Source of the DNA: Lunularia cruciata
Taxonomy: Eukaryota > Streptophyta > Marchantiopsida > Lunulariales > Lunulariaceae
Length of the DNA stretch: 64,000 bases
Assembly (NCBI GenBank): GCA_948567375.1
Contig: OX419757.1
Coordinates: forward strand, 26,096,732 to 26,160,731
Direction of reading: 5' to 3'
Shown: in pieces, positions 1 to 64,000 of the stretch
How the letters are laid out: each line of letters opens with the position of its first letter
Numbering within the stretch: position 1 is the stretch's first letter
Position numbers and translations under genes: made by a program
The notes under the pieces: generated by a model
What the model saw: the letters and a program-made list of their open reading frames with translations, nothing else
The model's database searches: none
Told to the model about the DNA's origin: nothing

Positions 1-341
1 TCTAAAATGTTGTCCAAGTATGGAGCCGCTTTTAAGTAACAACCTAGTCACCCTAGTGGAGGAAGAGTCTACATGTGGACAAAAGCAAGCAGACCAGACA
101 ACAAAGGAGGCTGATGACAAGGTCCCAACCAACAAGGGATGAGAGGAGAACAAAGAAAATCAACTTGTGCAAGCCCAACCAAACAAAAGAAAATGACCCA
201 TGAATTTGAGCATAACAAGGCACTCTTAAGTAGCATGAAATGAGAGAATAACTTGCTTGTGGCTGATAGTAGTCTACATGGTGAACATGTTATGCATGTG
301 ATGGAAAAATTGGAGTTCTTGCCATTCTACAAGAGATTTGA
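1..341 (+). pseudogene. Oldest layer: coiled-coil, gag-like coding remnant (part A)
   Basis: Frame 1 reads through most of this stretch with only a few stops and gives a charged, helix-prone peptide. The same frame continues at 8637, after Element 1 and its target duplication are skipped: KRF at 331-339 runs on into DSMID. This shows that Element 1 landed inside a coding sequence. I do not recognise the protein. Its Lys/Glu/Gln/Leu-rich character suggests the coiled-coil gag-like ORF of an old retroelement, but a host gene is possible. Element 2 (8980/16556), and probably Element 3, later inserted into the same sequence. Confidence 0.5.
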
Positions 342-987
342 TGTAATACCAATAGCTAGACAGATGATCTAGAGATGAAATTTGGTTTGGTAACATTTGG
401 AAGGATGTTATACATGATGGACTAAATACATCAGTTAGAGGTATCACCAAAAGATTACTTCTACTAATAGGCCAAAACATGCTTGGAAACTTTAGAATCA
501 ATAGCTAGGCATATGATCTAGAGGTGAAACTTGGGGTGGTGACATCTGGAAGGATGTTGCACATGATGGAGAAAGTAGTTCAGATATAGGTATCACCAAA
601 AGAGCACTTCTACTAATAGAGCAGAAGCCAAAATAGGCTTGAAAACTTCAAAGGTAATTTTGGAAGCCTAAACGGATGAATTAGGCCTCAAAAATGTGTA
701 AATGACCCATATGATTATGAGATTCTTACATGAAGATTCCTTTTGATCAAGCCTATTTGACCAACCAGATGGGACTAGGACCAACTTGTCACCCATCCAA
801 GCAAGTAATCCAAGGGTGGAGCTTGCTGACAAGTCACTATCCATGTACCTAATCCTATTGTGGAGCTTCCTTGGAGGAGATCCTCTTTGGCTATATAATA
901 AAGAGAAGGTGCTTCTTTCAAGCATTAGAGTTTGGGTGTGTAATTCATGTTTTCTCTTTTGTGTTTCTCTATCCTCAGAATATTACA
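342..987 (+). repeat. Element 1 5' LTR
   Basis: The start tgtaatacc...gatgatctagag and the end tattaca match the 3' LTR at 7978-8631 along the whole length, with scattered substitutions and small indels. The family was therefore old enough to diverge after insertion. A related copy lies inverted at 32035-32783. Confidence 0.92.
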
Positions 988-988
988 A

Positions 989-1000
989 TGGTATCAGAGT
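989..1000 (+). other. Primer-binding site of Element 1 (initiator-Met tRNA type)
   Basis: TGGTATCAGAGT begins 1 nt after the LTR end. It matches the plant initiator-Met tRNA 3' end complement (TGGTATCAGAGC) at 11 of 12 positions. Confidence 0.85.
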
Positions 1001-1571
1001 AGGTGTTTCTATCCAAGAGACTGGATCATCCCTCTTGGAAGAACATGGGTACTGAGACTGAGTAATTTTGGAGAGAAAAATTGCAATAAGATTGTTTTAG
1101 AGAGAGGCTGGGATAGAGGCTCTTGGTGGACAATTTCCTACACCTTGCTTTCCATTCTTGAATCCATTTCATATCAAGGTTATGTATATCCAGCAAGAGC
1201 AAGTGAGAGTATATCTTGTGTACCATTTTGGAGCAAAGTTCATGGATATAGTGATGAATTCACTAAACCTAGTGATTCTTCATGTAGTGATTTATAATAG
1301 AGAGTGGGATTTGACAGTCTATATTCTCTTGTGATGGTTTTGAATGTCCAAAATCCTCTCCCTTTTAACACTCAAGTAGAAGTTTGTTACATAGTTAGAC
1401 CAAAAGTGATGTTTAGGGATTTCATAGTCAGGAATTTTGGTGAGGAATATTATCAATGAGTGATAGCCTTTGAAGTTCCAGTGGTAGTCTCTATAGTTTG
1501 TGCACCCTCGTGGGTGATCATATTAACTCTCTATTGAAGTAGGAAGTAGAGATTGAGTGTTTGCAGGAATA

Positions 1572-2640
1572 ATGGATCCACAATTGCAAGAGCTAATGCA
1601 AGGAATGCAAGGGATGTTGAACAAGTTTCAAGAGATCAAGATAACCATGGAGGCATTAAAAAGTCAAGTATAAACCTTCAAGAATGATGAAGTAATGCAA
1701 GAAGGAGAATCATTGCAAAACTTGGTAATTGTAATTGAAGCTCTTGGAGAGGCATCCATGCCAATGGCACCACACCCGGTCAATAATGAAGCCACATTGC
1801 TATTACGGATGAAGAAGACCTATAACATTGAGCCCTACAAAGGGCAAAGTTCTATGGGAGTAGTGGAGAGTTGGATTTTGGGGATGAATCAATACTTCAG
1901 ATTGTTCTCAACGGAGATCACTGAGCAGTCCGCATGCATGTTTGCGTGTGAGTACTTGACCAAAAAAGCCCTCATATGGTATGATGCTTGGGAACAATCA
2001 AGGTTGGCAAAAGGAAGAGAGGTCATATGGACAGTAATGCAAGAAGGATTGTTGAAGAATTTCTAGTTTGTGGACTTTGTATAGATGGCCCAAACCCAAC
2101 TATGGAGATTAAGGTAGAAGCATAGCATACGAGAGTATGTGGATACTTTCTTGATCTGCAAGTTGCAATAATTAACATGAGCCTAGAAGAGGCACTAGAC
2201 AATTTCAAATGAGGGTTGAAGGAGTGGATTTGCCAAGAGGTCATGGTACAAAATCCTCATATTGTATTTGAGGCCATTGCTTGCATTCAAAGAATAGTTG
2301 GGGCACTTGAAGGGGGTGAAGAAGTAGTTACATCTCAACATTATTGGGCTGAAATGTCACACTCGGGTGGACCAATTCCTATGGAATTGGGCAACCTTTG
2401 GTTTTGAGTTCAAGGAGCACAACCACTCAAAGGAGAACGGGGATGAGTGGAAGAACAAAGAGAAGGAGTTGCACGAGGACAACAATGTTGTTGTTTCAGT
2501 TATGGCCGTATTGGGTACATACCCATCAATTGTTGTACATGTCGTCTTAGATGCCCTTAGTTCCATATAGGCAAACTTTGAACAACATGGAGAAATGAAC
2601 TGAAGATGAGGATGAAAAAGATCACCTTGGAAAACAAAGA
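1572..2640 (+). pseudogene. Element 1 gag (broken)
   Basis: An ATG at 1572 opens a Met/Gln-rich coiled-coil leader. After a stop near 1670 the same frame continues through a capsid-like block at 1695-2066, with YDAWEQ and LIWY features typical of retrotransposon gag. Further stops and frameshifts follow. A charged linker (2400-2570) precedes the place where a zinc knuckle is expected, but no intact CCHC motif is visible. The product would package element RNA. It is non-functional here. Confidence 0.7.
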
Positions 2641-2649
2641 TCACTAGTA

Positions 2650-3185
2650 AATGTACCTTGTGGCCTTATTGCCTCAATTGGGAAGTAGAAAAGTGAGGAA
2701 AGGAAGCGGACAAATGTGCAAAGATCTAAAAAGGTAAACTCACAATTGATTGTTGTGAATAGAGTCATAGAAGGCAATCGGGTGAGAGTATTAATAGATC
2801 ATGGAGCAATAAAGAATTTCTTGTCCAGCTCTGTTGCGCTAAGATTTGGGATGGATCTAGAGAAGGATGAGAGTGAAGAAGTCAAGTTACCTAATGGATA
2901 GACAGAGAGGATTGTGTCATTACCTAGAACAATTGCACTCTTTGTAGGAGAATATCAACAAGCAATTGAGTGGCAAGTGATACAATTAGCCTGCTATGAT
3001 GCAATCTTAGGCATGTCATGGATGGAGCACTACAATTCCACAATCGATTTGAGAAAGAAAGTAGTGAGAACTTACCAATGGAAGATCATTAGAGTTAAAG
3101 ATAGAGCACATAGGCCAGAAGTACCTCTCTATGTCATAGGGAAAATAATGATCTATAATATAAATAGATGTTTCATGTGTCTAAT
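2650..3185 (+). pseudogene. Element 1 retropepsin domain (broken)
   Basis: The frame at 2716-2901 has VLIDHGAIKNFLS at the position of the aspartic protease motif (usually D-S/T-G-A). It continues past a stop into a block ending GMSWMEHY, typical of plant gypsy protease C-termini. The middle active-site residue is His instead of Ser/Thr, so the motif is damaged. The domain ends where the solo LTR inserted at 3186. Confidence 0.7.
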
Positions 3186-5090
3186 TGTGGTACCCACATT
3201 TTTCATTTTGGATGGGTTTTGAAGAAGAAGTGCCTTGCTGAAACCAAATTGAAACCAAATGGAGAAGAAATGAGTGGAAAAGTGTGTGCAAGCACAAAGC
3301 TCAAGGGAGTCAACTTTGTGTTAAAGGAAGAAGGATTTGGACTAGATCAAACTTGAAGAAGCTTACTTCATGTCAGAGGAGGGAAAAACTTGGACCAGAC
3401 GCCAAAGGAGGGTTTCTTCGCATCGGAATGAAGGTAACAAGTCAGGAATACTGCGGGGGACATATCTCAATGACCACAAGTCCAAATCAAGCATGCTATA
3501 TCTCATTGGAAGCGTCTTGTTTAGGGTTTTCCATTTCCACCAAAATTGCAATTTTTGGAGGTATATAGAAGAAGTTACAAGCATTTGAAGTTTTGGGAGT
3601 AGATGTACAAAGTAGTTTGGTGTCTTCGGGTCAATGTGACTTTGGACTTCGTACTTCGGACTTAGGGTTTACATGACTATGGGTCTAAAGACTTTACCTC
3701 AAGAAAAATATGATTCAACTCAAAGAAGTCGGACCTTGGAGTGCAGTGAAGGTGACTTCGAGAGTTTTGCCTAAGGGATCAGAGGAAGTTACATTAGTGA
3801 AAGAAGATAGTTAGGATACCCATGACTTCAATTTCAGTTCTGATTTAAGATGAAACATGAATTGAAAGAGAAGTAGCAGTAGTGAATAAACCCAAAATGC
3901 AAGATCAGACAATAAGTGTCTTCGGGTCAATTACATTGGGGGAAAGTGGGTTACAAATTGAAGGTGTAGATAGTGTATTAATGCTTTCAATTACAATTCT
4001 TGATGATGATACAATAAAATTAGTAAAGTAATTGATAGTAGTTAAACCCAAAGTAAGAGAGATAGGAGTGCAAGTGTCTTTGGATTTGACATTTGACACT
4101 TTAGAGAAGAGTTGGTTGGGAGATAGAGATTTAGAAGGATTACTTGTGATAGGAATTGTAGATTAGAGTGGAGAATTAGTAGAATTGGTAGAGGAAATAA
4201 GAGTTGTGAAACCCGAGGACAGAGCAATAGGAAGTAAAGTTACTTTGGGTTCAGGTTTGAAAGACAAGGAAGAAGTAGACATCAGATCGGATTAGTAACC
4301 GATTTGAGATGTGAATAGGCAGATATGAAGAAGTGCATTGTCATTTCAAATCTGCAGGTTTGTAGAGTCAGAAGGAAGAGATGCATTAGGAAGATAACTG
4401 TCAATTGCTTCACTACTTAAGAGTGGCATTTGCAGTCTTATGTGTTCAATGCTCATTATTTCTAAGAATAGATAAAGCGAAGTGCTGTGAAGCAGTGCTC
4501 ATCGCTTGAGCTTGATTCCAAGTATCAACTTTGCAATTGTGTTTGTGAATATGTGGAGAAATTCAAAGTGAAAGTTAGAGTGCTTGTTGGATGTTGGATT
4601 CCATAGCCTTGATCTTTACTCTGTGTGTTTGATTCTGAGTGGAATGCAATCGGAGCAATGCCTTGATAGATCTGAGAGGAATTGTAGTGTTGGTAGTATT
4701 CTGCATTTGTGAGTGCAGTGCGAAGTTGATGTGAAGCAATTCCAATCAAGGAAGTTGTGCCTTCAATGGAGGGGTGGAACACAATTCTGAGGCAAAGTCG
4801 TTTTGCAGTGAAGTGTCATTTTTGGGAGAGCTTGAATCATCATAATCAAGATTGTTTGGAAAGAATTGATGGAGTTGTGATTAAGGAGTGCTAATTTGTG
4901 ACAAGACTGCGAGTCAGTGCTTGTTACTCTCTTCTGGGTGTGGTTTCTACCTGAGAGATTAAAGACACAACCAAGAAGAACTACAATTGTTACTTTGACT
5001 TTGTATTTGACCAATTCTGACTAGTATCTCTACGGGAACAAACTTTACTTACCTGATTACCGCAAAAGTGATATTTGCCGGGTTGTCACA
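3186..5090. mobile_element. 1.9-kb solo LTR (or short non-autonomous LTR element) inside Element 1
   Basis: The insertion starts TGTGGTACCC, ends GGTTGTCACA, and is flanked by perfect ctaat target duplications (3181-3185 and 5091-5095). It interrupts the Element 1 protease-RT linker, and the polyprotein resumes directly afterwards. It has no recognisable coding domain. Its first 170 bases resemble the sequence starting at 19643: both have a block GTCAACTTTGTGT followed by GAAGAAGGATTTGGACTAGA. A second block near 4035-4080 resembles 22365-22410. A 1905-bp LTR is long for a plant element. Confidence 0.85.
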
Positions 5091-5141
5091 CTAATAAGAG
5101 AAGTCTAGAGTGCAGAACTCAATGTACAAGTTTCTGAGAAG

Positions 5142-6107
5142 TTGAAAGATGTGGTTAATGAGTTCCAAGATGTCTTCCCGGATGACCTACCATCAAGATT
5201 ACCACCAAAAAGGAGAGTAGATCATAAAACTAAGATAATTCCTAGGAAGATACATCTTTGTAAGGTCCCATACCATCTATCACCTCATGAGTTGGAGGAG
5301 CGTAAGGCTCAAATTGAAGATATGTTGCAAAAAGGATTTATCCAACCCAACATATCACCATATGGGGTTCATGTCTTGTTTGTAAAGAAAAAGGATGGTA
5401 TAATGCACATGTGCATTGACTATTGGGGCCTAAATCAATAGACAATGAAGAAAAAATACCCCTTACCTCAAATGGACAACTTTTTTGATCAACTCAACGG
5501 GGAAAAATACTTCACCAAATTGGATATGCAAAGCAAGTATAACCAGATTTGGATTGAGGAGGAAGATGTTCATAAAACTGCCTTTCAAACAAGGTATGGT
5601 CACTTAGAGTACCTAATGATGCTGTTTGGCATCATCAACGTACCAGCCACTTTCATGAGTTTGATGAATGACATATTTTGTCCAGACTTGGATAAATTTG
5701 TTATCATTTTCCTAGATGATATTCTTGTCTATAGTAAGACAATGATAGAACACAAGCAAAATTTGCAAGAAGTCTTCCAAATCCTACCAATTGTATGCTA
5801 AAATCTCAAAGTGTGAGTTTGGCAAGTCTGAAGTAGACTTTTGAGGCATAGAGTAAGTGCAATAGGTATCCAAGTGTTAATAGATAAAATAGAGGTTATT
5901 CAAAAATGGTGTGCTTTAGAGGATCAAACTCAACTCAAGAGCTTCTTGGGGTTGACGGGGTTCTATTTTCAAATTTCCAAGGACTTCTCTAGGGTGGCAC
6001 AATCTCTAATAGCATTGCTCAGCAAGGGGAAAAAGTGGATGTGGAGAACCGCACAAGAATTGGCCTTTCAAGAATTGCAAGATGCATTACTACATGCACA
6101 AATCTAG
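5142..6107 (+). pseudogene. Element 1 reverse transcriptase (broken)
   Basis: Reads FQDVFPDDLP near the start, then an RT core with the catalytic FLDDILVYS motif intact near 5710-5735. Stops at 5439-5441 and near 5800, with frame changes around 5830, break it. Motifs such as GFIQPN and KLDMQSKYNQI are standard gypsy RT blocks. The enzyme would copy element RNA to cDNA in cytoplasmic particles. Confidence 0.88.
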
Positions 6108-6137
6108 AAATGGTATGACCCAAAGCATCCAGTCAAA

Positions 6138-6395
6138 TTGGCTATGGATGCATCGAGCATAGCAATAGGAGCAATCCTACAACAAGAGTGGCATGATGGA
6201 TGGCACCCAGTTGCGTATTCCTCTTGGAAGTTGTTATTAGCAGAATGCAACTATCACACCACCAAACAAGAAGAGTTGGTCATTGTCATTGCAACCAAGC
6301 ATTATCTTGGCAAGAATGCATTTGTAATGGAGACAAATCACAAACCTCTAGTCTACCTTGAGATACAAAAAGATCTCTCCCGTCAACAGATTTGA
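6138..6395 (+). pseudogene. Element 1 RNase H domain (broken)
   Basis: Starts with the first catalytic Asp in AMDASSIAIGAILQQ. It continues with PVAYSSWKL, NYHTTKQEELVIVIA and the METNHKPL block, where Asp of the usual TDHK/L motif is Asn. The frame ends at a stop near 6393. It follows RT in the normal gypsy order. Confidence 0.82.
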
Positions 6396-6422
6396 TGGGC
6401 AGAGTGGAGATAACAGTTCAAC

Positions 6423-7460
6423 ATGACGATCACATATGTGGAAGGCAAGAGGCAACTTGCAGATGCATTCATCCGAATGCCTATGGCAAACAATGTGGTG
6501 GTAGAGGTAAAGATGGACCCTAAATTCTGGCCAAGGATGCTTGTTGCTACAAAAATTGACCCACAGATTGTAAGAGCTCAATCATCCAAAGGTGTCATGA
6601 GTACCCAAAGAATCATGTTTTGGGATGGTAGGTTATGGATCTCAGATGACAAGGACCTAAGGACCACCATCCTAGCAGAATGTCATGACTCTACCATTGC
6701 CAATCACGTTGGAATGGACAAAACCTTAGATGCAGCCAAACACAATTATTATTGGCCCAAGATGAGCAACAATGTGATGGAGTATGTTCAAAGTTGCCTC
6801 CTTTGCCAATAAAATAAAGCATCCAATCAAGCTCTTGCAAGACTCCTTCAACCACTTCCTACTCCTGCACACCATTGGGAATAGGTAAGCATGGATCTGG
6901 TTTGTGAATTGCCCAAGACCACCACAGGATTTGACTCCATCATTGTCTTTGTTGATTGGCTTAGCAAAATGATCCATGTGCATCCTACCACCAAGGATGT
7001 GATGGCTCACCAATTAGCTCAATTGTACTTAGATGTTGTGTTTTCTCACCATGGCATGTCTTGGGTGCTCATCACTAATAGGGGCACTCAATTCACCAAT
7101 TTGTTTTGGAGTACACTCCTTGGTCTCTTCAAAACCAAATTGGCCATGTCCACGGCCTACCATCCACAAACTGATGGTGAGACAAAGTGGGCTAATCTTA
7201 CTATTGAGGATATGCTAGTGGCTTCACTCTAGAAGAGCAAGAAACATGGGACACCTTACTACCACTAGTAGAGTTCACGTACAACAACTCAATGAATGCA
7301 TCCACACAAATCACACCATTTTTTGTAATGTATGGAGAAGATCCTTTCACACCATCAAGCTTGATGAAGATCCATCCAGTGTATAGCAAGATGGAGGCTG
7401 TTAACACTTTTTTTTCTAGAATCCAACAAGGAGTAGAGAGCACCAAAAACAAGTTCTAGA
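6423..7460 (+). pseudogene. Element 1 integrase (broken)
   Basis: The HHCC zinc-binding region is at about 6660-6812 (NHVGM...SCLLCQ), followed by a stop. The catalytic core runs from 6891: MDLVCELP has the first Asp, and TAYHPQTDGE has the Glu. The second Asp motif reads ITNRGTQF, so the usual SDRG Asp is Asn and the core is inactive. A stop near 7230 separates the core from its C-terminal end. The enzyme would insert cDNA into chromatin. Confidence 0.88.
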
Positions 7461-7760
7461 TTGCTCAAAATTGATAGAAACAATATGCAGATGCACATTG
7501 CCTACACCTAGATTTTGATGTGGGGGATCAAGTCTGGTTATCAACAACCAACCTCACATTAGTTGGCCCTTGCAAGCTCAGACCATGTTTTATCAGACCT
7601 TTTTCCATACTTTGTCAAATTAGCGTAGTAGCCTACCACCTCAAATTACCGGCTCACATGAAGATTTATCTAGTATTTTATGTCTCCTTATTATGCAAAT
7701 ATGCACCTAACAAGAAAGGTTTCCTTCCTTAAGGAAATTTGACCTTGTCTATCAATCATT

Positions 7761-7937
7761 GATGACACAAAGGAGTATGAAGTAGAACACATTCTCCCCA
7801 GGCGCATCTGGGGTACTCGTCATCCGCATGTGGAATACTTGGTACATTGGAAAGGGTACCCCTTGTATAAGGCAACATGGGAGCAAGTAGCCAACTTGAC
7901 CCACACACCAATGTTAGTGAAATCGTTTGAACAATAG
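7761..7937 (+). pseudogene. Element 1 chromodomain at the integrase C-terminus
   Basis: One open frame ends at a TAG at 7935-7937. It contains EYEVEHIL, VEYLVHWKGYP and ATWEQVANL, the aromatic cage and core of a retroelement chromodomain. In chromoviruses this domain steers integration to marked heterochromatin. This stretch is better preserved than the rest of pol. Confidence 0.88.
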
Positions 7938-7964
7938 CTTCACAATGAGGACGTTGTGTCTTGT

Positions 7965-7977
7965 AAGGAGAGAGGTT
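7965..7977 (+). other. Element 1 polypurine tract
   Basis: The purine-rich run AAGGAGAGAGG ends just before the TG of the 3' LTR at 7978. This is the expected plus-strand primer site. Confidence 0.75.
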
Positions 7978-8631
7978 TGTAATACCAATAGCTACACAGA
8001 TGATCTAGAGGTGAAATTTGGTTTGGTAACATCTAGAAGGATGTAATACAAAATGGACTTAGTACATTAGACAGAGGTATCACCAAAAGAGTACTTCTAC
8101 TAATAGGTCAAAAATCAAAACATGCTTGGAAACTTTACATTCAATAGCTAGGCATATGATCCAGAGGTGAAACTTGAGGTGGTGACATATGGAAGGATAT
8201 TGCACATGATGGAGAAAGTAGATTTGATAGAGGTATCACCAAAAGAGCACTTCTACTAATAAGGAAGAAGCCAAAATAGCCCTAAAAACTTTAGAGGTAA
8301 TTTTGGAGGCCTAAACGGATGAATTTAGCCTCAAAAATGTGTAGATGATCCATGTGATTCTAAGATTCCTAAAGGAAGATACCCTAAACCCTCTTTCTTG
8401 TTTGACCAACCAGATGGGACCAGGACCAACATGTCACCCATCCAAGCAAGTAATCTAAGAGTGGAGCTTGCTGACAAGTCACTTATCCATGTACCTAATC
8501 CTATGGTAGAGCTTCATTGGAGGAGATCCTCTTTGGCTATAGAATAAAAAAAGTGCTCCTTTAAGGCATCAGAGTTTGGGTGTGGAATTCTTGTTTTCTC
8601 TTTTGTGTTTCTCTATCCTTGGAATATTACA
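7978..8631 (+). repeat. Element 1 3' LTR
   Basis: Begins tgtaatacc and ends tattaca. It is collinear with the 5' LTR at 342-987 and followed by the target duplication cttga. Confidence 0.92.
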
Positions 8632-8636
8632 CTTGA

Positions 8637-8980
8637 CTCCATGATTGATAACCCAACAACACTAGCACAACATTTGCTTAAGCTAGGGCAAACATCAACC
8701 AAGGGGAAAGCACTTCTACAAAATAAATTCATCAAGGCTAAGGAGAAAATTAAGGAGAGGGATATAAGTCTAGAGAGCTTCCAATAGGATGAGCTCTTCC
8801 AACAAGAAGATTACAATGTACTCATTTTACAATTGAAGGCAAAAGTTGATGACTACTATGGAAAAGCCTTCCAATAAGAAGAGCAATACAAAGACAAGCT
8901 ATGGGCCCAAGACAACAAACTATGGACTCTACAAGCTAAGTTAAAGGAAGCTAGAACCAATAAAATGATTGCTCCAACAT
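8637..8980 (+). pseudogene. Oldest layer: coiled-coil coding remnant (part B)
   Basis: The frame of part A resumes here and stays mostly open to 8980 (LGQTSTKGKALLQNKF, LQAKLKEARTNKM). Two CAA-to-TAA-type stops lie at about 8785 and 8874. The peptide is strongly helical with Lys/Glu/Gln heptad-like spacing, so a coiled coil is likely. Element 2 then interrupts at 8981. No enzymatic domain is visible. Confidence 0.5.
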
Positions 8981-9392
8981 TGTAAAAGACCGAGACCAAG
9001 GAGAGAAATAGGAGAATAGAAACTCACATTGGGACACTTGAATGTGGGAAAACTTTGAATGCTTAGCATGAGCTTTGGCTTTGGTATTTATAGGTAGCAT
9101 ACAAGGCTCTTGAGAAGCTTCTCAAGAAGCTTCCTTGAGCCGCTTTTTTAGAGTGCAAGCCAAGTTAACCAAGAAGTTTCTCAAGAATCTTCCTTCTGGA
9201 AGCCGTCTACTTAGCATGCAAGCTAAGCTAGTTGGAAGCTTCTAGAAGCTACCTACTTGGGGTGCAAGTTAAGCTAGTTGGAAAGCTTCCCAAGAGGCTT
9301 CCTAGGTGCGTTTAAAATATTTTGGGCTAATTTGGCTTATTCTCTGCTTTGTTAGCCTTACTAACTATGTCGCTAAACTCCATATTGTTATA
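8981..9392 (-). repeat. Element 2 3' LTR
   Basis: A 412-bp LTR matching 16131-16555. Read on the minus strand it has a TATA box (TATAAATACC, 9083-9092). On its U3 side (about 9110-9310) there are many GAAGCTTC-type palindromes such as gaagcttctcaagaagcttcc, which fit heat-shock-element spacing (GAAnnTTC). The end has decayed from ttaca to ttata. Confidence 0.9.
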
Positions 9393-9644
9393 TATTCTCC
9401 CACCGCTAGTTGGTGACATCCTTGTTGCCATTGAAGCTTCAAACTCTTGGATGGCCATCTGTGTATTTTGGAGGTGAGAAAGAGGTTCCCATGTGGCATC
9501 ATGAAGGGAATATCCTTTCCAAAGGACCTTGTACTCCTTATGTTGTCGGTGTCCTTGTTGAATGTGGCAACATGAAAGGATACAATCAACTTTGTACTCC
9601 TCATGATCATTGATAAGGAGAGGAGGAGGAGGAGGTTGGCACAA
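9393..9644 (-). pseudogene. Element 2 chromodomain
   Basis: The minus-strand frame has EEYKVDCIL, KEYKVLWKGYS and ATWEPLSHL, a clear chromodomain at the C-terminus of integrase. A polyproline run (QPPPPPLL) precedes it. The frame then runs through the polypurine tract into the LTR. Confidence 0.85.
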
Positions 9645-9892
9645 GAGGAAAAGGAAAATGGGTTAGGAACAAAGAGTTTTAACTTGGAAATGTGAAAGAT
9701 AGGGTTGATGCGCATATGACAAGATAAGGCAAGTCAATAAGCAACAAGAGAGATTATTTGGGTGATATCAAAAGGCCATATCCAATTAGGAGTAAGTTTA
9801 CAAACTTGGGTATCAAGTAGGAGGGTAGGTTACTAGAGGATAACATGACTTTATCACCAACTTCAAAGGTGAGATCACAATGATGGTGGTCT

Positions 9893-10583
9893 TGTAACAC
9901 CCATTTGTGCATGTGTGTGGTATTGTGATATTTAGCTTAGTATTACAAGTACTTAAGAGATATTATTTATATAGAGATAAAGGATGGTTCTATATTAGTC
10001 ATGGTTAGCTAAAGTTAGTCATAGCTAAGATAGATGGGACCTTACTTTAGAGGAAGTAGAAAAGATGAGCACCACTATTTTGGATTTAGTGTGTTGACTT
10101 GGTATTATTCCTAGGTGTTTGGCTTTGGGGAAAGAGTTGAGAACTCTTGGGCCCGCAAGCCTATTTGTTTTGGATTCTTGTTTAGTCGAAGGATAGCCCA
10201 TGTGAAGGAATCCTTGCTTTAGTGGTTGGGTCAAGATAAGACTACATGCTTAGGGGAATATGCCCATGTGAATGGATATTCCTTTCTACTTTTTAACTTT
10301 ACTTGACTTTTAGTCTAGTAACTTGAGTTACTACGGTAATTAGTAACTTTGGTATGTAACTATTTCACAAGTATATAATCAAGGGGTGAGGAGGTACTCA
10401 TCATCCTTTCATTTGCAACTATCTCTCTCTCATTGAGTTCTCTAGTGAGCAATGTCTTGAGTCTTGGAGTGTTAGCCTTGGAGGAGTATGATGGAGTTGG
10501 GGTTCCTTGCCTTCTTAGTCCATGGTGCGCTACCATAATAGCCATCAGAGGTTCATCTTGAGTGAGAGACAGGCCGGCTCACA
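9893..10583 (+). mobile_element. Solo LTR L1 (691 bp) inside Element 2
   Basis: Starts TGTAACACCC and ends GGCTCACA. It is nearly identical to the inverse of 13445-14135. It interrupts the Element 2 integrase-chromodomain region, and the sequence on both sides aligns to Element 3 at about 17950-18020. In this orientation a TATA-like tatataat (about 10373) lies upstream of a short transcribed-looking region. No clear target duplication remains (ggtct on the left, gtccg on the right). Confidence 0.8.
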
Positions 10584-10903
10584 GTCCGCATATTGTTTTT
10601 AATGATTCTAAGCAACAAGGAGATGAGATTTGGCTTGTTGGAGAGACTAGGATATGGTGGTCAAGAAGGTTGAAGTATTAGAGACCTTGAGATGGAGGAG
10701 GAGTAAGAAGAGAATCTAGAACAAGCTGATCTTGGCCAAAATTGAGAAAGAAGGAGAAAATCCGGTGCTTGCCTGTTTGGAATTATTGTAGGCAAATTCT
10801 ACAATTGCAAGACATTCATCCCAATTGGTATGGTGGACATTGACAAAGGCACTCAACATATCCTCCAAGGTACAATTTGCATATTTGGTTTGTCCATCAG
10901 TTT
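10337..10903. repeat. 567-bp tandem duplication, copy 1
   Basis: The block starting taattagtaactttgg and ending ccatcagttt is repeated immediately at 10904-11470. I saw no difference between the copies. It covers the right half of solo LTR L1 plus part of the Element 2 integrase. Confidence 0.9.
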
Positions 10904-11470
10904 TAATTAGTAACTTTGGTATGTAACTATTTCACAAGTATATAATCAAGGGGTGAGGAGGTACTCATCATCCTTTCATTTGCAACTATCTCTCTCTCAT
11001 TGAGTTCTCTAGTGAGCAATGTCTTGAGTCTTGGAGTGTTAGCCTTGGAGGAGTATGATGGAGTTGGGGTTCCTTGCCTTCTTAGTCCATGGTGCGCTAC
11101 CATAATAGCCATCAGAGGTTCATCTTGAGTGAGAGACAGGCCGGCTCACAGTCCGCATATTGTTTTTAATGATTCTAAGCAACAAGGAGATGAGATTTGG
11201 CTTGTTGGAGAGACTAGGATATGGTGGTCAAGAAGGTTGAAGTATTAGAGACCTTGAGATGGAGGAGGAGTAAGAAGAGAATCTAGAACAAGCTGATCTT
11301 GGCCAAAATTGAGAAAGAAGGAGAAAATCCGGTGCTTGCCTGTTTGGAATTATTGTAGGCAAATTCTACAATTGCAAGACATTCATCCCAATTGGTATGG
11401 TGGACATTGACAAAGGCACTCAACATATCCTCCAAGGTACAATTTGCATATTTGGTTTGTCCATCAGTTT
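10904..11470. repeat. 567-bp tandem duplication, copy 2
   Basis: A direct repeat of 10337-10903 at an exact 567-base offset. The junction shares only a 2-base TA. It is younger than L1, because it includes part of L1. Confidence 0.9.
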
Positions 11471-12264
11471 TAGGATGATAAGCCATGGACAAAACAAGCT
11501 TGGTGCCGAGTATTTAGAAGAGTGCTTGCCAAAACTTTATGGTGAATCAAGGATCACGGTCGAAGATGAGTACATGTGGCATCCCATGATGTTTGAAGAC
11601 ATTGTTGAAGTATATATGTGCTAAGGTTGGAGTATCCATGGTATCAAAGTTTGGTGCCAAGTGGATTTGCTTACTAAGCTTATCCACAAACACCATGATT
11701 CTTGTGTGTCCTTGCTTTGTCTTGGGCAAGGATGTGATGAGATCTAAGCTCACGTGTTCAAGTGGATGGAATGGGGAGTGGTTGAAGGAGTCCACTTGGC
11801 TTCTAGTTGCTGGCCTTGTTATGTTGGTAGCTCTCACACAATTGGACAAACTCTCAAACATCTTGTCTCATATTGGGCCACCATCATCAGCATTGAAGGG
11901 TACCAAAGATCTTGTCCACACCCACATCACCAGATATTGGTAAATCATGGGCTTCTTGAAGCCACACAAGTTGGAGATCACCTTTGGTTGGAACATAGAT
12001 CCGGTCTTCATGGAATAGAAGGCCTTCCTTGAAGGAGAAGGTGTTGTACTCCTTGTCACATATTGTAAGATGACCTTGTACCATTTGGAAGAAGGGATCT
12101 TGTTGTAGAGTTGATTGAAACTTATGTTGGACCTTGGGGTCAATTGACACCGTTGTAATTGCTATCATGATGAGAGGAAGAGGCTTCAAATCAGGTAGTT
12201 GGGATAGAGCATCAAGGATGACATGGAACCAACCTGGTTTGTATTCAATTTTGATGTCAAACAA
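11283..12264 (-). pseudogene. Element 2 integrase (broken)
   Basis: On the minus strand the N-terminal part (12264-11887) follows the RNase H domain. The core begins at about 11800 (HVSLDLITSLPKT). HHGMPHVLIFDRDP at about 11565 carries the second Asp, and SMAYHPKTDGQTKYAN at 11490 marks the third motif, with Lys where Glu is normal. Frame changes lie near 11550 and 11870. Part of the domain is copied again in the tandem duplication. Confidence 0.85.
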
Positions 12265-12357
12265 TTGGAGTTGTTCTTCCCATCGATGATATCAACACTT
12301 CATGTGTTCCACGTGTAAGGTCTACAACAATGGTTTGTGATCAGTTCATGATCATGC

Positions 12358-13444
12358 TCAACTGTTTCCCCAAGAGATAATGCCTCCATACCTTGGTGGC
12401 ATGTACCATTGCAAGTTGTTTTTGATCTCAAGCAGAGTAATTTCTTTATTTAGTTGGAAAGACACAAAGGCAATGGGATGTAGTCCATCTAAGAATTCTT
12501 GTTGCAACATGGCTCTAATTGCAAAGTTAGAAGCATTAAAATCAACCATACAAGGTACCTGAGGATCATATGGTTGAAGAATGGGCCTTGAAGACACCAT
12601 ATGTTTCAACTTCTGGAATGTTTCTTTGTGCTTGGTGGTCCACTAGAAGCTCAAGTTCTTCCCAAGAGGTCAATCAATGGTGCAGCCACAGGAGCATAAT
12701 AATGGATCAACTGTCGGTAAAAACTGGCCAATCTATTAAATGCCCGTACTTATGTAGCATCCTTTGGAGTAGGCCAATTAGTAATGGCCTTGATTTCGCC
12801 TCTTCCACCTTGATTCCCTCAGATGAGATCTTGTGACCCAAGAAGGTAACTTCCTTCTGCCAAAAGGCACACTTTGACTTCTTATAGTAAAATTTCCATT
12901 ATTGTAGTTATCTTAGAACTTCTCACACATGATTTATGTGGTTTGCCTCTATCTTGCTATAGATTAAGATATCATCCAAGAATATCACCACATACCAATC
13001 CAATAGTCTATCCAACACCCAATGCATCTAATCCATGAAGATTACTGGAGCATTAGTGAGCCCAAAAGGTAGAACTCTCCACTTGAAATGCCCATACCTC
13101 ATACAAAAGGTAGTCTTTTGCACATCCTCCCTATCAATGGGGATTTGCTAATAATTGCTATGAAGATCCAACTTGGAAAAGTATTGTGCTCCACCCAATT
13201 GATCAAGCGAGTCATTGATCCGAGGAATAAGAGATATGCATTCTTCACTATTTGCTTATTGAGCCCATGGTAATCAAAACAAAAACAAAGTCCTCCATCC
13301 TTCTTTGGAACAAATAGTAAGGTGCTCCCCAAGGAGATGTGCTATGTCATATGAAGTCCTTCTCTAACAACTCCATAAGTGTTGTTTGCAACTCCTCCAA
13401 CTCCTTTGGTGACAGCCAATAGATTGGTATACTCATTGTAGTAC
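12358..13444 (-). pseudogene. Element 2 reverse transcriptase and RNase H (broken)
   Basis: On the minus strand FVPKKDGGLCFCFDYHGLN at about 13320 is an RT block. The catalytic FLDDILIYS motif is intact near 12960-12990. RNase H starts at about 12560 with MVDFNASNFAIRAML, where the first Asp is retained. Stops and frameshifts are frequent. Solo LTR L2 separates the RT N-terminus, which continues at 14136. Confidence 0.85.
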
Positions 13445-14135
13445 TGTGAGCCGGCCTGTCTCTCACTCAAGATGAACCTTTGATGGCTATTATGGTAGCG
13501 CACCATGGACTAAGAAGGCAAGGAACCCCAACTCCATCATACTCCTCCAAGGCTAACACTCCAAGACTCAAGACATTGCTCACTAGAGAACTCAATGAGA
13601 GAGAGATAGTTGCAAATGAAAGGATTATGAGTACCTCTTCACCCCTTGTTTATATACTTGTGAAATAGTTACGTACCAAAGTTACTAATTACCATAGTAA
13701 CTTAGGTTACTAGACTAAAAGTCAAGTAAAGTCAAAAAGTAGAAAGGAATATCCATTCACATGGGCATATTCCCCTAAGCATGTGGTCTTATCTTGACCC
13801 AACCACTAAGTCAAGGATTCCTTCACATGGGCTATCCTTCGACTAAAGAAGAATCCAAAACAAAAAGGCTTGCGGGCCCAAGAGTTCTCAATTCTTTCCT
13901 CAAAGCCAAACACCTAGGAATAATACCAAGTCAACACACTAAATCCAAAATAGTGGTGCTCATCTTTTCTACTTCCTCTAAAGTAAGGTCTCCTCTATCT
14001 TAGCTATGACTAACTTTAGCTAACCATGACTAATATAGAACCATCCTTTATCTCTATATAAATAATATCTCTTAAGTATTTGTAATACCAAGCTAAATAT
14101 CACAATACCACACACATGCACAAATGGGTGTTACA
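13445..14135 (-). mobile_element. Solo LTR L2 (691 bp) inside Element 2, inverted relative to L1
   Basis: Starts TGTGAGCC and ends GTGTTACA. It is the reverse complement of L1 with few substitutions. The flanks carry gtac (13441-13444) and gtact (14136-14140), a likely target duplication. It splits the RT N-terminal region of Element 2. The L1-L2 pair is an inverted repeat with a 2.9-kb spacer. Confidence 0.85.
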
Positions 14136-14920
14136 GTACTCCCTAGCAATAACTCACCCTTGAAGGGCATACCACGATTGGAGGGTAATCCCTTTGGCAG
14201 ATCATATGGAAATACGTCTGCAAACTCCTGAACTATTTGATCAACCATTGCTTGAGGAGGCTCTTGGCCCTCCTCAAATTGGCCTTGTGCAATCAACTTG
14301 ATCCATATCGTAAAAATAGACTTATCTTCTTCCAAAGCTTGCTCTATGGTTGCTTCACTAACAAACTTCCCATCTAGGGACTCATCTTTCTTCAAAGCTT
14401 GCTCCATGGTTGCTTTCTTGGCAAACTTCCCATTTTGGGACTTATCTCCCTTCAAGGCTTGCTCTATTGCTACCTTCTCAACAAACTTTACATTTTTAGG
14501 TGTCTTACTCAGAGGTGCCAGACAACCTAATCAGAAATTTCTACCTTTGACTTGAATTTGTCATTGGTTCCAATCGAATTGAACCTTATGATGTTCAAGC
14601 CAAGTTAGTCCTAGAATGACATTGTAGTGTAGAGGTACTACTAAAAACCTCATACAATCCAAATACTCCTTCCAAATCTTGAAGGTAATAGGATGCAAGG
14701 TACAAGATGCAAAACCCTTCTGCCATCATCAATCTACTTCCAATTACTGGCTTGATAGAAATACCAATTCCTTTGCTACTTGTATAGACATGCAATTCTC
14801 TAAACTTCTAGAATCAACCAAAATCTTACAACCCCAATTAGATATCATACCTTGCAAGTGAAGCAAACTTGCATAGGTTGAGCTTTCAATCCCATTAGAA
14901 CTAATCAAGCTTAAAGAACT
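14136..14920 (-). pseudogene. Element 2 protease and protease-RT linker (broken)
   Basis: On the minus strand LVDSRSLENCMS (about 14800-14840) is a damaged retropepsin motif, with D-S-R in place of D-S-G. The frame at 14455-14093 holds an imperfect repeat of a 17-18-residue unit (ATMEQALKKDESLDGKFV, repeated about three times). It is followed by VQEFADVFPYDLPKGLP, the usual start of gypsy RT. Confidence 0.72.
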
Positions 14921-14929
14921 AATCCCTAT

Positions 14930-16117
14930 TGGGAAATAGGCAACTCAAAATCTCCTATTGGGATTCCTCATTACCCTGATTGTTTTGCTCCACAAACTGC
15001 ATCTGGGCAACTTGTCGAGGTCGCCCATTCTTGAGTGGACATTCAGCAATACAATGTCCCAATTGGTGATAATAAAAACAACCTCCATTTTGTTGCAGTT
15101 TCTCTCTATCTGTAGTGTGAAGTGGTCTTTGTTGAACGGCATAAATCTCCATTGGTATTGGTTCCTACACCTATGTGTAATGTATTAGTAAGTTCTGTTG
15201 AGGTCGAGATTGAGACAAAGTTGTGGCAACCAAGGAATCAAAATGTTTGGCCAATTGCATGGCTTCTTCCAAGTGTTGTGGCTCTTGCATGGTTACCTCT
15301 AATTTGGTTCTTGACTTCAAGCCCCTCACAAATTGATCCAGAGCTTCACCTTCTAGTATATCTAGAATTTGCATGATGGTGTTCTGGAATTGCATGATGT
15401 AACTTCTTACAGAGCCAATCTGTTTCAACTTAACCAACCTATCCCATGCAGCTCATGTGGCATTTATAGCTTGGAACCAACTAATTATTGCACTCTTGAA
15501 TTTTTCCCACATCAAGATTGGTGTAACCATTTTTCATTCAGCTTGCTCCACTCAGAATCTCCACCATAGCTTTGCTACTGCATCCAATTGGCTAGAAGCC
15601 AAGAGAATCTATTTTTGTTCATCTTGTAGATTGGTAGCTTCAAAATAACGTTCAAATCAAACATAAAATTCTCCATTGCATCTGGGATATTCTTGCTTTC
15701 AAATACCTTGGGTTTAGGGAATTGGATTTGATCTTCTCCTTCTCAAACTGGTACTCTCTCTACATACTCTAGTCATCAAAGCTCTTGTTCATCCAACAAT
15801 CAAGTAAGGTGCTCAATTTGTTGTTGCATAGCAAGGATAACCTCAAGCATTGCCACCATGGTTGCTACTCTATCATGCAACCCCTAATCTATCTAATTTA
15901 TTAACACATAGAAGTAGCACGTCCATTGTTCTCCATAAGTTACAACCGGAAGCACCAAGGGTTCCTCACATATGGTGATCATATGCATTAAATGTTGTCC
16001 AAAGCATGAGGTGATGAATTGTGTGAAATGATGCTTGGGTAGTAGTTGGACACAAAAATCCCAATGGTTTGGTGGAAGTGGATTTGGTAGTCCCTAAATT
16101 CCATCTATTCCATTCTT
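14930..16117 (-). pseudogene. Element 2 gag (broken)
   Basis: The minus-strand frame 15437-15171 has the capsid C-terminal block VRSYIMQFQNTIMQI...LDQFVRGLKSRTK, typical of plant gypsy gag. Downstream (15152-14955) a zinc-knuckle region reads GGCFYYHQLGHCIAECP, with the second Cys changed to Tyr. The upstream part, to the primer-binding site, is recognisable only by similarity to Element 3 at 33070-33760. Confidence 0.78.
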
Positions 16118-16130
16118 GCTCTAATTCCAA
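16118..16130 (-). other. Primer-binding site of Element 2
   Basis: On the minus strand TTGGAATTAGAGC directly follows the 5' LTR. It is a decayed match to the initiator-Met site (TGGTATCAGAGC). Confidence 0.75.
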
Positions 16131-16555
16131 TGTAAAAGACCAAAACCAAGGAGATAAATAGGAGAATGGAAACTCACATTGGGACACTTGAATGTGGGAA
16201 AACTCCAAATGCCTAGCATGAGCTTTGGCTTTGGTATTTTAGGTAGGATACAAGACCCTTGAGAAGCTTCTCAAGAAGCTTCTTTGAGCTTCTTTCTTAG
16301 AGTGCAAGCCAAGTTAACCAAGAAGCTACTCAAGAAGCTTCCTTTTAGAAGCTTCCTTCTAGAAGCTGCCTACTTGGTATGCAAGCTAAGCTAGTTGGAA
16401 GTTTCTATAAGTTACATACTTGGGGTGCAAGTTAAGCTAGTCAGGAAGCCTCCCAAGAAGCTTCCTAGGTGCTTCTAGAATATTTTGGGCTAATTTGGCT
16501 TGTTCTCTAATTTGTTAGCCTTACTAACTACGTCGCTAAACTCCATATTGTTACA
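16131..16555 (-). repeat. Element 2 5' LTR
   Basis: Starts tgtaaaagac, ends ttgttaca, and pairs with 8981-9392. It has the same clustered GAAGCTTC/TTCTAGAA palindromes in U3 (about 16260-16480). Confidence 0.9.
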
Positions 16556-16560
16556 AACAT

Positions 16561-17043
16561 GATACAAAAATTTGAAGAAGATGACCAATCTTTGTATCCT
16601 AGATGTCAATGCAAGCCTTAAATGCCTATGGGAGAGAGAAGAAGAGCAACAACAAAGATATGCAATGATTTGTTGAATTAAATCCAAAGTGAAAGAACCA
16701 ATCTAGAAAAAAAATATAGATGGGGCTCCTTGCCATGACCAGGCATATGTCCACTCAACTTCTGAACCAGTTGGAATGCATTGCAAACAAGAAACTAGCA
16801 TGCAAAGTTGAAAGACTTAAGAACATAGATTGATGTATTGGAGAGGAAGCCCTATACAATCAACCAACTCAAGGTATTGTTTGTCAAACTACAAGAGCAT
16901 ACCAATCCCAAGTTCAAGGAACTTAGATCATGTTTGTACAAATAGTTGATTATTATAGGAACAAGCTTGTAGAACTCATTTAGACATACAAAGGAGCAAG
17001 TAGTTTGTCAGAAGTGTCACTTGCTTGTATCAACAATGAATAA
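16561..17043 (+). pseudogene. Oldest layer: coiled-coil remnant (part C)
   Basis: This is the right flank of Element 2. It continues the frame of part B (YKNLKKMTNL, WEREEEQQQRYAMI). After frame changes it shows another Lys/Leu-rich stretch (INQLKVLFVKLQEHTNPKF). It is more decayed than parts A and B. Element 3 starts at 17044. Confidence 0.42.
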
Positions 17044-17496
17044 TATAAAGACCAAGAAGAAAAACCGGAGAATGGAAGAAGGAAAGGTAAAGTCACATTG
17101 AAACTCTCCATTGTAAGGAAATACAAATCCCTAGCATGAACTTGGGCTTTGGTATTTATAGTGAAGCAACACAAGGCTCTTGAGAAGCTTCCAAGGAATC
17201 TTTTTTTCAAAACCGCCTTCTTGGCATACAAACTAAGCTACCCTAAAAGCTACCAAGGAAGCTTCCTACTCAAAGCCACGCACTTGGCATACAAGCTAAG
17301 CTAGCCTTTAACTTGATGTGCAAGTTACCCAATCCTTGGAAGGTAACTAGAAGCTTCCCACTTAGAAGCTTCTAAAGTGTTTCTAGAACATTCAACCAAG
17401 AAGGTTCTTAGATGCTTCTAGAACATTCTTAGAATTCCTAACTATATTGGCTTATTTTACTAACCTATTAGTCTTTGCTAACTCTATATTATTACA
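17044..17496 (-). repeat. Element 3 3' LTR with heat-shock-type motifs
   Basis: Starts tataaagacc (TG decayed to TA) and ends attaca. On the minus strand the TATA box TATAAATACC lies at 17151-17160. Upstream of it are TTCTAGAACATTC at 17381-17393 and again at 17416-17428, each a perfect TTCnnGAAnnTTC array, plus several GAAGCTTC palindromes. Confidence 0.88.
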
Positions 17497-17763
17497 TATT
17501 TCTCCACCACTAGTCAATTGCATCCTTGTTGCCATGGAATATTTGAACTCTTGAATAGCCATTTGTGCATTGTGGAGATGAGAAAGGGTTTCTCATGTGG
17601 CATTTTGAGGAGGATATCCTTTCCAAAGAACCTTATATTCTTTATGTTGTTGATGGCTATGTTGGATGTTGTGATATGCAAGTATATGATCAATTTTGTA
17701 TTCCTCATGATTTTTGATAGGGATGGGAGAGAGTTGGACAAGTGGGAAAGGAAGATGGATTAA
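17497..17763 (-). pseudogene. Element 3 chromodomain remnant
   Basis: Aligns with the Element 2 chromodomain. The signature is recognisable only in pieces across two minus-strand frames (17741-17514), with many substitutions. Confidence 0.6.
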
Positions 17764-17999
17764 AGAGAAAGGGTTTTAACTTTGATACATAGAAGACAAT
17801 GTGGATCCGCATATGACTAAGCAAGGCAAATTGATAGGCAATGGGAGAAATGATATGAGTAAAATCAAATGGATCTATTCAATTAAGAGCAAGTTTACAA
17901 AATTGGGTATCAAGTGAGAAAGGAAGGTTACTAGAAGAAAGCATGACCTTATCACCTAATTGAAAGGAGAGATCATGAAAATCTTAATCATCATATTGC

Positions 18000-19642
18000 C
18001 TTTGCCAATTTTTAGCAATGAGAAGATGATACTTGGCTTGTGTAAGAATTAAGATAAGATGGACAAGAAGATGGAAGTATGAGGAACATGAGATGGAAAG
18101 AGAGCAAGAAATGAATTTGGAATAAGTGGATCTTGGCCAAAATTAAGGAAGAAGTGAGAGAACTTGGTGCTTGCCTACTTGGAATTATTGTAAATGACCT
18201 TGACATCCATAAGATAAGCATCCTAGTTGGTATGGAAAATATTGACAAAGGCACAAAGCACATCTTTCAAGGTGTGATTTGTATGTTCAGTTTGCCTATT
18301 GGTTTGAGGATGATAGAATGTAGACAAAGAAAGCTTGGTGCCATGTTCCTTGAAGAGTGCTTGCCAAAATACTAGTGAATCAAGGATCAAGGTGAAGGAT
18401 GAGAACCCATGGCATCCCATGGTGCTTGAAGACAATGTCAAAGTAAATCTTGGCTGGCAATGGAGCATCCATGATATCTATGTTGGGTGCCAAGTGAATC
18501 TGCTTGCTAAGTTTATCAACAAAACACCACAATTATGATATGGCCCTAATCCATTTTAGGCAAGGATATGATGAGGTTATGACTTGAATCTTCCCATCAA
18601 GCAACTAGAATGGGAAGTGGTTGAAGTAGTCCACCCTATTTTTGGTTAATGATCTTGTTGTATTGGCAACTCTCACAAGTCAAGCAAACTCTCAAAATTT
18701 TTTTGATATGTTTTCCCACCACCATTCATATTGGAGTGTACTCAAGGTTTTATTCATCCCCAAATGACCAAAAATTGGTTAGTCATGGGCTTCTTGAAGC
18801 TGCATAAGTTAGAGGTCACCCATAGTTTGAACATAGATCTGATTCTCACAAAATAGAAGGCCTTTCTTGCAAGAAAAAGTGTTTTTTTCTTGTCATGCAT
18901 TGCAAGATGACTTTGCACCAATTGAAAGAAGGGATCTTGTTGTAAAGTAATTTTGAACTCTATGTGTACCTTTGAGTTGGCTGACATTGTAGTAATTGCT
19001 ATTATCATGGAAGACTCAAGAAGAATCTTCAAATCAAGATGTCATGGGAGGGCACTGAGAATGACATGGGACCGGCCAAGCTTGTATTCAAGCTTGAGTC
19101 AAAAAATTGTAGTTGTTCTTCCCACTAATGATGTCTTCTTCATGAGGTCCAAATATAAGGTTTTTGCAACAAGGGTTTATGATTGGTTTGCATGATCATT
19201 GGTGTACCCAAGAGATAATGTCTCCATACTTTGTGACATATATCATTGCCAATTGTTCTTGATCTTGGGAAAAATAATTTCTTTCTTTTATATTTAGTTA
19301 GCAAGATACAAAGGTCATGGGATGTAATCCTTGTGGTAATTCTTGTTGCAACACACCTCCAATGGCAAAGTTAAAAGTGTCAAAATCAACCACACACGGT
19401 AGTTGAGGATCATATGGTTGGAAGATAGGTCATAAAGACACCATATGCTTCACTTTCTTGAATGTTTCTTAATGCTTGGTGGTCCACTCTAAGTTTGATG
19501 TCTTCTCCAAGAGATCAGTCAATGGTCCGGCCATGTGAGCATAATAGTTGATGAACCATTGGTCAAAACTTACCAATCTATTAATTGCTTGGAATTCCTT
19601 GGCATCCTTAAGAGTAGACCATTTGGTAATGGCCTTGATTTT
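18000..19642 (-). pseudogene. Element 3 integrase and RNase H remnants
   Basis: The minus-strand stretch 18468-18223 has HGTKLSLSTFYHPQTNRQTEHTN, the third integrase motif, with the Glu kept in QTEH. A block at 19032-18754 matches the RNase H-integrase linker of Element 2. Near 19330-19500 the sequence parallels Element 2 at 12470-12660. Collinearity stops at about 19642, matching Element 2 near 12795. Confidence 0.78.
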
Positions 19643-20410
19643 TGTAGTACTTACTTTTTTTGGTTAGTTTTTAGAGATGAAGTGTATTCTTGAAGCCAAA
19701 TGGAAAGAAAGAAGAGAGAATTGTGCGTTGGGATTAGAAGAAGGAAATCCAATCTGACCCAAGGAAGTCAACTTTGTGTCACAGGAAGAAGGATTTGGAC
19801 TAGATGGATGGTAGACCCAAAGTAAGGATACTTGGAGTGGAATGATTAACTCAATCCAAATATGCCTTAACCACTTTGACTTGGGCCATACCAACCAAGA
19901 AGGTACATTTAGCAAAAATGACTACTTTGTGTGAGGATAACTTCAAGAGTGATAGGAGCAAGTCATGTAGTAGGTGTGAGTTTCAAGTATAGCTTGACTA
20001 AAGAATGACTATGAATCAAAGAAGTATAAAATTGAAACTTTGTCAAGGACTCTGCAATGTTGAAAAGATATCATGTGCCTCTAAATAATTGTCCTAAGAA
20101 AGTTAGAATCATGATCCAAGTCGTAGGATTGCTTTGTGAGAACCCAGAAATAAGTGAGAATATGATGCTGATGAAGGTTAGTAAGCAGATTCTGGCAGTC
20201 TTTGTCTAGAATCCTGTAATTCAAAGATAAGGCATGTTAGCAAGGATCAAAGTCTTAAGCCAACTTTGGACTTCATTTTTGGCCTAGAACTAGAACCTAA
20301 GTTTTCCAAGGTTCAAGGCAGATATCATAGCTAGCAATTGTCTAGACAGTCTTGAGGCAGAAAGGAAGAGAGGAAATCTAACTCAATGGACTAAGTTAGA
20401 TTGGAGACTT

Positions 20411-20860
20411 GTGTTATGTAGAGTTGCAAGAGAGCCTACAAGAATCACCTTTGATTGGAAGTGTGATCCTATAGAGGAAATTGAGGAGCTGAAAAGTACT
20501 TTCAATGCACCTTGCATGAAGAATAGGTATAAGGTAGAAATCTATAGAGGCCCAATGATGCAAAGTATCATTGGGGCAGTGATGGCTATGTTGAAGTTAG
20601 AGCAAACCACCTATGTCACAAAGCAACAAGCGGTTTTCTTACACCTCATGTTTGCAAGAGAGAGTGTGAATTGGGCAAAATGTTTCTATCTGAGGATGCA
20701 TCAGATGATTTAGAATTGGCAAGAGAAATTTGCATCCCATTACTTTGTACCTTTTGTAGTACATCTCCACTTGAGTTTAAACCTATTCAGCCCCAAGGAG
20801 AGAAAGAAGATGGTGTCACATTTTCATTTGGATATTTGTCAAGATGCAGATGAAGAATAA
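20411..20860 (+). pseudogene. Unidentified gag-like ORF fragment
   Basis: An open frame of 100 residues (20411-20713), then a shifted frame to 20853. It gives an alpha-helical, moderately charged protein with no motif I can name. Its place after an LTR-like start and before a coiled-coil region suggests a retroelement structural protein. It is inferred only from position and composition. Confidence 0.4.
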
Positions 20861-21059
20861 CTACATTGCATGGTGGAAGTTAAAGAAGGAGATGTGCACT
20901 TTGCTAAAATCAGACAAGAAAAGGGGATGACCGTCTCAATATCAAAGTCAAACAACTGAAGTAGACTTGAGGATATGGTGTTGCCAATGAAAAGAAGGAC
21001 TACTCGGAGGTTGAACCCAAGTCAAGAGATGGTGGTGGTTGACTTGTCATCCAAAGCTG

Positions 21060-22575
21060 AGTCGGAAGAAGAAGCAAAGTCTAATGATGAAGACTTTGAG
21101 GAGGAAGAGATGACTCTACAAAGTAAGAAGTCATAGAGCAAAAGTGAAGGTGAACCCGAGGTCCATCAGTCACCAAAGGAAGTGGTTAAGGAAGATCAAG
21201 AGTTCCATACCAAGATTGAGCACATGGAGAAAGGAGACACTCTTGTTTGGAATTACATGAAGACAATGTTCCATAAGAAGGAGAAGAAGAAAAAAGAAGT
21301 GTAATTCCAAGGGAGGTAAGATCAAGAAGAAACATGCAGATTGTAAGTGCATGACCAAGTACACCCAAGGAAGATGAAGAAAGCTTGGAGGGGATTAATA
21401 TTGAAGGTGAGAAGATAATGACTTTGGAATAAGGCATCAACAAATACATTAGCTACTAAAGGCGGTGACAATGACACATTCAAGGGAATGAATATCTATT
21501 AAGTGGTGTATGTCCCTTATAGATGCATTTGTAGGAGAAGATGCAAGAGACAAAGGAAGAGCATTTGGAGATGAAGAATAAACTTTAGATGGTGAGAGCA
21601 TTGAGCAATGAAATCTTGCAATTGAAGGTGTAGTTAACCCAATGTGAGGAGGAAGCCAAAGTACTTTGGGTTGATGTAGTAATTCACCAACAAATTTTAA
21701 ATGACTTGCAAGGAAGGTTCAAGCAGCGGGAGTGTTATGTAGAATGCTAAAAGGAGGAGTTTGATAAGTTGAAGAAGAACTATGAGTATGCTCAAATCAA
21801 ATTGAATCATCATCAAAATCAGCTCAAGATGCATGAACAAGCCTTGAAGGAGCTTTGACACATTCTAGTGAAGAAAGATTGGGCTTGCTAAAGAGAACTC
21901 TTGAGTCAAGGGCAAGAAGAACAAATGTTTGTAAGAGCTGGTTAAGACCATTAAAGCTCATATTGATCACCAAAATGAGGAGAGAAGAAAGTTGGAGGTG
22001 AAGTATGTTGAGGAGTTATAGGTACTTCATATGAAATTGAAGTAAGTAGTGATCCAAGGTGAACCACACTTAGAGAAGGAAGGATTCAATACAAAAAGGG
22101 AGATTGTTGTGCAATTGAAGGCAATACTCAATACTATGGCTAAGACAAAATTGGAGGCGGCTTACTCACACAAGTTGAAGTTATTAGTGCAAGAGACTCA
22201 CAAACATAAGGCAAAGGACATAAAGTTGAATCATATGTTACTTTGTCTTCAAGATAGAGTAGATAGGAAGATGGTTGAAGTAGGAGATAATGCATGTCTT
22301 AGATAGATTTAGTTAGAGCTCAGATAAAAAAAACTTATTTGTACTGTGAGTGAGAATAGAGTAATCCAACCCAAAGTAGTTGAGGTTGGAGTGCAAGTGG
22401 ATTCGGATGAGTTACTTAAGTCATCTGAATCAGTTAGGATAGAGAAGGAAGTAGTAGTTAGGACAATTATGACTTCAGTCTTAGTTCAGACTAAAGATGT
22501 GATAGTAGTAGAAGAGGAAGTAGAAGTAGATGATGAATCCAAAGTGCAAGGGGTGCTTGTAAGTAATTTGGTGTA
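21060..22575 (+). pseudogene. Unidentified coiled-coil coding remnant
   Basis: Several broken frames give Glu/Lys/Gln/Leu-rich peptides, such as KLNHMLLCLQDRVDRKM within 22049-22306. A Val/Glu-rich acidic end follows at 22346-22576, with VVEVGVQVDSDELL. The last block is related to the solo LTR at 4035-4080. No enzyme motif is visible. Confidence 0.42.
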
Positions 22576-22595
22576 GAAGCAAAAGTTGAGGTAGT

Positions 22596-23047
22596 TGTCA
22601 CGCCATTTGTAGTATTGCATCTAGATTGTTCGGACATTGGAGTTCGAGTGATAGTAGTTAGAGTTATTTCTGCAGTTTCTCAAATCCTACTTCCCGATGG
22701 TCAGATTTTGTGTTTGGGTTATTGACTTCACGGTGGAGCCCACCGTCACTTTGCACCATTTGCACTATTGAGTGTGCCATCAGCAGGACCATTAGGGTTC
22801 AGACCTAGCTCAAGACCAGGGGGTATACTTTTGAAGTGCAGCTCTATAGAGCTCACTTTTCTGATGTTCAGCCTTTGAGTTCTTGGCTATGGTGGATAGA
22901 GGCCGGCGAGCGTCACCTGGATTCTCTTAGCTAGAGTGGGTGTGACTTGACTGTAATAAGTGCCCAGTTGTTGGCAGTTTATAGAGTGACAAATCAAGTA
23001 CTGATCTAAGTTGAGTTGAGTTGAGAGTGGTAAACAATCTGATTACA
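22596..23047 (+). repeat. 5' LTR of the methyltransferase element (5'-truncated)
   Basis: Matches 31717-32034 plus 32789-32919 of the 3' LTR, and ends gattaca at 23047. The first 100 bases of the 3' LTR are absent here and are replaced by the remnant at 19643-22595. A conserved small stem, ACGGTGG/CCACCGT, lies at 22730-22746. Confidence 0.82.
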
Positions 23048-24613
23048 TCAAAGAAGTGAAATCAAGGGGAAATTAGGTGCAAGAACTTTGAGTGTTGGTG
23101 GTATTTCCAAGCTCGATGGATGGTTGGTAGCTTGATTGAAGTTCAGTTTTTCTCTAGTGTGCAAAAGCTCGTTGCTTGATGGAGATTTGGCAGTAAGGCA
23201 GATGGTGTGTGGAAGCGTTGGCCAATTTTTGAGCACAAAAGGAGCAAATTTTGAGTAATGGTTATGATTTTGAGCTCAAGAGGTGAAGGCAAGACCAATT
23301 TGTTGCGAGTTGGGCTTAGAAAGTAAAATTGAAGATGGAGTTGGGAAGCTATTCTCATGAATTTGTGATTTGGAGAAACCCATGTGTTCAATTTGGCTCA
23401 AGTGAAAAGTTAGTGGGAGATTTGGTGGTCAACCAACTTTAGGGTTTACTTCAAATTTTACGTAAGATTTTGGCTGTATTTTATGTCATATTTTGGCCAG
23501 ATTTGGAGGAGTTTTGCTGTTTAGCCAGATTTGGAGGAGTTTCACTATTTAGCCAGATTTGGAGAAGTTTTGCTAGTTTGGAGGACTTTCACAAGTTTAG
23601 AGGAGTTTTGCCAAATTTTGGAGGAGCTTCAAAGTGGCAAGAAGAAAAGCCTCATTTTGGGCTTAGAGGCTTCAAGGCATAGGGCCGTGGGCTATGAGAG
23701 GCTACAAAGGCCTAGAAAGCAACTTGATGGCGTGAGGCTAGCTAGTTTAGAGTAGATCTTGGTCATTGGTTGGCAAAATTTGCCCATCCTGCTAGATTAT
23801 GTGCAACAAGGTTTGACTCCTAGATCTCTTGTTCCTAGACTGGTGGCCTAGCCAATTGGTCCACCCTCACTTGTTGTCCTAGTGACTGTGCCACTATTAT
23901 CTATACACTTGTAGCTTTGGCTAGGAGAGGCAATTTGATCCTATTCTTGGTGATCCTAGTAGCTTAGGACTTGGATACAAACTTCTCTTATGTCAAATGC
24001 CAAATGGTGGTAGAGTCAATCCCATGTTGTTTTATGAGATGGAGGGTTTTTGTTTAGATTTCTTGTGATTGGACCCCCTCCATTCTCTACTTCTTATTTG
24101 TGCACCATGTTTGTATGAGGTGCCCTAACTTTTGAGGATTGGTGCTCTGGTGTGCTCTTGGTAGTGAGGCTGGAGTGATGACTAATGAGACTACCTTTGT
24201 TTCTCTCCGGTGAGGCAAGAAGTGATGACCTACAGACCGTGAGAGTGCGTGTTGTGATGGTAAGTTACAGGTTGCCCTTTCCCCTAGTGTAGTTATCTTG
24301 GATAGAGTTACATTAGAGGATGGTGCTTAGTTGGTGTTGGCACTTGGTGGGGTACTTGCGGTTGCAATTTGTGGTTCCGGTTTGCCGTTGTAGTTTGTGG
24401 TTGCGGTAACTTTGTCACGATGGAGTTCTTTGGGGATTCCAGAGTAGATAGCTCTGCAGAACACAATGGGTTTACTTAGAGTGGTACTTGCTATCAGCCT
24501 GTATCTCAAGTCTAACTTGAGATACAGGCTGATACCAAGTACCAATGAGGGAGGAGATTGACTCTGAGTTGGAGTTTGACACATGAGTAGATTCAGTTGA
24601 GAGTGCACTTGGT
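23048..24613 (+). other. Leader region of the methyltransferase element
   Basis: About 1.57 kb between the LTR and gag with no convincing ORF. It holds tandem copies of a 27-30-base unit built on AGCCAGATTTGGAGGAG (23495-23610). It also holds the strong hairpin at 24482-24544. No clear tRNA primer site follows the LTR end at 23047. Confidence 0.6.
24482..24544. repeat. 30-bp inverted repeat with 3-nt loop upstream of gag
   Basis: The left arm is 24482-24511 and the right arm 24515-24544, with one mismatch and the loop CTA. It would fold as a long, almost perfect hairpin in the element RNA, 70 bases before the gag ATG. The right arm, read on the minus strand, contains TTGGTATCAGCCTG, close to the initiator-Met primer site. 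Confidence 0.9.
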
Positions 24614-25435
24614 GTGTCCGCACCGTTGTTATGGGACATGCACAAGATTTATGGGGCCTCTAAAGGCCCTAGACTTTACTCTGGTACAGTGGGTACCATT
24701 GAGTTGGATAACTTCATCGAAGAGCTTGATAGTTGGTGTGATCTACAACAGAACCTGACTTTGTTTACACCTTTCATGGCATGGAAGGGGTTGGGCATGC
24801 ATCTAAAGGGTCCGCCAATGGATGACTATCATGAGTTCAAGAGAGCTTATTTGGAGGAGATCAAGTTATGGAGACAATATTGGTCTCCAAACTATGTCTC
24901 TATCACTTTAGGTTTGGTGGCTAGGAGTAGATTGGCAGTACCTACAAGTTCTAGCTCAAGTAGTGTTGGTGGAACTAGTGGAGGTGCACTAGCTAGAGAT
25001 AGTTTTACCACAAGTGCAGGTATCGCTGCAGGAGGTGGTGTGGTACCGGGGTTTAACTCCATGGTGGAGTTCTTCTTGTGTTTGAGGCAAAACTACCAAG
25101 GAGTACGGATTGACAAGTTGAGGAGCTTGCAAGAGTTCCAGTGGAAGGCTGAAGAGAGCCTATGCAAGGCATACACTCACATGAGGCAGCTGATCAGGTT
25201 CACTCAGGGAGTTACTGAGGCCCATGCAGTCCAATTTTGGTATGGGATACTAGACAGGGAGTTGCGACATAGAGTTTGTGATGCTATGTTGTTACAGGCT
25301 ACTTTGCCTACTTTGGCAGTGGTCTTTGGTTTGGCTGAGCATATTGAGCTCAACATGGTGGAGGAGAGAGTGGTGACATTTAGATTTGGTAAGGAAACCT
25401 CATCCATGGTTGTGACTTCTTCTAGAGTGCAGTAG
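24614..25435 (+). CDS. Gag/capsid-like ORF of the methyltransferase element
   Basis: The longest open frame in the element (273 residues). An N-terminal helical region (residues 20-100, with FMAWKGLGMHLKGPP) is followed by a Ser/Gly-rich linker (residues 110-145). A second helical block (residues 150-235, with LQEFQWKAEESLCKAYTHMR and FWYGILDRELRHRV) resembles the retrotransposon gag capsid fold. It would form the particle shell. The zinc knuckles lie downstream in another frame, so a frameshift separates them. This ATG is the first in-frame start after the leader hairpin. Confidence 0.72.
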   Translation: MSAPLLWDMHKIYGASKGPRLYSGTVGTIELDNFIEELDSWCDLQQNLTLFTPFMAWKGLGMHLKGPPMDDYHEFKRAYLEEIKLWRQYWSPNYVSITLGLVARSRLAVPTSSSSSSVGGTSGGALARDSFTTSAGIAAGGGVVPGFNSMVEFFLCLRQNYQGVRIDKLRSLQEFQWKAEESLCKAYTHMRQLIRFTQGVTEAHAVQFWYGILDRELRHRVCDAMLLQATLPTLAVVFGLAEHIELNMVEERVVTFRFGKETSSMVVTSSRVQ

Positions 25436-25519
25436 AGTGCACAATGCCCAGTTGGTTTTTGAGGACAGGGTGGATAGCCTAGATCCCATGGAGCAAGTGG
25501 AGGGCCTAGTGGAGTTAGA

Positions 25520-25546
25520 CCCTTAAACCCTTAACCCTAAACCCTT
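25520..25546 (+). repeat. Short telomere-like tract inside gag
   Basis: Four consecutive units: CCCTTAAA, CCCTTAA, CCCTAAA and CCCTT. They are degenerate copies of the plant telomere repeat CCCTAAA and lie where gag changes frame, before the zinc knuckles. Confidence 0.65.
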
Positions 25547-25563
25547 TAGATCAGCAACAACCA

Positions 25564-26088
25564 ATGAGTGGTGGTGTTGCCTGTTGGACTTGTAGTGGAC
25601 TTCACCATCAGAGAGAGTGTACTCAGGGCAGTGGACTTGATACCTTGGGTGCATCACAGCCAACACAGAGGCAGTGTGAGTATTGCCACAGATTTGGTCA
25701 CACTAGTGACCGGTGTTTTGACCTACACCCAAAGTTACGGAGTGGTAGGGCTGCTATGGAAAGTAGTAGAGGAGCTCTAGTTCATGGAGGACAAAGTGGT
25801 AGAGGTGGTGGTAGAGGATCTACACCTAGTAGGGGTGCAGTACTTGCCTTTACTTGAGATACAGCTATGGCTACTTGGATTGAGCAGTTGGAGCAGAGAT
25901 TGGCTAGTATGGCTATTGCTCAGAGGAGATCAAATTTGGGTGCCGAGGCTTCCACTTCATATGTTGGTGACAGAGATGCTTTGGACTTCATGTGCAGAGC
26001 ATCACAGGTGAATGCATATGCAACAGTGACTAAGAGTGTAGTACGTGCTCCAAAGCCTAGAGGAGCATCAGTGGAGTTGGACCCATAG
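25564..26088 (+). pseudogene. Two zinc knuckles and linker of the methyltransferase element
   Basis: The frame at 25564 begins with CWTCSGLHHQREC (25582-25620), a variant knuckle. It then has CEYCHRFGHTSDRC (25675-25716), a canonical C-x2-C-x4-H-x4-C knuckle. A Gly/Arg/Ser-rich tail follows. These bind element RNA in nucleocapsid. After a stop at 25855-25857 the same frame continues at 25867-26088 with a helical stretch (TWIEQLEQRLASMAIAQRR). Confidence 0.82.
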
Positions 26089-26187
26089 AGAGGAGAGATT
26101 GGGAGACAAGTTGGACTTCCCTAGTCTTTCACGCTATCTGAGGCATTGTAGACGACATCTATAGTTCCTAGACGTCCCAGTGCAGGT

Positions 26188-26935
26188 GTGGTAGGTGGTG
26201 ATGGAGTACATGATGGACTACCTACTAGTCAACCACTTGCTATTACACAGACAAAGTCTAGCATGATGTTGGGGGCGGCTCAGCTGATTATGCGGCATCC
26301 TTTGTTTTTGGCCAGTGATATGTTTACATTGAGAGTTGACCCAGCCCCAATGTTCTGGTTGGCTGCTATGCTTTTTGACAGTAGGGGCAATGTGGTTCCT
26401 ACTACTAGAGCAGAGGTGGTTGGTAGTGGAGCTGACTTGGTTGAGGAGCATGAGATCAGTTCAGCAACCAATGGTTTATGGCAGGCAGCAACGGCTAGAC
26501 TGGAGGAGTTGCCAGCTAGACCGGCCTTTGAGAGAGCACGGTTCACACATAGTGTTTTCCTATTGGATAACTAGAGGGGGATTTTCAGTTTGGTGGGACC
26601 TTCAAGGAAGGTCTATACACCACAAAGAGTCTTGTTAGACTATGGTGCGTAGCCCTTTATGTTGGAGAAGGCTGCAATTGTCGGTTTGGAGTTATGGAAG
26701 ACCGATGTGGAGAGGTGTCTATTTCAGATCCAAACATCTCTAGGTGGTGGTTTGACATAGTACATCACACGTGGGAAGCTTGTTGTCCAGGTTCAGCTTG
26801 GTCATTTGATTGATAGCTTGGTGGTGAGAGCTTAGGCTATTGCGACAATAGCTGAGTCATATGATGTGCTAGTTGGGGGAGGCAATGTTATACCCCATGG
26901 GTTTCATCATTGACTATTAGGAGGAGACAATCTCC
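26188..26935 (+). pseudogene. Retropepsin region of the methyltransferase element (broken)
   Basis: The frame at 26188-26574 is a linker. After a stop, VLLDYGA at 26629-26649 sits where the aspartic protease D-S/T-G-A motif belongs; the catalytic Asp codon is 26638-26640 and the next residue is Tyr. A stop follows at once. ESYDVLVGGGNVIP (about 26855-26900) resembles the protease C-terminal flap region. The enzyme would cut the polyprotein. Confidence 0.68.
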
Positions 26936-27339
26936 TATAGGCCAGGTTGGCATTTGGTGCGGGACGGGTATGTCATCTACCAGTACAATTCAATAGTGGT
27001 AGTCTTGGCTCACTACACTCCAAGACCATGGTAACATCAGTTTTAGATTTTAGTGGTGCAGCTACTTGGCTTGGCGGCTTGTTGGAGTGGAACACCCGTG
27101 TAGAGGATACTCTAGTACCAGAAGAGATCACTTGGATTTGTAGTACAAGTGGGATTGTTCCATCCATCTTGGATGTTCTATTGTGGAGTTTAGAGAAGGC
27201 ATTGCAACAACATGCAGATCAATTGGTACAGCAGGCTTGGAGTAGAGCCTTCATACCATTAGGAGATGAGTGTGAGGATGAGCTTCCAGGGTCAATTACT
27301 TTGACACCTCTAGATACCACACTCATTGCTTGGCAATAT

Positions 27340-28260
27340 CCAGTAGAGAGGATATGTCTATTGGAGTTGTTCAGTGGGATTAGCACCGGACTAGCTACGA
27401 TATTATAGGCGGGTATACAAGTACAAAGGTACTTGTATGTAGAGAGAGATGAGACTGCTAGGCAAGTCTCTCTACATCATGTGGCACACTTGGCCTATTG
27501 ATATCCGGAGTTATTACCAATATCAATAGTTAGAGGTTACTAGAAGGCCCTACCAGCAGACATTTCCTCACTAAGGGCGCATGATCTGGAGAGACATGGG
27601 CCTATTCACTTGGTGATTTCTGGATGGCCATGTCAAGGACATATACGTGCTAGTAGAGGTTTGGGTCTTCAGGATCCTTGTTTTGGTGTGTTTTGGGAGA
27701 TGTTTTAGATACTACAACATCTCCAGGTTCATAAGTCCATTCCTCCAACTTACCTTTTGGAGAGCGTTCCTTTGATGGGTGATTCTTGCACCAAAGTGGT
27801 GGCGAGTACACATCAGGTCTATTCTTGGATGGGATCTTCTATATTGTTAGATGTAGCCAGAGTGGGATCATGGGCTCATCATCTTTGTCTTTAGTGGATG
27901 AACCTCTTACCCAGAGAGGTTCTACAACGTGCTTATGATGGGATTCAACAACTTGACCACATCCTTGTTGATGATATCTTGGATGTTGGCGTCAGTATCA
28001 GATAGTGGTAGTGGCTGATAGGTCACCTATGGTAGTGGTGAACCTAGTTGGACAGCCTAGAGCCGCATTTCCCACACTCATGAGTTTCCCAAGCTCTCAC
28101 ATGCTGGGAGTGATGGACCGAGTGGACATGGTATTCTTGGGACACAACTAGTCGCTACTAGGTAGAGTGGTCTACTTGGAGTCCATCCAAGTGAGCGTGG
28201 GCTACTTGGATTACACCCTTGGTCCACCTGGGATGCAACTAGAAGACATGTGGAGCTTGC
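27340..28260 (+). pseudogene. C5-cytosine DNA methyltransferase domain within gypsy pol (broken)
   Basis: The open frame from 26947 leads into CLLELFSGISTGL (27355-27393), motif I for S-adenosylmethionine binding. After stops in the same frame comes HLVISGWPCQGH (27607-27642), motif IV with the Pro-Cys pair; the catalytic Cys codon is 27631-27633. LLESVP at 27754-27771 is motif VI (usual ENV, with Asn changed to Ser). DVARVGSWAHHLCL at 27850-27891 is a motif VIII-like block with expected Arg residues replaced. Frame-shifted C-terminal blocks follow (GQPRAAFPTLMSFPSSH at about 28054-28104, and another near 28190). The active enzyme would transfer methyl groups to cytosine C5. It lies between protease and RT of the same element, on the same strand. 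The subfamily (Dnmt3/DRM-like or other) is not settled. Confidence 0.85.
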
Positions 28261-28489
28261 AGCCAGAGTGGAGGGAGTTTTTCACACAGAGGTTGGGACC
28301 TCTAGTGGTCGGGTGCATGACACTATTGCTCCAAAGGGCCCAATGTAGTAGCCAATCAATATGTCTTCCACTCCTACTATAATTACATAGGATACTTGGG
28401 AGCCCGATCTTGGACCCAAGCTTATTGGAGAGGAAAGACGGAGGGTTTGGAGGTTCTTAAGGAGCCATACAAGTTGTTTTGTCTTCAAT

Positions 28490-29400
28490 ATGAAGGATTT
28501 GGGTGCTCTAAAGGAACCTGGTATATGGATTGAGCTGACTAGCAATACACTAGTTTTCCGACGTTCTTATCAATATAGTGAGATGGAGAGGACATTGATT
28601 CAAAGCCGGAGTAGTGACCTTTTTGAGGCTTTTTTGGTGGAGATTTCACATGGAGAGTATGCATCAGCAATAGTGATGCCAGCCAAGAAGGATACACATG
28701 GCAACTACACAGATAAGCGGATGTGTGGAGATTACCGTCCTATCAACCAAAAGACTAGGGCTGATCAATATGCCATGCCTACACCGGAGGAGATTTTTGA
28801 TATGATTGGGCATGCAAAGGTCTTCAGTACTTTGGATCTTCAAGCGGGATATCATCAATTGCTGATCAAGGAGGAGGATAAGTCCAAGACAACATTCTGG
28901 GCTATTGATCCTCACGGTAAGGATGTGTTATATTAGTGGAGGTTCTTACCATTTTGGCTAAAGAACACTCTTGTTGAAGGTCATGGATAGGATCTTAGCT
29001 GGATTGGATTTTGCTCGGTGCTATATTGATGCCATTTTAGTCTATAGCACTATTGTGGAGGAGCATGAGAGACAATTGTTGGAGGTGTTTGAGAGGTTGA
29101 GATCTCATGGACTCAAATCACATCTTGGGAAGTGTAGGTTCTTCCACAAATAGGTTGAGTATTTGGATCACACTACCCCGGAGGACTTGGTGTTCAACAG
29201 ACCAAGGTGGAAGCTATTGCACGTATTCCTTGGCCTACGGATGTGAGCAGAGTCTGAGCATTCCTTGGGTTGGTGAACTTCTATCACTACTATGTTAGAG
29301 GATTTAGTGCCATTGCCAAGGCCTTGACAAAGCTGACCAAGCTTACACATGAGTGGTGTTGGGGAGATGAGCAGGAGAGAGGTTTGTAGAGCTCAAGGAG
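28490..29400 (+). pseudogene. Reverse transcriptase of the methyltransferase element (broken)
   Basis: The frame at 28490-28936 has DTHGNYTDKRMCGDYRPINQ and VFSTLDLQAGYHQLLIKEED, standard gypsy RT blocks. After a frameshift, CYIDAILVYS near 29019-29046 is the catalytic motif, with the second Asp of the usual Y-x-D-D changed to Ala. GKCRFFHK closes the palm region, and the thumb follows in other frames. Confidence 0.88.
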
Positions 29401-29439
29401 AGGTTGACATCTACTCCTATTTTGAGGAGACAGATTTGA

Positions 29440-29850
29440 GGACGACCATTTCAGGTTCATACTGATTGGAGTATGTTGCGGCTTGGAGTGGTGCTCACCC
29501 AGCATGATGATGAGGAGAAGGAGTTTGTGGTGGCCTATGCTAGTCGCTCCAACAATTCAGCGGAGGCAAAGTATAGTTCATATGAGGGAGAGTGCTTGGC
29601 AGCAGTTTGGGCAGTAGTACATTTCTGATGTTACCTATTTGGTAACCCCTTCACTCTCATCACTGATCATCAGCCAGAAGTGGTTGATGGAGTCCGACAA
29701 GCTTTCAAGGAAGGTTGCATGATGGGCTCTGATTTTATAGGAGTATGATTTCATGGTTGTTCACAGACTTGGAGTGGTGAACCATGATGCAGATGGGTTG
29801 AGTAGAAATCCATGTCTCAGCCAACAGGATCAGATTGGAGCATGTCGGCA
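29440..29850 (+). pseudogene. RNase H domain of the methyltransferase element (broken)
   Basis: [17 protein letters not shown] starts the domain, with the first Asp kept. [31 protein letters not shown] follows, in blocks with the catalytic Glu. LITDHQPEVV carries the third Asp. A frame change leads into the 29753 frame (HDADGLSRNP), a typical RNase H-integrase junction. Confidence 0.85.
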
Positions 29851-30184
29851 TGGTGAGACAGATGAGCAGATGGTGCCAGGTTGGCATGCATCTGTCTTTG
29901 TGTGTATGTTTTATGAGGCTTTGGTGGTATCTCTCTCAGTGCATAGAGGAGGAGTTATTGAAATCATAGATCCAGAGAGTGTAGATATTGGTGCAGTTCA
30001 GCAAGACATTCATGATGATGTCTTAGTGATGGACTGTCTTTGCACTTGTGTTATGGGTGACATAGTTGGGGCCAAGGAGAGAGACCATGTCCTTCAGCGA
30101 GCCAGACGATTCAGATTGGAGGGTAGACACCTTATGCATGTATGGGAGGGTGGTAGAGTGCAAGTAGTACCACTTCCATCATAG
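29753..30184 (+). pseudogene. RNase H end and linker to integrase, methyltransferase element
   Basis: A 143-residue open frame starts with the NHDADGLSR block and continues through an acidic linker unlike the short linker of Elements 1-3. It ends with RFRLEGRHLMHVWEGGRVQVVPLPS, the usual lead-in to the integrase zinc domain. The linker function is unknown. Confidence 0.7.
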
Positions 30185-30189
30185 AGACC

Positions 30190-30931
30190 ATAGTTGGTCC
30201 GTCATGCTCATGAGGAGCTAGGACATTTTAGAGTAAAGCATACATATAACTTACTCCAGAGCCATTATTGGTGGCACGATATGCAGACCAAGGTACAACA
30301 GTTTGTTGCCAGATGTGTGGTTTGTGACCAAGTTAGAGCATCATTCAATGCTCCTACGCCATAGTTACACCCATTACCTATCATGGGATTGGGTTACCGT
30401 TGGAGTTTGGACTTCACCAGACCTTTATCATTGATTGTGAGACATCATTGGTATGTTTTGGTGATGGTAGAGCACTTCTCCAAGTGGATTGAGTTGGTGG
30501 CACTTCTTGACAAGTCTAGTGAAAGGACAGATTACTCATTCCCAAATCGAGTTCTTAGTCATTTTGGTGCACCAGCTGAGGTTTTGACTGATCAAGGTAT
30601 AGAGTTCTTGGGGGAGTTTCAAGTCTTGTGTGACAAGGCTTTGATTGATCATTGTACTACCTCCCGAGATCACCTTGAGGTAGATGGCTTAGCAGAGAGA
30701 GTGGTTCAGACGGTGAAGAAAGGATTGCAAAAGTATGGTTTGCAGAGAGGCCACTTGGGAGATTGGGATCTCCAGTTACCTTGGTTGGCCATGGGCTATT
30801 GGTTCAGTCGGCAAGCCTCCTTAGCATCCTTCTCTCCGTACTTTCTACTCTATGGACAAGATCTAGATTTACTTGTAGCCATTTGTCAAGATGCTACTAT
30901 CATTTTGGACTTGGATGACCTCCATGTATAG
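30190..30931 (+). pseudogene. Integrase of the methyltransferase element
   Basis: HHCC domain: HEELGHFRVKH, then CVVCDQ (30205-30335), all four ligands visible. Core: WSLDFTRPL (first Asp, about 30402), VLTDQGIEFLGEF (second Asp, about 30590) and DGLAERVVQTVKKG (Glu, about 30690), so the D,D,E triad looks intact. The open frame at 30383-30931 covers 182 residues. This is the best kept part of pol. It would insert the cDNA. Confidence 0.9.
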
Positions 30932-31114
30932 ATGAGCACATGTTCTTAGCAAGTAGAGATCTTTTGGAGAGTGATGGCGATGGCCTTTGAGAACTTGGTG
31001 ATTGCTTAGCATAGAGATACTTTACGCTATGCTACCATTTGAGGAGGAAGTTATAGACCCTTGATTTGTTGATTGCATCCAAGAGACTATGTATATCTAT
31101 AGAAGACAGCACCA

Positions 31115-31447
31115 ATGACACTTGATGTTTTGGCATGCCACACTATCTTGAGCGTGTGTGAGGTTTTGCCATCTAGAGTCCTTTTGTTAGAAGGATGTGA
31201 TGGTGTTGTTTGGAAGGATCATGTGCGCAATTGTGTGCCATGCCACCTCCCAAACATTGATGGTACTATGGACCCAAGCTTGGCACTTGTACGTGCATGC
31301 TTGAGGTGTATGTTATGTGGCTCTTTTGGTGGAGCTGTTACTATGTTAGTGTATGATAGCTATTCGAGAGGATGGCATATGGTATGTATGACTCCTCCCC
31401 TCATGGTGGTTCCTCATAGATAGTGCTTATGTCTTAGATGTACTTGA
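31115..31447 (+). pseudogene. C-terminal PHD-finger-like domain of the methyltransferase element
   Basis: The frame is the same as integrase. A C-x2-C pair (NCVPCHL, about 31230) is followed by RCMLCG (Cys codons 31307-31309 and 31316-31318). Next comes VYDSYSRGWHMVC, where the third and fourth expected Cys are Tyr (31352-31354, 31361-31363), then His 31376 and Cys 31385. TPPL follows. After a stop at 31421 (expected Trp position) come C-x2-C at 31430-31441 and a final stop at 31445-31447. Order and spacing fit the C4HC3 PHD finger, including the GWH-x2-C and TPPL hallmarks. PHD fingers bind histone H3 tails; here one replaces the chromodomain of chromoviruses. Both Tyr and the stop fit G-to-A decay. 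Confidence 0.78.
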
Positions 31448-31604
31448 CCTATAGCTAGTTCATTCTTTATATGGTATAGATTGCGGACAGATGACTAATG
31501 ATAGAGCTCCATATGACCCGGCCTCTTGATCTTTGCCCATTATAGTGTATACCATATACTTCGAGTAGATGGCTATCTAGAGTTAGAGGGACCTAACTGC
31601 CAGC

Positions 31605-31615
31605 TAAGGGGGTGA
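31605..31615 (+). other. Polypurine tract of the methyltransferase element
   Basis: TAAGGGGGTGA lies directly before TGTGGCAC at 31617. It marks the start of the 3' LTR and fixes its left border. Confidence 0.75.
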
Positions 31616-31616
31616 T

Positions 31617-32919
31617 TGTGGCACTTTAGAGTCTATGTATGACTTGTGTGTGAGTTGTGCTTCTATAGTGTATGATGTTGACAGCGATGTATGTTGTGTA
31701 GCAATGTAATACGCACAACAACTATCACACCATTTGCATTATCGCATCTAGATTTCCCGGACACTAGAGTTCCAATGATAGTAGTTAGAGTTATTTCAGC
31801 AGTTTCTCATAGACTACTTCCCGATGGTCAAATTTTGTGTTTGGGGCACTGACTTCACGGTGGGGCCCACCGTCACTTTGCACCATTTGCACCAAGGAGT
31901 GTGCCGTCAGTGGGACCGTTAGGGTTCAGACCTAGCTTGAGTCCAGGGGGTATACTTTTGAAGTGCAGCTCTAGAGAGCTCACTTCTCTAATGTTGAGCC
32001 TTTGAGTTTCTGGTTATGGTGGACAGAGGCCGGCTGTAATACTCCAAGGACAAGAGAAGAGAGAAAACATAGATTGCACACTCAAACATTTGATGCCCCA
32101 AAGGAGCACCTTCTCTTTATTATATAGACAAAGAGGATCTCCTCCAAGGAAGCTCTACCATAGGATTAGGGACACAGATAGGTGACATGTCAGCAAGTTC
32201 CACCCTTAGAATACTTACTTGGATGGATGACATGTCTGGTCTAGGTCCTATCTGGTTGGTCAAACAAGCTTTCACCAGAGGGAATCTTTTAGGGAATCTT
32301 CCTATAGGAATCTCAGAATCACGTAAGGTACCATTGGAAAGCTCTTGATGAGACAAAGCAGGAGGGGAGGGAAGGCTAACCTTTCCTCCATTGGTTGGGG
32401 GGGGGGGGGGGGGGGTCTGCATATTTTTGAGGCCTAATTCATCCGTTTAGGCCTTTGAAATTGCCTTCAAAGATTTCAGGCATATTTCGGTTCCTATTCT
32501 ATTTGTAGAAGTCCCCTTTTGGTGATACCTCTTTCTGATCTGTTTAGTCCATCATGTGTAATATCCTCCTAGATGTTACCAAATCAATTCTCACCTTTAA
32601 ATCATATGTCTAGCTATTGGTTCTAAAGTTCTCAAGTCTATTTCGGTTTCTGCCATATTAGTAGAAGTACTCTTTTGGTGATACTTCTATCTTATCTATT
32701 TTGACCATCATGTATAAAATCATTCTAGATGTTACCAAACCAAATTTCACATCTAGATCATATGGCTAGCTCTTGGTATTACACCGGCGAGCGTCACTTG
32801 GATTCTCTTAGCTAGAGTGGGTCTGGCTTGACTGTAATCAGTTGTTGGCAATTTATAGAGTAACAGATCAAGTACTGATCTGAGTTGAGTTGAGTTGAGA
32901 GTGGTAAACATTCTAATAT
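31617..32919 (+). repeat. 3' LTR of the methyltransferase element, split by a solo LTR
   Basis: Starts TGTGGCACTTTAG after the polypurine tract. Removing the 749-bp solo LTR and one duplicated target site leaves about 550 bp. From 31717 onward it pairs with the 5' LTR at 22596-23047. Confidence 0.82.
32035..32783 (-). mobile_element. Solo LTR of the Element 1 family
   Basis: Starts tgtaatact and ends gtattaca. It is the reverse complement of Element 1 LTRs over most of its length and is flanked by perfect ccggc target duplications (32030-32034 and 32784-32788). A run of 19 G lies at 32397-32415. It is the youngest event in this LTR. Confidence 0.92.
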
Positions 32920-33022
32920 TGTGGCACTTTAGAGTCTATGTATGACTTGTGTGTGAGTTGTGCTTCTATAGTGTATGATGTTGACAACAATGTATATTGT
33001 ATAGAAATGTATATATGCATGA
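32920..33022 (+). repeat. Second copy of the 3' LTR start, head to tail
   Basis: TGTGGCACTTTAGAGTC and the next 85 bases repeat 31617-31717, with mostly G-to-A differences. The repeat begins exactly where the preceding LTR ends. It stops where Element 3 gag resumes. It looks like the start of another LTR, cut off. Confidence 0.8.
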
Positions 33023-33774
33023 CAAGAATCAACATCATGGTGTTTTGAAATTGAGAAATGTAACTTCACATTGAACTGACCTACCTCAATTTTGCCAATC
33101 AATTTTGTGTAGCATCTTAACTTAGAATTGCCAAATGATTGCACTCTTGAAGTAGTTCCATGTTAAAATTGGAGCCAAAAATTGCCATTGAGTTTGCTCT
33201 ATCCGGAGTTGTCATTATAGTTTTTCCACTCCATGTAGTTGACTTGAAGCTAAGAAGATCTGTCTTTGATAATCTAGGAGATTTATGGCTTCAAAGTAAC
33301 AATCACAATTGAACACAAAGTTCTCTAGTGCATCCAATAGATTATTGCCTTCAAAGACCTTCAGTTTTGGGATCATACATGATCTTCTCCTTCTCAAAAT
33401 TCTACTCTTATTTTTGCCCATCATAATCTCTCTCTTCCAACAATAGACTAAGATGCTCAATTTGTTGCTACATAGCAATGATAACTTTAGGCAATGCCAC
33501 CATGACTACTATTCTATCAACTATCTACTTACAATTATCTAAATTAACACATAGGTGCAATATATCTATTGCTCTCTATAAGTTACAATTTGGAAGAATC
33601 AATTGTTCATTAGACAAGGTGACTATATTCAAAATATCATGCCCAAAAAAACAAGTGATGAATTGCTTGAGATGGTGCTTTGGTAGCACATTGATATAGA
33701 AGTCCCAATGGTTTGGGAGAGGCTGATTTAATGGTCCATAGATTCTATCCATCTCATTCTTGCTCTAATACCAA
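33023..33774 (-). pseudogene. Element 3 gag remnant and primer-binding site
   Basis: On the minus strand it aligns with Element 2 gag at 15370-16130. The frame 33478-33215 has LDALENFVFNCDCYFEAINLLDYQRQIFLASSQLHG, a gag capsid N-terminal block. The primer-binding site TTGGTATTAGAGC (33762-33774, minus strand) lies next to the LTR and matches initiator-Met with one change. Confidence 0.8.
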
Positions 33775-34164
33775 TATAAAAGAATGAGGAAAGAAATTGG
33801 AGGATAGAAGAATAGAAGGTCAAAACTTTCAATTGCATGGAACTCCAAAGCCTTGCATGAGCTTTTTGGTATATATAGTGAAGCAACACAAAGCTCTTGA
33901 GAAGCTACCACAAAAGCTTCTCTCTAAAAGTTGCCTTCTTGAAGTGCAAGCTAAGCTAGCCATTAACATGATGTGCAAGTTACTTAATCCTTGGAAAGTA
34001 CCTAGAAGCTTGCTATTAAAAAGCTTTCAAAGTGCTTCTAGAACACTTGACCAAGAAGCTTCATAGATGCTTCTAGAACATTCTTAAAATTTCTAACTAT
34101 AGTTGGCTTATTTTACTAACTTAATAGTGTTTGCTAACTTGTTGGCTAACTCTATATTATTACA
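33775..34164 (-). repeat. Element 3 5' LTR
   Basis: Pairs with 17044-17496, starts tataaaag and ends attaca. It contains TTCTAGAACATTC at 34071-34083 and several GAAGCTTC-like motifs upstream of a minus-strand TATA box near 33872. Confidence 0.87.
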
Positions 34165-36380
34165 AGTAGTTACCACAACAACTTTATATGAAATAAGCAA
34201 TGGCCAACTTCAAAAAAGATGACTAAGTGTCATCTCATAGATAAGTAGGGTGGTTTTCATAGTTGTAGTCCAAGAAAATTTGCATCTACACATACTTTGT
34301 ACAAAGTTAGGTTACAATACAATGACCTTGTGTCTTGCCTAACATACTAACTATAAAAACAAGTTAAGAGACTGAGGCGGCAATACCAAACAGCCCACAC
34401 CAACTTAAGATTAGGTTAGGACATGATAAGTAGATAAGACATGATTAACATTGAGTGCCTTAGATGTAAGTAGGACATTTCTAGCACATTATACTTGTTG
34501 GAATTCTTTGTGGCTAAGTAGGAAATGTATAAAAAGCTTAGGCTCAATGTTCACTATGTCCATCCAATGCATCATTCTTTTGCAATAAACAAAGTTTTTA
34601 TACCATCAAGACTCATAAGCCAGTGTATGTGCATTAGTATGCACTTTAAATGAGTGGTTTCATGCTTAATTGAGTAGGAGTGAGTGGTTTCATGCTTAAT
34701 TAAGTAGGAGTGAGGAATCTTTATGTATGAGAAAATCACTTGAGTGAGAGGATCATTTTGTGTGGAACTAGAGTGTGAAACTCTATGGGCTCTATAAAGG
34801 TCAAGAATGAGTCAAAATAGGCTAAGTCAAGATAGGCTACAAAACACTTGGAGTATCATAAAGTACCACTACCTTGTAATATTCAGTACCATAGGCATTC
34901 AAGACTCATATGATGTCATGCCTACTTGGAAGGGTAAAATGCAATTTCACACTCACATTTTTTAGAGTGATTGGACCCTTGGAAGATCTCATTCCCTTGT
35001 AGTTTGCGTGTTCTAGGACACTATTTTTAAGACACCTTAATATTGGCAATCTTGTACAACTTGAACTTTGTGAGCTAAGAAAAATTGTAGCACCCAAGAA
35101 GGTCTTGGCATTAGTAGTCAGAAATTCAATCAGATAACAAGGAAGGTAAGGAAGTACGGAGGCAAAGTGACCTTTGTTACAAATGAACCACTACCTTCAA
35201 GAACCTTTGGATTAAATGTATAGTGAATGTGACTTTTGGTTCATTGTCTTTTATAGTGTGCCAAGAGTGGTGACATTACCTCTTTGGGAAATGACTTTGC
35301 TTAAGAGGTTGAATACAAAACAGTAGATTTTCATCATAATGACACTTTTATCTAGTTTCTAGTCATATTCAACTCATATCCTTGTGAGACCCATTGGTTC
35401 TTACCACAATATTTTAAATTGGAAAACACCATGGCATACACATATTTCCTAATACAAATATTTCTAATCCAATAGGTGTCTTATCTTTAATTTAATAAAT
35501 CTTAAATAGTTTTTGCCTGATTTGTTTGCTATGTATAAAAATTTTTTCTCTATATAATTGTATCTTTAACCAAGCTTTCTGAGAGTCTAGGGTATTAGAA
35601 AAAAGAAAATTTATTTCTCAAGCTTCAATACGGAATGTCTTAACTAGAAGGTTTTGATATAATCTCACATAAATTGAAATGAATCTTTCAGATGAACTAT
35701 GTAGACATGTCAGTTCTGTCCAAAATATAAGCTGTTTTATTCGAAGCATACACTGATTTTCAAGTATGACAAGTATGCCACTTAAGCAACAACATACAAG
35801 TAAAGTAACAATGTGATTTAGTTTGCAGAATTTGCATAATGTTTGTTTCTATAGATGAAACCTTACACAAATTTATTGACAGTGTTGAACACTGACCACT
35901 GTGGTTGTCAAATCCAAGTCTGGTGAAAGGTGATTGAATTTTCACTAGGAAACAAATAAGTGATTCATCATATTTTATGGGAATTGTTATTGCCAACCAG
36001 AATTTTTCTATTGCCACCCATGATGCGGCCAAGATGAACATCGATGGGCCTTGCACTTGACCATGAATTGCATTCTCATTAATTGCAATTTTACAATTTT
36101 AAATAAATGAAATTTATACCCACACCAAGGTCACAAAGGAACATAAAGACTTTATGCAGTGATAAGAAACTAAAAAACTAAGGACTATGTGAATAAAATT
36201 CAACTCATGGCAAAATGGGAAATGAATTAGTCATCACATACATTTTAGAATATGAAAGTCATGTCACTACTAACACATATTAAGTAGTGTGATCCCACAT
36301 GCATAAAAACTGTATAAGTGATGACACTATTCTCTTCATTTAATCATACATTTTTCTAAATGGCTCTTCAATTTACCTCA
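34165..36380. other. AT-rich stretch without a recognisable gene
   Basis: This is the right flank of Element 3. It contains an LTR-like TATA (tgtataaaaagc, about 34527) and a 30-bp direct repeat (34651-34680 and 34681-34710, one mismatch). A minus-strand frame at 36056-35760 (98 residues, hydrophobic blocks) has no domain I recognise. I see no RNA gene. Confidence 0.5.
34651..34710. repeat. Two tandem 30-bp units
   Basis: The unit begins tgagtggtttcatgcttaat and is repeated once with a single G/A difference. Confidence 0.9.
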
Positions 36381-36440
36381 TACTTGGTTTAAGATGACCA
36401 AGTGACAGTAGCGGAGATTGTGGTTATGGACCTTACATGT

Positions 36441-36480
36441 GATGCATTGTTGGAGGGTGTGATGCATTGTTGGAGGGAGT
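36441..36480. repeat. Two tandem 20-bp units
   Basis: GATGCATTGTTGGAGGGTGT and a near copy ending GAGT. A run of short imperfect repeats based on tctcatattttaga and gttccatcctgttcatgggg follows at 36655-36775. Confidence 0.85.
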
Positions 36481-36779
36481 GATCATCTATCCTCTGGGAT
36501 GGGCAGCAAGCAGAGCAGCAGCAAGCAAGATCTCCAAGTATAGAGGGACACAATGAGGTTACCCCTTTGTTCCTCAAGCCTTGGAGTGATGTGCATCGCG
36601 TCTGATACCTTTGTCAAGGCATGTGCAAGAGTATATCATTTGAGATGTCATGGGGTATCACTATCACTCTCATATTTTAGATTATCTCATATTTTATATC
36701 ACTCTCATATTTTAGACAGCCTGTCCATTGTTCCATCCTGTTCATGGGATTGTTCCATCATGTTCATGGGGTAGCGCAA

Positions 36780-37925
36780 TCCATAGGAAAGCAATCACAG
36801 CTAAAGTGTTTTTGGATGCTTTAGTTATTTGTAGATCATATGACTTACATAGCTCAGATATTTTAGATGGTGCAGTGCAGATTCCTCTGACATGTACTAT
36901 TGGGACTTGATAGGTCTTATAGGTCTTCCCCTCCTTCTTGCTTTCTTACAGGTTTATACATTACCTGCAGAAGTACATAATCATTTCTCCTGCCATGATA
37001 TATGTGGGTAAAAGGAGACCGCATAGGAAAAACGAAGGATGGGAAGACCCCATCAAGCCGTACAAGGGAGAGAAAAAAAAAGTAACATGCGGCTAAGCCC
37101 CATTAGAGTATATGAGAAATCTATGATATGTGGTATAAGTGCATTATTCAGATGTACATATGGGGTGCGAACACTTGTCTTTATTGGAGCGGGAGATTGA
37201 ACATTCACGTTCCTAGTTTAGCGAATTGCAGATACAGGGGATTTCACCAACCCAGGTTGCAGTTAAAAGGAGCCAATAATTTCACAGTTGAAACAACCAG
37301 ATTGGATGACGGTTTGAAGGGTGATTCGAACTATAACGTACAAATGGGCACGTTCTTTCCCTGGGTGTGCTTTCGGGCTCTGTTTCTGTTCCTTTCTTGG
37401 TCGTATGGGACTGATGGGCCTCGTGCTCTATTTTCCGAATCTTGTAATCAAACATAGATTGCAGTAGCTTTCCCATTAGCCGCTTACAATTTCTGGGTGG
37501 GGTACATGAGTTTTATTCGGAATTCCGTTGATATTTTTGGGTGTCAATTCTTACCAGCTTCTTACATGCACAATTGTGGCCAACGATCGGTGGGTCATGC
37601 AAGTGAAGGTGATATTGGAATGTCTTTTCGACTAAGAGGTTCTGACAACAGGATGGTCAGCAATGCAAAAGTAAAAATCCGAGTAAAGCACGATGTGAGC
37701 AACATTTCATGTCCATAATGGTCGACTTGAGGAAGGAGTACTTCCCTATACTTCTACATGGTGTGACTGTTATGACTGGTCGTATTGCATCACTCTGTTT
37801 CTGTTTGCTGGAAATCGTGTTTTATCGTGGGGCTGAAAAAGAACGTGATGCAAAAATTCAATCACTTTCCAATATCAACACTTGGAGGAAAGAGATCAAA
37901 AGGAGGAAAAGAATGTCCCAGTAGC
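36780..37925 (+). other. Gene-like island, unidentified
   Basis: GC content rises and several + strand frames look coding-like: 36786-36910 (AITAKVFLDALVICRSYDLH), 37497-37718 (73 residues, FIRNSVDIFGCQFLP) and 37709-37924 (71 residues, basic C-terminus). A strong 3' splice site (cttgctttcttacag) precedes 36951, and a 5' splice-like GTAAAA follows at about 37007, giving a possible short exon. I recognise no domain and cannot join the pieces. It may be a decayed gene or an unknown repeat. Confidence 0.3.
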
Positions 37926-38479
37926 GATACGGTTCGGCCGAAGTAGAGTTTGGAGGGAATTGCGACAGGATGAGAAACGATGAGGACTTTAGGAACGAAG
38001 CATTATTCTTTATTATTTATGTACGGCATGTCCAACTGTTTCATAACGATAGATCCTGTATTGCCTGTCTTGTTTGCAGAGGCTACTGGATTTAAAACTT
38101 TGTGTCTAGCCGCGTGTTGAAAGCTAGTTTCACTTTCTTATAAAGACATGTTTAGGTCTAGATTTCAGTTGTATTATTGTTCAAAGCAAATAATACTGAC
38201 AGTATCTTCTTTCAATCTTCTATGGAATTTGATACACCTGAGCATGTAAATATGAATTCATTAAGGGGCCTACATGATATTTGCAACTAAATTTTACAAA
38301 GCCCTCCAAAACCTTATCATGTGATTGACTCGATTTTGTTCGCTTTTAAAGGAGATTTCCTGATAGAAATTCCTCATTTCGAGGTGGAGGCCCTTTCACT
38401 CTGTCCACACATGTTAACTTTTTCGGAGAACTTAGCAGTAAGTTATACGTACTGTGTAGCATATTGACTCAACCGTATT

Positions 38480-39010
38480 GTATGTGGACAAAACCCACTT
38501 GATGCCACATTTCTAGTGTTTTCTTAGTTGGCAGCAGACGTGGCGTGCTGGCAAGTAATATTCCACGTTTCAACAAATGCCAGGAGAAATGGGAGAACTC
38601 AATGCATTGGAAGTTGGCGAAGGCACAGTCATCATCTTTGTATATATTACAGCTCAGATATGTGAGGGAGATTCCCTTTACCGATAGTATCAGGGCTTAG
38701 CATCATTCTACCCCCTATATCCTTGTAAGGTTTGATGAGATCTCCCCGTCTTTCTTGTTATCATTTACGGTCTTCTTCTCCCCTATAGTATTTTGGACCG
38801 GACCTCAGAAGCTGACCACACCCCGTTGGCTCAGTAATATGAGAGGGAGGAACCTCTGAGTCGAACAGAATCAAGAACTAGAGAATTCGAGGCGAGTTCC
38901 TGAGTTTGGCCGGGAGGGGAGCAGCCGCCCAGCCAACCTCAGGGTTGGGAGGATTCGGGCTAATTGAATTGGGCCGTCGGTATACCCTCGGTATAATAAA
39001 GCGCATTTAA
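38480..39010 (+). repeat. Possible LTR fragment with primer-site-like sequence
   Basis: TATA-like tatatatta (38640) is followed by tagtatcagggcttag (38687-38702), similar to an initiator-Met primer site. A later AATAAA (about 38994) precedes a GT-rich stretch ending tgtgtgcttttgctggg. No mate LTR or coding region was found, so this is tentative. Confidence 0.25.
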
Positions 39011-39049
39011 GTAAATAATTCTGTGTGCTTTTGCTGGGATTGCCGTGGC

Positions 39050-42000
39050 AGATTAAGGCTTCGGGGTTGCCGTTATATTGAAATGCTAAATATAGGGTAC
39101 TATCAAGTGTTCCTCTGGAAATTTTTTGCCTTTCCCATCCAACTTCTGTCCCTGCCAGTATAAATGGTAATTGTGTTGATCTTTTAAGTCATGATGATTG
39201 AGCTTGTATCCATTATTCCAGTATATTCCCCACAGTTAGGCCTGTGTCCAATCTTCGTTTTTATTTTGGAAAGGTAAAGAAAATTTAAATGACAAGAATA
39301 GAAAACTATAACTTTGGCCGCTGATTATTATCCACTTCAATAATCACATTCACATTCTCATCATAAAAGTTAAGGTTGAATGTTGACGCATAAGGTCATA
39401 GTATATCCCTCCATGTTTGATCATAGAAATCTTGATCCAAAATGTATACCTCAAAGGAGAATCAAGGCATGGAAGTGCAACGAAAAAGAACAAACAAAGC
39501 TCCGAGAGAAGAGCAAACCCAAACCAAAGAAAAGCTAATTGACCTTTCAAATCAAACTGTCACACATATGAAGGCTAATTGTATGATAGAGGTTCTATAC
39601 AGATATACTAAGGTAGAAGGGTTAAACGTCTTAAACAGGAGGGAACTCCCGTTACCAATCTATGAAATCCAATGCTTGAGGATGTTGTAGGGTGATTGAG
39701 GCTTTCAAAAAGAATTGCAAATATAGGGTGAATATTGCAGGTGATATTAGTGTAGTTCCTCTCCTCTACAAAGAACCTTGTGATCTCTCAAAGAATTAAA
39801 AAAGACAATCAAAAGAATGGTAAAGATGACCAAAGATATCTAATGCCAAGGGTACAAAGGTATCTAAGGCTAGTCTTCATACAAAGTGGTCCTCTTTCCA
39901 TCTCGTGATAATGATTACTGCTATTTTTCTTGTGTGCATGCTTGTATCAAAGACTCAATTTGTAAGGAGTTAGTAACCACCACATTTAGTAGCATGCATC
40001 TCCTATTGGTGAAAGTCACAACATCCAGTTTGAGCCTCCAAGGAGGTGGACCAAGCTAGTCTAGCAATTATTTAATCTGGTAAAGTATGGACTGTAAGAT
40101 TTATGCCATTATAACCGCAATAGCATCATGGACTCTAGTGTACATTATATCAATGTGTCTTACATACTGTATACTTTATGTGTTATGAGGAGCTCCCTAA
40201 GCATAATGGTCCAATGAACCTAAAAATGTTAGATATGGTTAGTTGTATTATAAATAGAGTAGTTTGATGAATTCTTGTGAAGATAAAAAAAAAGATCTTA
40301 ATCAACAAGAAGCGTGGAGCTAAGCTTTGAACCTGTCTTGCAAAAGAATTTTGAGCCAAGCTATCTCTCACCTAAAAAATACATCTAGTAAAAGTTTGTA
40401 TATGCACCATGTGCTACAAGGAAGGGAAGTTTAGCATTGAGCGTTATCAAAGGTAATAACTAAAAAGGAGTTTCTTATTCTCTCCACAAAATCTCTCATC
40501 ATCTACTCAAGCCACTTATTCATTCTCTTATGCCAAAGCTCCTCTAAATTGGCCTCAAAGGAAACACTTCATCAATGTCAACATAGAAGATCTTCCTCTC
40601 ACACACACAAAAGTGTACTCCAGGTACACTTCCTCTAAGATCAACACTATAATAGTTGCACTCATGTAGAAAATTTCACTCTTTACTTAGCACATATAGA
40701 TAGTACTAACAAACTATCATTCACCTCACTCATTCCAAGCTCACCAAAGAAAATGGACTTATTTTGCTTCTTAAACCTATTGTTATACACTCATTAGAAT
40801 TATTGCAAGAAGTGCTTTGTTAATTTGACAAAGTATTATTACACTCACTCATTCCATGCTCTAAGTTTGCTAAGGAAGATGGATTCCTTTTGCTTCCTAA
40901 CCCTCTCCTTATATAGTCACTAAAATTATTGCAACAAGTGCCTTAGTAACGTGATAATATTTTTTACCTCATTTAAAATTACGCTAGGTAAGGAATCCTT
41001 GATCAATGCACCTATCATGTGGATTTTTAGCCTTCTATCCACCTTTTAGAAGCTTTTAAGCATATTTTCTAGGAAACTAGGACCTTCTCCTAATTAAAAA
41101 TTGTAATATATCCCAAAGTCAATTCAAATCAACCTAACTTAACCTACTTCCACTACCAAAGTTCATCTAACTTGGTCAAGCTAATAAGAGTTCAACACTT
41201 CCTATATAGCAAGTCAATTTGACCATGCAAAAACCACAATGGAGGTCCCAATTCAATATAATCTAATATAAAATTCACTAGGAGATCCATAAGTATCCAA
41301 CAATAAAATAATGAACTTCTCTCTTTATTGAGCCACACTAAAATAGTTAGAGATTTTTTTAGCTTAGTTATTACTAACTTAGCTAACTATAACTATCTCA
41401 AAACTACCAAATACTACCAACAACAAATGTGTACCCAAGGGGGTTATAGTCTTATGCAAAAGAGAATCCTAGCTTTGTCAAGAATAGATACATTATTGAG
41501 GATGCTAATAATGGTATAAGAGTGCATAAACTCACCAAGAGTTGCTTGTAACTTCCTAGAATCTAGAGATAATATGTCTATGAATGCAAGGAATGACATA
41601 CAAGTTGAGATAGATAATGAATTTTGGGCCAAGTAAAGATATGACTACAAATAAAATGTCCTTAACTCTATTGTTGTAATGAGTGTAAGAAGAGAAAATC
41701 AACCATGTTGGAAGAACCTATCAACTAACAAGGAAGCTACTAAAGACCACATGCGCATAAAGCTTGTGGTGTTGTAGACTCTTAATATGTGATATCATAT
41801 TTCCTAAGGCTAAGATTCCTATTGGGAATTGAGAATAAATGGGAAAATTTGGGGGAGGAAGAACTATTGATGAACTCCAAACTTAGCATTATAAGATTGA
41901 ACTCATAAACCCAAGCTTATCAAGCCTAATGTAAAGGCATATAGAGTTTATATGACATCCTTTGAAGAATCAAAAAGTGGGTGTCCTTTGAAAATGATAA

Positions 42001-43500
42001 GGAAATAAATGAAGAGAAAGTAATCAGTACCTCCCTCAAAATTGTAAAGTGAGCTATAGCAAACAAAGATCCACCAAATGGTTCTCCTAGATAGATGCTC
42101 TTTGTAAATACAAGTTAGAAAAATCCCTTGTGGTAGTAAAATGGATGTACAATGGAGGTTAGTCCCTTCTATAAAAATTAGACACAAAGGGGATCAAGAA
42201 AATATATGATCTTTTGCTTAACAAAGTACACAAAACAACACAACATAAAATATGGTTTTAAAGGAATTTATCTACTTTGACAACCACTTAATTTAGATGT
42301 GGAGTTCCAAGGATGCCTTGCGCAAGCAATAACCCTCTCAAAACCTCTAGAAGGAACCATAGCAGTCCAATATAAAGATAAAGATACTAAGAGGACAATT
42401 ATAATTATAAATAAATAGTTCTTAAGATTATAGTTTGGAAAAATCTCCTATCAAAATGGGGTGGATCTTAGGTGTTGACATACTTTAATAAGGTAAGGAA
42501 GCATGAACACTAAATAAATATGTGACCCTATGTGATACTAGTCTAAAAAGAATACATTAACAAAAAGCAAACAAGAAGGGAAAATTAAGATCTTGTATAT
42601 CTATAGAGAGAAAATCATATAGTTACTCAAAGACTAAAATTAAAGGTATTATTATAAAGAAAGATGAAAATCAAGATATTCATGAACACACAGTGACTTT
42701 GTCAATGGTAGCTACTCATCTAATAGAAAGTTGCAAAGGAAGGAAGTGAGATGATTGGAGACAAGAGGTTGGATACTTTGTGAAGTAGTCAATGTATCTA
42801 TGCAAAAGCGTGCTTGTCTTTAAGGTGATAGTGCCTAAATTGCTTGTTTGTACCTTCTTGTTTGCTCTAACATCAAGGAATAACAAAAGCAATTGTGCTT
42901 TATGGAGTATCATGAGATTGTGGAGACTCAACAAACCTAGTGATGATTATTTGGGCAGTATAGTAGACTCATATGGTAGAGATGAATAACAACCCTTGCA
43001 AAAACCTATGAATCCTAGGGGTAACTCTTGATGTTTAATATGCCTCTATGGACTTCTAGGAGTAGGCTGCAATTTGACAGAAGTGCAATGTAGATGCAAG
43101 AGGAAACATTTCTACCATGGTTATGTGAGATATTAATTTATAGTATCAAGGAGAGCTTGGAGCTTACTAAGAAGCATAGTGGTTGGAGGAACTTTGTGTA
43201 CATATTTTGGTTGAGATAAGCTACAGAGGAAAGCTTAAAAAGGATCGACAGAATGTAACCATGAGAAGAAGTTTATTTGGAATGTCAAGAGAAAGAGTTG
43301 GTATAGATAAGAGATATGAGAAGTGGAGGAAGATATTGTATTTTCTCTCATTTATGTGCATATAGATTTCCTCATTATGCTATGTTAATCCTACTCCCAT
43401 CCAAGGCCAATCTAACAAGCCTAGGTATGTTGATGATAGGACAAGATATATAGATACATTATAAGAGGGAGTAATGATGGAGGTATTTAGTGCTAAGGAA
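39050..43500. other. AT-rich intergenic sequence with dispersed repeats
   Basis: No ORF with a recognisable domain. An 82-residue + strand ORF (39442-39690) is hydrophilic and unassigned. A stretch at 41510-41700 resembles 52530-52700 (shared cttcctagaatcta, then aagatat-act), a dispersed repeat family. Many segments have retroelement-like wording but no borders. Confidence 0.4.
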
Positions 43501-43507
43501 GTGGTAT

Positions 43508-44108
43508 CTAATTGGGAGGACTGGCCAGGCTAGGAAGATCATCCATGGAAGTATCAATAAGTAAAAGGTATTCCAAGGGTAAGGCTAAGATAGAGGAGAC
43601 TCTATATTGAAGAACTTGAGTAATTGTATGCATGGTTAAGAAGTGGTGACGACCTGGGTAATAAATTTGTGTAAGAAGTGGAAGATAGTAGATGAGAAGT
43701 ATCACCCTATGGTACTCCCTCCAATACCAAGGATTAAAAATTGACATATTAAATGCTACCAAAAATACAGTAGAAATTAAAAATAAAAACATATTATGGA
43801 AAACAACACCATCTCTAGACTTCATAGTTGCAGAGAGCAAAAAGTGACATAATAAGTGCTACCACAAATAACATAGAAATTAAAAGTATAAACATAGAAG
43901 GAAAAGCAAACCGTCTTAAAATTTCATAGGTTTCTACAAGGAATACGTAATCTTTACAACATACATATACCATAAGACCCAAAGTAGCTTCAACTAATTT
44001 TATTGAGTTTTCATAATCTTCACAAGCTCTTTCCGTCAATAATTCTAAGGTATCATCCATAGGATATATATGGTATAAAGGAGTAGGGTGACGTACATTT
44101 TGAAACAT
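43508..44108 (-). repeat. Tandem diverged repeat with hydrophobic ORFs
   Basis: Two minus-strand frames (43840-43508, 110 residues; 44108-43815, 97 residues) share a hydrophobic stretch (MFLFLISTVFLVAFNMSIF and MFILLISMLFVVALIMSLF). The DNA repeats as aaatgctaccaaaaata and aagtgctaccacaaata. A third, weaker relative is at 52556-52299. The upstream part (DDTLELLTERACEDYENSIK) looks like real protein. It may be exons of a membrane protein, or a repeat family carrying a gene fragment. No family was recognised. Confidence 0.35.
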
Positions 44109-44893
44109 TCTACAATCTTATTTGCCTTCATATCTAGATAAGAAGATAATGAATGTAAGATATAGTTTAAATGGGCCAATGTGTCCATTTACCTACTGCA
44201 AAACAGACACATCGTTTCATTTGCAATTTTAATTTGAGCCTATTCATTCCTTCCTTTAGAGATTTCCTGAAGCTTTTGCCGAACCTCCATTCCTTCCCTC
44301 TTAGCTAAACTTCTCCTGTAAACGTATTAACAGAATGGGCAGAAGCAGAAGTGGAATGCACTCTCCTCATTCTTTATTATCCAGACCTGGTTCTTGTTCT
44401 TAGACTTATGCAACTGCCATTCTTTCTACTTCCTCATTTATAAACAGGATGTGGTCAAGTTACTAGAGATCCACAAAATGGTTGCTTCCTACGGGTTTCC
44501 CCCTTTTGGATCCTGAAGACCACCGTGTCTTCCTCTTTCGAGAAGACTTACTTCCAGATCACTCTCTCAACTTTATTGTCAATTGCGTGGCTCTGCCTCC
44601 AAAAGTGTACGGATTCTCCTTGTCAGTTGTTCCCTTCACAGATGACATTGCTGTCTACTGTATTCACTTAGGATGGAGGCACGATCAACGACATGATCCC
44701 GATCATTGTAAAGCAAAAGCATAAAGAGATGAACACCAATGGTTCATGTTGCACACCCTTTAGGGAATATAATCTGTTGTATGCCTATGTAATAAGAGCT
44801 CTGTCTCCTGCAGAAGAGTAAATCAGACCAGAAGGCCTCTCCGGGCCTGGTATGTGCTGTAGTTGGCGTGCAACCGTGACACCCATAACGCCA

Positions 44894-45454
44894 TCACTCC
44901 GGTTCGACACAGGACAACCAAATGTCGTGTATGACCCCAATTAATAACGGAGCCAAAGTGAGCGGAGAGGTGAGAGCATCAACTTCTTCGCAGATCAGGT
45001 CAAACAGATTCTGTTCCATGCGCGAAAGTGTACATTTCCACACAGGACTCTGCTCACATGGCCCTTTCAGATGAGATGGCAATTGACAGTCCCTATTCAG
45101 ATACTCAACGTCTGTACGCACGGAGACCAGAGCAAGGAAGTCGGGAAATGAATCTATATAGCTGATCCTGGTAGAGCGTTCACTACCGAGAAGAGATGGG
45201 ATACAGAAAAGCATTCCGAGCCTACTCTCCACTTGCAGTGGACGACTACTGCATTCCACAAACGAGAGTGTAATATTCAAGTGTAACGTTCCCCATACTT
45301 CTCTTAACCGAGAGCAATGATCAAAAGAACTCGGCAAAGCGTCACGAGGACAAAGTACACTGAAGTGACTACAACGACAGCTGCATGTGTTATGATTTTG
45401 TTCATGAATTTGCCAGGCTGTCTGGGAATAGACGCCAACCAAAATCGGATCCAC
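44894..45454 (-). CDS. Hypothetical protein, 186 residues
   Basis: An intact minus-strand ORF, the longest in the gene-bearing segment, starting at ATG 45454. It is Cys- and Leu-rich with no signal peptide or membrane segment that I can see. A CSCRCSHFSVLC block (residues 24-35) could bind metal, but the spacing fits no family I know. GC content is higher than in the repeat regions around it. It may be a single-exon gene, the long exon of a spliced gene, or chance. Confidence 0.35.
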   Translation of the reverse strand: MDPILVGVYSQTAWQIHEQNHNTCSCRCSHFSVLCPRDALPSSFDHCSRLREVWGTLHLNITLSFVECSSRPLQVESRLGMLFCIPSLLGSERSTRISYIDSFPDFLALVSVRTDVEYLNRDCQLPSHLKGPCEQSPVWKCTLSRMEQNLFDLICEEVDALTSPLTLAPLLIGVIHDIWLSCVEPE

Positions 45455-46045
45455 GCTAAAAGCTCCAATTATGACACAATGTAGGCGGTACTACTTAAAT
45501 GTAGGAGATGTGAGCTCTCTGTCCGCATCAGATGCGGAAATTAGTTCCTTGGCTTGGCATGTCCGTAAAGATCCTTCAACAGAGGAGAGCAAAACATAAG
45601 CAGCCCATAGGCAACAATTTAGCATTCGTAGGGCACCGTTGTGGGCTTACAGAAGAATTAGACCCTGAGCTTTAGCTTGCGCTAGGGCTAAGAGCAAGTG
45701 GGTACCCATCTCTTTTTGGGTCTTTACAAGATAAGATCCCATGTTTAGACAGCTTTACTGGTGTTCAAAGACAAAACAGAGAATTTACAAGATCTGAGAG
45801 AAAATAGTAGATCTTCAATATGCACAAGCCTTGAGATGAACAGCACGTGCCGTATAAGCAAAAGTCTATCAAACATGTCAGGAACAATGCTGTATGTTGG
45901 ATGTCAACTTCGGTCTACTCCTGTCCACATGTCTTGATCGATATCTCTTTCGTCCAAACAGTCTGGACCTTCCGAAGTATGACGACGAAGAAAAGCAACA
46001 GTCAGGGCCACACCTCTTCCAACTTCGAGGAACAACGAGGTCCAC

Positions 46046-46162
46046 TTAACAAGCTCGGAACCTGTTGAGGTAGATATCATCCAGGTTCGAAAGACAAGTG
46101 TGAGAGAAAACCTTAATGTATTCACTGGTGGATGGCTTCTTCTGAGCTCCATCTGTTGCCAT
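46046..46162 (-). CDS. Short ORF, 38 residues, possible last exon
   Basis: ATG at 46162, TAA at 46048-46046. The peptide (STSEYIKVFSHTCLSNLDD, ending NRFRAC) has good codon character and begins 97 bases after the stop of the Lys-rich exon. It could be a short ORF in that gene's 3' UTR. It could also be a terminal exon joined through an acceptor ending at 46152 (gcaacag). The function is unknown. Confidence 0.35.
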   Translation of the reverse strand: MATDGAQKKPSTSEYIKVFSHTCLSNLDDIYLNRFRAC

Positions 46163-46258
46163 GTTGAGGTCAGCCAAAAGTAAGCACTGGCACTCTTGCG
46201 CGCTTGAACAGGCTCTGGACGTTCTCAGGCGAGTTTAAAACGTCCTTAGTCGACTCAC

Positions 46259-47019
46259 TCAAGCCTCTATAGATAGAGCTGTCACCTCTACATCTTCCGA
46301 GTTTGAGGAATCTTTAGCATCCTCAACCTTCTCGTGTTCATCAGACGCCACCTTCTCCTCTGAACACGTTGCTGAAACTGGAATGCCATCTTCGTTTTCA
46401 GGAGTAGATGGATGTGGAGCGGGCCTTTCAGCATCGACCTCCTTTGTACTTGAAGGCACTGAGGGGTCTATTTGCTTGACTTCAGCTGATTGGCCGTCTT
46501 GTCCTGTAAAATCTGCTAACACTGAATCTTCGGAAGGCTTCGTTTCTGTGGCCGCTAAGTCCCGTTTGTCATTTTCTGCCTTCTCTGCACTAAGTCGCCC
46601 TTTCTCTAGTCGACCTTTTTCTTCCTTCTCTTGAAGCTCCTTCTCTTGGGCTTCTGCTAGTCGCTGAATATATTCTTCTTTCTTCGCCATGATTCTTTCT
46701 ATTTTGCCGTGGATCTTCTCCAACTTCTTTTGTATCCTCTCAACAGTACTCTTCTTGTTCTTTTTCTCCTTCTTTTTGTCTTTTTTGTCTTTTTTGTCCT
46801 TGTCCTTCTCAGCTTCTCCACTCTCGAGACCTTTGTCTTTCTTTTCTTTCTTCTCCTTCTTATCCCCATCCCCATCGTCCTTCTTCTTGTCCTTCTTGTC
46901 CTTCTTGTCCTTCTCACCATTGTCTCTATCCTTCTTTTCCTTCGTCTCTTCCCCGTCTTTACCCTTCTCTTCTACGACCTCCTTCCCATCCCCATCTTCC
47001 TTCACAGTCCCATTGGACC
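46259..47019 (-). CDS. Lys/Glu-rich exon of a spliced gene
   Basis: A minus-strand open frame of more than 250 residues. The N-terminal half is a charged repeat of KDKKDKK, KKEKK and DGDGD units. A predicted coiled coil follows (RIQKKLEKIHGKIERIMAKK, then EYIQRLAEAQEKELQEKEEK), then an acidic Ser/Pro/Thr-rich tail ending at TGA 46259. A 3' splice site (cctgcttcag, before 47019) gives the likely exon start; an alternative lies at gtttttgtag (47052). The composition suggests a nuclear scaffold- or chaperone-like disordered protein. No family is assigned. Confidence 0.55.
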
Positions 47020-48525
47020 CCACCTGAAGCAGGTTCAAATCAGGCATTACTACAAAAACAATCACTCAACCGTGAACCCTACTCGTGAGAAAATTCGATA
47101 AGAAACAGACCAGTGAGGCATCCTATCACAACCTCTTTTCGCAAGTTCTTTCGTAAGATAAGGCTAGGTTTCTGAAACAAAAAGTTCTCTTAAGAACAAA
47201 AACCAAGCGTTGCGTGTGACAGAACCACGACAACCTTTCCAATAAGCATCACATTCTAGGTGTGAAGTAGACAGACCATATCTGGCCTTCAAACTCAGAT
47301 CCCCAACCAAACTCACTAGAAAGCCCATAATCTGATGCGTAATACAAACTCATGACAATCAATCTCAGTACCTTCAGTTTAAGATCAGCGGTACAAATCT
47401 GTTTCTTCTAATTTGATTGAACTTTCCCTCGAATAAGCCTGACTCCTAAGATGCTTGCCCTCTTACCGGAAAGGCGTACATTTGACCAACAGATTGAACA
47501 TGCACATAAGTATGTCCATGAGATGCCAAATAATCTTCCAGGGGTTCAGTCCATGCATACAAATTTTCACTGTTGGGAAAGCCAGCGTAGTCAGACCGTC
47601 GGCTGACTCACAGCCCAGTAAGATGCAAGAAACTCACAGAAGAATCTAACCAACAGTAAACGAAGTCGTAGGATGTTAGGCTTAGACCTGACGCTGGGTA
47701 AAGAGATCGCGACAGTACCAGATGAAGAAAGCCGAAGATCTCTAAGACCTTGTAACAAGCAGGATGATCCCCAATACTAAAATGTGATCAGCTAAAGATT
47801 CCTAGATTATCTGCACACATAACGACTGTTCAAGCTCTAAGTAGGGCAGGATTAAAAACAATATATTGCTCCTTCCCGAATGTATGGTGGAATAATCCCG
47901 AATGTATATTACATAGTGAAACATAGGGGAACAATTAGATGGGAGAATTCATGGGTCCAGCCGTACTGTAAGCAACCATATTTTCGTTACAGAGACCTAA
48001 CTCCTGTGCATACAGGCACACTGAAGACGTTTAGCTTTTGGGTCTACTACAACGGGAACAAGAAATTGCATAACGAGCTAAAGTTCGGGTGCTCAAAACC
48101 AGCTAGCGATCTGATGACAGTCTTTGTAACAGGAACATAACTTCCACTAGAAGCTGCAAAATGCATCCTTAATATTGCCAAATATAAGTAAATCCCAGGG
48201 AAAGGCTGGTCTCACAAAATATCATAATAGGAACAAGGGATGGTCGTACAAGTTGGGGAGATAGAAACCAACCTATTACAGAGTGTGTGGTTAGCAGCAA
48301 ACTCTGATTTCTCACACAGGTGAAGACTAAAGTTCTTCACACCATAGAAAATCCTATCAAGAGGTTTACCAACCATGGCAGTAACTTTGGGTTTTGCACC
48401 TAAGGTACTGAATGCGGACAACAGCTCTGGCTACTTACTCTCAACTACTTCTAGTTACAGTGTTGCTCTTTCCTCTGTATATAATTCAGAAAGGCGGTAG
48501 ATCATGACTATCTTTAATCAGTGCA

Positions 48526-48680
48526 CACGACTTACCATCAGATAGATACATACGCATAAAAACTCCATCCTTCCAATTATTGCCGCTCTGAGTATCACAG
48601 ATCTTTGAGAAAATGGACCGGTGATTCTCACACAAAGGGCAATACCCAATGAACATTGCTTGCAGGTCGAAAATACAACT
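48526..48680 (-). CDS. Probable internal exon of the same gene
   Basis: On the minus strand a very good 5' splice site (ctgatg/gtaagtcg, exon end at about 48526) closes a coding stretch reading NHRSIFSKICDTQSGNNW and DGVFMRMYLSDG. The start is either at tgtgtgag (about 48638), which keeps phase with the previous exon, or at ctgcaag (about 48672). No domain was recognised. Another coding-like piece at 48421-48300 (AKPKVTAMVGKPLDRIFYG) may be a further exon. Confidence 0.4.
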
Positions 48681-48762
48681 CACAAGAACTCATAGTAGTA
48701 CCATTAGAGAATACCAACGCAGAGAATACAGATATTCCCACACAGAAGTTCAGAAAACATAC

Positions 48763-49152
48763 CAGTTTCTCTTGGGCAATGTCCAGAGGTAAAAGGTCTT
48801 GTAACTCTTTCTCAATGATCGTTGGTATTGAGACCAACCCGGACCCCGTTCTTGCCTCCTTCAATTGCTCGCTTTGTTGTGCTTGCAAGATCTCCGCTCC
48901 AACCATGACTATAATATCTTGCTCATCTTCAGTTCCTGCCACTTGGGGAATAATGTCGGATACCAAAACATCTTTCTCCACAGATTTCACAGCAAGTTCA
49001 TTGGTACTCTCGACTCGCTCTTCCGCATCAGCAGTCTTCTCCATGTTTACGTGCTCTGATTCAGAGTTGGTAATCTCGGAAGTCCGATCTGGCTGGAATG
49101 GAGCAGCGTCAACAACGAAGTTGAAATATGATCCCTTATAATTAGAAGTCTA
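48763..49152 (-). CDS. First coding exon of the spliced gene
   Basis: Bounded on the minus strand by a strong pyrimidine-rich acceptor (ctttctctccttag, exon start 49152) and the donor ctg/gtatgt (exon end 48763). The first ATG of the spliced transcript is at 49044, in good context (AACATGG). It gives 94 codons exactly, ending in phase 0. The peptide is acidic and helical (VESTNELAVKSVEKDVLV, then QAQQSEQLKEARTG). It carries no domain that I recognise, but it fits the charged style of the exon at 46259-47019. Confidence 0.6.
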
Positions 49153-49812
49153 CTAAGGAGAGAAAGAAAATGGTTGAATTTTTTTCCTATTTCAGACAAG
49201 CAAGCTACTGTCCCGTTGTGAGCCAAAAGGTTTCGAATGTCTAGATTTCCTGCACAATAGTTGAATTTCATCTTTCCACCCTCCAAACTTCAGACATCAC
49301 GACCAGATCTCTGTGTTCTCATTCTCTGGCCCAAAAATAGAAGTGACAGCACAACAAATTAAAGCCCAAAGGTACCAGCTCTCTCTGCCGTAAATTAATA
49401 ACAATAGATGCTTATCAACTTAAGGACAAAGGCTGTTGGATTGAAGATTCCAGCTAATTCATAGGCGACTAGGAAACAAGCTGGGTACAGTGCTTTAGAA
49501 TGTTGGCAGTTGACCACTCAACACTAACTCAGACATTTACGAAAACAGAATCTCCCGTTATGATTCACTCGAACTTGGAAACAAGGAGGTGGCTCACTAG
49601 ATATCATGTGGGCTTCCGGAGATGATCGGCTCGCACTAGCTCAAATCCTCATTCATTTCACGTTGATCAATAAAATTACCACAAATAAAGCTAACGGATC
49701 AAAGGTGATGATCCGATCCGCACCCCAACATCCATTCAGACACGTACTGCTCAGATAAACGCGCAGACAAACAAACACCCGACCCTCTCTGGCCTCTCGA
49801 CCTGTCACTCAC

Positions 49813-50060
49813 CTGGGTAATCGATTTAAACAATCTCCAAGCTGCGCTTACGCTCACGGCGCCTTAATCCTGCTCCTCCTCCTCTTCGATCCCAGCTCAG
49901 CTCTTCCAGCCCAAAAGTCGCCTCTCTCTAACACACACAGCACTTGACGCTACAACCCTTCTCTCCTCAGCACTCTCTCTTCCCAATATACCACCACTCC
50001 AATCCGCAATACTCCCCCAGATTTTGATAGAGCTACAGCGTTCGCAGCTTTTCTGTCCCG
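49813..50060 (-). other. Non-coding first exon (5' UTR) of the spliced gene
   Basis: On the minus strand the purine-rich leader (gagagaggcgac, gaggaggaggagcagg) ends at a perfect donor, acccag/gtgagt (exon end 49813). It holds no ATG. The transcription start is not visible exactly; I place it near 50060. The intron runs to 49153. Confidence 0.55.
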
Positions 50061-50292
50061 TTCCTCACGTCGGCGTCTAGTCTCCCACTCCAATTCTCTC
50101 TCCCGCCCTCTTGACTGCGACTAGTTACCCCAAGAGTCTGAAGAAACGAGGATGCGATGGCTCAGATGCGGCCCATGACTCGATCTCCCCCTTTCCCCAC
50201 GTTAGTAACTCGACAACTTGCTCGTCCTGTTCCTATGCGTTGTTGAATGACAGTTGCGACCGACGAGAGGCAACATCACGAGTCAGTGTTTG

Positions 50293-50320
50293 TGACGTGA
50301 CTAGAGGGCCGGAACACGTG
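50293..50320 (-). promoter_or_regulatory. ACGT-core promoter motifs (TGACGTGA and G-box CACGTG)
   Basis: TGACGTGA at 50293-50300 and CACGTG at 50315-50320 lie 230-260 bases upstream of the proposed transcript start. They fit bZIP or bHLH binding sites and are common in plant promoters responding to light, abscisic acid or stress. The surrounding 50100-50500 is the most GC-rich part of the window. Confidence 0.45.
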
Positions 50321-50599
50321 GCGACAATTTCTCGACTCTCATCAGCGTGTCACCACTCCGCTACCAGGCGCACCCACATTAGCTGTCGAACCCGGAGGGC
50401 CGCCGTTGATGTCAAGGTTCGCCTTATCTGTTGTCCCTCCCCTCCCGTCCCTCTTCCCTCAGTGCCGACGCGAACACCTCTCCAAGCGTGTCCCAATGTG
50501 GATAGTGCCACATGATGGCAAATATTACTGTTTTAAGCTTAACTGCAGACAGGTATTGAAAAGCATAGTTCTTAGAAACTCGAGGCAAATACATTAAAC

Positions 50600-53500
50600 A
50601 ACACGGTGAAGCGTATGTTGCTGAATCTTTATCCAACAACAAAACCCTTTCTCGAGTACATTATGGTCTACATTTAGTTTTACGATTAAAAATGCCTCAT
50701 TTGCTTAAATTGGTCGGAGATTAGAGGCAGTCTTGTCACGCAATCACGTCTCACCATCGAATAGACTGCATCTTACTTAGTCACATTGGTGGTGACTCTT
50801 TCTCGAGCCTGCTCCTTGGCATCGTGCTTAAAGTCGAGGACTGATTCACTATTGGGTGAATATACCATTAACAGGAATGGACCAACGTCACCGAGCACTA
50901 AAAGGTTCATGAGGATATGAATGTTGTGAACTGGAGCACTTAGGTCAACAGTTTAGATTTCGACTGATGTCAGATTTGTGGGTAAGGGAGTTTTATAGTC
51001 AAAGATGGGCTCAACGTTTGAGAGGTGAACTTGCTCACCTGGTCTTAAAGCACGATGAATACACCAAAGGAAATGATAAGAAACTCGAGTGAGAACAATT
51101 TTCAGATCAAAGCGGAGGGAAAAGAACAGGAAGGATTATCCTGTTTCACGCTCTTCTGCAACGAACTAGTAACTACATAAACATACCTGGTTTTTATGAA
51201 GGTCAGACAAATGCTGGTCATTGGGCTTTTAATTGACCTAAAATTGTAACTCTGGTACATCAAAGCAAAGCAGGACAAAAAATTAATCTCGATCATACTT
51301 TACTACCATTCCAACGACTTTTAGAGCATGCTTTTGCAACCGGTCCTTATCCTGAAACGTATCCATCACCCTCTACAAGTGCACGGTGGGATTCCAAAGG
51401 AGAGGAAGATCACTTCTGAACTAAACCCACTTTGTCACTGCTGGAATCCGAATCAATCTACCCTGTCCAAGATTTACTTCGAGGTTCGGCTACATCCATC
51501 TAAACTTCTCAAACTTAATATACAGAGTGCGCCAAATTCATGGGTCCTGACAGTCTGAGATGAAGACCACAACAACTCATGAATAGGCGGGCAACCGGAA
51601 AACTGTAATCAAATAGGTAGGAGTATCAGTACTTTGGACTGCGGAATAAATTGGAGGCAGGGGAACCTTTCTTACACAATTTATTATAGCTAATATTTTA
51701 CCTTTAAGTTATTAATTTTGAAAATCTAGAAGCAACTTGGTCAATCTACGGTTATTTCCGTGGATCAATGAAGTACATTGCAAATAAATTTCTTATTTCC
51801 CCGTCTTTGTACTCATGACGGCAAAGAATAGAGCATGCCTTGAGTATAATATCCAATGCCAAAAGAGTAATATAGGGTGACCAAAATTCTTTATTAAAAG
51901 ACGAGGTGAGTATAGGAAGCAAAATTCCATAGCCGTTCTACACTACATAGATTTTTGTGTTACCTCCTATAAAAGCACATCAAAATGACGATAGAATTGC
52001 ACAGAAATCTTCTATGCCAATGGTAGAAAGACATCAAAGGTTAAGGGAGATGCCCATGATGGCTATGGTTGGCCCCACTCTTGTTTGTGCTCCACTAATT
52101 AGCTTGTAAGTGACAACCACTGCATCGAACTCACATTTGCGAAGATCATGATGTTTTACTCTCAATTTTTGAGGAAGCTCACTAAGGACTAAGCAAGTAC
52201 TCAATACTGAGACTATGTGTACAATAAGATGTATGCAATTATATCTCAGATTATTCTAGTGAGCTTCTAACTAAATTATATTGCAAAATATATAAACCCT
52301 ATGTATCATATGGGGATCCAAAAGTACAATAATTCAATAGACATAAAGTGCTACACATGGTAAGCACAAGCATAAACATATACGGTAATAAAGTCTTTGA
52401 AAGAGAAACATAAGTCCTTAATCCAAAGAGAACCACAAAGCCATGCTCTTTAACCGCAAAGCCATGCTCCGTAAGAAACCTAGCCCTTTGAAGTGCAAGT
52501 ATATCAATGAGGATATGAGTAAGAGTGTACGTGTACATATGCTCATTAAGATTCACTTGAGTCTTCCTAGAATCTAAAGATCAAGAGTTCATAGATGCAA
52601 AGAGTATAATAAAAACTAATGTAAGCAATAATTCATGAACCAACCAAAGATATAACTAAAAAAATAGACGTCTTTGAATCTGCTATAATAATGGATGCTA
52701 AAAGAAATGGATGACCACAATATGAACCTATTTGTTAAGAAGACCAGGACATTTTACTCCTAAAAAAGCCAATGTTAAATAACTTCATGCCATGTCAGGC
52801 CACAACTTCCTAAGACTATGGGAAGAGCTATCTCTAAGTCAGAACACTTATCTAAGAGCTAAGGAAACATACCAATCGCTAGCAAAGCAGAAAGTGTGAT
52901 GGATCATATAGTTTCAAATCAAGGAAGATGAGATGCGAGGACATCTATGGGTAAATAAGAAGCTCAAGGGGTATAATATCTTGTCAAAATAGAGTAAATT
53001 ATATGTGTATTCCCACAATGAGAAGTAAATGAGCATAATAGACTATAGCCTTATTTCATGGATATTTCATGGCCAAAAGCATGAGAGATGAACAAATTAG
53101 CCAATTTGAGCATATTCAAAATCCAACTACTTGAAAGGAAAATCCTTATCCAGAAGAAAATATTAATTAACTTATTTTGTTTTTAAAACTTGAGGTACTT
53201 TTAACAAATGATTATAAAGGATTTTATTTCAGGAATTAAAGCCCAATGTAATTTTTCCAGAATGTACATTCTAGTGACCTTTAGGTTTTCTAACCTAGGT
53301 CTAAGCTGCAATATGCATACTTCTACTAATATTCATATCCTTCATTACTGTCTATGTTATAATTTCATATTTTCAATACAATATCAATATTCATATCATT
53401 GAAAATTACTAGTTGCTCAAAGGAGTCTTTCTTTTTAGATTACTTAGCAAAAAATTTGATAGATCAAAAATCAAAGCTCTTGCTAGTGCTTTTATCATCT

Positions 53501-54800
53501 ACCATCTCTTATTAAGCTTTGCTGATAGCTTGATCAACAATTATCATTGAGATTCAAATACTGGTTTTGATTTGATATATGAATTACACTTTTCTAAAAG
53601 AAATTTTGTAGTAATTTTCAATAATTACCTATAATAATAAATTTTATACATAAATTCATACATCCCATTTTGTACATATATTCATCATATCAATAAATTT
53701 AGTATGACTTAGATGTCCAATTTTTTTTCCAAGTCTTATGTTAGAGTTGCACCAATCAAAAAGTGATATTCAAGTACATCTAAAAATAGACATAAAACAT
53801 TGTCCAATAATAGGAATACCTAGATTTTAATAATACAAATGAAATGCTGAATTCATTCAAAGAAAAATCATATATATTATTGACTATTGAAAAACAACAA
53901 GTTAGAATAAGAATATCCGCAAATTTTCTACTTCTATATATATACACACTATTAGAAAATAACCAAAGAAATTCAGTCAATAAAACAGCATAATAAAGAA
54001 TAACTCAAATGTTTTCATTTAAAAGAATTCACTTATGTTTCTCCTCTTCTTAGAAAGAGAAAAAAGTTTTTTCAATTCCACCAACTAGATAAGATTTCTT
54101 CTTAGAAAGAGAAAAAAGGTTTTTCAATTCATGTGCTTATTAAAGACTTTTGAATTATAGAAGATTATAATCATGATGGTATTATAAATATATTCTTGAT
54201 CAAAGATTTCTAATTGACAAAGTCAAGGAGATTGTAAGAATTAAAATATCAAGATTATAATATTTTGAAGACAATTGTTAGAAAGTTCCTCCATTTAATG
54301 TACCAAAGACAAATTGAATTACTGTAAGTATAAGAACAAAATTTCCTACAATAGTAGAAGAACAAAACACAACACAAATAGCACAACATGAAGGATATGA
54401 AGATCCACTCAAGCCAAAGAAGGTTAAAAACTTAGCAGTAAAATGAGGTTAAGTCCAATTGTATTGAAATGAAACATTTATTTTAATATATACAGAATAT
54501 CATATCAGAGTTATATAAATCAAATGGTCTATATAATATTGTATCATCCTAAGAAGTATAATCTAGTGTGATATATGTGTCTTATAGAATGTACCAGCCA
54601 ATGTACTTTATAGAATCAACTTTCTATAGAGCAATGGACACCCATTGTTTATAGTAAGTTATAGAATATAAAAGTGAAAGACATTCATTGTCTAATGTAA
54701 ATTACAAAATAGAAGGGTGAAAGTGATATCCTTTGTTGTTAAGTATTGTAAGTTCTGCTGTTGGACAATCTTTAACAAACATATCAAATACCATATCCGC
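50600..54800. other. AT-rich intergenic sequence
   Basis: No gene is supported. A minus-strand ORF at 52556-52299 resembles the hydrophobic repeats at 43508-44108. A 50-base segment (cttagaaagagaaaaaagtttttt) is tandemly repeated at 54049-54128. The stretch 52530-53060 belongs to the dispersed repeat family of 41510-42430. Confidence 0.4.
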
Positions 54801-55039
54801 AGTTCCATATAAATTTTAGACTAGAGAAAGAATGAGGTAATCTTTTTGTATACTCATATACTTAGGAGACAGATTACTTCTTGTCTCTTGAAACCAGTTT
54901 TTCTCCATCCGATTAAGTTGACCGTTTATTCCTGATGTATTTTTTCTGTGGGAGGTCGGCATCCGCTTCTTTGATGGCTGCATCTCAAATATGCATGTTG
55001 CTATCTACTGGTTTCTAAGTGACATTGACATTTACTTTG

Positions 55040-55346
55040 ATGATATTTCTTCTCTATATATGCAGACGTTTCAATATGTTTGCTTTGATTATGCAATTGC
55101 GGTAGGTTACCTTTGATGCATTTTAACTTAGGGAGTTAATACTACTCTAGCATTGAGTATCATGTACATCTTGCTTAACGATGAGTTCTGTTCGCCTTTC
55201 ATTTGAGGATGTTTCTTCTCTATATGCAGGCGTTTCAATATGTTTGCTTTGATTATGTAATTGCTGTAGGTTACCTTCGATGCATTCTAACTTAGGGATT
55301 TAATACTACTCTAGCATTGCGTATCATGTACATCTTGCTTAACGAT
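55040..55346 (+). repeat. About 143-bp direct duplication with an exon-like core
   Basis: Unit 1 is 55040-55182 and unit 2 is 55205-55346, with about ten differences. Each holds a pyrimidine-rich ...atgcag, then (a/g)cgtttcaatatgtttgc, then gtaggtta, which looks like a 36-base exon with acceptor and donor. Unit 1 also lies in an open frame from about 54955 (VGIRFFDGCISNMHVAIYWF). No gene was identified. Confidence 0.7.
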
Positions 55347-56846
55347 CTTTTGCACCTCATGAGTTCTCGATAACCCGTTTCCAGAACGGCATCTGTTATC
55401 GTATACCTATATACTTAGGAGACCTTGATTGCTATTACTCCTTTTGCTACTTATATAGGAGAAGACTTATAATCATCATTTCCAAAACTATATCATGCGT
55501 GAGATCTGTAATCGCAACATCTGTTACTATGATATTACTTTCATACGAGCATTTTAGACTATATACAATTTGTCAGAAATTATCTACAAGTATGCTCAAA
55601 CTCATATTGGATGCAGTTTATACCAATGTTCTCTCCAAGGGAAATATCCGCTCCCCGAGCCATTATAAACCCTATATATCTAATAGTCAACATAGTAATT
55701 ATTTCATATCCTCCAAATAAGGCAGCGAGTCATCTCCCTCTTATAACATCAAAGACAATCCCATATTCACAATGAGCAATGAAGATGCAGGTACTCAATG
55801 ATAAAATATGAAATATATCTGTTCAATACTACTATTTAATCCCATGAGATTTCAGGTGCAGGCGATTGTCATATATATCGGCAATCATGGAACAACGGTG
55901 TTGGCGACTTGTAACAAATAAATATTTGTCCGTTACAGAGCCGGTTTTTATAACCCTTTACTACAAGAACCAGCAGTCCTTTCAGGTTCATGCCGATAGA
56001 ATTCTATCATAATTTCTATTGCATGTGATTTGAGTTTTGATCGTGGATAAAGAAATGATATATGGTTTGAATTATATAATCAAAAGCAAAGCTGAACATG
56101 TAAATAGTTCAAATTTGCTTGAATTGTTCATGTGGTCAAGTTGAGTTCGTGACACTTTGGCGTACATAAGTCAAAGTTCTTCTTGAAAACTATAGAAAGA
56201 CCTACAAGAACACACTTTATCCGGTATGGGATAAAAGCATTTGTTTGTTACATTTGACAACTTTTTAAGGTGTTGAGAGTTGGCTACGTCCGAGGAGCTC
56301 CAAACGCGCTTGTGACACAAAATTCTTGGAGGCGTGCGTCATGCTCGTGCGGAATCTCTGCATATAGCAGTTAACTGATCCATTGCACAAAGTTGAATGG
56401 CTGTGAAGTCGCGACACGCCACCTCTTAAGGAAATCCTGTTTCATTCATAATGTGTACTTTCTAAATTTGTAGAGAGATCAAACACGATATCCTATACAC
56501 TGTCGCTAGTAAGAGCGGGCATCATGATTCATGAGATCACTTCGTGGCGGTCAGCCAAATCCACTTTGGCTGACTGGACTTTTCGTCCCATCACCAAGAC
56601 ATCATCTGGGCTAAGTGACTGTCATCGACAATCCGAGCCAAGCTGTGGCCTCGTGTAATTGAAAAGCTTATCAAACCAAGTCTTCACCTATGCAGACACA
56701 CAATCAAATCAAAAAGTGGTAAAACTCTAGAAAGTTGAAATAACAAGCGAGTCAACGAGGCCAAAATTGTCGCAATTCGACATCTAGGTGTTCAGTGCCC
56801 GTTACTAAGAACTATCCCCAGGAATTGCTCATAGCCTGCTCAAAGC

Positions 56847-56878
56847 GGGTCTCGGTTACTGCTCAGTAACCGAGACCC
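56847..56878. repeat. Perfect 14-bp inverted repeat
   Basis: Arms GGGTCTCGGTTACT (56847-56860) and AGTAACCGAGACCC (56865-56878) with the loop GCTC. There is no U-run after it, so it is not terminator-like. The role is unknown. Confidence 0.9.
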
Positions 56879-56973
56879 ACTGTGGAAAATAAAAAAATAA
56901 GCAGCCTCTGAAAGATTTCCAGTGCTAAGATTTCGAAGACTAGCTAAACCGCAGCATCCGGTTGTCAAAGTTA

Positions 56974-57261
56974 TCAATCTAATATGAGCATTGCCGCACG
57001 ATCTGCAGCAACAAGTTTGTTGATAGTGGACCTTCTATCCAGTTTTACTTTCAATATCATCTTAATATCGCCTGCACATCGATTTGCGATGAATTTAACA
57101 TCAATGTAAATGTTCCAGACCGTTGCCATAGTTCGTACGTAGAGTATACAGCAGCACCTCAGTGCATTTGCTAACAAGGGCATCACACTCTTTGCCGGTA
57201 TCACAAACGCAGATTTCCCCATACAATTCGAAACCCTAGCTTCTGCCCAAAACTCGATCAA
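56974..57261 (-). CDS. Hypothetical ORF, 95 residues, next to the copia insertion
   Basis: A minus-strand ORF with an AGGGTTTC leader-type motif inside its first codons, and a basic C-terminal half (KMILKVKLDRRSTINKLVAA). The copia element begins 46 bases upstream, so it may have split a gene's 5' end. No domain was recognised. Confidence 0.3.
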   Translation of the reverse strand: MIEFWAEARVSNCMGKSAFVIPAKSVMPLLANALRCCCILYVRTMATVWNIYIDVKFIANRCAGDIKMILKVKLDRRSTINKLVAADRAAMLILD

Positions 57262-57306
57262 CTGAAACGTCTTACCTTATCTTCCAAGCAATATTGTAGC
57301 AATATT

Positions 57307-57580
57307 TGTTAGAAAAACAAACTCCCTAGGACCTCTCACAATAGCACTTCACTAACAACAGGAGATAACGAGGTTCACCTCGTGTCCCGGGAGCTACCTC
57401 CATTGCTGAACCGAGCTCTCTCTTTATTTCTCATTGCATATATATATATATATAGAGAGAGAGAGGTAGGTCCCTCACTATCATCCACTCGAACGTCTAG
57501 ACAAGTGATAAGTAACTACCATCAGTTCCGTTTGCTTTTGCCCTTGACCAGTCATCACTGATAACAAGCCAAACATAACA
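57307..57580 (-). repeat. Copia 3' LTR
   Basis: A 274-bp LTR containing a (TA)n(GA)n microsatellite at about 57439-57466. It pairs with 61636-61969. Confidence 0.92.
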
Positions 57581-57609
57581 ATATTCACCTTTTGCTCGTA
57601 TCCACCATA

Positions 57610-58200
57610 TCATCCCAAAGAGCAACATTGAACGTTAAGCAAGTTCATGTATAACTTGAACTTCTCAATAGGAACAGGTTTAGTCAACATATTAGCTGCA
57701 TTTACCTTTGTGCAAATCTTTTGCAAATTGATCTCACCATTTATCGCAGTTTCCTTGATAAAATGATGTCTCACATCAATATGCTTTGTCCTTGAATGAT
57801 ATACTTGAGTTTTGGCCAAGTAAATAGTGCTTTGGTTATCACAAAAAAGTGTGTGCTTCATTTAGGGAGTCCTACGTCCTTGGCTAATCTTTGTAGCCAT
57901 ATTGCCTCTTTGGCAGCTTCAATTGTTGCCATATATTCTGCTTTTGTAGTAGAAAGAGCAACAGTAGATTGGAGAGTAGAATTCCAATTTCCTACACCAC
58001 CAACAAGTGTAAGAACAAATCCTGTTGTAGACATTCTCTTATCCAAGTCTCCAGCAAAGTCAAAATCTACATACCATGTAATTCCTCCTTCTTGGTCCTC
58101 CACATCAAAGGTAATGCCAATATTTATAGTCCCTTTCAAGTAACGAAGTGGATACTTCACGACTTCCCAATGTTGTTTCCCTGGATTTGCCATATCTACT
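57610..58200 (-). pseudogene. Copia RNase H (broken)
   Basis: WYVDFDFAGDLDKRMSTTGF holds the first Asp. ALSTTKAEYMATIEAAKEAIWL holds the Glu. FCDNQSTIYLAKTQVYHSRT and KHIDVRHHFI follow in the next frame (57861-57610). A stop at about 57859 separates the two parts. Confidence 0.88.
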
Positions 58201-59208
58201 CACCATACTCACAACATATGAGATGTCTGGTCTAGTGCAGACCATAGCATACATTAAACTCTCAACAGCACTAGCATAAGGAATATTTGGCATTTCTTTT
58301 CTCTTCTCTTCATTTGATTGACATTGCTCCAATGATATCTTGAAATGACTTGCCATTGGAGTGCTCACTGGTTTTACATTCTCCATGCCAAACCAAGCAA
58401 GTAATTTTTCCAAATATCTCCTTTGAGATATCCATAACTTTCCCTTGCTCCTATCCCAGTGGATTTCAATCCCAAGCACCCTCTTTGAAGAACCCAAGTC
58501 CTTCATATCAAACTCCTTACCAAGTTGTACTTTCAATTTATCCACCTCAACCATATCCTCTGCAGCAATCAGCATATCATCCACTTATAGTACCAAGATG
58601 ATTAAATCAAATACTCTAGGTCCATTTAGCTTCTTGAGGTACACACAACAATCTGATTCACTTCTGTTATATCCATGCTTCAACATGAAAGCATCAAATT
58701 TCATGTACCAAAGTCTTAGACTTTGCTTTAGTCCATATAAAGAATTTTGTAACCTACAAACCAGGTTCTGATACCTTTGTACCACAAAACTTTTAGGTTG
58801 ATGCATGTAAATCTCCTCCTCCAATTGTCCATGTAAAAAATCAGTTTTAACATCTAGTTGCTCCAACTCCAAGTTATGCAATGGAACTATTGCCAATAGT
58901 GCATGAATTGACGAGATTTTCACCACTGGTGAAAAAATCTGATTGAAGTCAATACCTTCTTTTTGGCTATAACCACCCTTTGCTACAAACCTTGCTTTGT
59001 ATTGATCTCCACCTGATTTTGGAAGTCCTTCCTTCTTCCGGAATATCCATTTGCAACCAATTTCCTTCTTTCCCACAGGCAAATTTTCAAGTCTCCAAGT
59101 TTGGTTTTTGGCCAAAGACTTCATCTCGTCTTCCATTGCACAATGCCACTTTTGACACTCTTGATCTTGCATTGCCTTTTCATATGAAGAAGGCTCACCA
59201 TTCTCCAT
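58200..59208 (-). pseudogene. Copia reverse transcriptase (broken)
   Basis: WRLENLPVGKKEIGCKWIF starts the domain at about 59110. LEQLDVKTDFLHGQLEEEIY and CRLQNSLYGLKQ are diagnostic copia blocks. The catalytic VDDML at 58584 is cut off from its Tyr by an in-frame stop and a 2-base shift. KRVLGIEIHWDR and SPVWSLMYAM-type blocks follow. Confidence 0.9.
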
Positions 59209-59222
59209 AAGAAGAGCATAAG

Positions 59223-59468
59223 CTATAAATGAATAATTAATTCTCTTTGGAGCTTCCTATCCTTTTTTGGATACCTATGTTCATGAATCACTTTTGGACT
59301 TTGCTCTTCTAAAGGTTCACTTGGTAGATCTACAAGAGGTGAGATGTCTTCATTTCCAAGATCAATATCTTTCTTAACAAAATCTGACTGAATTTGTTTT
59401 TTTGTTTCTTCTACTATAGTAATAGTCTCCATCGTATGCATCTCATCAAAAGCTACATCTCTACTCAC
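59223..59468 (-). pseudogene. Copia integrase-RT linker
   Basis: A minus-strand open frame starts MSRDVAFDE, the standard copia block after integrase. An acidic Ser/Pro/Glu stretch follows, ending before the RT frame. Confidence 0.75.
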
Positions 59469-59611
59469 AATAAGACAAAAACTTTTTGGATCCCATAATC
59501 TATATCCCTTTGATCCTTCTCATATCCCAAGAATATACATTTTCTAGATTTGGGATTGAACTTTGTCCGTTGTTCTTGTTGAATATGAACATAAGCAAGG
59601 CATCCAAACAC

Positions 59612-60469
59612 TCAAAGTGAAGAGTAATCAACATGCCTACCTGTCCATTTTGCCATAGGTGTCTTACACTCAATAGCAATAGAGGGAGAAATATTTACCA
59701 AATGACAAGTTGTATTTACAGCTTTTGCCCAAAAACTCTTCTTGAATATGGCATTGCTTAAGATACTTCTTGCTTTCTCCAAGAGTGTACAATTTATGTG
59801 CTTTGGCACACCATTTTGTTGAGGGGTACTTGGAACAGTAAAGTGATAAATTATCCCTTCACTCTTACAATATCTATCAAACTCTCTAGATTTGTGTTCT
59901 CCACCATTATAAGATCTCAAACACTTCACTTTCCTTCCATTTTGTTCCTCCATCATCACCTTCCATTGTTTAAACATGGAGAAGACCTCTGATTTTTGCT
60001 TCATGATGTACACCCATACTCTCCTAGAGTAATCATCAACCAAAGACACAAAATATAATGCTTCAGATTTTGAAGCTACAAGTGCAGGGTCCAAAACATC
60101 AGAATGCACATAGTCTAAAATTCCCTTTGTGCAATGAACTCATGTGGAAAAGCTTACACTTTGTTGCTTTCCTATTACACAATGCTCACAGAATTTTAAC
60201 TTACAACTTTTAAGGCCCTTCAGAAGTTGTTGCTTGGACAATTCACTTAGACCTCTTTCACTCATATGATCCAAACATAGGTGCCATAACTGAGTAAGAT
60301 CTTTGGGATCTTCATTTTTTGAAATAGTACTTGCCACTCCTCTAATAATGGTCTCTCCAACACGCTCATAAAGATTTCCTATCTTTTTGCTCTTTATTAC
60401 AACCAATGCTCCTCTTGATACCTTCAGTGTTCCATTTTCTGCTCCCCACCTCCAACCATTTGAGTCCAA
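59612..60469 (-). pseudogene. Copia integrase (broken)
   Basis: The zinc domain is at about 60310-60160 (LWHLCLDHMSERGL...FCEHCVIGKQ), with the HHCC ligands present. Core: VDDYSRRVWVYIMK, then RSYNGGEHKS, where the usual RSDNGGE Asp is Tyr, and TPQQNGVPKHIN, where the catalytic Glu is Lys. It is inactive. ATG 60109 begins after a stop. Confidence 0.9.
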
Positions 60470-60639
60470 AGGCCTAGTGATATCAAATTCTTCCTTAACT
60501 CAAGAACTTGCCTCACATCAGCAAGAGTCCTCACAATACCATCAAACATCTTAACTCATATTGTGCCAATGCCAATAGCTTTGCAAGCCATGTTGTTCCC
60601 CATTATTACAGATCCTCCATTGAATGGTTTGTACTCATG

Positions 60640-61617
60640 AAACCACTCCTTATTTGGACACATATGGTAGAGCAACCTGAGTCCAATATCCATGAATCCT
60701 GAAATTTATCTTTGTCTTGGGTACCACATAGAACATCATCCACAATACCAGATGACTCAGCAATACTTGCTTGATCTGAAAGTTGACCTCTATTCTTATT
60801 GGACTCAAGCCTCTTATTGTTACAATCCTTCTTGAAATGTCCAACCTTCCCACAAATCCAGCACTTGCCTTTGAAACCTCCAGTTCTAGACTTGGATCTT
60901 GATTTAGTCTTGATCTGATCTCTCTCTCTCTCTCTCTCTCTCTTGTCCTTCCTTTGATAAATAGAGCCTCTGGATTTGTCTTTTCTTGGTTGGGTCTTTT
61001 TTGCATCTCATTGGACAATAATGCTAAAGTAACCTCCTCAAATTTTATATCACTATTCCCATATAGAAGTGTTGTGACCAGATGCTCACGTGAAGGAGAA
61101 AGTGAATTCAATAACAGCCTTATCCTCCTCTTTTAACTTGACCTCTATGCTCATCAACTCACAAATGATTTTTTTGAAAGCATTGGGGTGCTCCATAATA
61201 CTTTGGCCGGCCTTCCGCGACATATACAACTTCTGTTTAAGATACAGGGTCATATAAAGATTCTCCAGTTTGGCCCATAGTTTTGGTGCAGATTTCTCAT
61301 TCATAACATTGTATAGCACTTCATCAGCAAGGTTCAACCAAATAGTGCTAAAAGCTTTGAAATCTGCATCTTCATCTTCCTCATCCTCATTACTTTTGTC
61401 CTCTTGTTTTTTCTTCAGTGCTCTATGTAGTCCTTGCTAGACAAGACGGTCCTTCATCTTCAGTTGCCAAAGTCCAAAATTGGTTTTTCCCATCAAACTT
61501 CTCTGCTGCAAATTTAGCATTTGATATGGATATCACCCCTGCCATTGCTTTGCTGTGGACTTGCTTCTTGACCCTCTTCACTGCACCCTCAGATCTCAAG
61601 TCCCTCTTCAGGATCAA
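60640..61617 (-). pseudogene. Copia gag, zinc knuckle and protease motif (broken)
   Basis: The frame at 61617-61423 has KFDGKNQFWTL, the usual start of TNT1-type gag. The frame at 61337-61086 has LWAKLENLYMT and IMEHPNAFKKI. A canonical knuckle CWICGKVGHFKKDC lies at 60863-60822. WILDSGCS at about 60685 is the protease motif. A (TC)n run at 60918-60942 lies in the linker. Confidence 0.88.
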
Positions 61618-61621
61618 CTAA

Positions 61622-61633
61622 GCTCTGATACCA
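61622..61633 (-). other. Primer-binding site of the copia element
   Basis: On the minus strand TGGTATCAGAGC, an exact 12-base match to the initiator-Met primer site, starts 2 bases inside the 5' LTR. Confidence 0.93.
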
Positions 61634-61635
61634 AT

Positions 61636-61969
61636 TGTTAGAAAAACACAGTCCCTAGGACCTCTCACAATAGCACTTCACTAACCACATTAAACAGAAA
61701 TCAGAGGACAACAGGAGATACCGTGGTTCACTTCCTATCCCGGAAGCTACCTCCACTGCTTAAACGGGCTCTCACCAGCCTTCGAGATCTTTATTTCTCA
61801 TTGCATATATATATATATATAAATAAACAGATCCATCACTGTCATCCACTTGAACTTTTAAACAAGTGACTGTCCACTTGAACTTCTGGACAAGTGACAA
61901 GCAACTACCATCAGTTCCGTTTGCTTTTGCCCTTGACCAGTCATCACTGATAACAAGCCAAACATAACA
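61636..61969 (-). repeat. Copia 5' LTR
   Basis: A 334-bp LTR, tgttagaaaa to aacataaca, pairing with 57307-57580. It contains a longer duplicated stretch around ttgaacttttaaacaagtgac. Confidence 0.92.
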
Positions 61970-61974
61970 ATATT

Positions 61975-62330
61975 GTGGGGAATGAGGTTTTGACAGCTAT
62001 AGTGTGGGAAATGAGGTTTTGACAGCAGGAAGTCAAAATGAGAAAACCAGACTGTTAGTTTCCATGAAAAACGTAAACTCGGCTTTGTGAGGATTCAAGG
62101 ACAAGCAATATCAAAGTCACACATGCGCATGCTTTCGATGTCACCACAACAAACACTTACTGACATTCAGCACGAGCTTTCAAAGACATAGCCACAATGC
62201 AAGCAATCGTAAAGTTGTAGCATCATTATAATCTTTCTTCATGATAAACATCTACCCGTACTTTTACATACCAAGGTGCCAAAAATGACATCTCCTTAAA
62301 CTACGGTCTCCTCGGTCAATCTCCAAATGG
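61975..62330. other. Short spacer with a 23-base direct repeat
   Basis: gtgggaaatgaggttttgaca appears twice with one difference (61976-62022). The rest shows no ORF. It lies between the copia element and the glucanase fragment. Confidence 0.55.
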
Positions 62331-62339
62331 TGTTTATGA

Positions 62340-62707
62340 CATTGGCAAATGACAAGATATCCTACACTCTGCTAGCACAGGAACTAGATGCTGCATAAGC
62401 TGCTCTTTCTCCACGGCAACATGCGTGTGAAGTGTGGAGAGATTGGTTGGCCTCTGCGGGTTGGGCTGATGCTAGTGTATTCAATGCTCAGACTCATCAC
62501 CAACAGCTAGTACGTCTTACGAATGGATCCCTAGGTACACCGCTTCACCCGGATTGGCAGATTGATGCTTACCTTTTCACTATGTTCAACGAAAATAATA
62601 AACCTACTGGAAATAGGAGGAACTGGGGATTGTACTATCCTACCTTTAGTGAGGTTTACAGCATCAATTATCGATTGTCAGGCCAACGCAAGAGTTGTTG
62701 CCTCTAG
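62340..62707 (+). pseudogene. GH17 glucan endo-1,3-beta-glucosidase fragment (broken)
   Basis: GEIGWP at 62436-62453 is the GH17 signature with the nucleophile Glu. The frame then shifts by one base into the frame giving FNAQTHHQQLVRL, GTPLHPDWQIDAYLFTMFNE and RRNWGLYYP, the conserved C-terminal blocks (usual pattern P-x-x-x-I-x-x-Y-x-F-x-x-F-N-E). A stop interrupts the block upstream (AQELDAA then stop, about 62400). Only the last third of the enzyme, which cuts callose-type beta-1,3-glucan, is present. No signal peptide or N-terminal barrel is seen upstream. A processed or truncated pseudogene is likely. Confidence 0.85.
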
Positions 62708-63728
62708 TTCATACTTGATTTTCACCAAAATCACCGCCTGCATTCTAAGTGCAAGTTTCACAAATTTTTTACGGATTAGAGTACTTGGATAGCCATTTCT
62801 ATCCTCTATAACAATGAGTTCCTGGCAGATCATAAATAAAAAATCAGTTGAAATAACATATCCGCATGTACTCTCCATATCCACTCATGATAAATGTGGA
62901 TGGCTCTGCATTACCCAGAAACACATAGAATGCATTTGGGCTCGCTTCACTTTCTATGAAAAAAATTAGACGGTGAAATTTGGATGACGTGTGATTGACA
63001 ATTGAATTTTCTGTGCTTGTAATGATGTTTTGGTTTCAGTTCTTTAGTCGAACCCCGGTCTTTAATTTTCCACCTATCCGGGATTACGAGTTTAATGTCT
63101 GCAGTTCACACGCTGCACAAATCTGGCCTTGGATGTTAACTTTCATCCTCTACTGGAACAAATAATACCAGAATCTCATTAACGTGCTGGAATTCATAAA
63201 AAAGTGATATACTATTATGTTGGAGACGGGGTAGAATAAAATCAAAGGCATACTATACGCTGTACATGTTGGCAAAAAGAACTAGCCTTCTCATGGTTTT
63301 CTTTCACCAGACATAAAAGGCAATGACGGCCAAGATGGGAAGTTGGGCATTCCAAGTAGAAGTAGAAGTGAAAGGAAGGGACCCACTGGAACCTCCTACT
63401 TACATTTACAGCTAGACTAAATTATCAGGAGGTGACAGATTGTCTCTAACCTATCTACACTGCACCTGAACTGCGATATCTGAATATGATAAGGAAAGGA
63501 CACCACTAATCGTAATTCACCAAAAGCTATTTGTTGACAACTCATTCTCCTCTACATCATATCTTGTCTGTGTCTCCTTCTGTAGTTATAACACCACTGT
63601 TTGATCTGCAAAGAACATGGCATTGTTGACATCCTGATCAGTTACATATCATGAAGACCTTCAAATGCGCCTTAGATCAATCCAAACTACTGCAAGTGAC
63701 TTTGTTAAAGTGCGCATTCATCTCTTAC
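62708..63728. other. Intergenic stretch without a recognisable gene
   Basis: No supported ORF or RNA gene. It is moderately AT-rich, with no repeat borders found. Confidence 0.4.
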
Positions 63729-63819
63729 CTGGCTTGCTGTCATAGATGCTGCCTCCACCAATTTCTCCAACTCATCTCCCTTGGGATATGGACGTAACTT
63801 GTTAGCCTGTATCCAATTC
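63729..63819 (-). CDS. Isolated exon, possibly homeodomain-like
   Basis: On the minus strand the acceptor ctgtgacag and the donor cag/gtaaga bound a 91-base open stretch. It reads NWIQANKLRPYPKGDELEKL followed by VEAASMTASQ. The second half resembles the start of a plant homeodomain (the TALE-type pattern PYP-x4-K-x-L, then T-x3-Q-V before the recognition helix). The recognition helix would lie in the next exon and is not seen. The splice signals are good; the domain call is tentative. The gene probably extends beyond 64000. Confidence 0.38.
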
Positions 63820-64000
63820 CTGTCACAGTATAGTGGCAAGTTTAGATGCTACGACAGTACTAAATGTTAACGTCTATATTACAAGGCATTTTTTGTCGCA
63901 AAATTAACTTTATTTTAGTTGACACACGTCACTGTGAAATAGCTTATGATTACAAGCTAGGGCTACTGCAGGTATTTCACCTCAGTAAAGTTGTCTGCTG

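Follow-up and report, generated by a model that had tools for sequence, protein, structure and literature searches.

Chromoviruses, the Ty3/gypsy retrotransposons with a chromodomain, carry a chromatin-reader module behind their integrase, and in dinoflagellates SymbioDIRS-Dnmt3, a member of the DIRS order with a tyrosine recombinase, holds a Dnmt3-type domain in its retroelement polyprotein. The closest described system is KnitGypsy-Dnmt3 of Klebsormidium nitens, a charophyte alga, for which the available text of de Mendoza et al. 2018 (PMC5890265) describes a domain in the Pol ORF and DIRS-like repeats. The same text puts forward the idea of self-methylation, and reports de novo CG methylation in yeast by SymbioDIRS-Dnmt3 and none by KnitGypsy-Dnmt3, the latter result being called inconclusive by its authors. 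A 2025 re-survey notes retrotransposon-borne DNMT3s in streptophytes and dinoflagellates (PMC12344493, available text), and a 2019 opinion paper states, in its accessible part, that land plants, such as tracheophytes, lack transposons of this sort (PMC6338049). An orchid Ty3/Gypsy element with an m6A demethylase domain has also been described (PMC9289625, available text). DNMT3 is not mentioned in the available text of the Marchantia methylome paper (PMC5784723). Our search of the open literature, which covered titles and abstract openings and had subscription journals mostly outside its range, returned no report of such elements in land plants and, within the same scope, no PHD finger reported with a retroelement methyltransferase.

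Here we describe a retroelement from the liverwort Lunularia cruciata which we think likely to belong to a numerous Ty3/gypsy family with a fixed DNMT3-type domain, for which a leaky stop, methylation of itself or of its target site, and PHD targeting are predicted. As in KnitGypsy-Dnmt3, an unrearranged Dnmt3-type domain with its key residues kept is coded within a Ty3/gypsy element whose host is a streptophyte; the liverwort element differs in its direct LTRs, in the position of the domain, at the end of ORF1 and ahead of a TAG, and in its PHD finger. With SymbioDIRS-Dnmt3 it shares a Dnmt3-type domain in the polyprotein and differs in host lineage. Like the chromoviruses it has a reader behind the integrase, but the reader of the liverwort family is a PHD finger, and Pfam scans of the relatives gave no match to a chromodomain.

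Results

A decayed Ty3/gypsy element with a methyltransferase between protease and reverse transcriptase

The window, that is, the whole stretch of 64,000 nucleotides analysed here, is part of contig C6 (26096732-26160731) of an assembly of 565,766,749 bases in 74 contigs. A decayed Ty3/gypsy LTR element spans window positions 22598-32917, with a C5-methyltransferase between protease and reverse transcriptase (RT), and is made up of the following features.

22598..23043, + strand: 5' LTR, homologous part; left end shorter than the 3' copy
24587..25857, + strand: gag region, open pieces 24587-25435 and 25519-25857; collinear with Marchantia P0050
26575..26940, + strand: aspartic protease region, LLDYGA at 26632; collinear with P0052 and P0071
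27349..28100, + strand: DNMT3-type C5-methyltransferase (assigned by motifs, tblastn and family profile), motifs I-VIII, decayed
28098..28099, + strand: gap of ~285 bases relative to sister copies, over motifs IX-X; alignment breaks against family copies
28346..28358, + strand: ORF1/ORF2 junction, TAGTAGCCAATCA, site of TAG-CARYYA in sister copies, by comparison with these
28391..29150, + strand: reverse transcriptase, two open pieces; Pfam RVT_1, family RT profile E 6e-61 and 2e-23
29440..29625, + strand: RNase H; family profile E 2.7e-31
30194..30928, + strand: integrase, H2C2 and core; Pfam rve 2e-10, profile E 3e-38 and 1e-17
31295..31414, + strand: PHD finger behind integrase, decayed; profile E 4.4e-15
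31606..31612, + strand: polypurine tract AAGGGGG, directly before TGATTGTGG
31613..32917, + strand: 3' LTR with an extra stretch at ~32035-32783; LTR pairs and polypurine tract

An RT and RNase H that precede the integrase, LTRs and a polypurine tract place the element in Ty3/gypsy (Metaviridae). The LTRs that the preliminary description had reported on both sides are present as two homologous pairs, 22598-22907 with 31725-32034 (87.7% over 310 b) and 22903-23043 with 32784-32917 (88.7% over 141 b), and the 3' copy holds ~750 additional bases inside it; since AAGGGGG at 31606 adjoins TGATTGTGG at 31613, the 3' LTR is taken to start there. A by-eye reading behind the 5' LTR gave no clear tRNA primer-binding site. 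The gag pieces of the window have no Pfam match above cut-off, and the Marchantia protein P0050 aligns to them at 54% over 24638-25531 and continues as the same protein to 27987. Asp_protease_2 was matched by Pfam in the relatives P0052, P0071 and P0132, above cut-off in P0132 only, and RVT_1 lies under the cut-off in the first RT piece of the window and over it in the second. Pfam PHD found no match on the PHD piece of the window, where the zinc ligands are decayed; P0095 of Marchantia, 63% identical to the window over 30545-31444, matches at 4.4e-9.

Several repeats accompany the element. The first 113 bases or so of the 3' LTR (31615-31727) recur at 90% directly behind it (32918-33031), resembling a tandem second LTR start, and the extra stretch of the 3' LTR includes a 156-base tandem duplication (78%) at 32460-32771, with another 156-base array at 7986-8276. 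Direct repeats of 73-83% at 15789-17446 and 33433-34101, 16.7-17.6 kb apart, flank the element, which may sit inside an older repeat. Elsewhere in the window, the minus strand has a K/E/D-rich open frame at 46262-47065 with MPDLNLLQ near its start and no Pfam match, possibly a host gene exon, and a Ty1/copia element at 58105-61132 with several long open pieces (RVT_2 E 5e-43 at 58588-59256).

The window copy of the methyltransferase domain

Frame +1 of 26947-28260 contains motif I (LLELFSG, 27358), motif IV (GWPCQG, 27622, Cys codon 27631), motif VI (YLLES, 27751) and a motif VIII block that reads RVGSWAHHLCL from ~27853; motifs I, IV and VI stand in one frame where the preliminary description had put them. 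Fifteen in-frame stops interrupt this stretch. Compared with the window by tblastn, the relative P0001 gave E 3e-95 with 60% identity over 257 residues (27223-27984), and of the 280 candidates scored in a protein search, 49 reached E 0.001 or lower (best 2.2e-78). It had been allowed beforehand that profile searches might give no methyltransferase score; stop-free pieces of the window score against the family profile at E 1.8e-17, 7e-16 and 8e-11. The Pfam DNA_methylase check that had been proposed came out divided: the window copy, read through with X, stays under the cut-off (E 0.088, 12.7 bits, cut-off 22) and its three intact pieces have no Pfam match, and five of eight relatives pass, P0001 best at 6.2e-11, with P0005 just below at 19.8 bits and P0037 and P0041 without a match. 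P0054 and P0086, gene models with gaps in the methyltransferase, likewise have no DNA_methylase match.

Motifs IX-X are missing from the window copy, falling in the ~285-base gap. Its methyltransferase is 82% identical in protein to copies in its own genome, and its DNA ~90-91%. Read from copy to window, 737 of 1,096 differences in six pairwise, non-independent alignments are C to T or G to A, an excess expected of methylated DNA; the element has a CpG observed/expected ratio of 0.25 and the window as a whole one of 0.31. The copy in the window is one of the older members of its family and is broken.

An in-frame stop behind the methyltransferase

UAG-CARYYA is the leaky-stop signal of tobacco mosaic virus, and SIRE1-type stop-codon suppression in plant retroelements employs a UAG followed by a CARYYA-like hexamer before an envelope-like frame. 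In copies fetched from the liverwort's own genome the gag-protease-methyltransferase frame ends at a TAG and the RT begins in the same frame, so that the sequence has the arrangement of tobacco mosaic virus type, in which UAG-CAR-YYA is in frame and the following frame continues in the same phase. The junction reads TAG-CAGCCA in 25 of the 30 fetched copies, TAG-CAGCTA in two and TAG-CAGCCT in one; TAG-CARYYA stands in the frame of the methyltransferase domain in 27 of the 30 and any in-frame stop in 28, L070 having the same junction letters in a shifted frame and the sequence of L072 ending before the junction. Genome-wide, TAG precedes 1,378 of 1,435 exact junction 26-mers beginning with CARYYA. 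The window's own junction, at 28346, does not fit CARYYA exactly. In the locus L029 (50% to P0001), ORF1 runs to 3488 and is followed by TAG-CAATCA and, from 3492, by ORF2 in the same frame with RT, RNase H and integrase beyond; CARYYA occurs there at 13 of 6,201 positions, and a stop with CARYYA once. Given that young copies are alike anyway, the L029 junction carries more weight than the own-genome count.

On account of the CARYYA hexamer, we infer that TAG-CARYYA is a leaky stop that would give the enzyme at Gag level. Among relatives that end behind the domain, 22 of 36 have tails of 80-133 aa, which agrees with the predicted stop, some perhaps being cut by contig ends; in P0132, P0094 and P0115 methyltransferase and RT lie in one uninterrupted frame. 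No conserved RNA fold follows the stop (z 0.02 in L062, not significant; z -2.7 in L029, moderate). Termination at the stop, with RT and integrase expressed separately by reinitiation or from a second RNA and without readthrough, would also be in keeping with the stop in 28 of the 30 copies and with the 22 relatives that end 80-133 aa behind the domain, but the RT lies in the same frame and the hexamer fits CARYYA both in own-genome copies and in L029, so that we regard such separate expression as rather unlikely. The predicted readthrough is like SIRE1-type suppression in its UAG and CARYYA-like hexamer and differs in that the stop here divides Gag-Pro-MTase from RT.

A DNMT3-type domain with conserved catalytic residues

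A profile (A2) built from eight domains and compared with the PDB matched DNMT3A best (2.3e-22), then DNMT3B (4e-21), with DRM at 7e-12, HaeIII and HhaI at ~1e-8 and DNMT1 at 0.17. These profile matches place the domain nearer to DNMT3 than to the bacterial enzymes, DRM or DNMT1. It shares with DNMT3A and DNMT3B the motif order I to X, and differs from DNMT3A in motif IV, which is SPCN there and WPCQ in the retroelement family; plant DRM, by contrast, is permuted and matches only in part. Motifs I, IV (with its Cys), VI, VIII, IX and X occur in unrearranged order in 85 relatives and 29 own-genome copies. All 85 domains have the motif VI Glu and the motif VIII Arg and Trp; 84 keep the motif IV Cys (the remaining one has a gap there), 77 the Pro that precedes this Cys, and 82 each the Gly of motif IX and that of motif X.

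That the domain no longer methylates DNA, and is kept for binding or for RNA methylation, has low probability in our view. The Pro before the catalytic Cys is replaced by E in seven of the 85 domains and by S in one, and neither KnitGypsy-Dnmt3 nor SymbioLINE-Dnmt methylated DNA when expressed in yeast (PMC5890265, available text); against this, the catalytic Cys, the Glu of the ENV motif and the motif VIII Arg are almost invariant, and SymbioDIRS-Dnmt3 methylates CG (same text).

A recent bacterial origin was considered and rejected: a scan of genome contigs gave 203 pattern matches, of which five encode a relative, four of them from Streptomyces at 27-36% identity. The fifth, the locus L029 described above, is on contig CADCWO010000201.1, filed under a Synechococcales cyanobacterium MAG; its layout of gag-PR-MT followed by RT-RH-INT makes this contig most likely a eukaryotic contaminant of the MAG. 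In viral contigs, 28 loci found with A2 encode a relative (27-53% in the best segment) and were taken as putative phage-type outgroups; three single-protein scans of viral contigs gave nothing. When 12 phage-type enzymes and DNMT3A pieces were included in a tree, the DNMT3A pieces fell with the retroelement domains and the phage-type enzymes stood apart at 100/100. In an AU test, a single clade of 27 retroelement methyltransferases was neither rejected nor supported (p-AU 0.352).

Relatives in liverworts and mosses, and two domain orders

With P0001 padded with X as query and only proteins of 0.55-1.75 times the query length scored, one search found at least 79 proteins among 8000 scored candidates and a second 77 among 5642. 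Marchantia polymorpha accounts for 20 of the 79 rows of the larger search, and Calypogeia fissa, Sphagnum troendelagicum, S. fallax and S. tenellum are also among the named relatives; no vascular plant and no Klebsormidium appeared among the relatives that bear organism names in these protein searches. P0050 and P0058 (both Marchantia) are collinear with window 24638-28100 and 26257-30136, respectively, and pieces of P0086 (Sphagnum fallax) from 24638 to 30751. The collinear relatives in Marchantia, Sphagnum and Calypogeia bear out the earlier proposal that the C5-methyltransferase is integral to a Ty3/gypsy polyprotein, and their proteins, together with the 66 of the 111 best-scoring own-genome copies that are free of stops in the domain, constitute the collinear family with open frames that was to be looked for.

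Among 107 proteins of at least 500 aa, the methyltransferase precedes RT or RNase H in 17 (order A) and lies behind RNase H in 33 (order B); eight have it with integrase only and 49 have no second domain that decides the order. RT, RNase H, methyltransferase and integrase are joined in a single protein in 30 of the 107, and both orders are supported by Pfam scans of relatives. The position between RNase H and integrase is a second, more diverse layout; it is seen in P0096, P0119, P0120, P0133-P0138 and P0140-P0154, most with a PHD finger. Relatives show the Cys4-His-Cys3 zinc ligands and the Pfam PF00628 match of a PHD finger, which is present in 23 of 28 order-B proteins with integrase sequence and in seven of the eight proteins with methyltransferase and integrase; it was not found in three of five order-A proteins with integrase sequence, two of which end inside the integrase.

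In a methyltransferase tree of 96 rows, made by a quick method that gave long-branch warnings, the window groups with Marchantia, Sphagnum and Calypogeia in a clade of 21 rows (SH-aLRT 99). The domain orders need two changes on this tree, which we put down to the long-branched P0155, one change on the RT tree (41 rows, support 93) and two on the integrase tree (38 rows). The place of the methyltransferase in the polyprotein has changed, or has been filled more than once. Distances in the methyltransferase correlate with those in RT (Mantel r 0.836, n=37) and in integrase (r 0.794, n=38), with 0 of 2000 permutations as high in either case, and these correlations together with the trees indicate that the methyltransferase domain travelled with the element.

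A numerous family in a liverwort genome

Searched against its own assembly with P0001, the family gave 111 matches, which were the best of 13,362 loose candidates, had E values no higher than 1.4e-174 and were 72-74% identical; the matches listed spread over C1, C2, C6, C7, C8, C10, C11, C12 and C15, 66 of the 111 have no stop in the matched domain, and 12 have an open frame of exactly 1428 aa, four of these with a stop inside the match. The exact motif-IV 26-mer has 1,068 sites in the assembly (reversed control 0) and the junction 29-mer 1,378 (control 0). An exact methyltransferase 26-mer lies 600-1500 bases upstream in 44 of the first 100 junction sites, where 0.08 would be expected by chance; at the other 56 it is absent at the expected distance, changed or lacking. 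The nearest own-genome copy is 75% identical to P0001, 74% to P0050 of Marchantia and P0053 of Calypogeia, and 60% to P0063 of Sphagnum.

The fetched copies are young and largely intact in the domain: 378 pairs from 28 of the 30 (L070 and L072 left out) diverge there by a median of 1.17% and at most 3.3%, and with L072 left out 23 of 29 are stop-free, GWPCQG, motif VI and motif X being kept in 29, motif I in 28, IX in 27 and VIII in 25. RT is present in 29 of the 30. Counting variants common to at least two copies, the per-site ratio of nonsynonymous to synonymous changes (N/S) is 0.33 in the methyltransferase (16 N, 16 S; 28 copies), 0.36 in RT (18 N including two stops, 14 S; 27 copies) and 0.44 in the stretch before the methyltransferase (7 N, 5 S; 27 copies); for singletons it is 0.60, 0.66 and 0.89, respectively. 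As the copies were picked by methyltransferase score, which favours conserved ones, the methyltransferase ratios lean low, and RT is less exposed to this; the numbers of variants behind the ratios are also small.

The preliminary description spoke of a seed-plant chromosome, a reading that the plastid contig of the assembly contradicts. Contig C74 (112,500 bases) carries frames that we assigned to rpoB, ndhB and rbcL by reading their sequence, psaA recognised through its PDB matches (closest 9lut and 8htu), a chlB found with NCBIfam TIGR01278 (2e-225) and, with TIGR00968, a cysA-like gene for a sulfate transporter ATPase (6e-91, 304 bits, below the cut-off of 342.75). We know of no angiosperm with plastid chlB and, to our knowledge, plastid cysA occurs in liverworts and hornworts and not in seed plants, so that chlB with a cysA-like gene points to a host outside the seed plants, most probably a liverwort. 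C74 is a small contig with a strong AT bias (GC 0.21-0.31 across six 10-kb pieces). The first 10 kb of contig C73 (191,351 bases) contain cob-like frames together with group II introns, so that this contig looks mitochondrial; its size of about 190 kb would suit the mitochondrial genome of a liverwort. For Lunularia cruciata, the available text of PMC9985172 gives a 580 Mb genome and bursts of Ty3/Gypsy elements.

Over its first 10 kb, contig C72 (35,026 bases) has open frames of bacterial or phage-like character, and it is probably a contaminant of the assembly. The presence of such a contig, and of none of the 111 matches listed on C3, C4, C5, C9, C13 and C14, could be taken to mean that the element or window is itself an algal or other contaminant; we consider this very unlikely, since the matches listed span C1, C2, C6, C7, C8, C10, C11 and C12 with coordinates up to 83.9 Mb, besides the 1.1 Mb C15, and since liverworts, at 74%, are nearest among the named relatives compared. 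That a host methyltransferase exon fell into a single element by chance, an outcome that the preliminary description had named as one to look for, is ruled out for practical purposes by the 1,068 motif-IV sites, the spacing at 44 of the first 100 junctions and the collinear relatives in other species.

Discussion

Our comparison of a broken window copy with its sister copies and with relatives in other species outlines how a methylation enzyme could be made part of a retrotransposon's life cycle. If TAG-CARYYA is leaky, Gag-Pro-MTase would be made at Gag level and the full polyprotein would be the minority product; the stop behind the enzyme suggests a component of the particle and not a minor Pol product. 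A methyltransferase packed in the particle could methylate the element's own double-stranded cDNA or the insertion site, so that a new copy would enter the genome already marked, and the PHD finger may bring the integrase to chromatin in which histone H3 is in a particular state.

We tentatively extend this to a broader proposal, which we hold to be possible but somewhat less than probable: that a land-plant lineage of retroelements couples a Gag-level methylation writer, made through a leaky stop, to a histone reader on its integrase, and so marks its own copies and chooses its chromatin; that its more than 1,000 near-identical copies in one liverwort may shape the methylome; and that the lineage is older than land plants, its methyltransferase having moved at least once.

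The kind of element is known from the Dnmt3 in a charophyte Ty3/gypsy, and its presence in land plants runs against their stated absence there; Marchantia proteins with this domain are already in public databases. Liverworts and Sphagnum have such elements, with over a thousand in one genome. This gives a land-plant system, with Marchantia near as a genetic model, for finding out if a transposon coding for de novo methylation benefits from being silenced, uses silencing to hide, or alters the host methylome. If the predicted activity is real, de novo methylation coded by the element may shape the methylome of its host.
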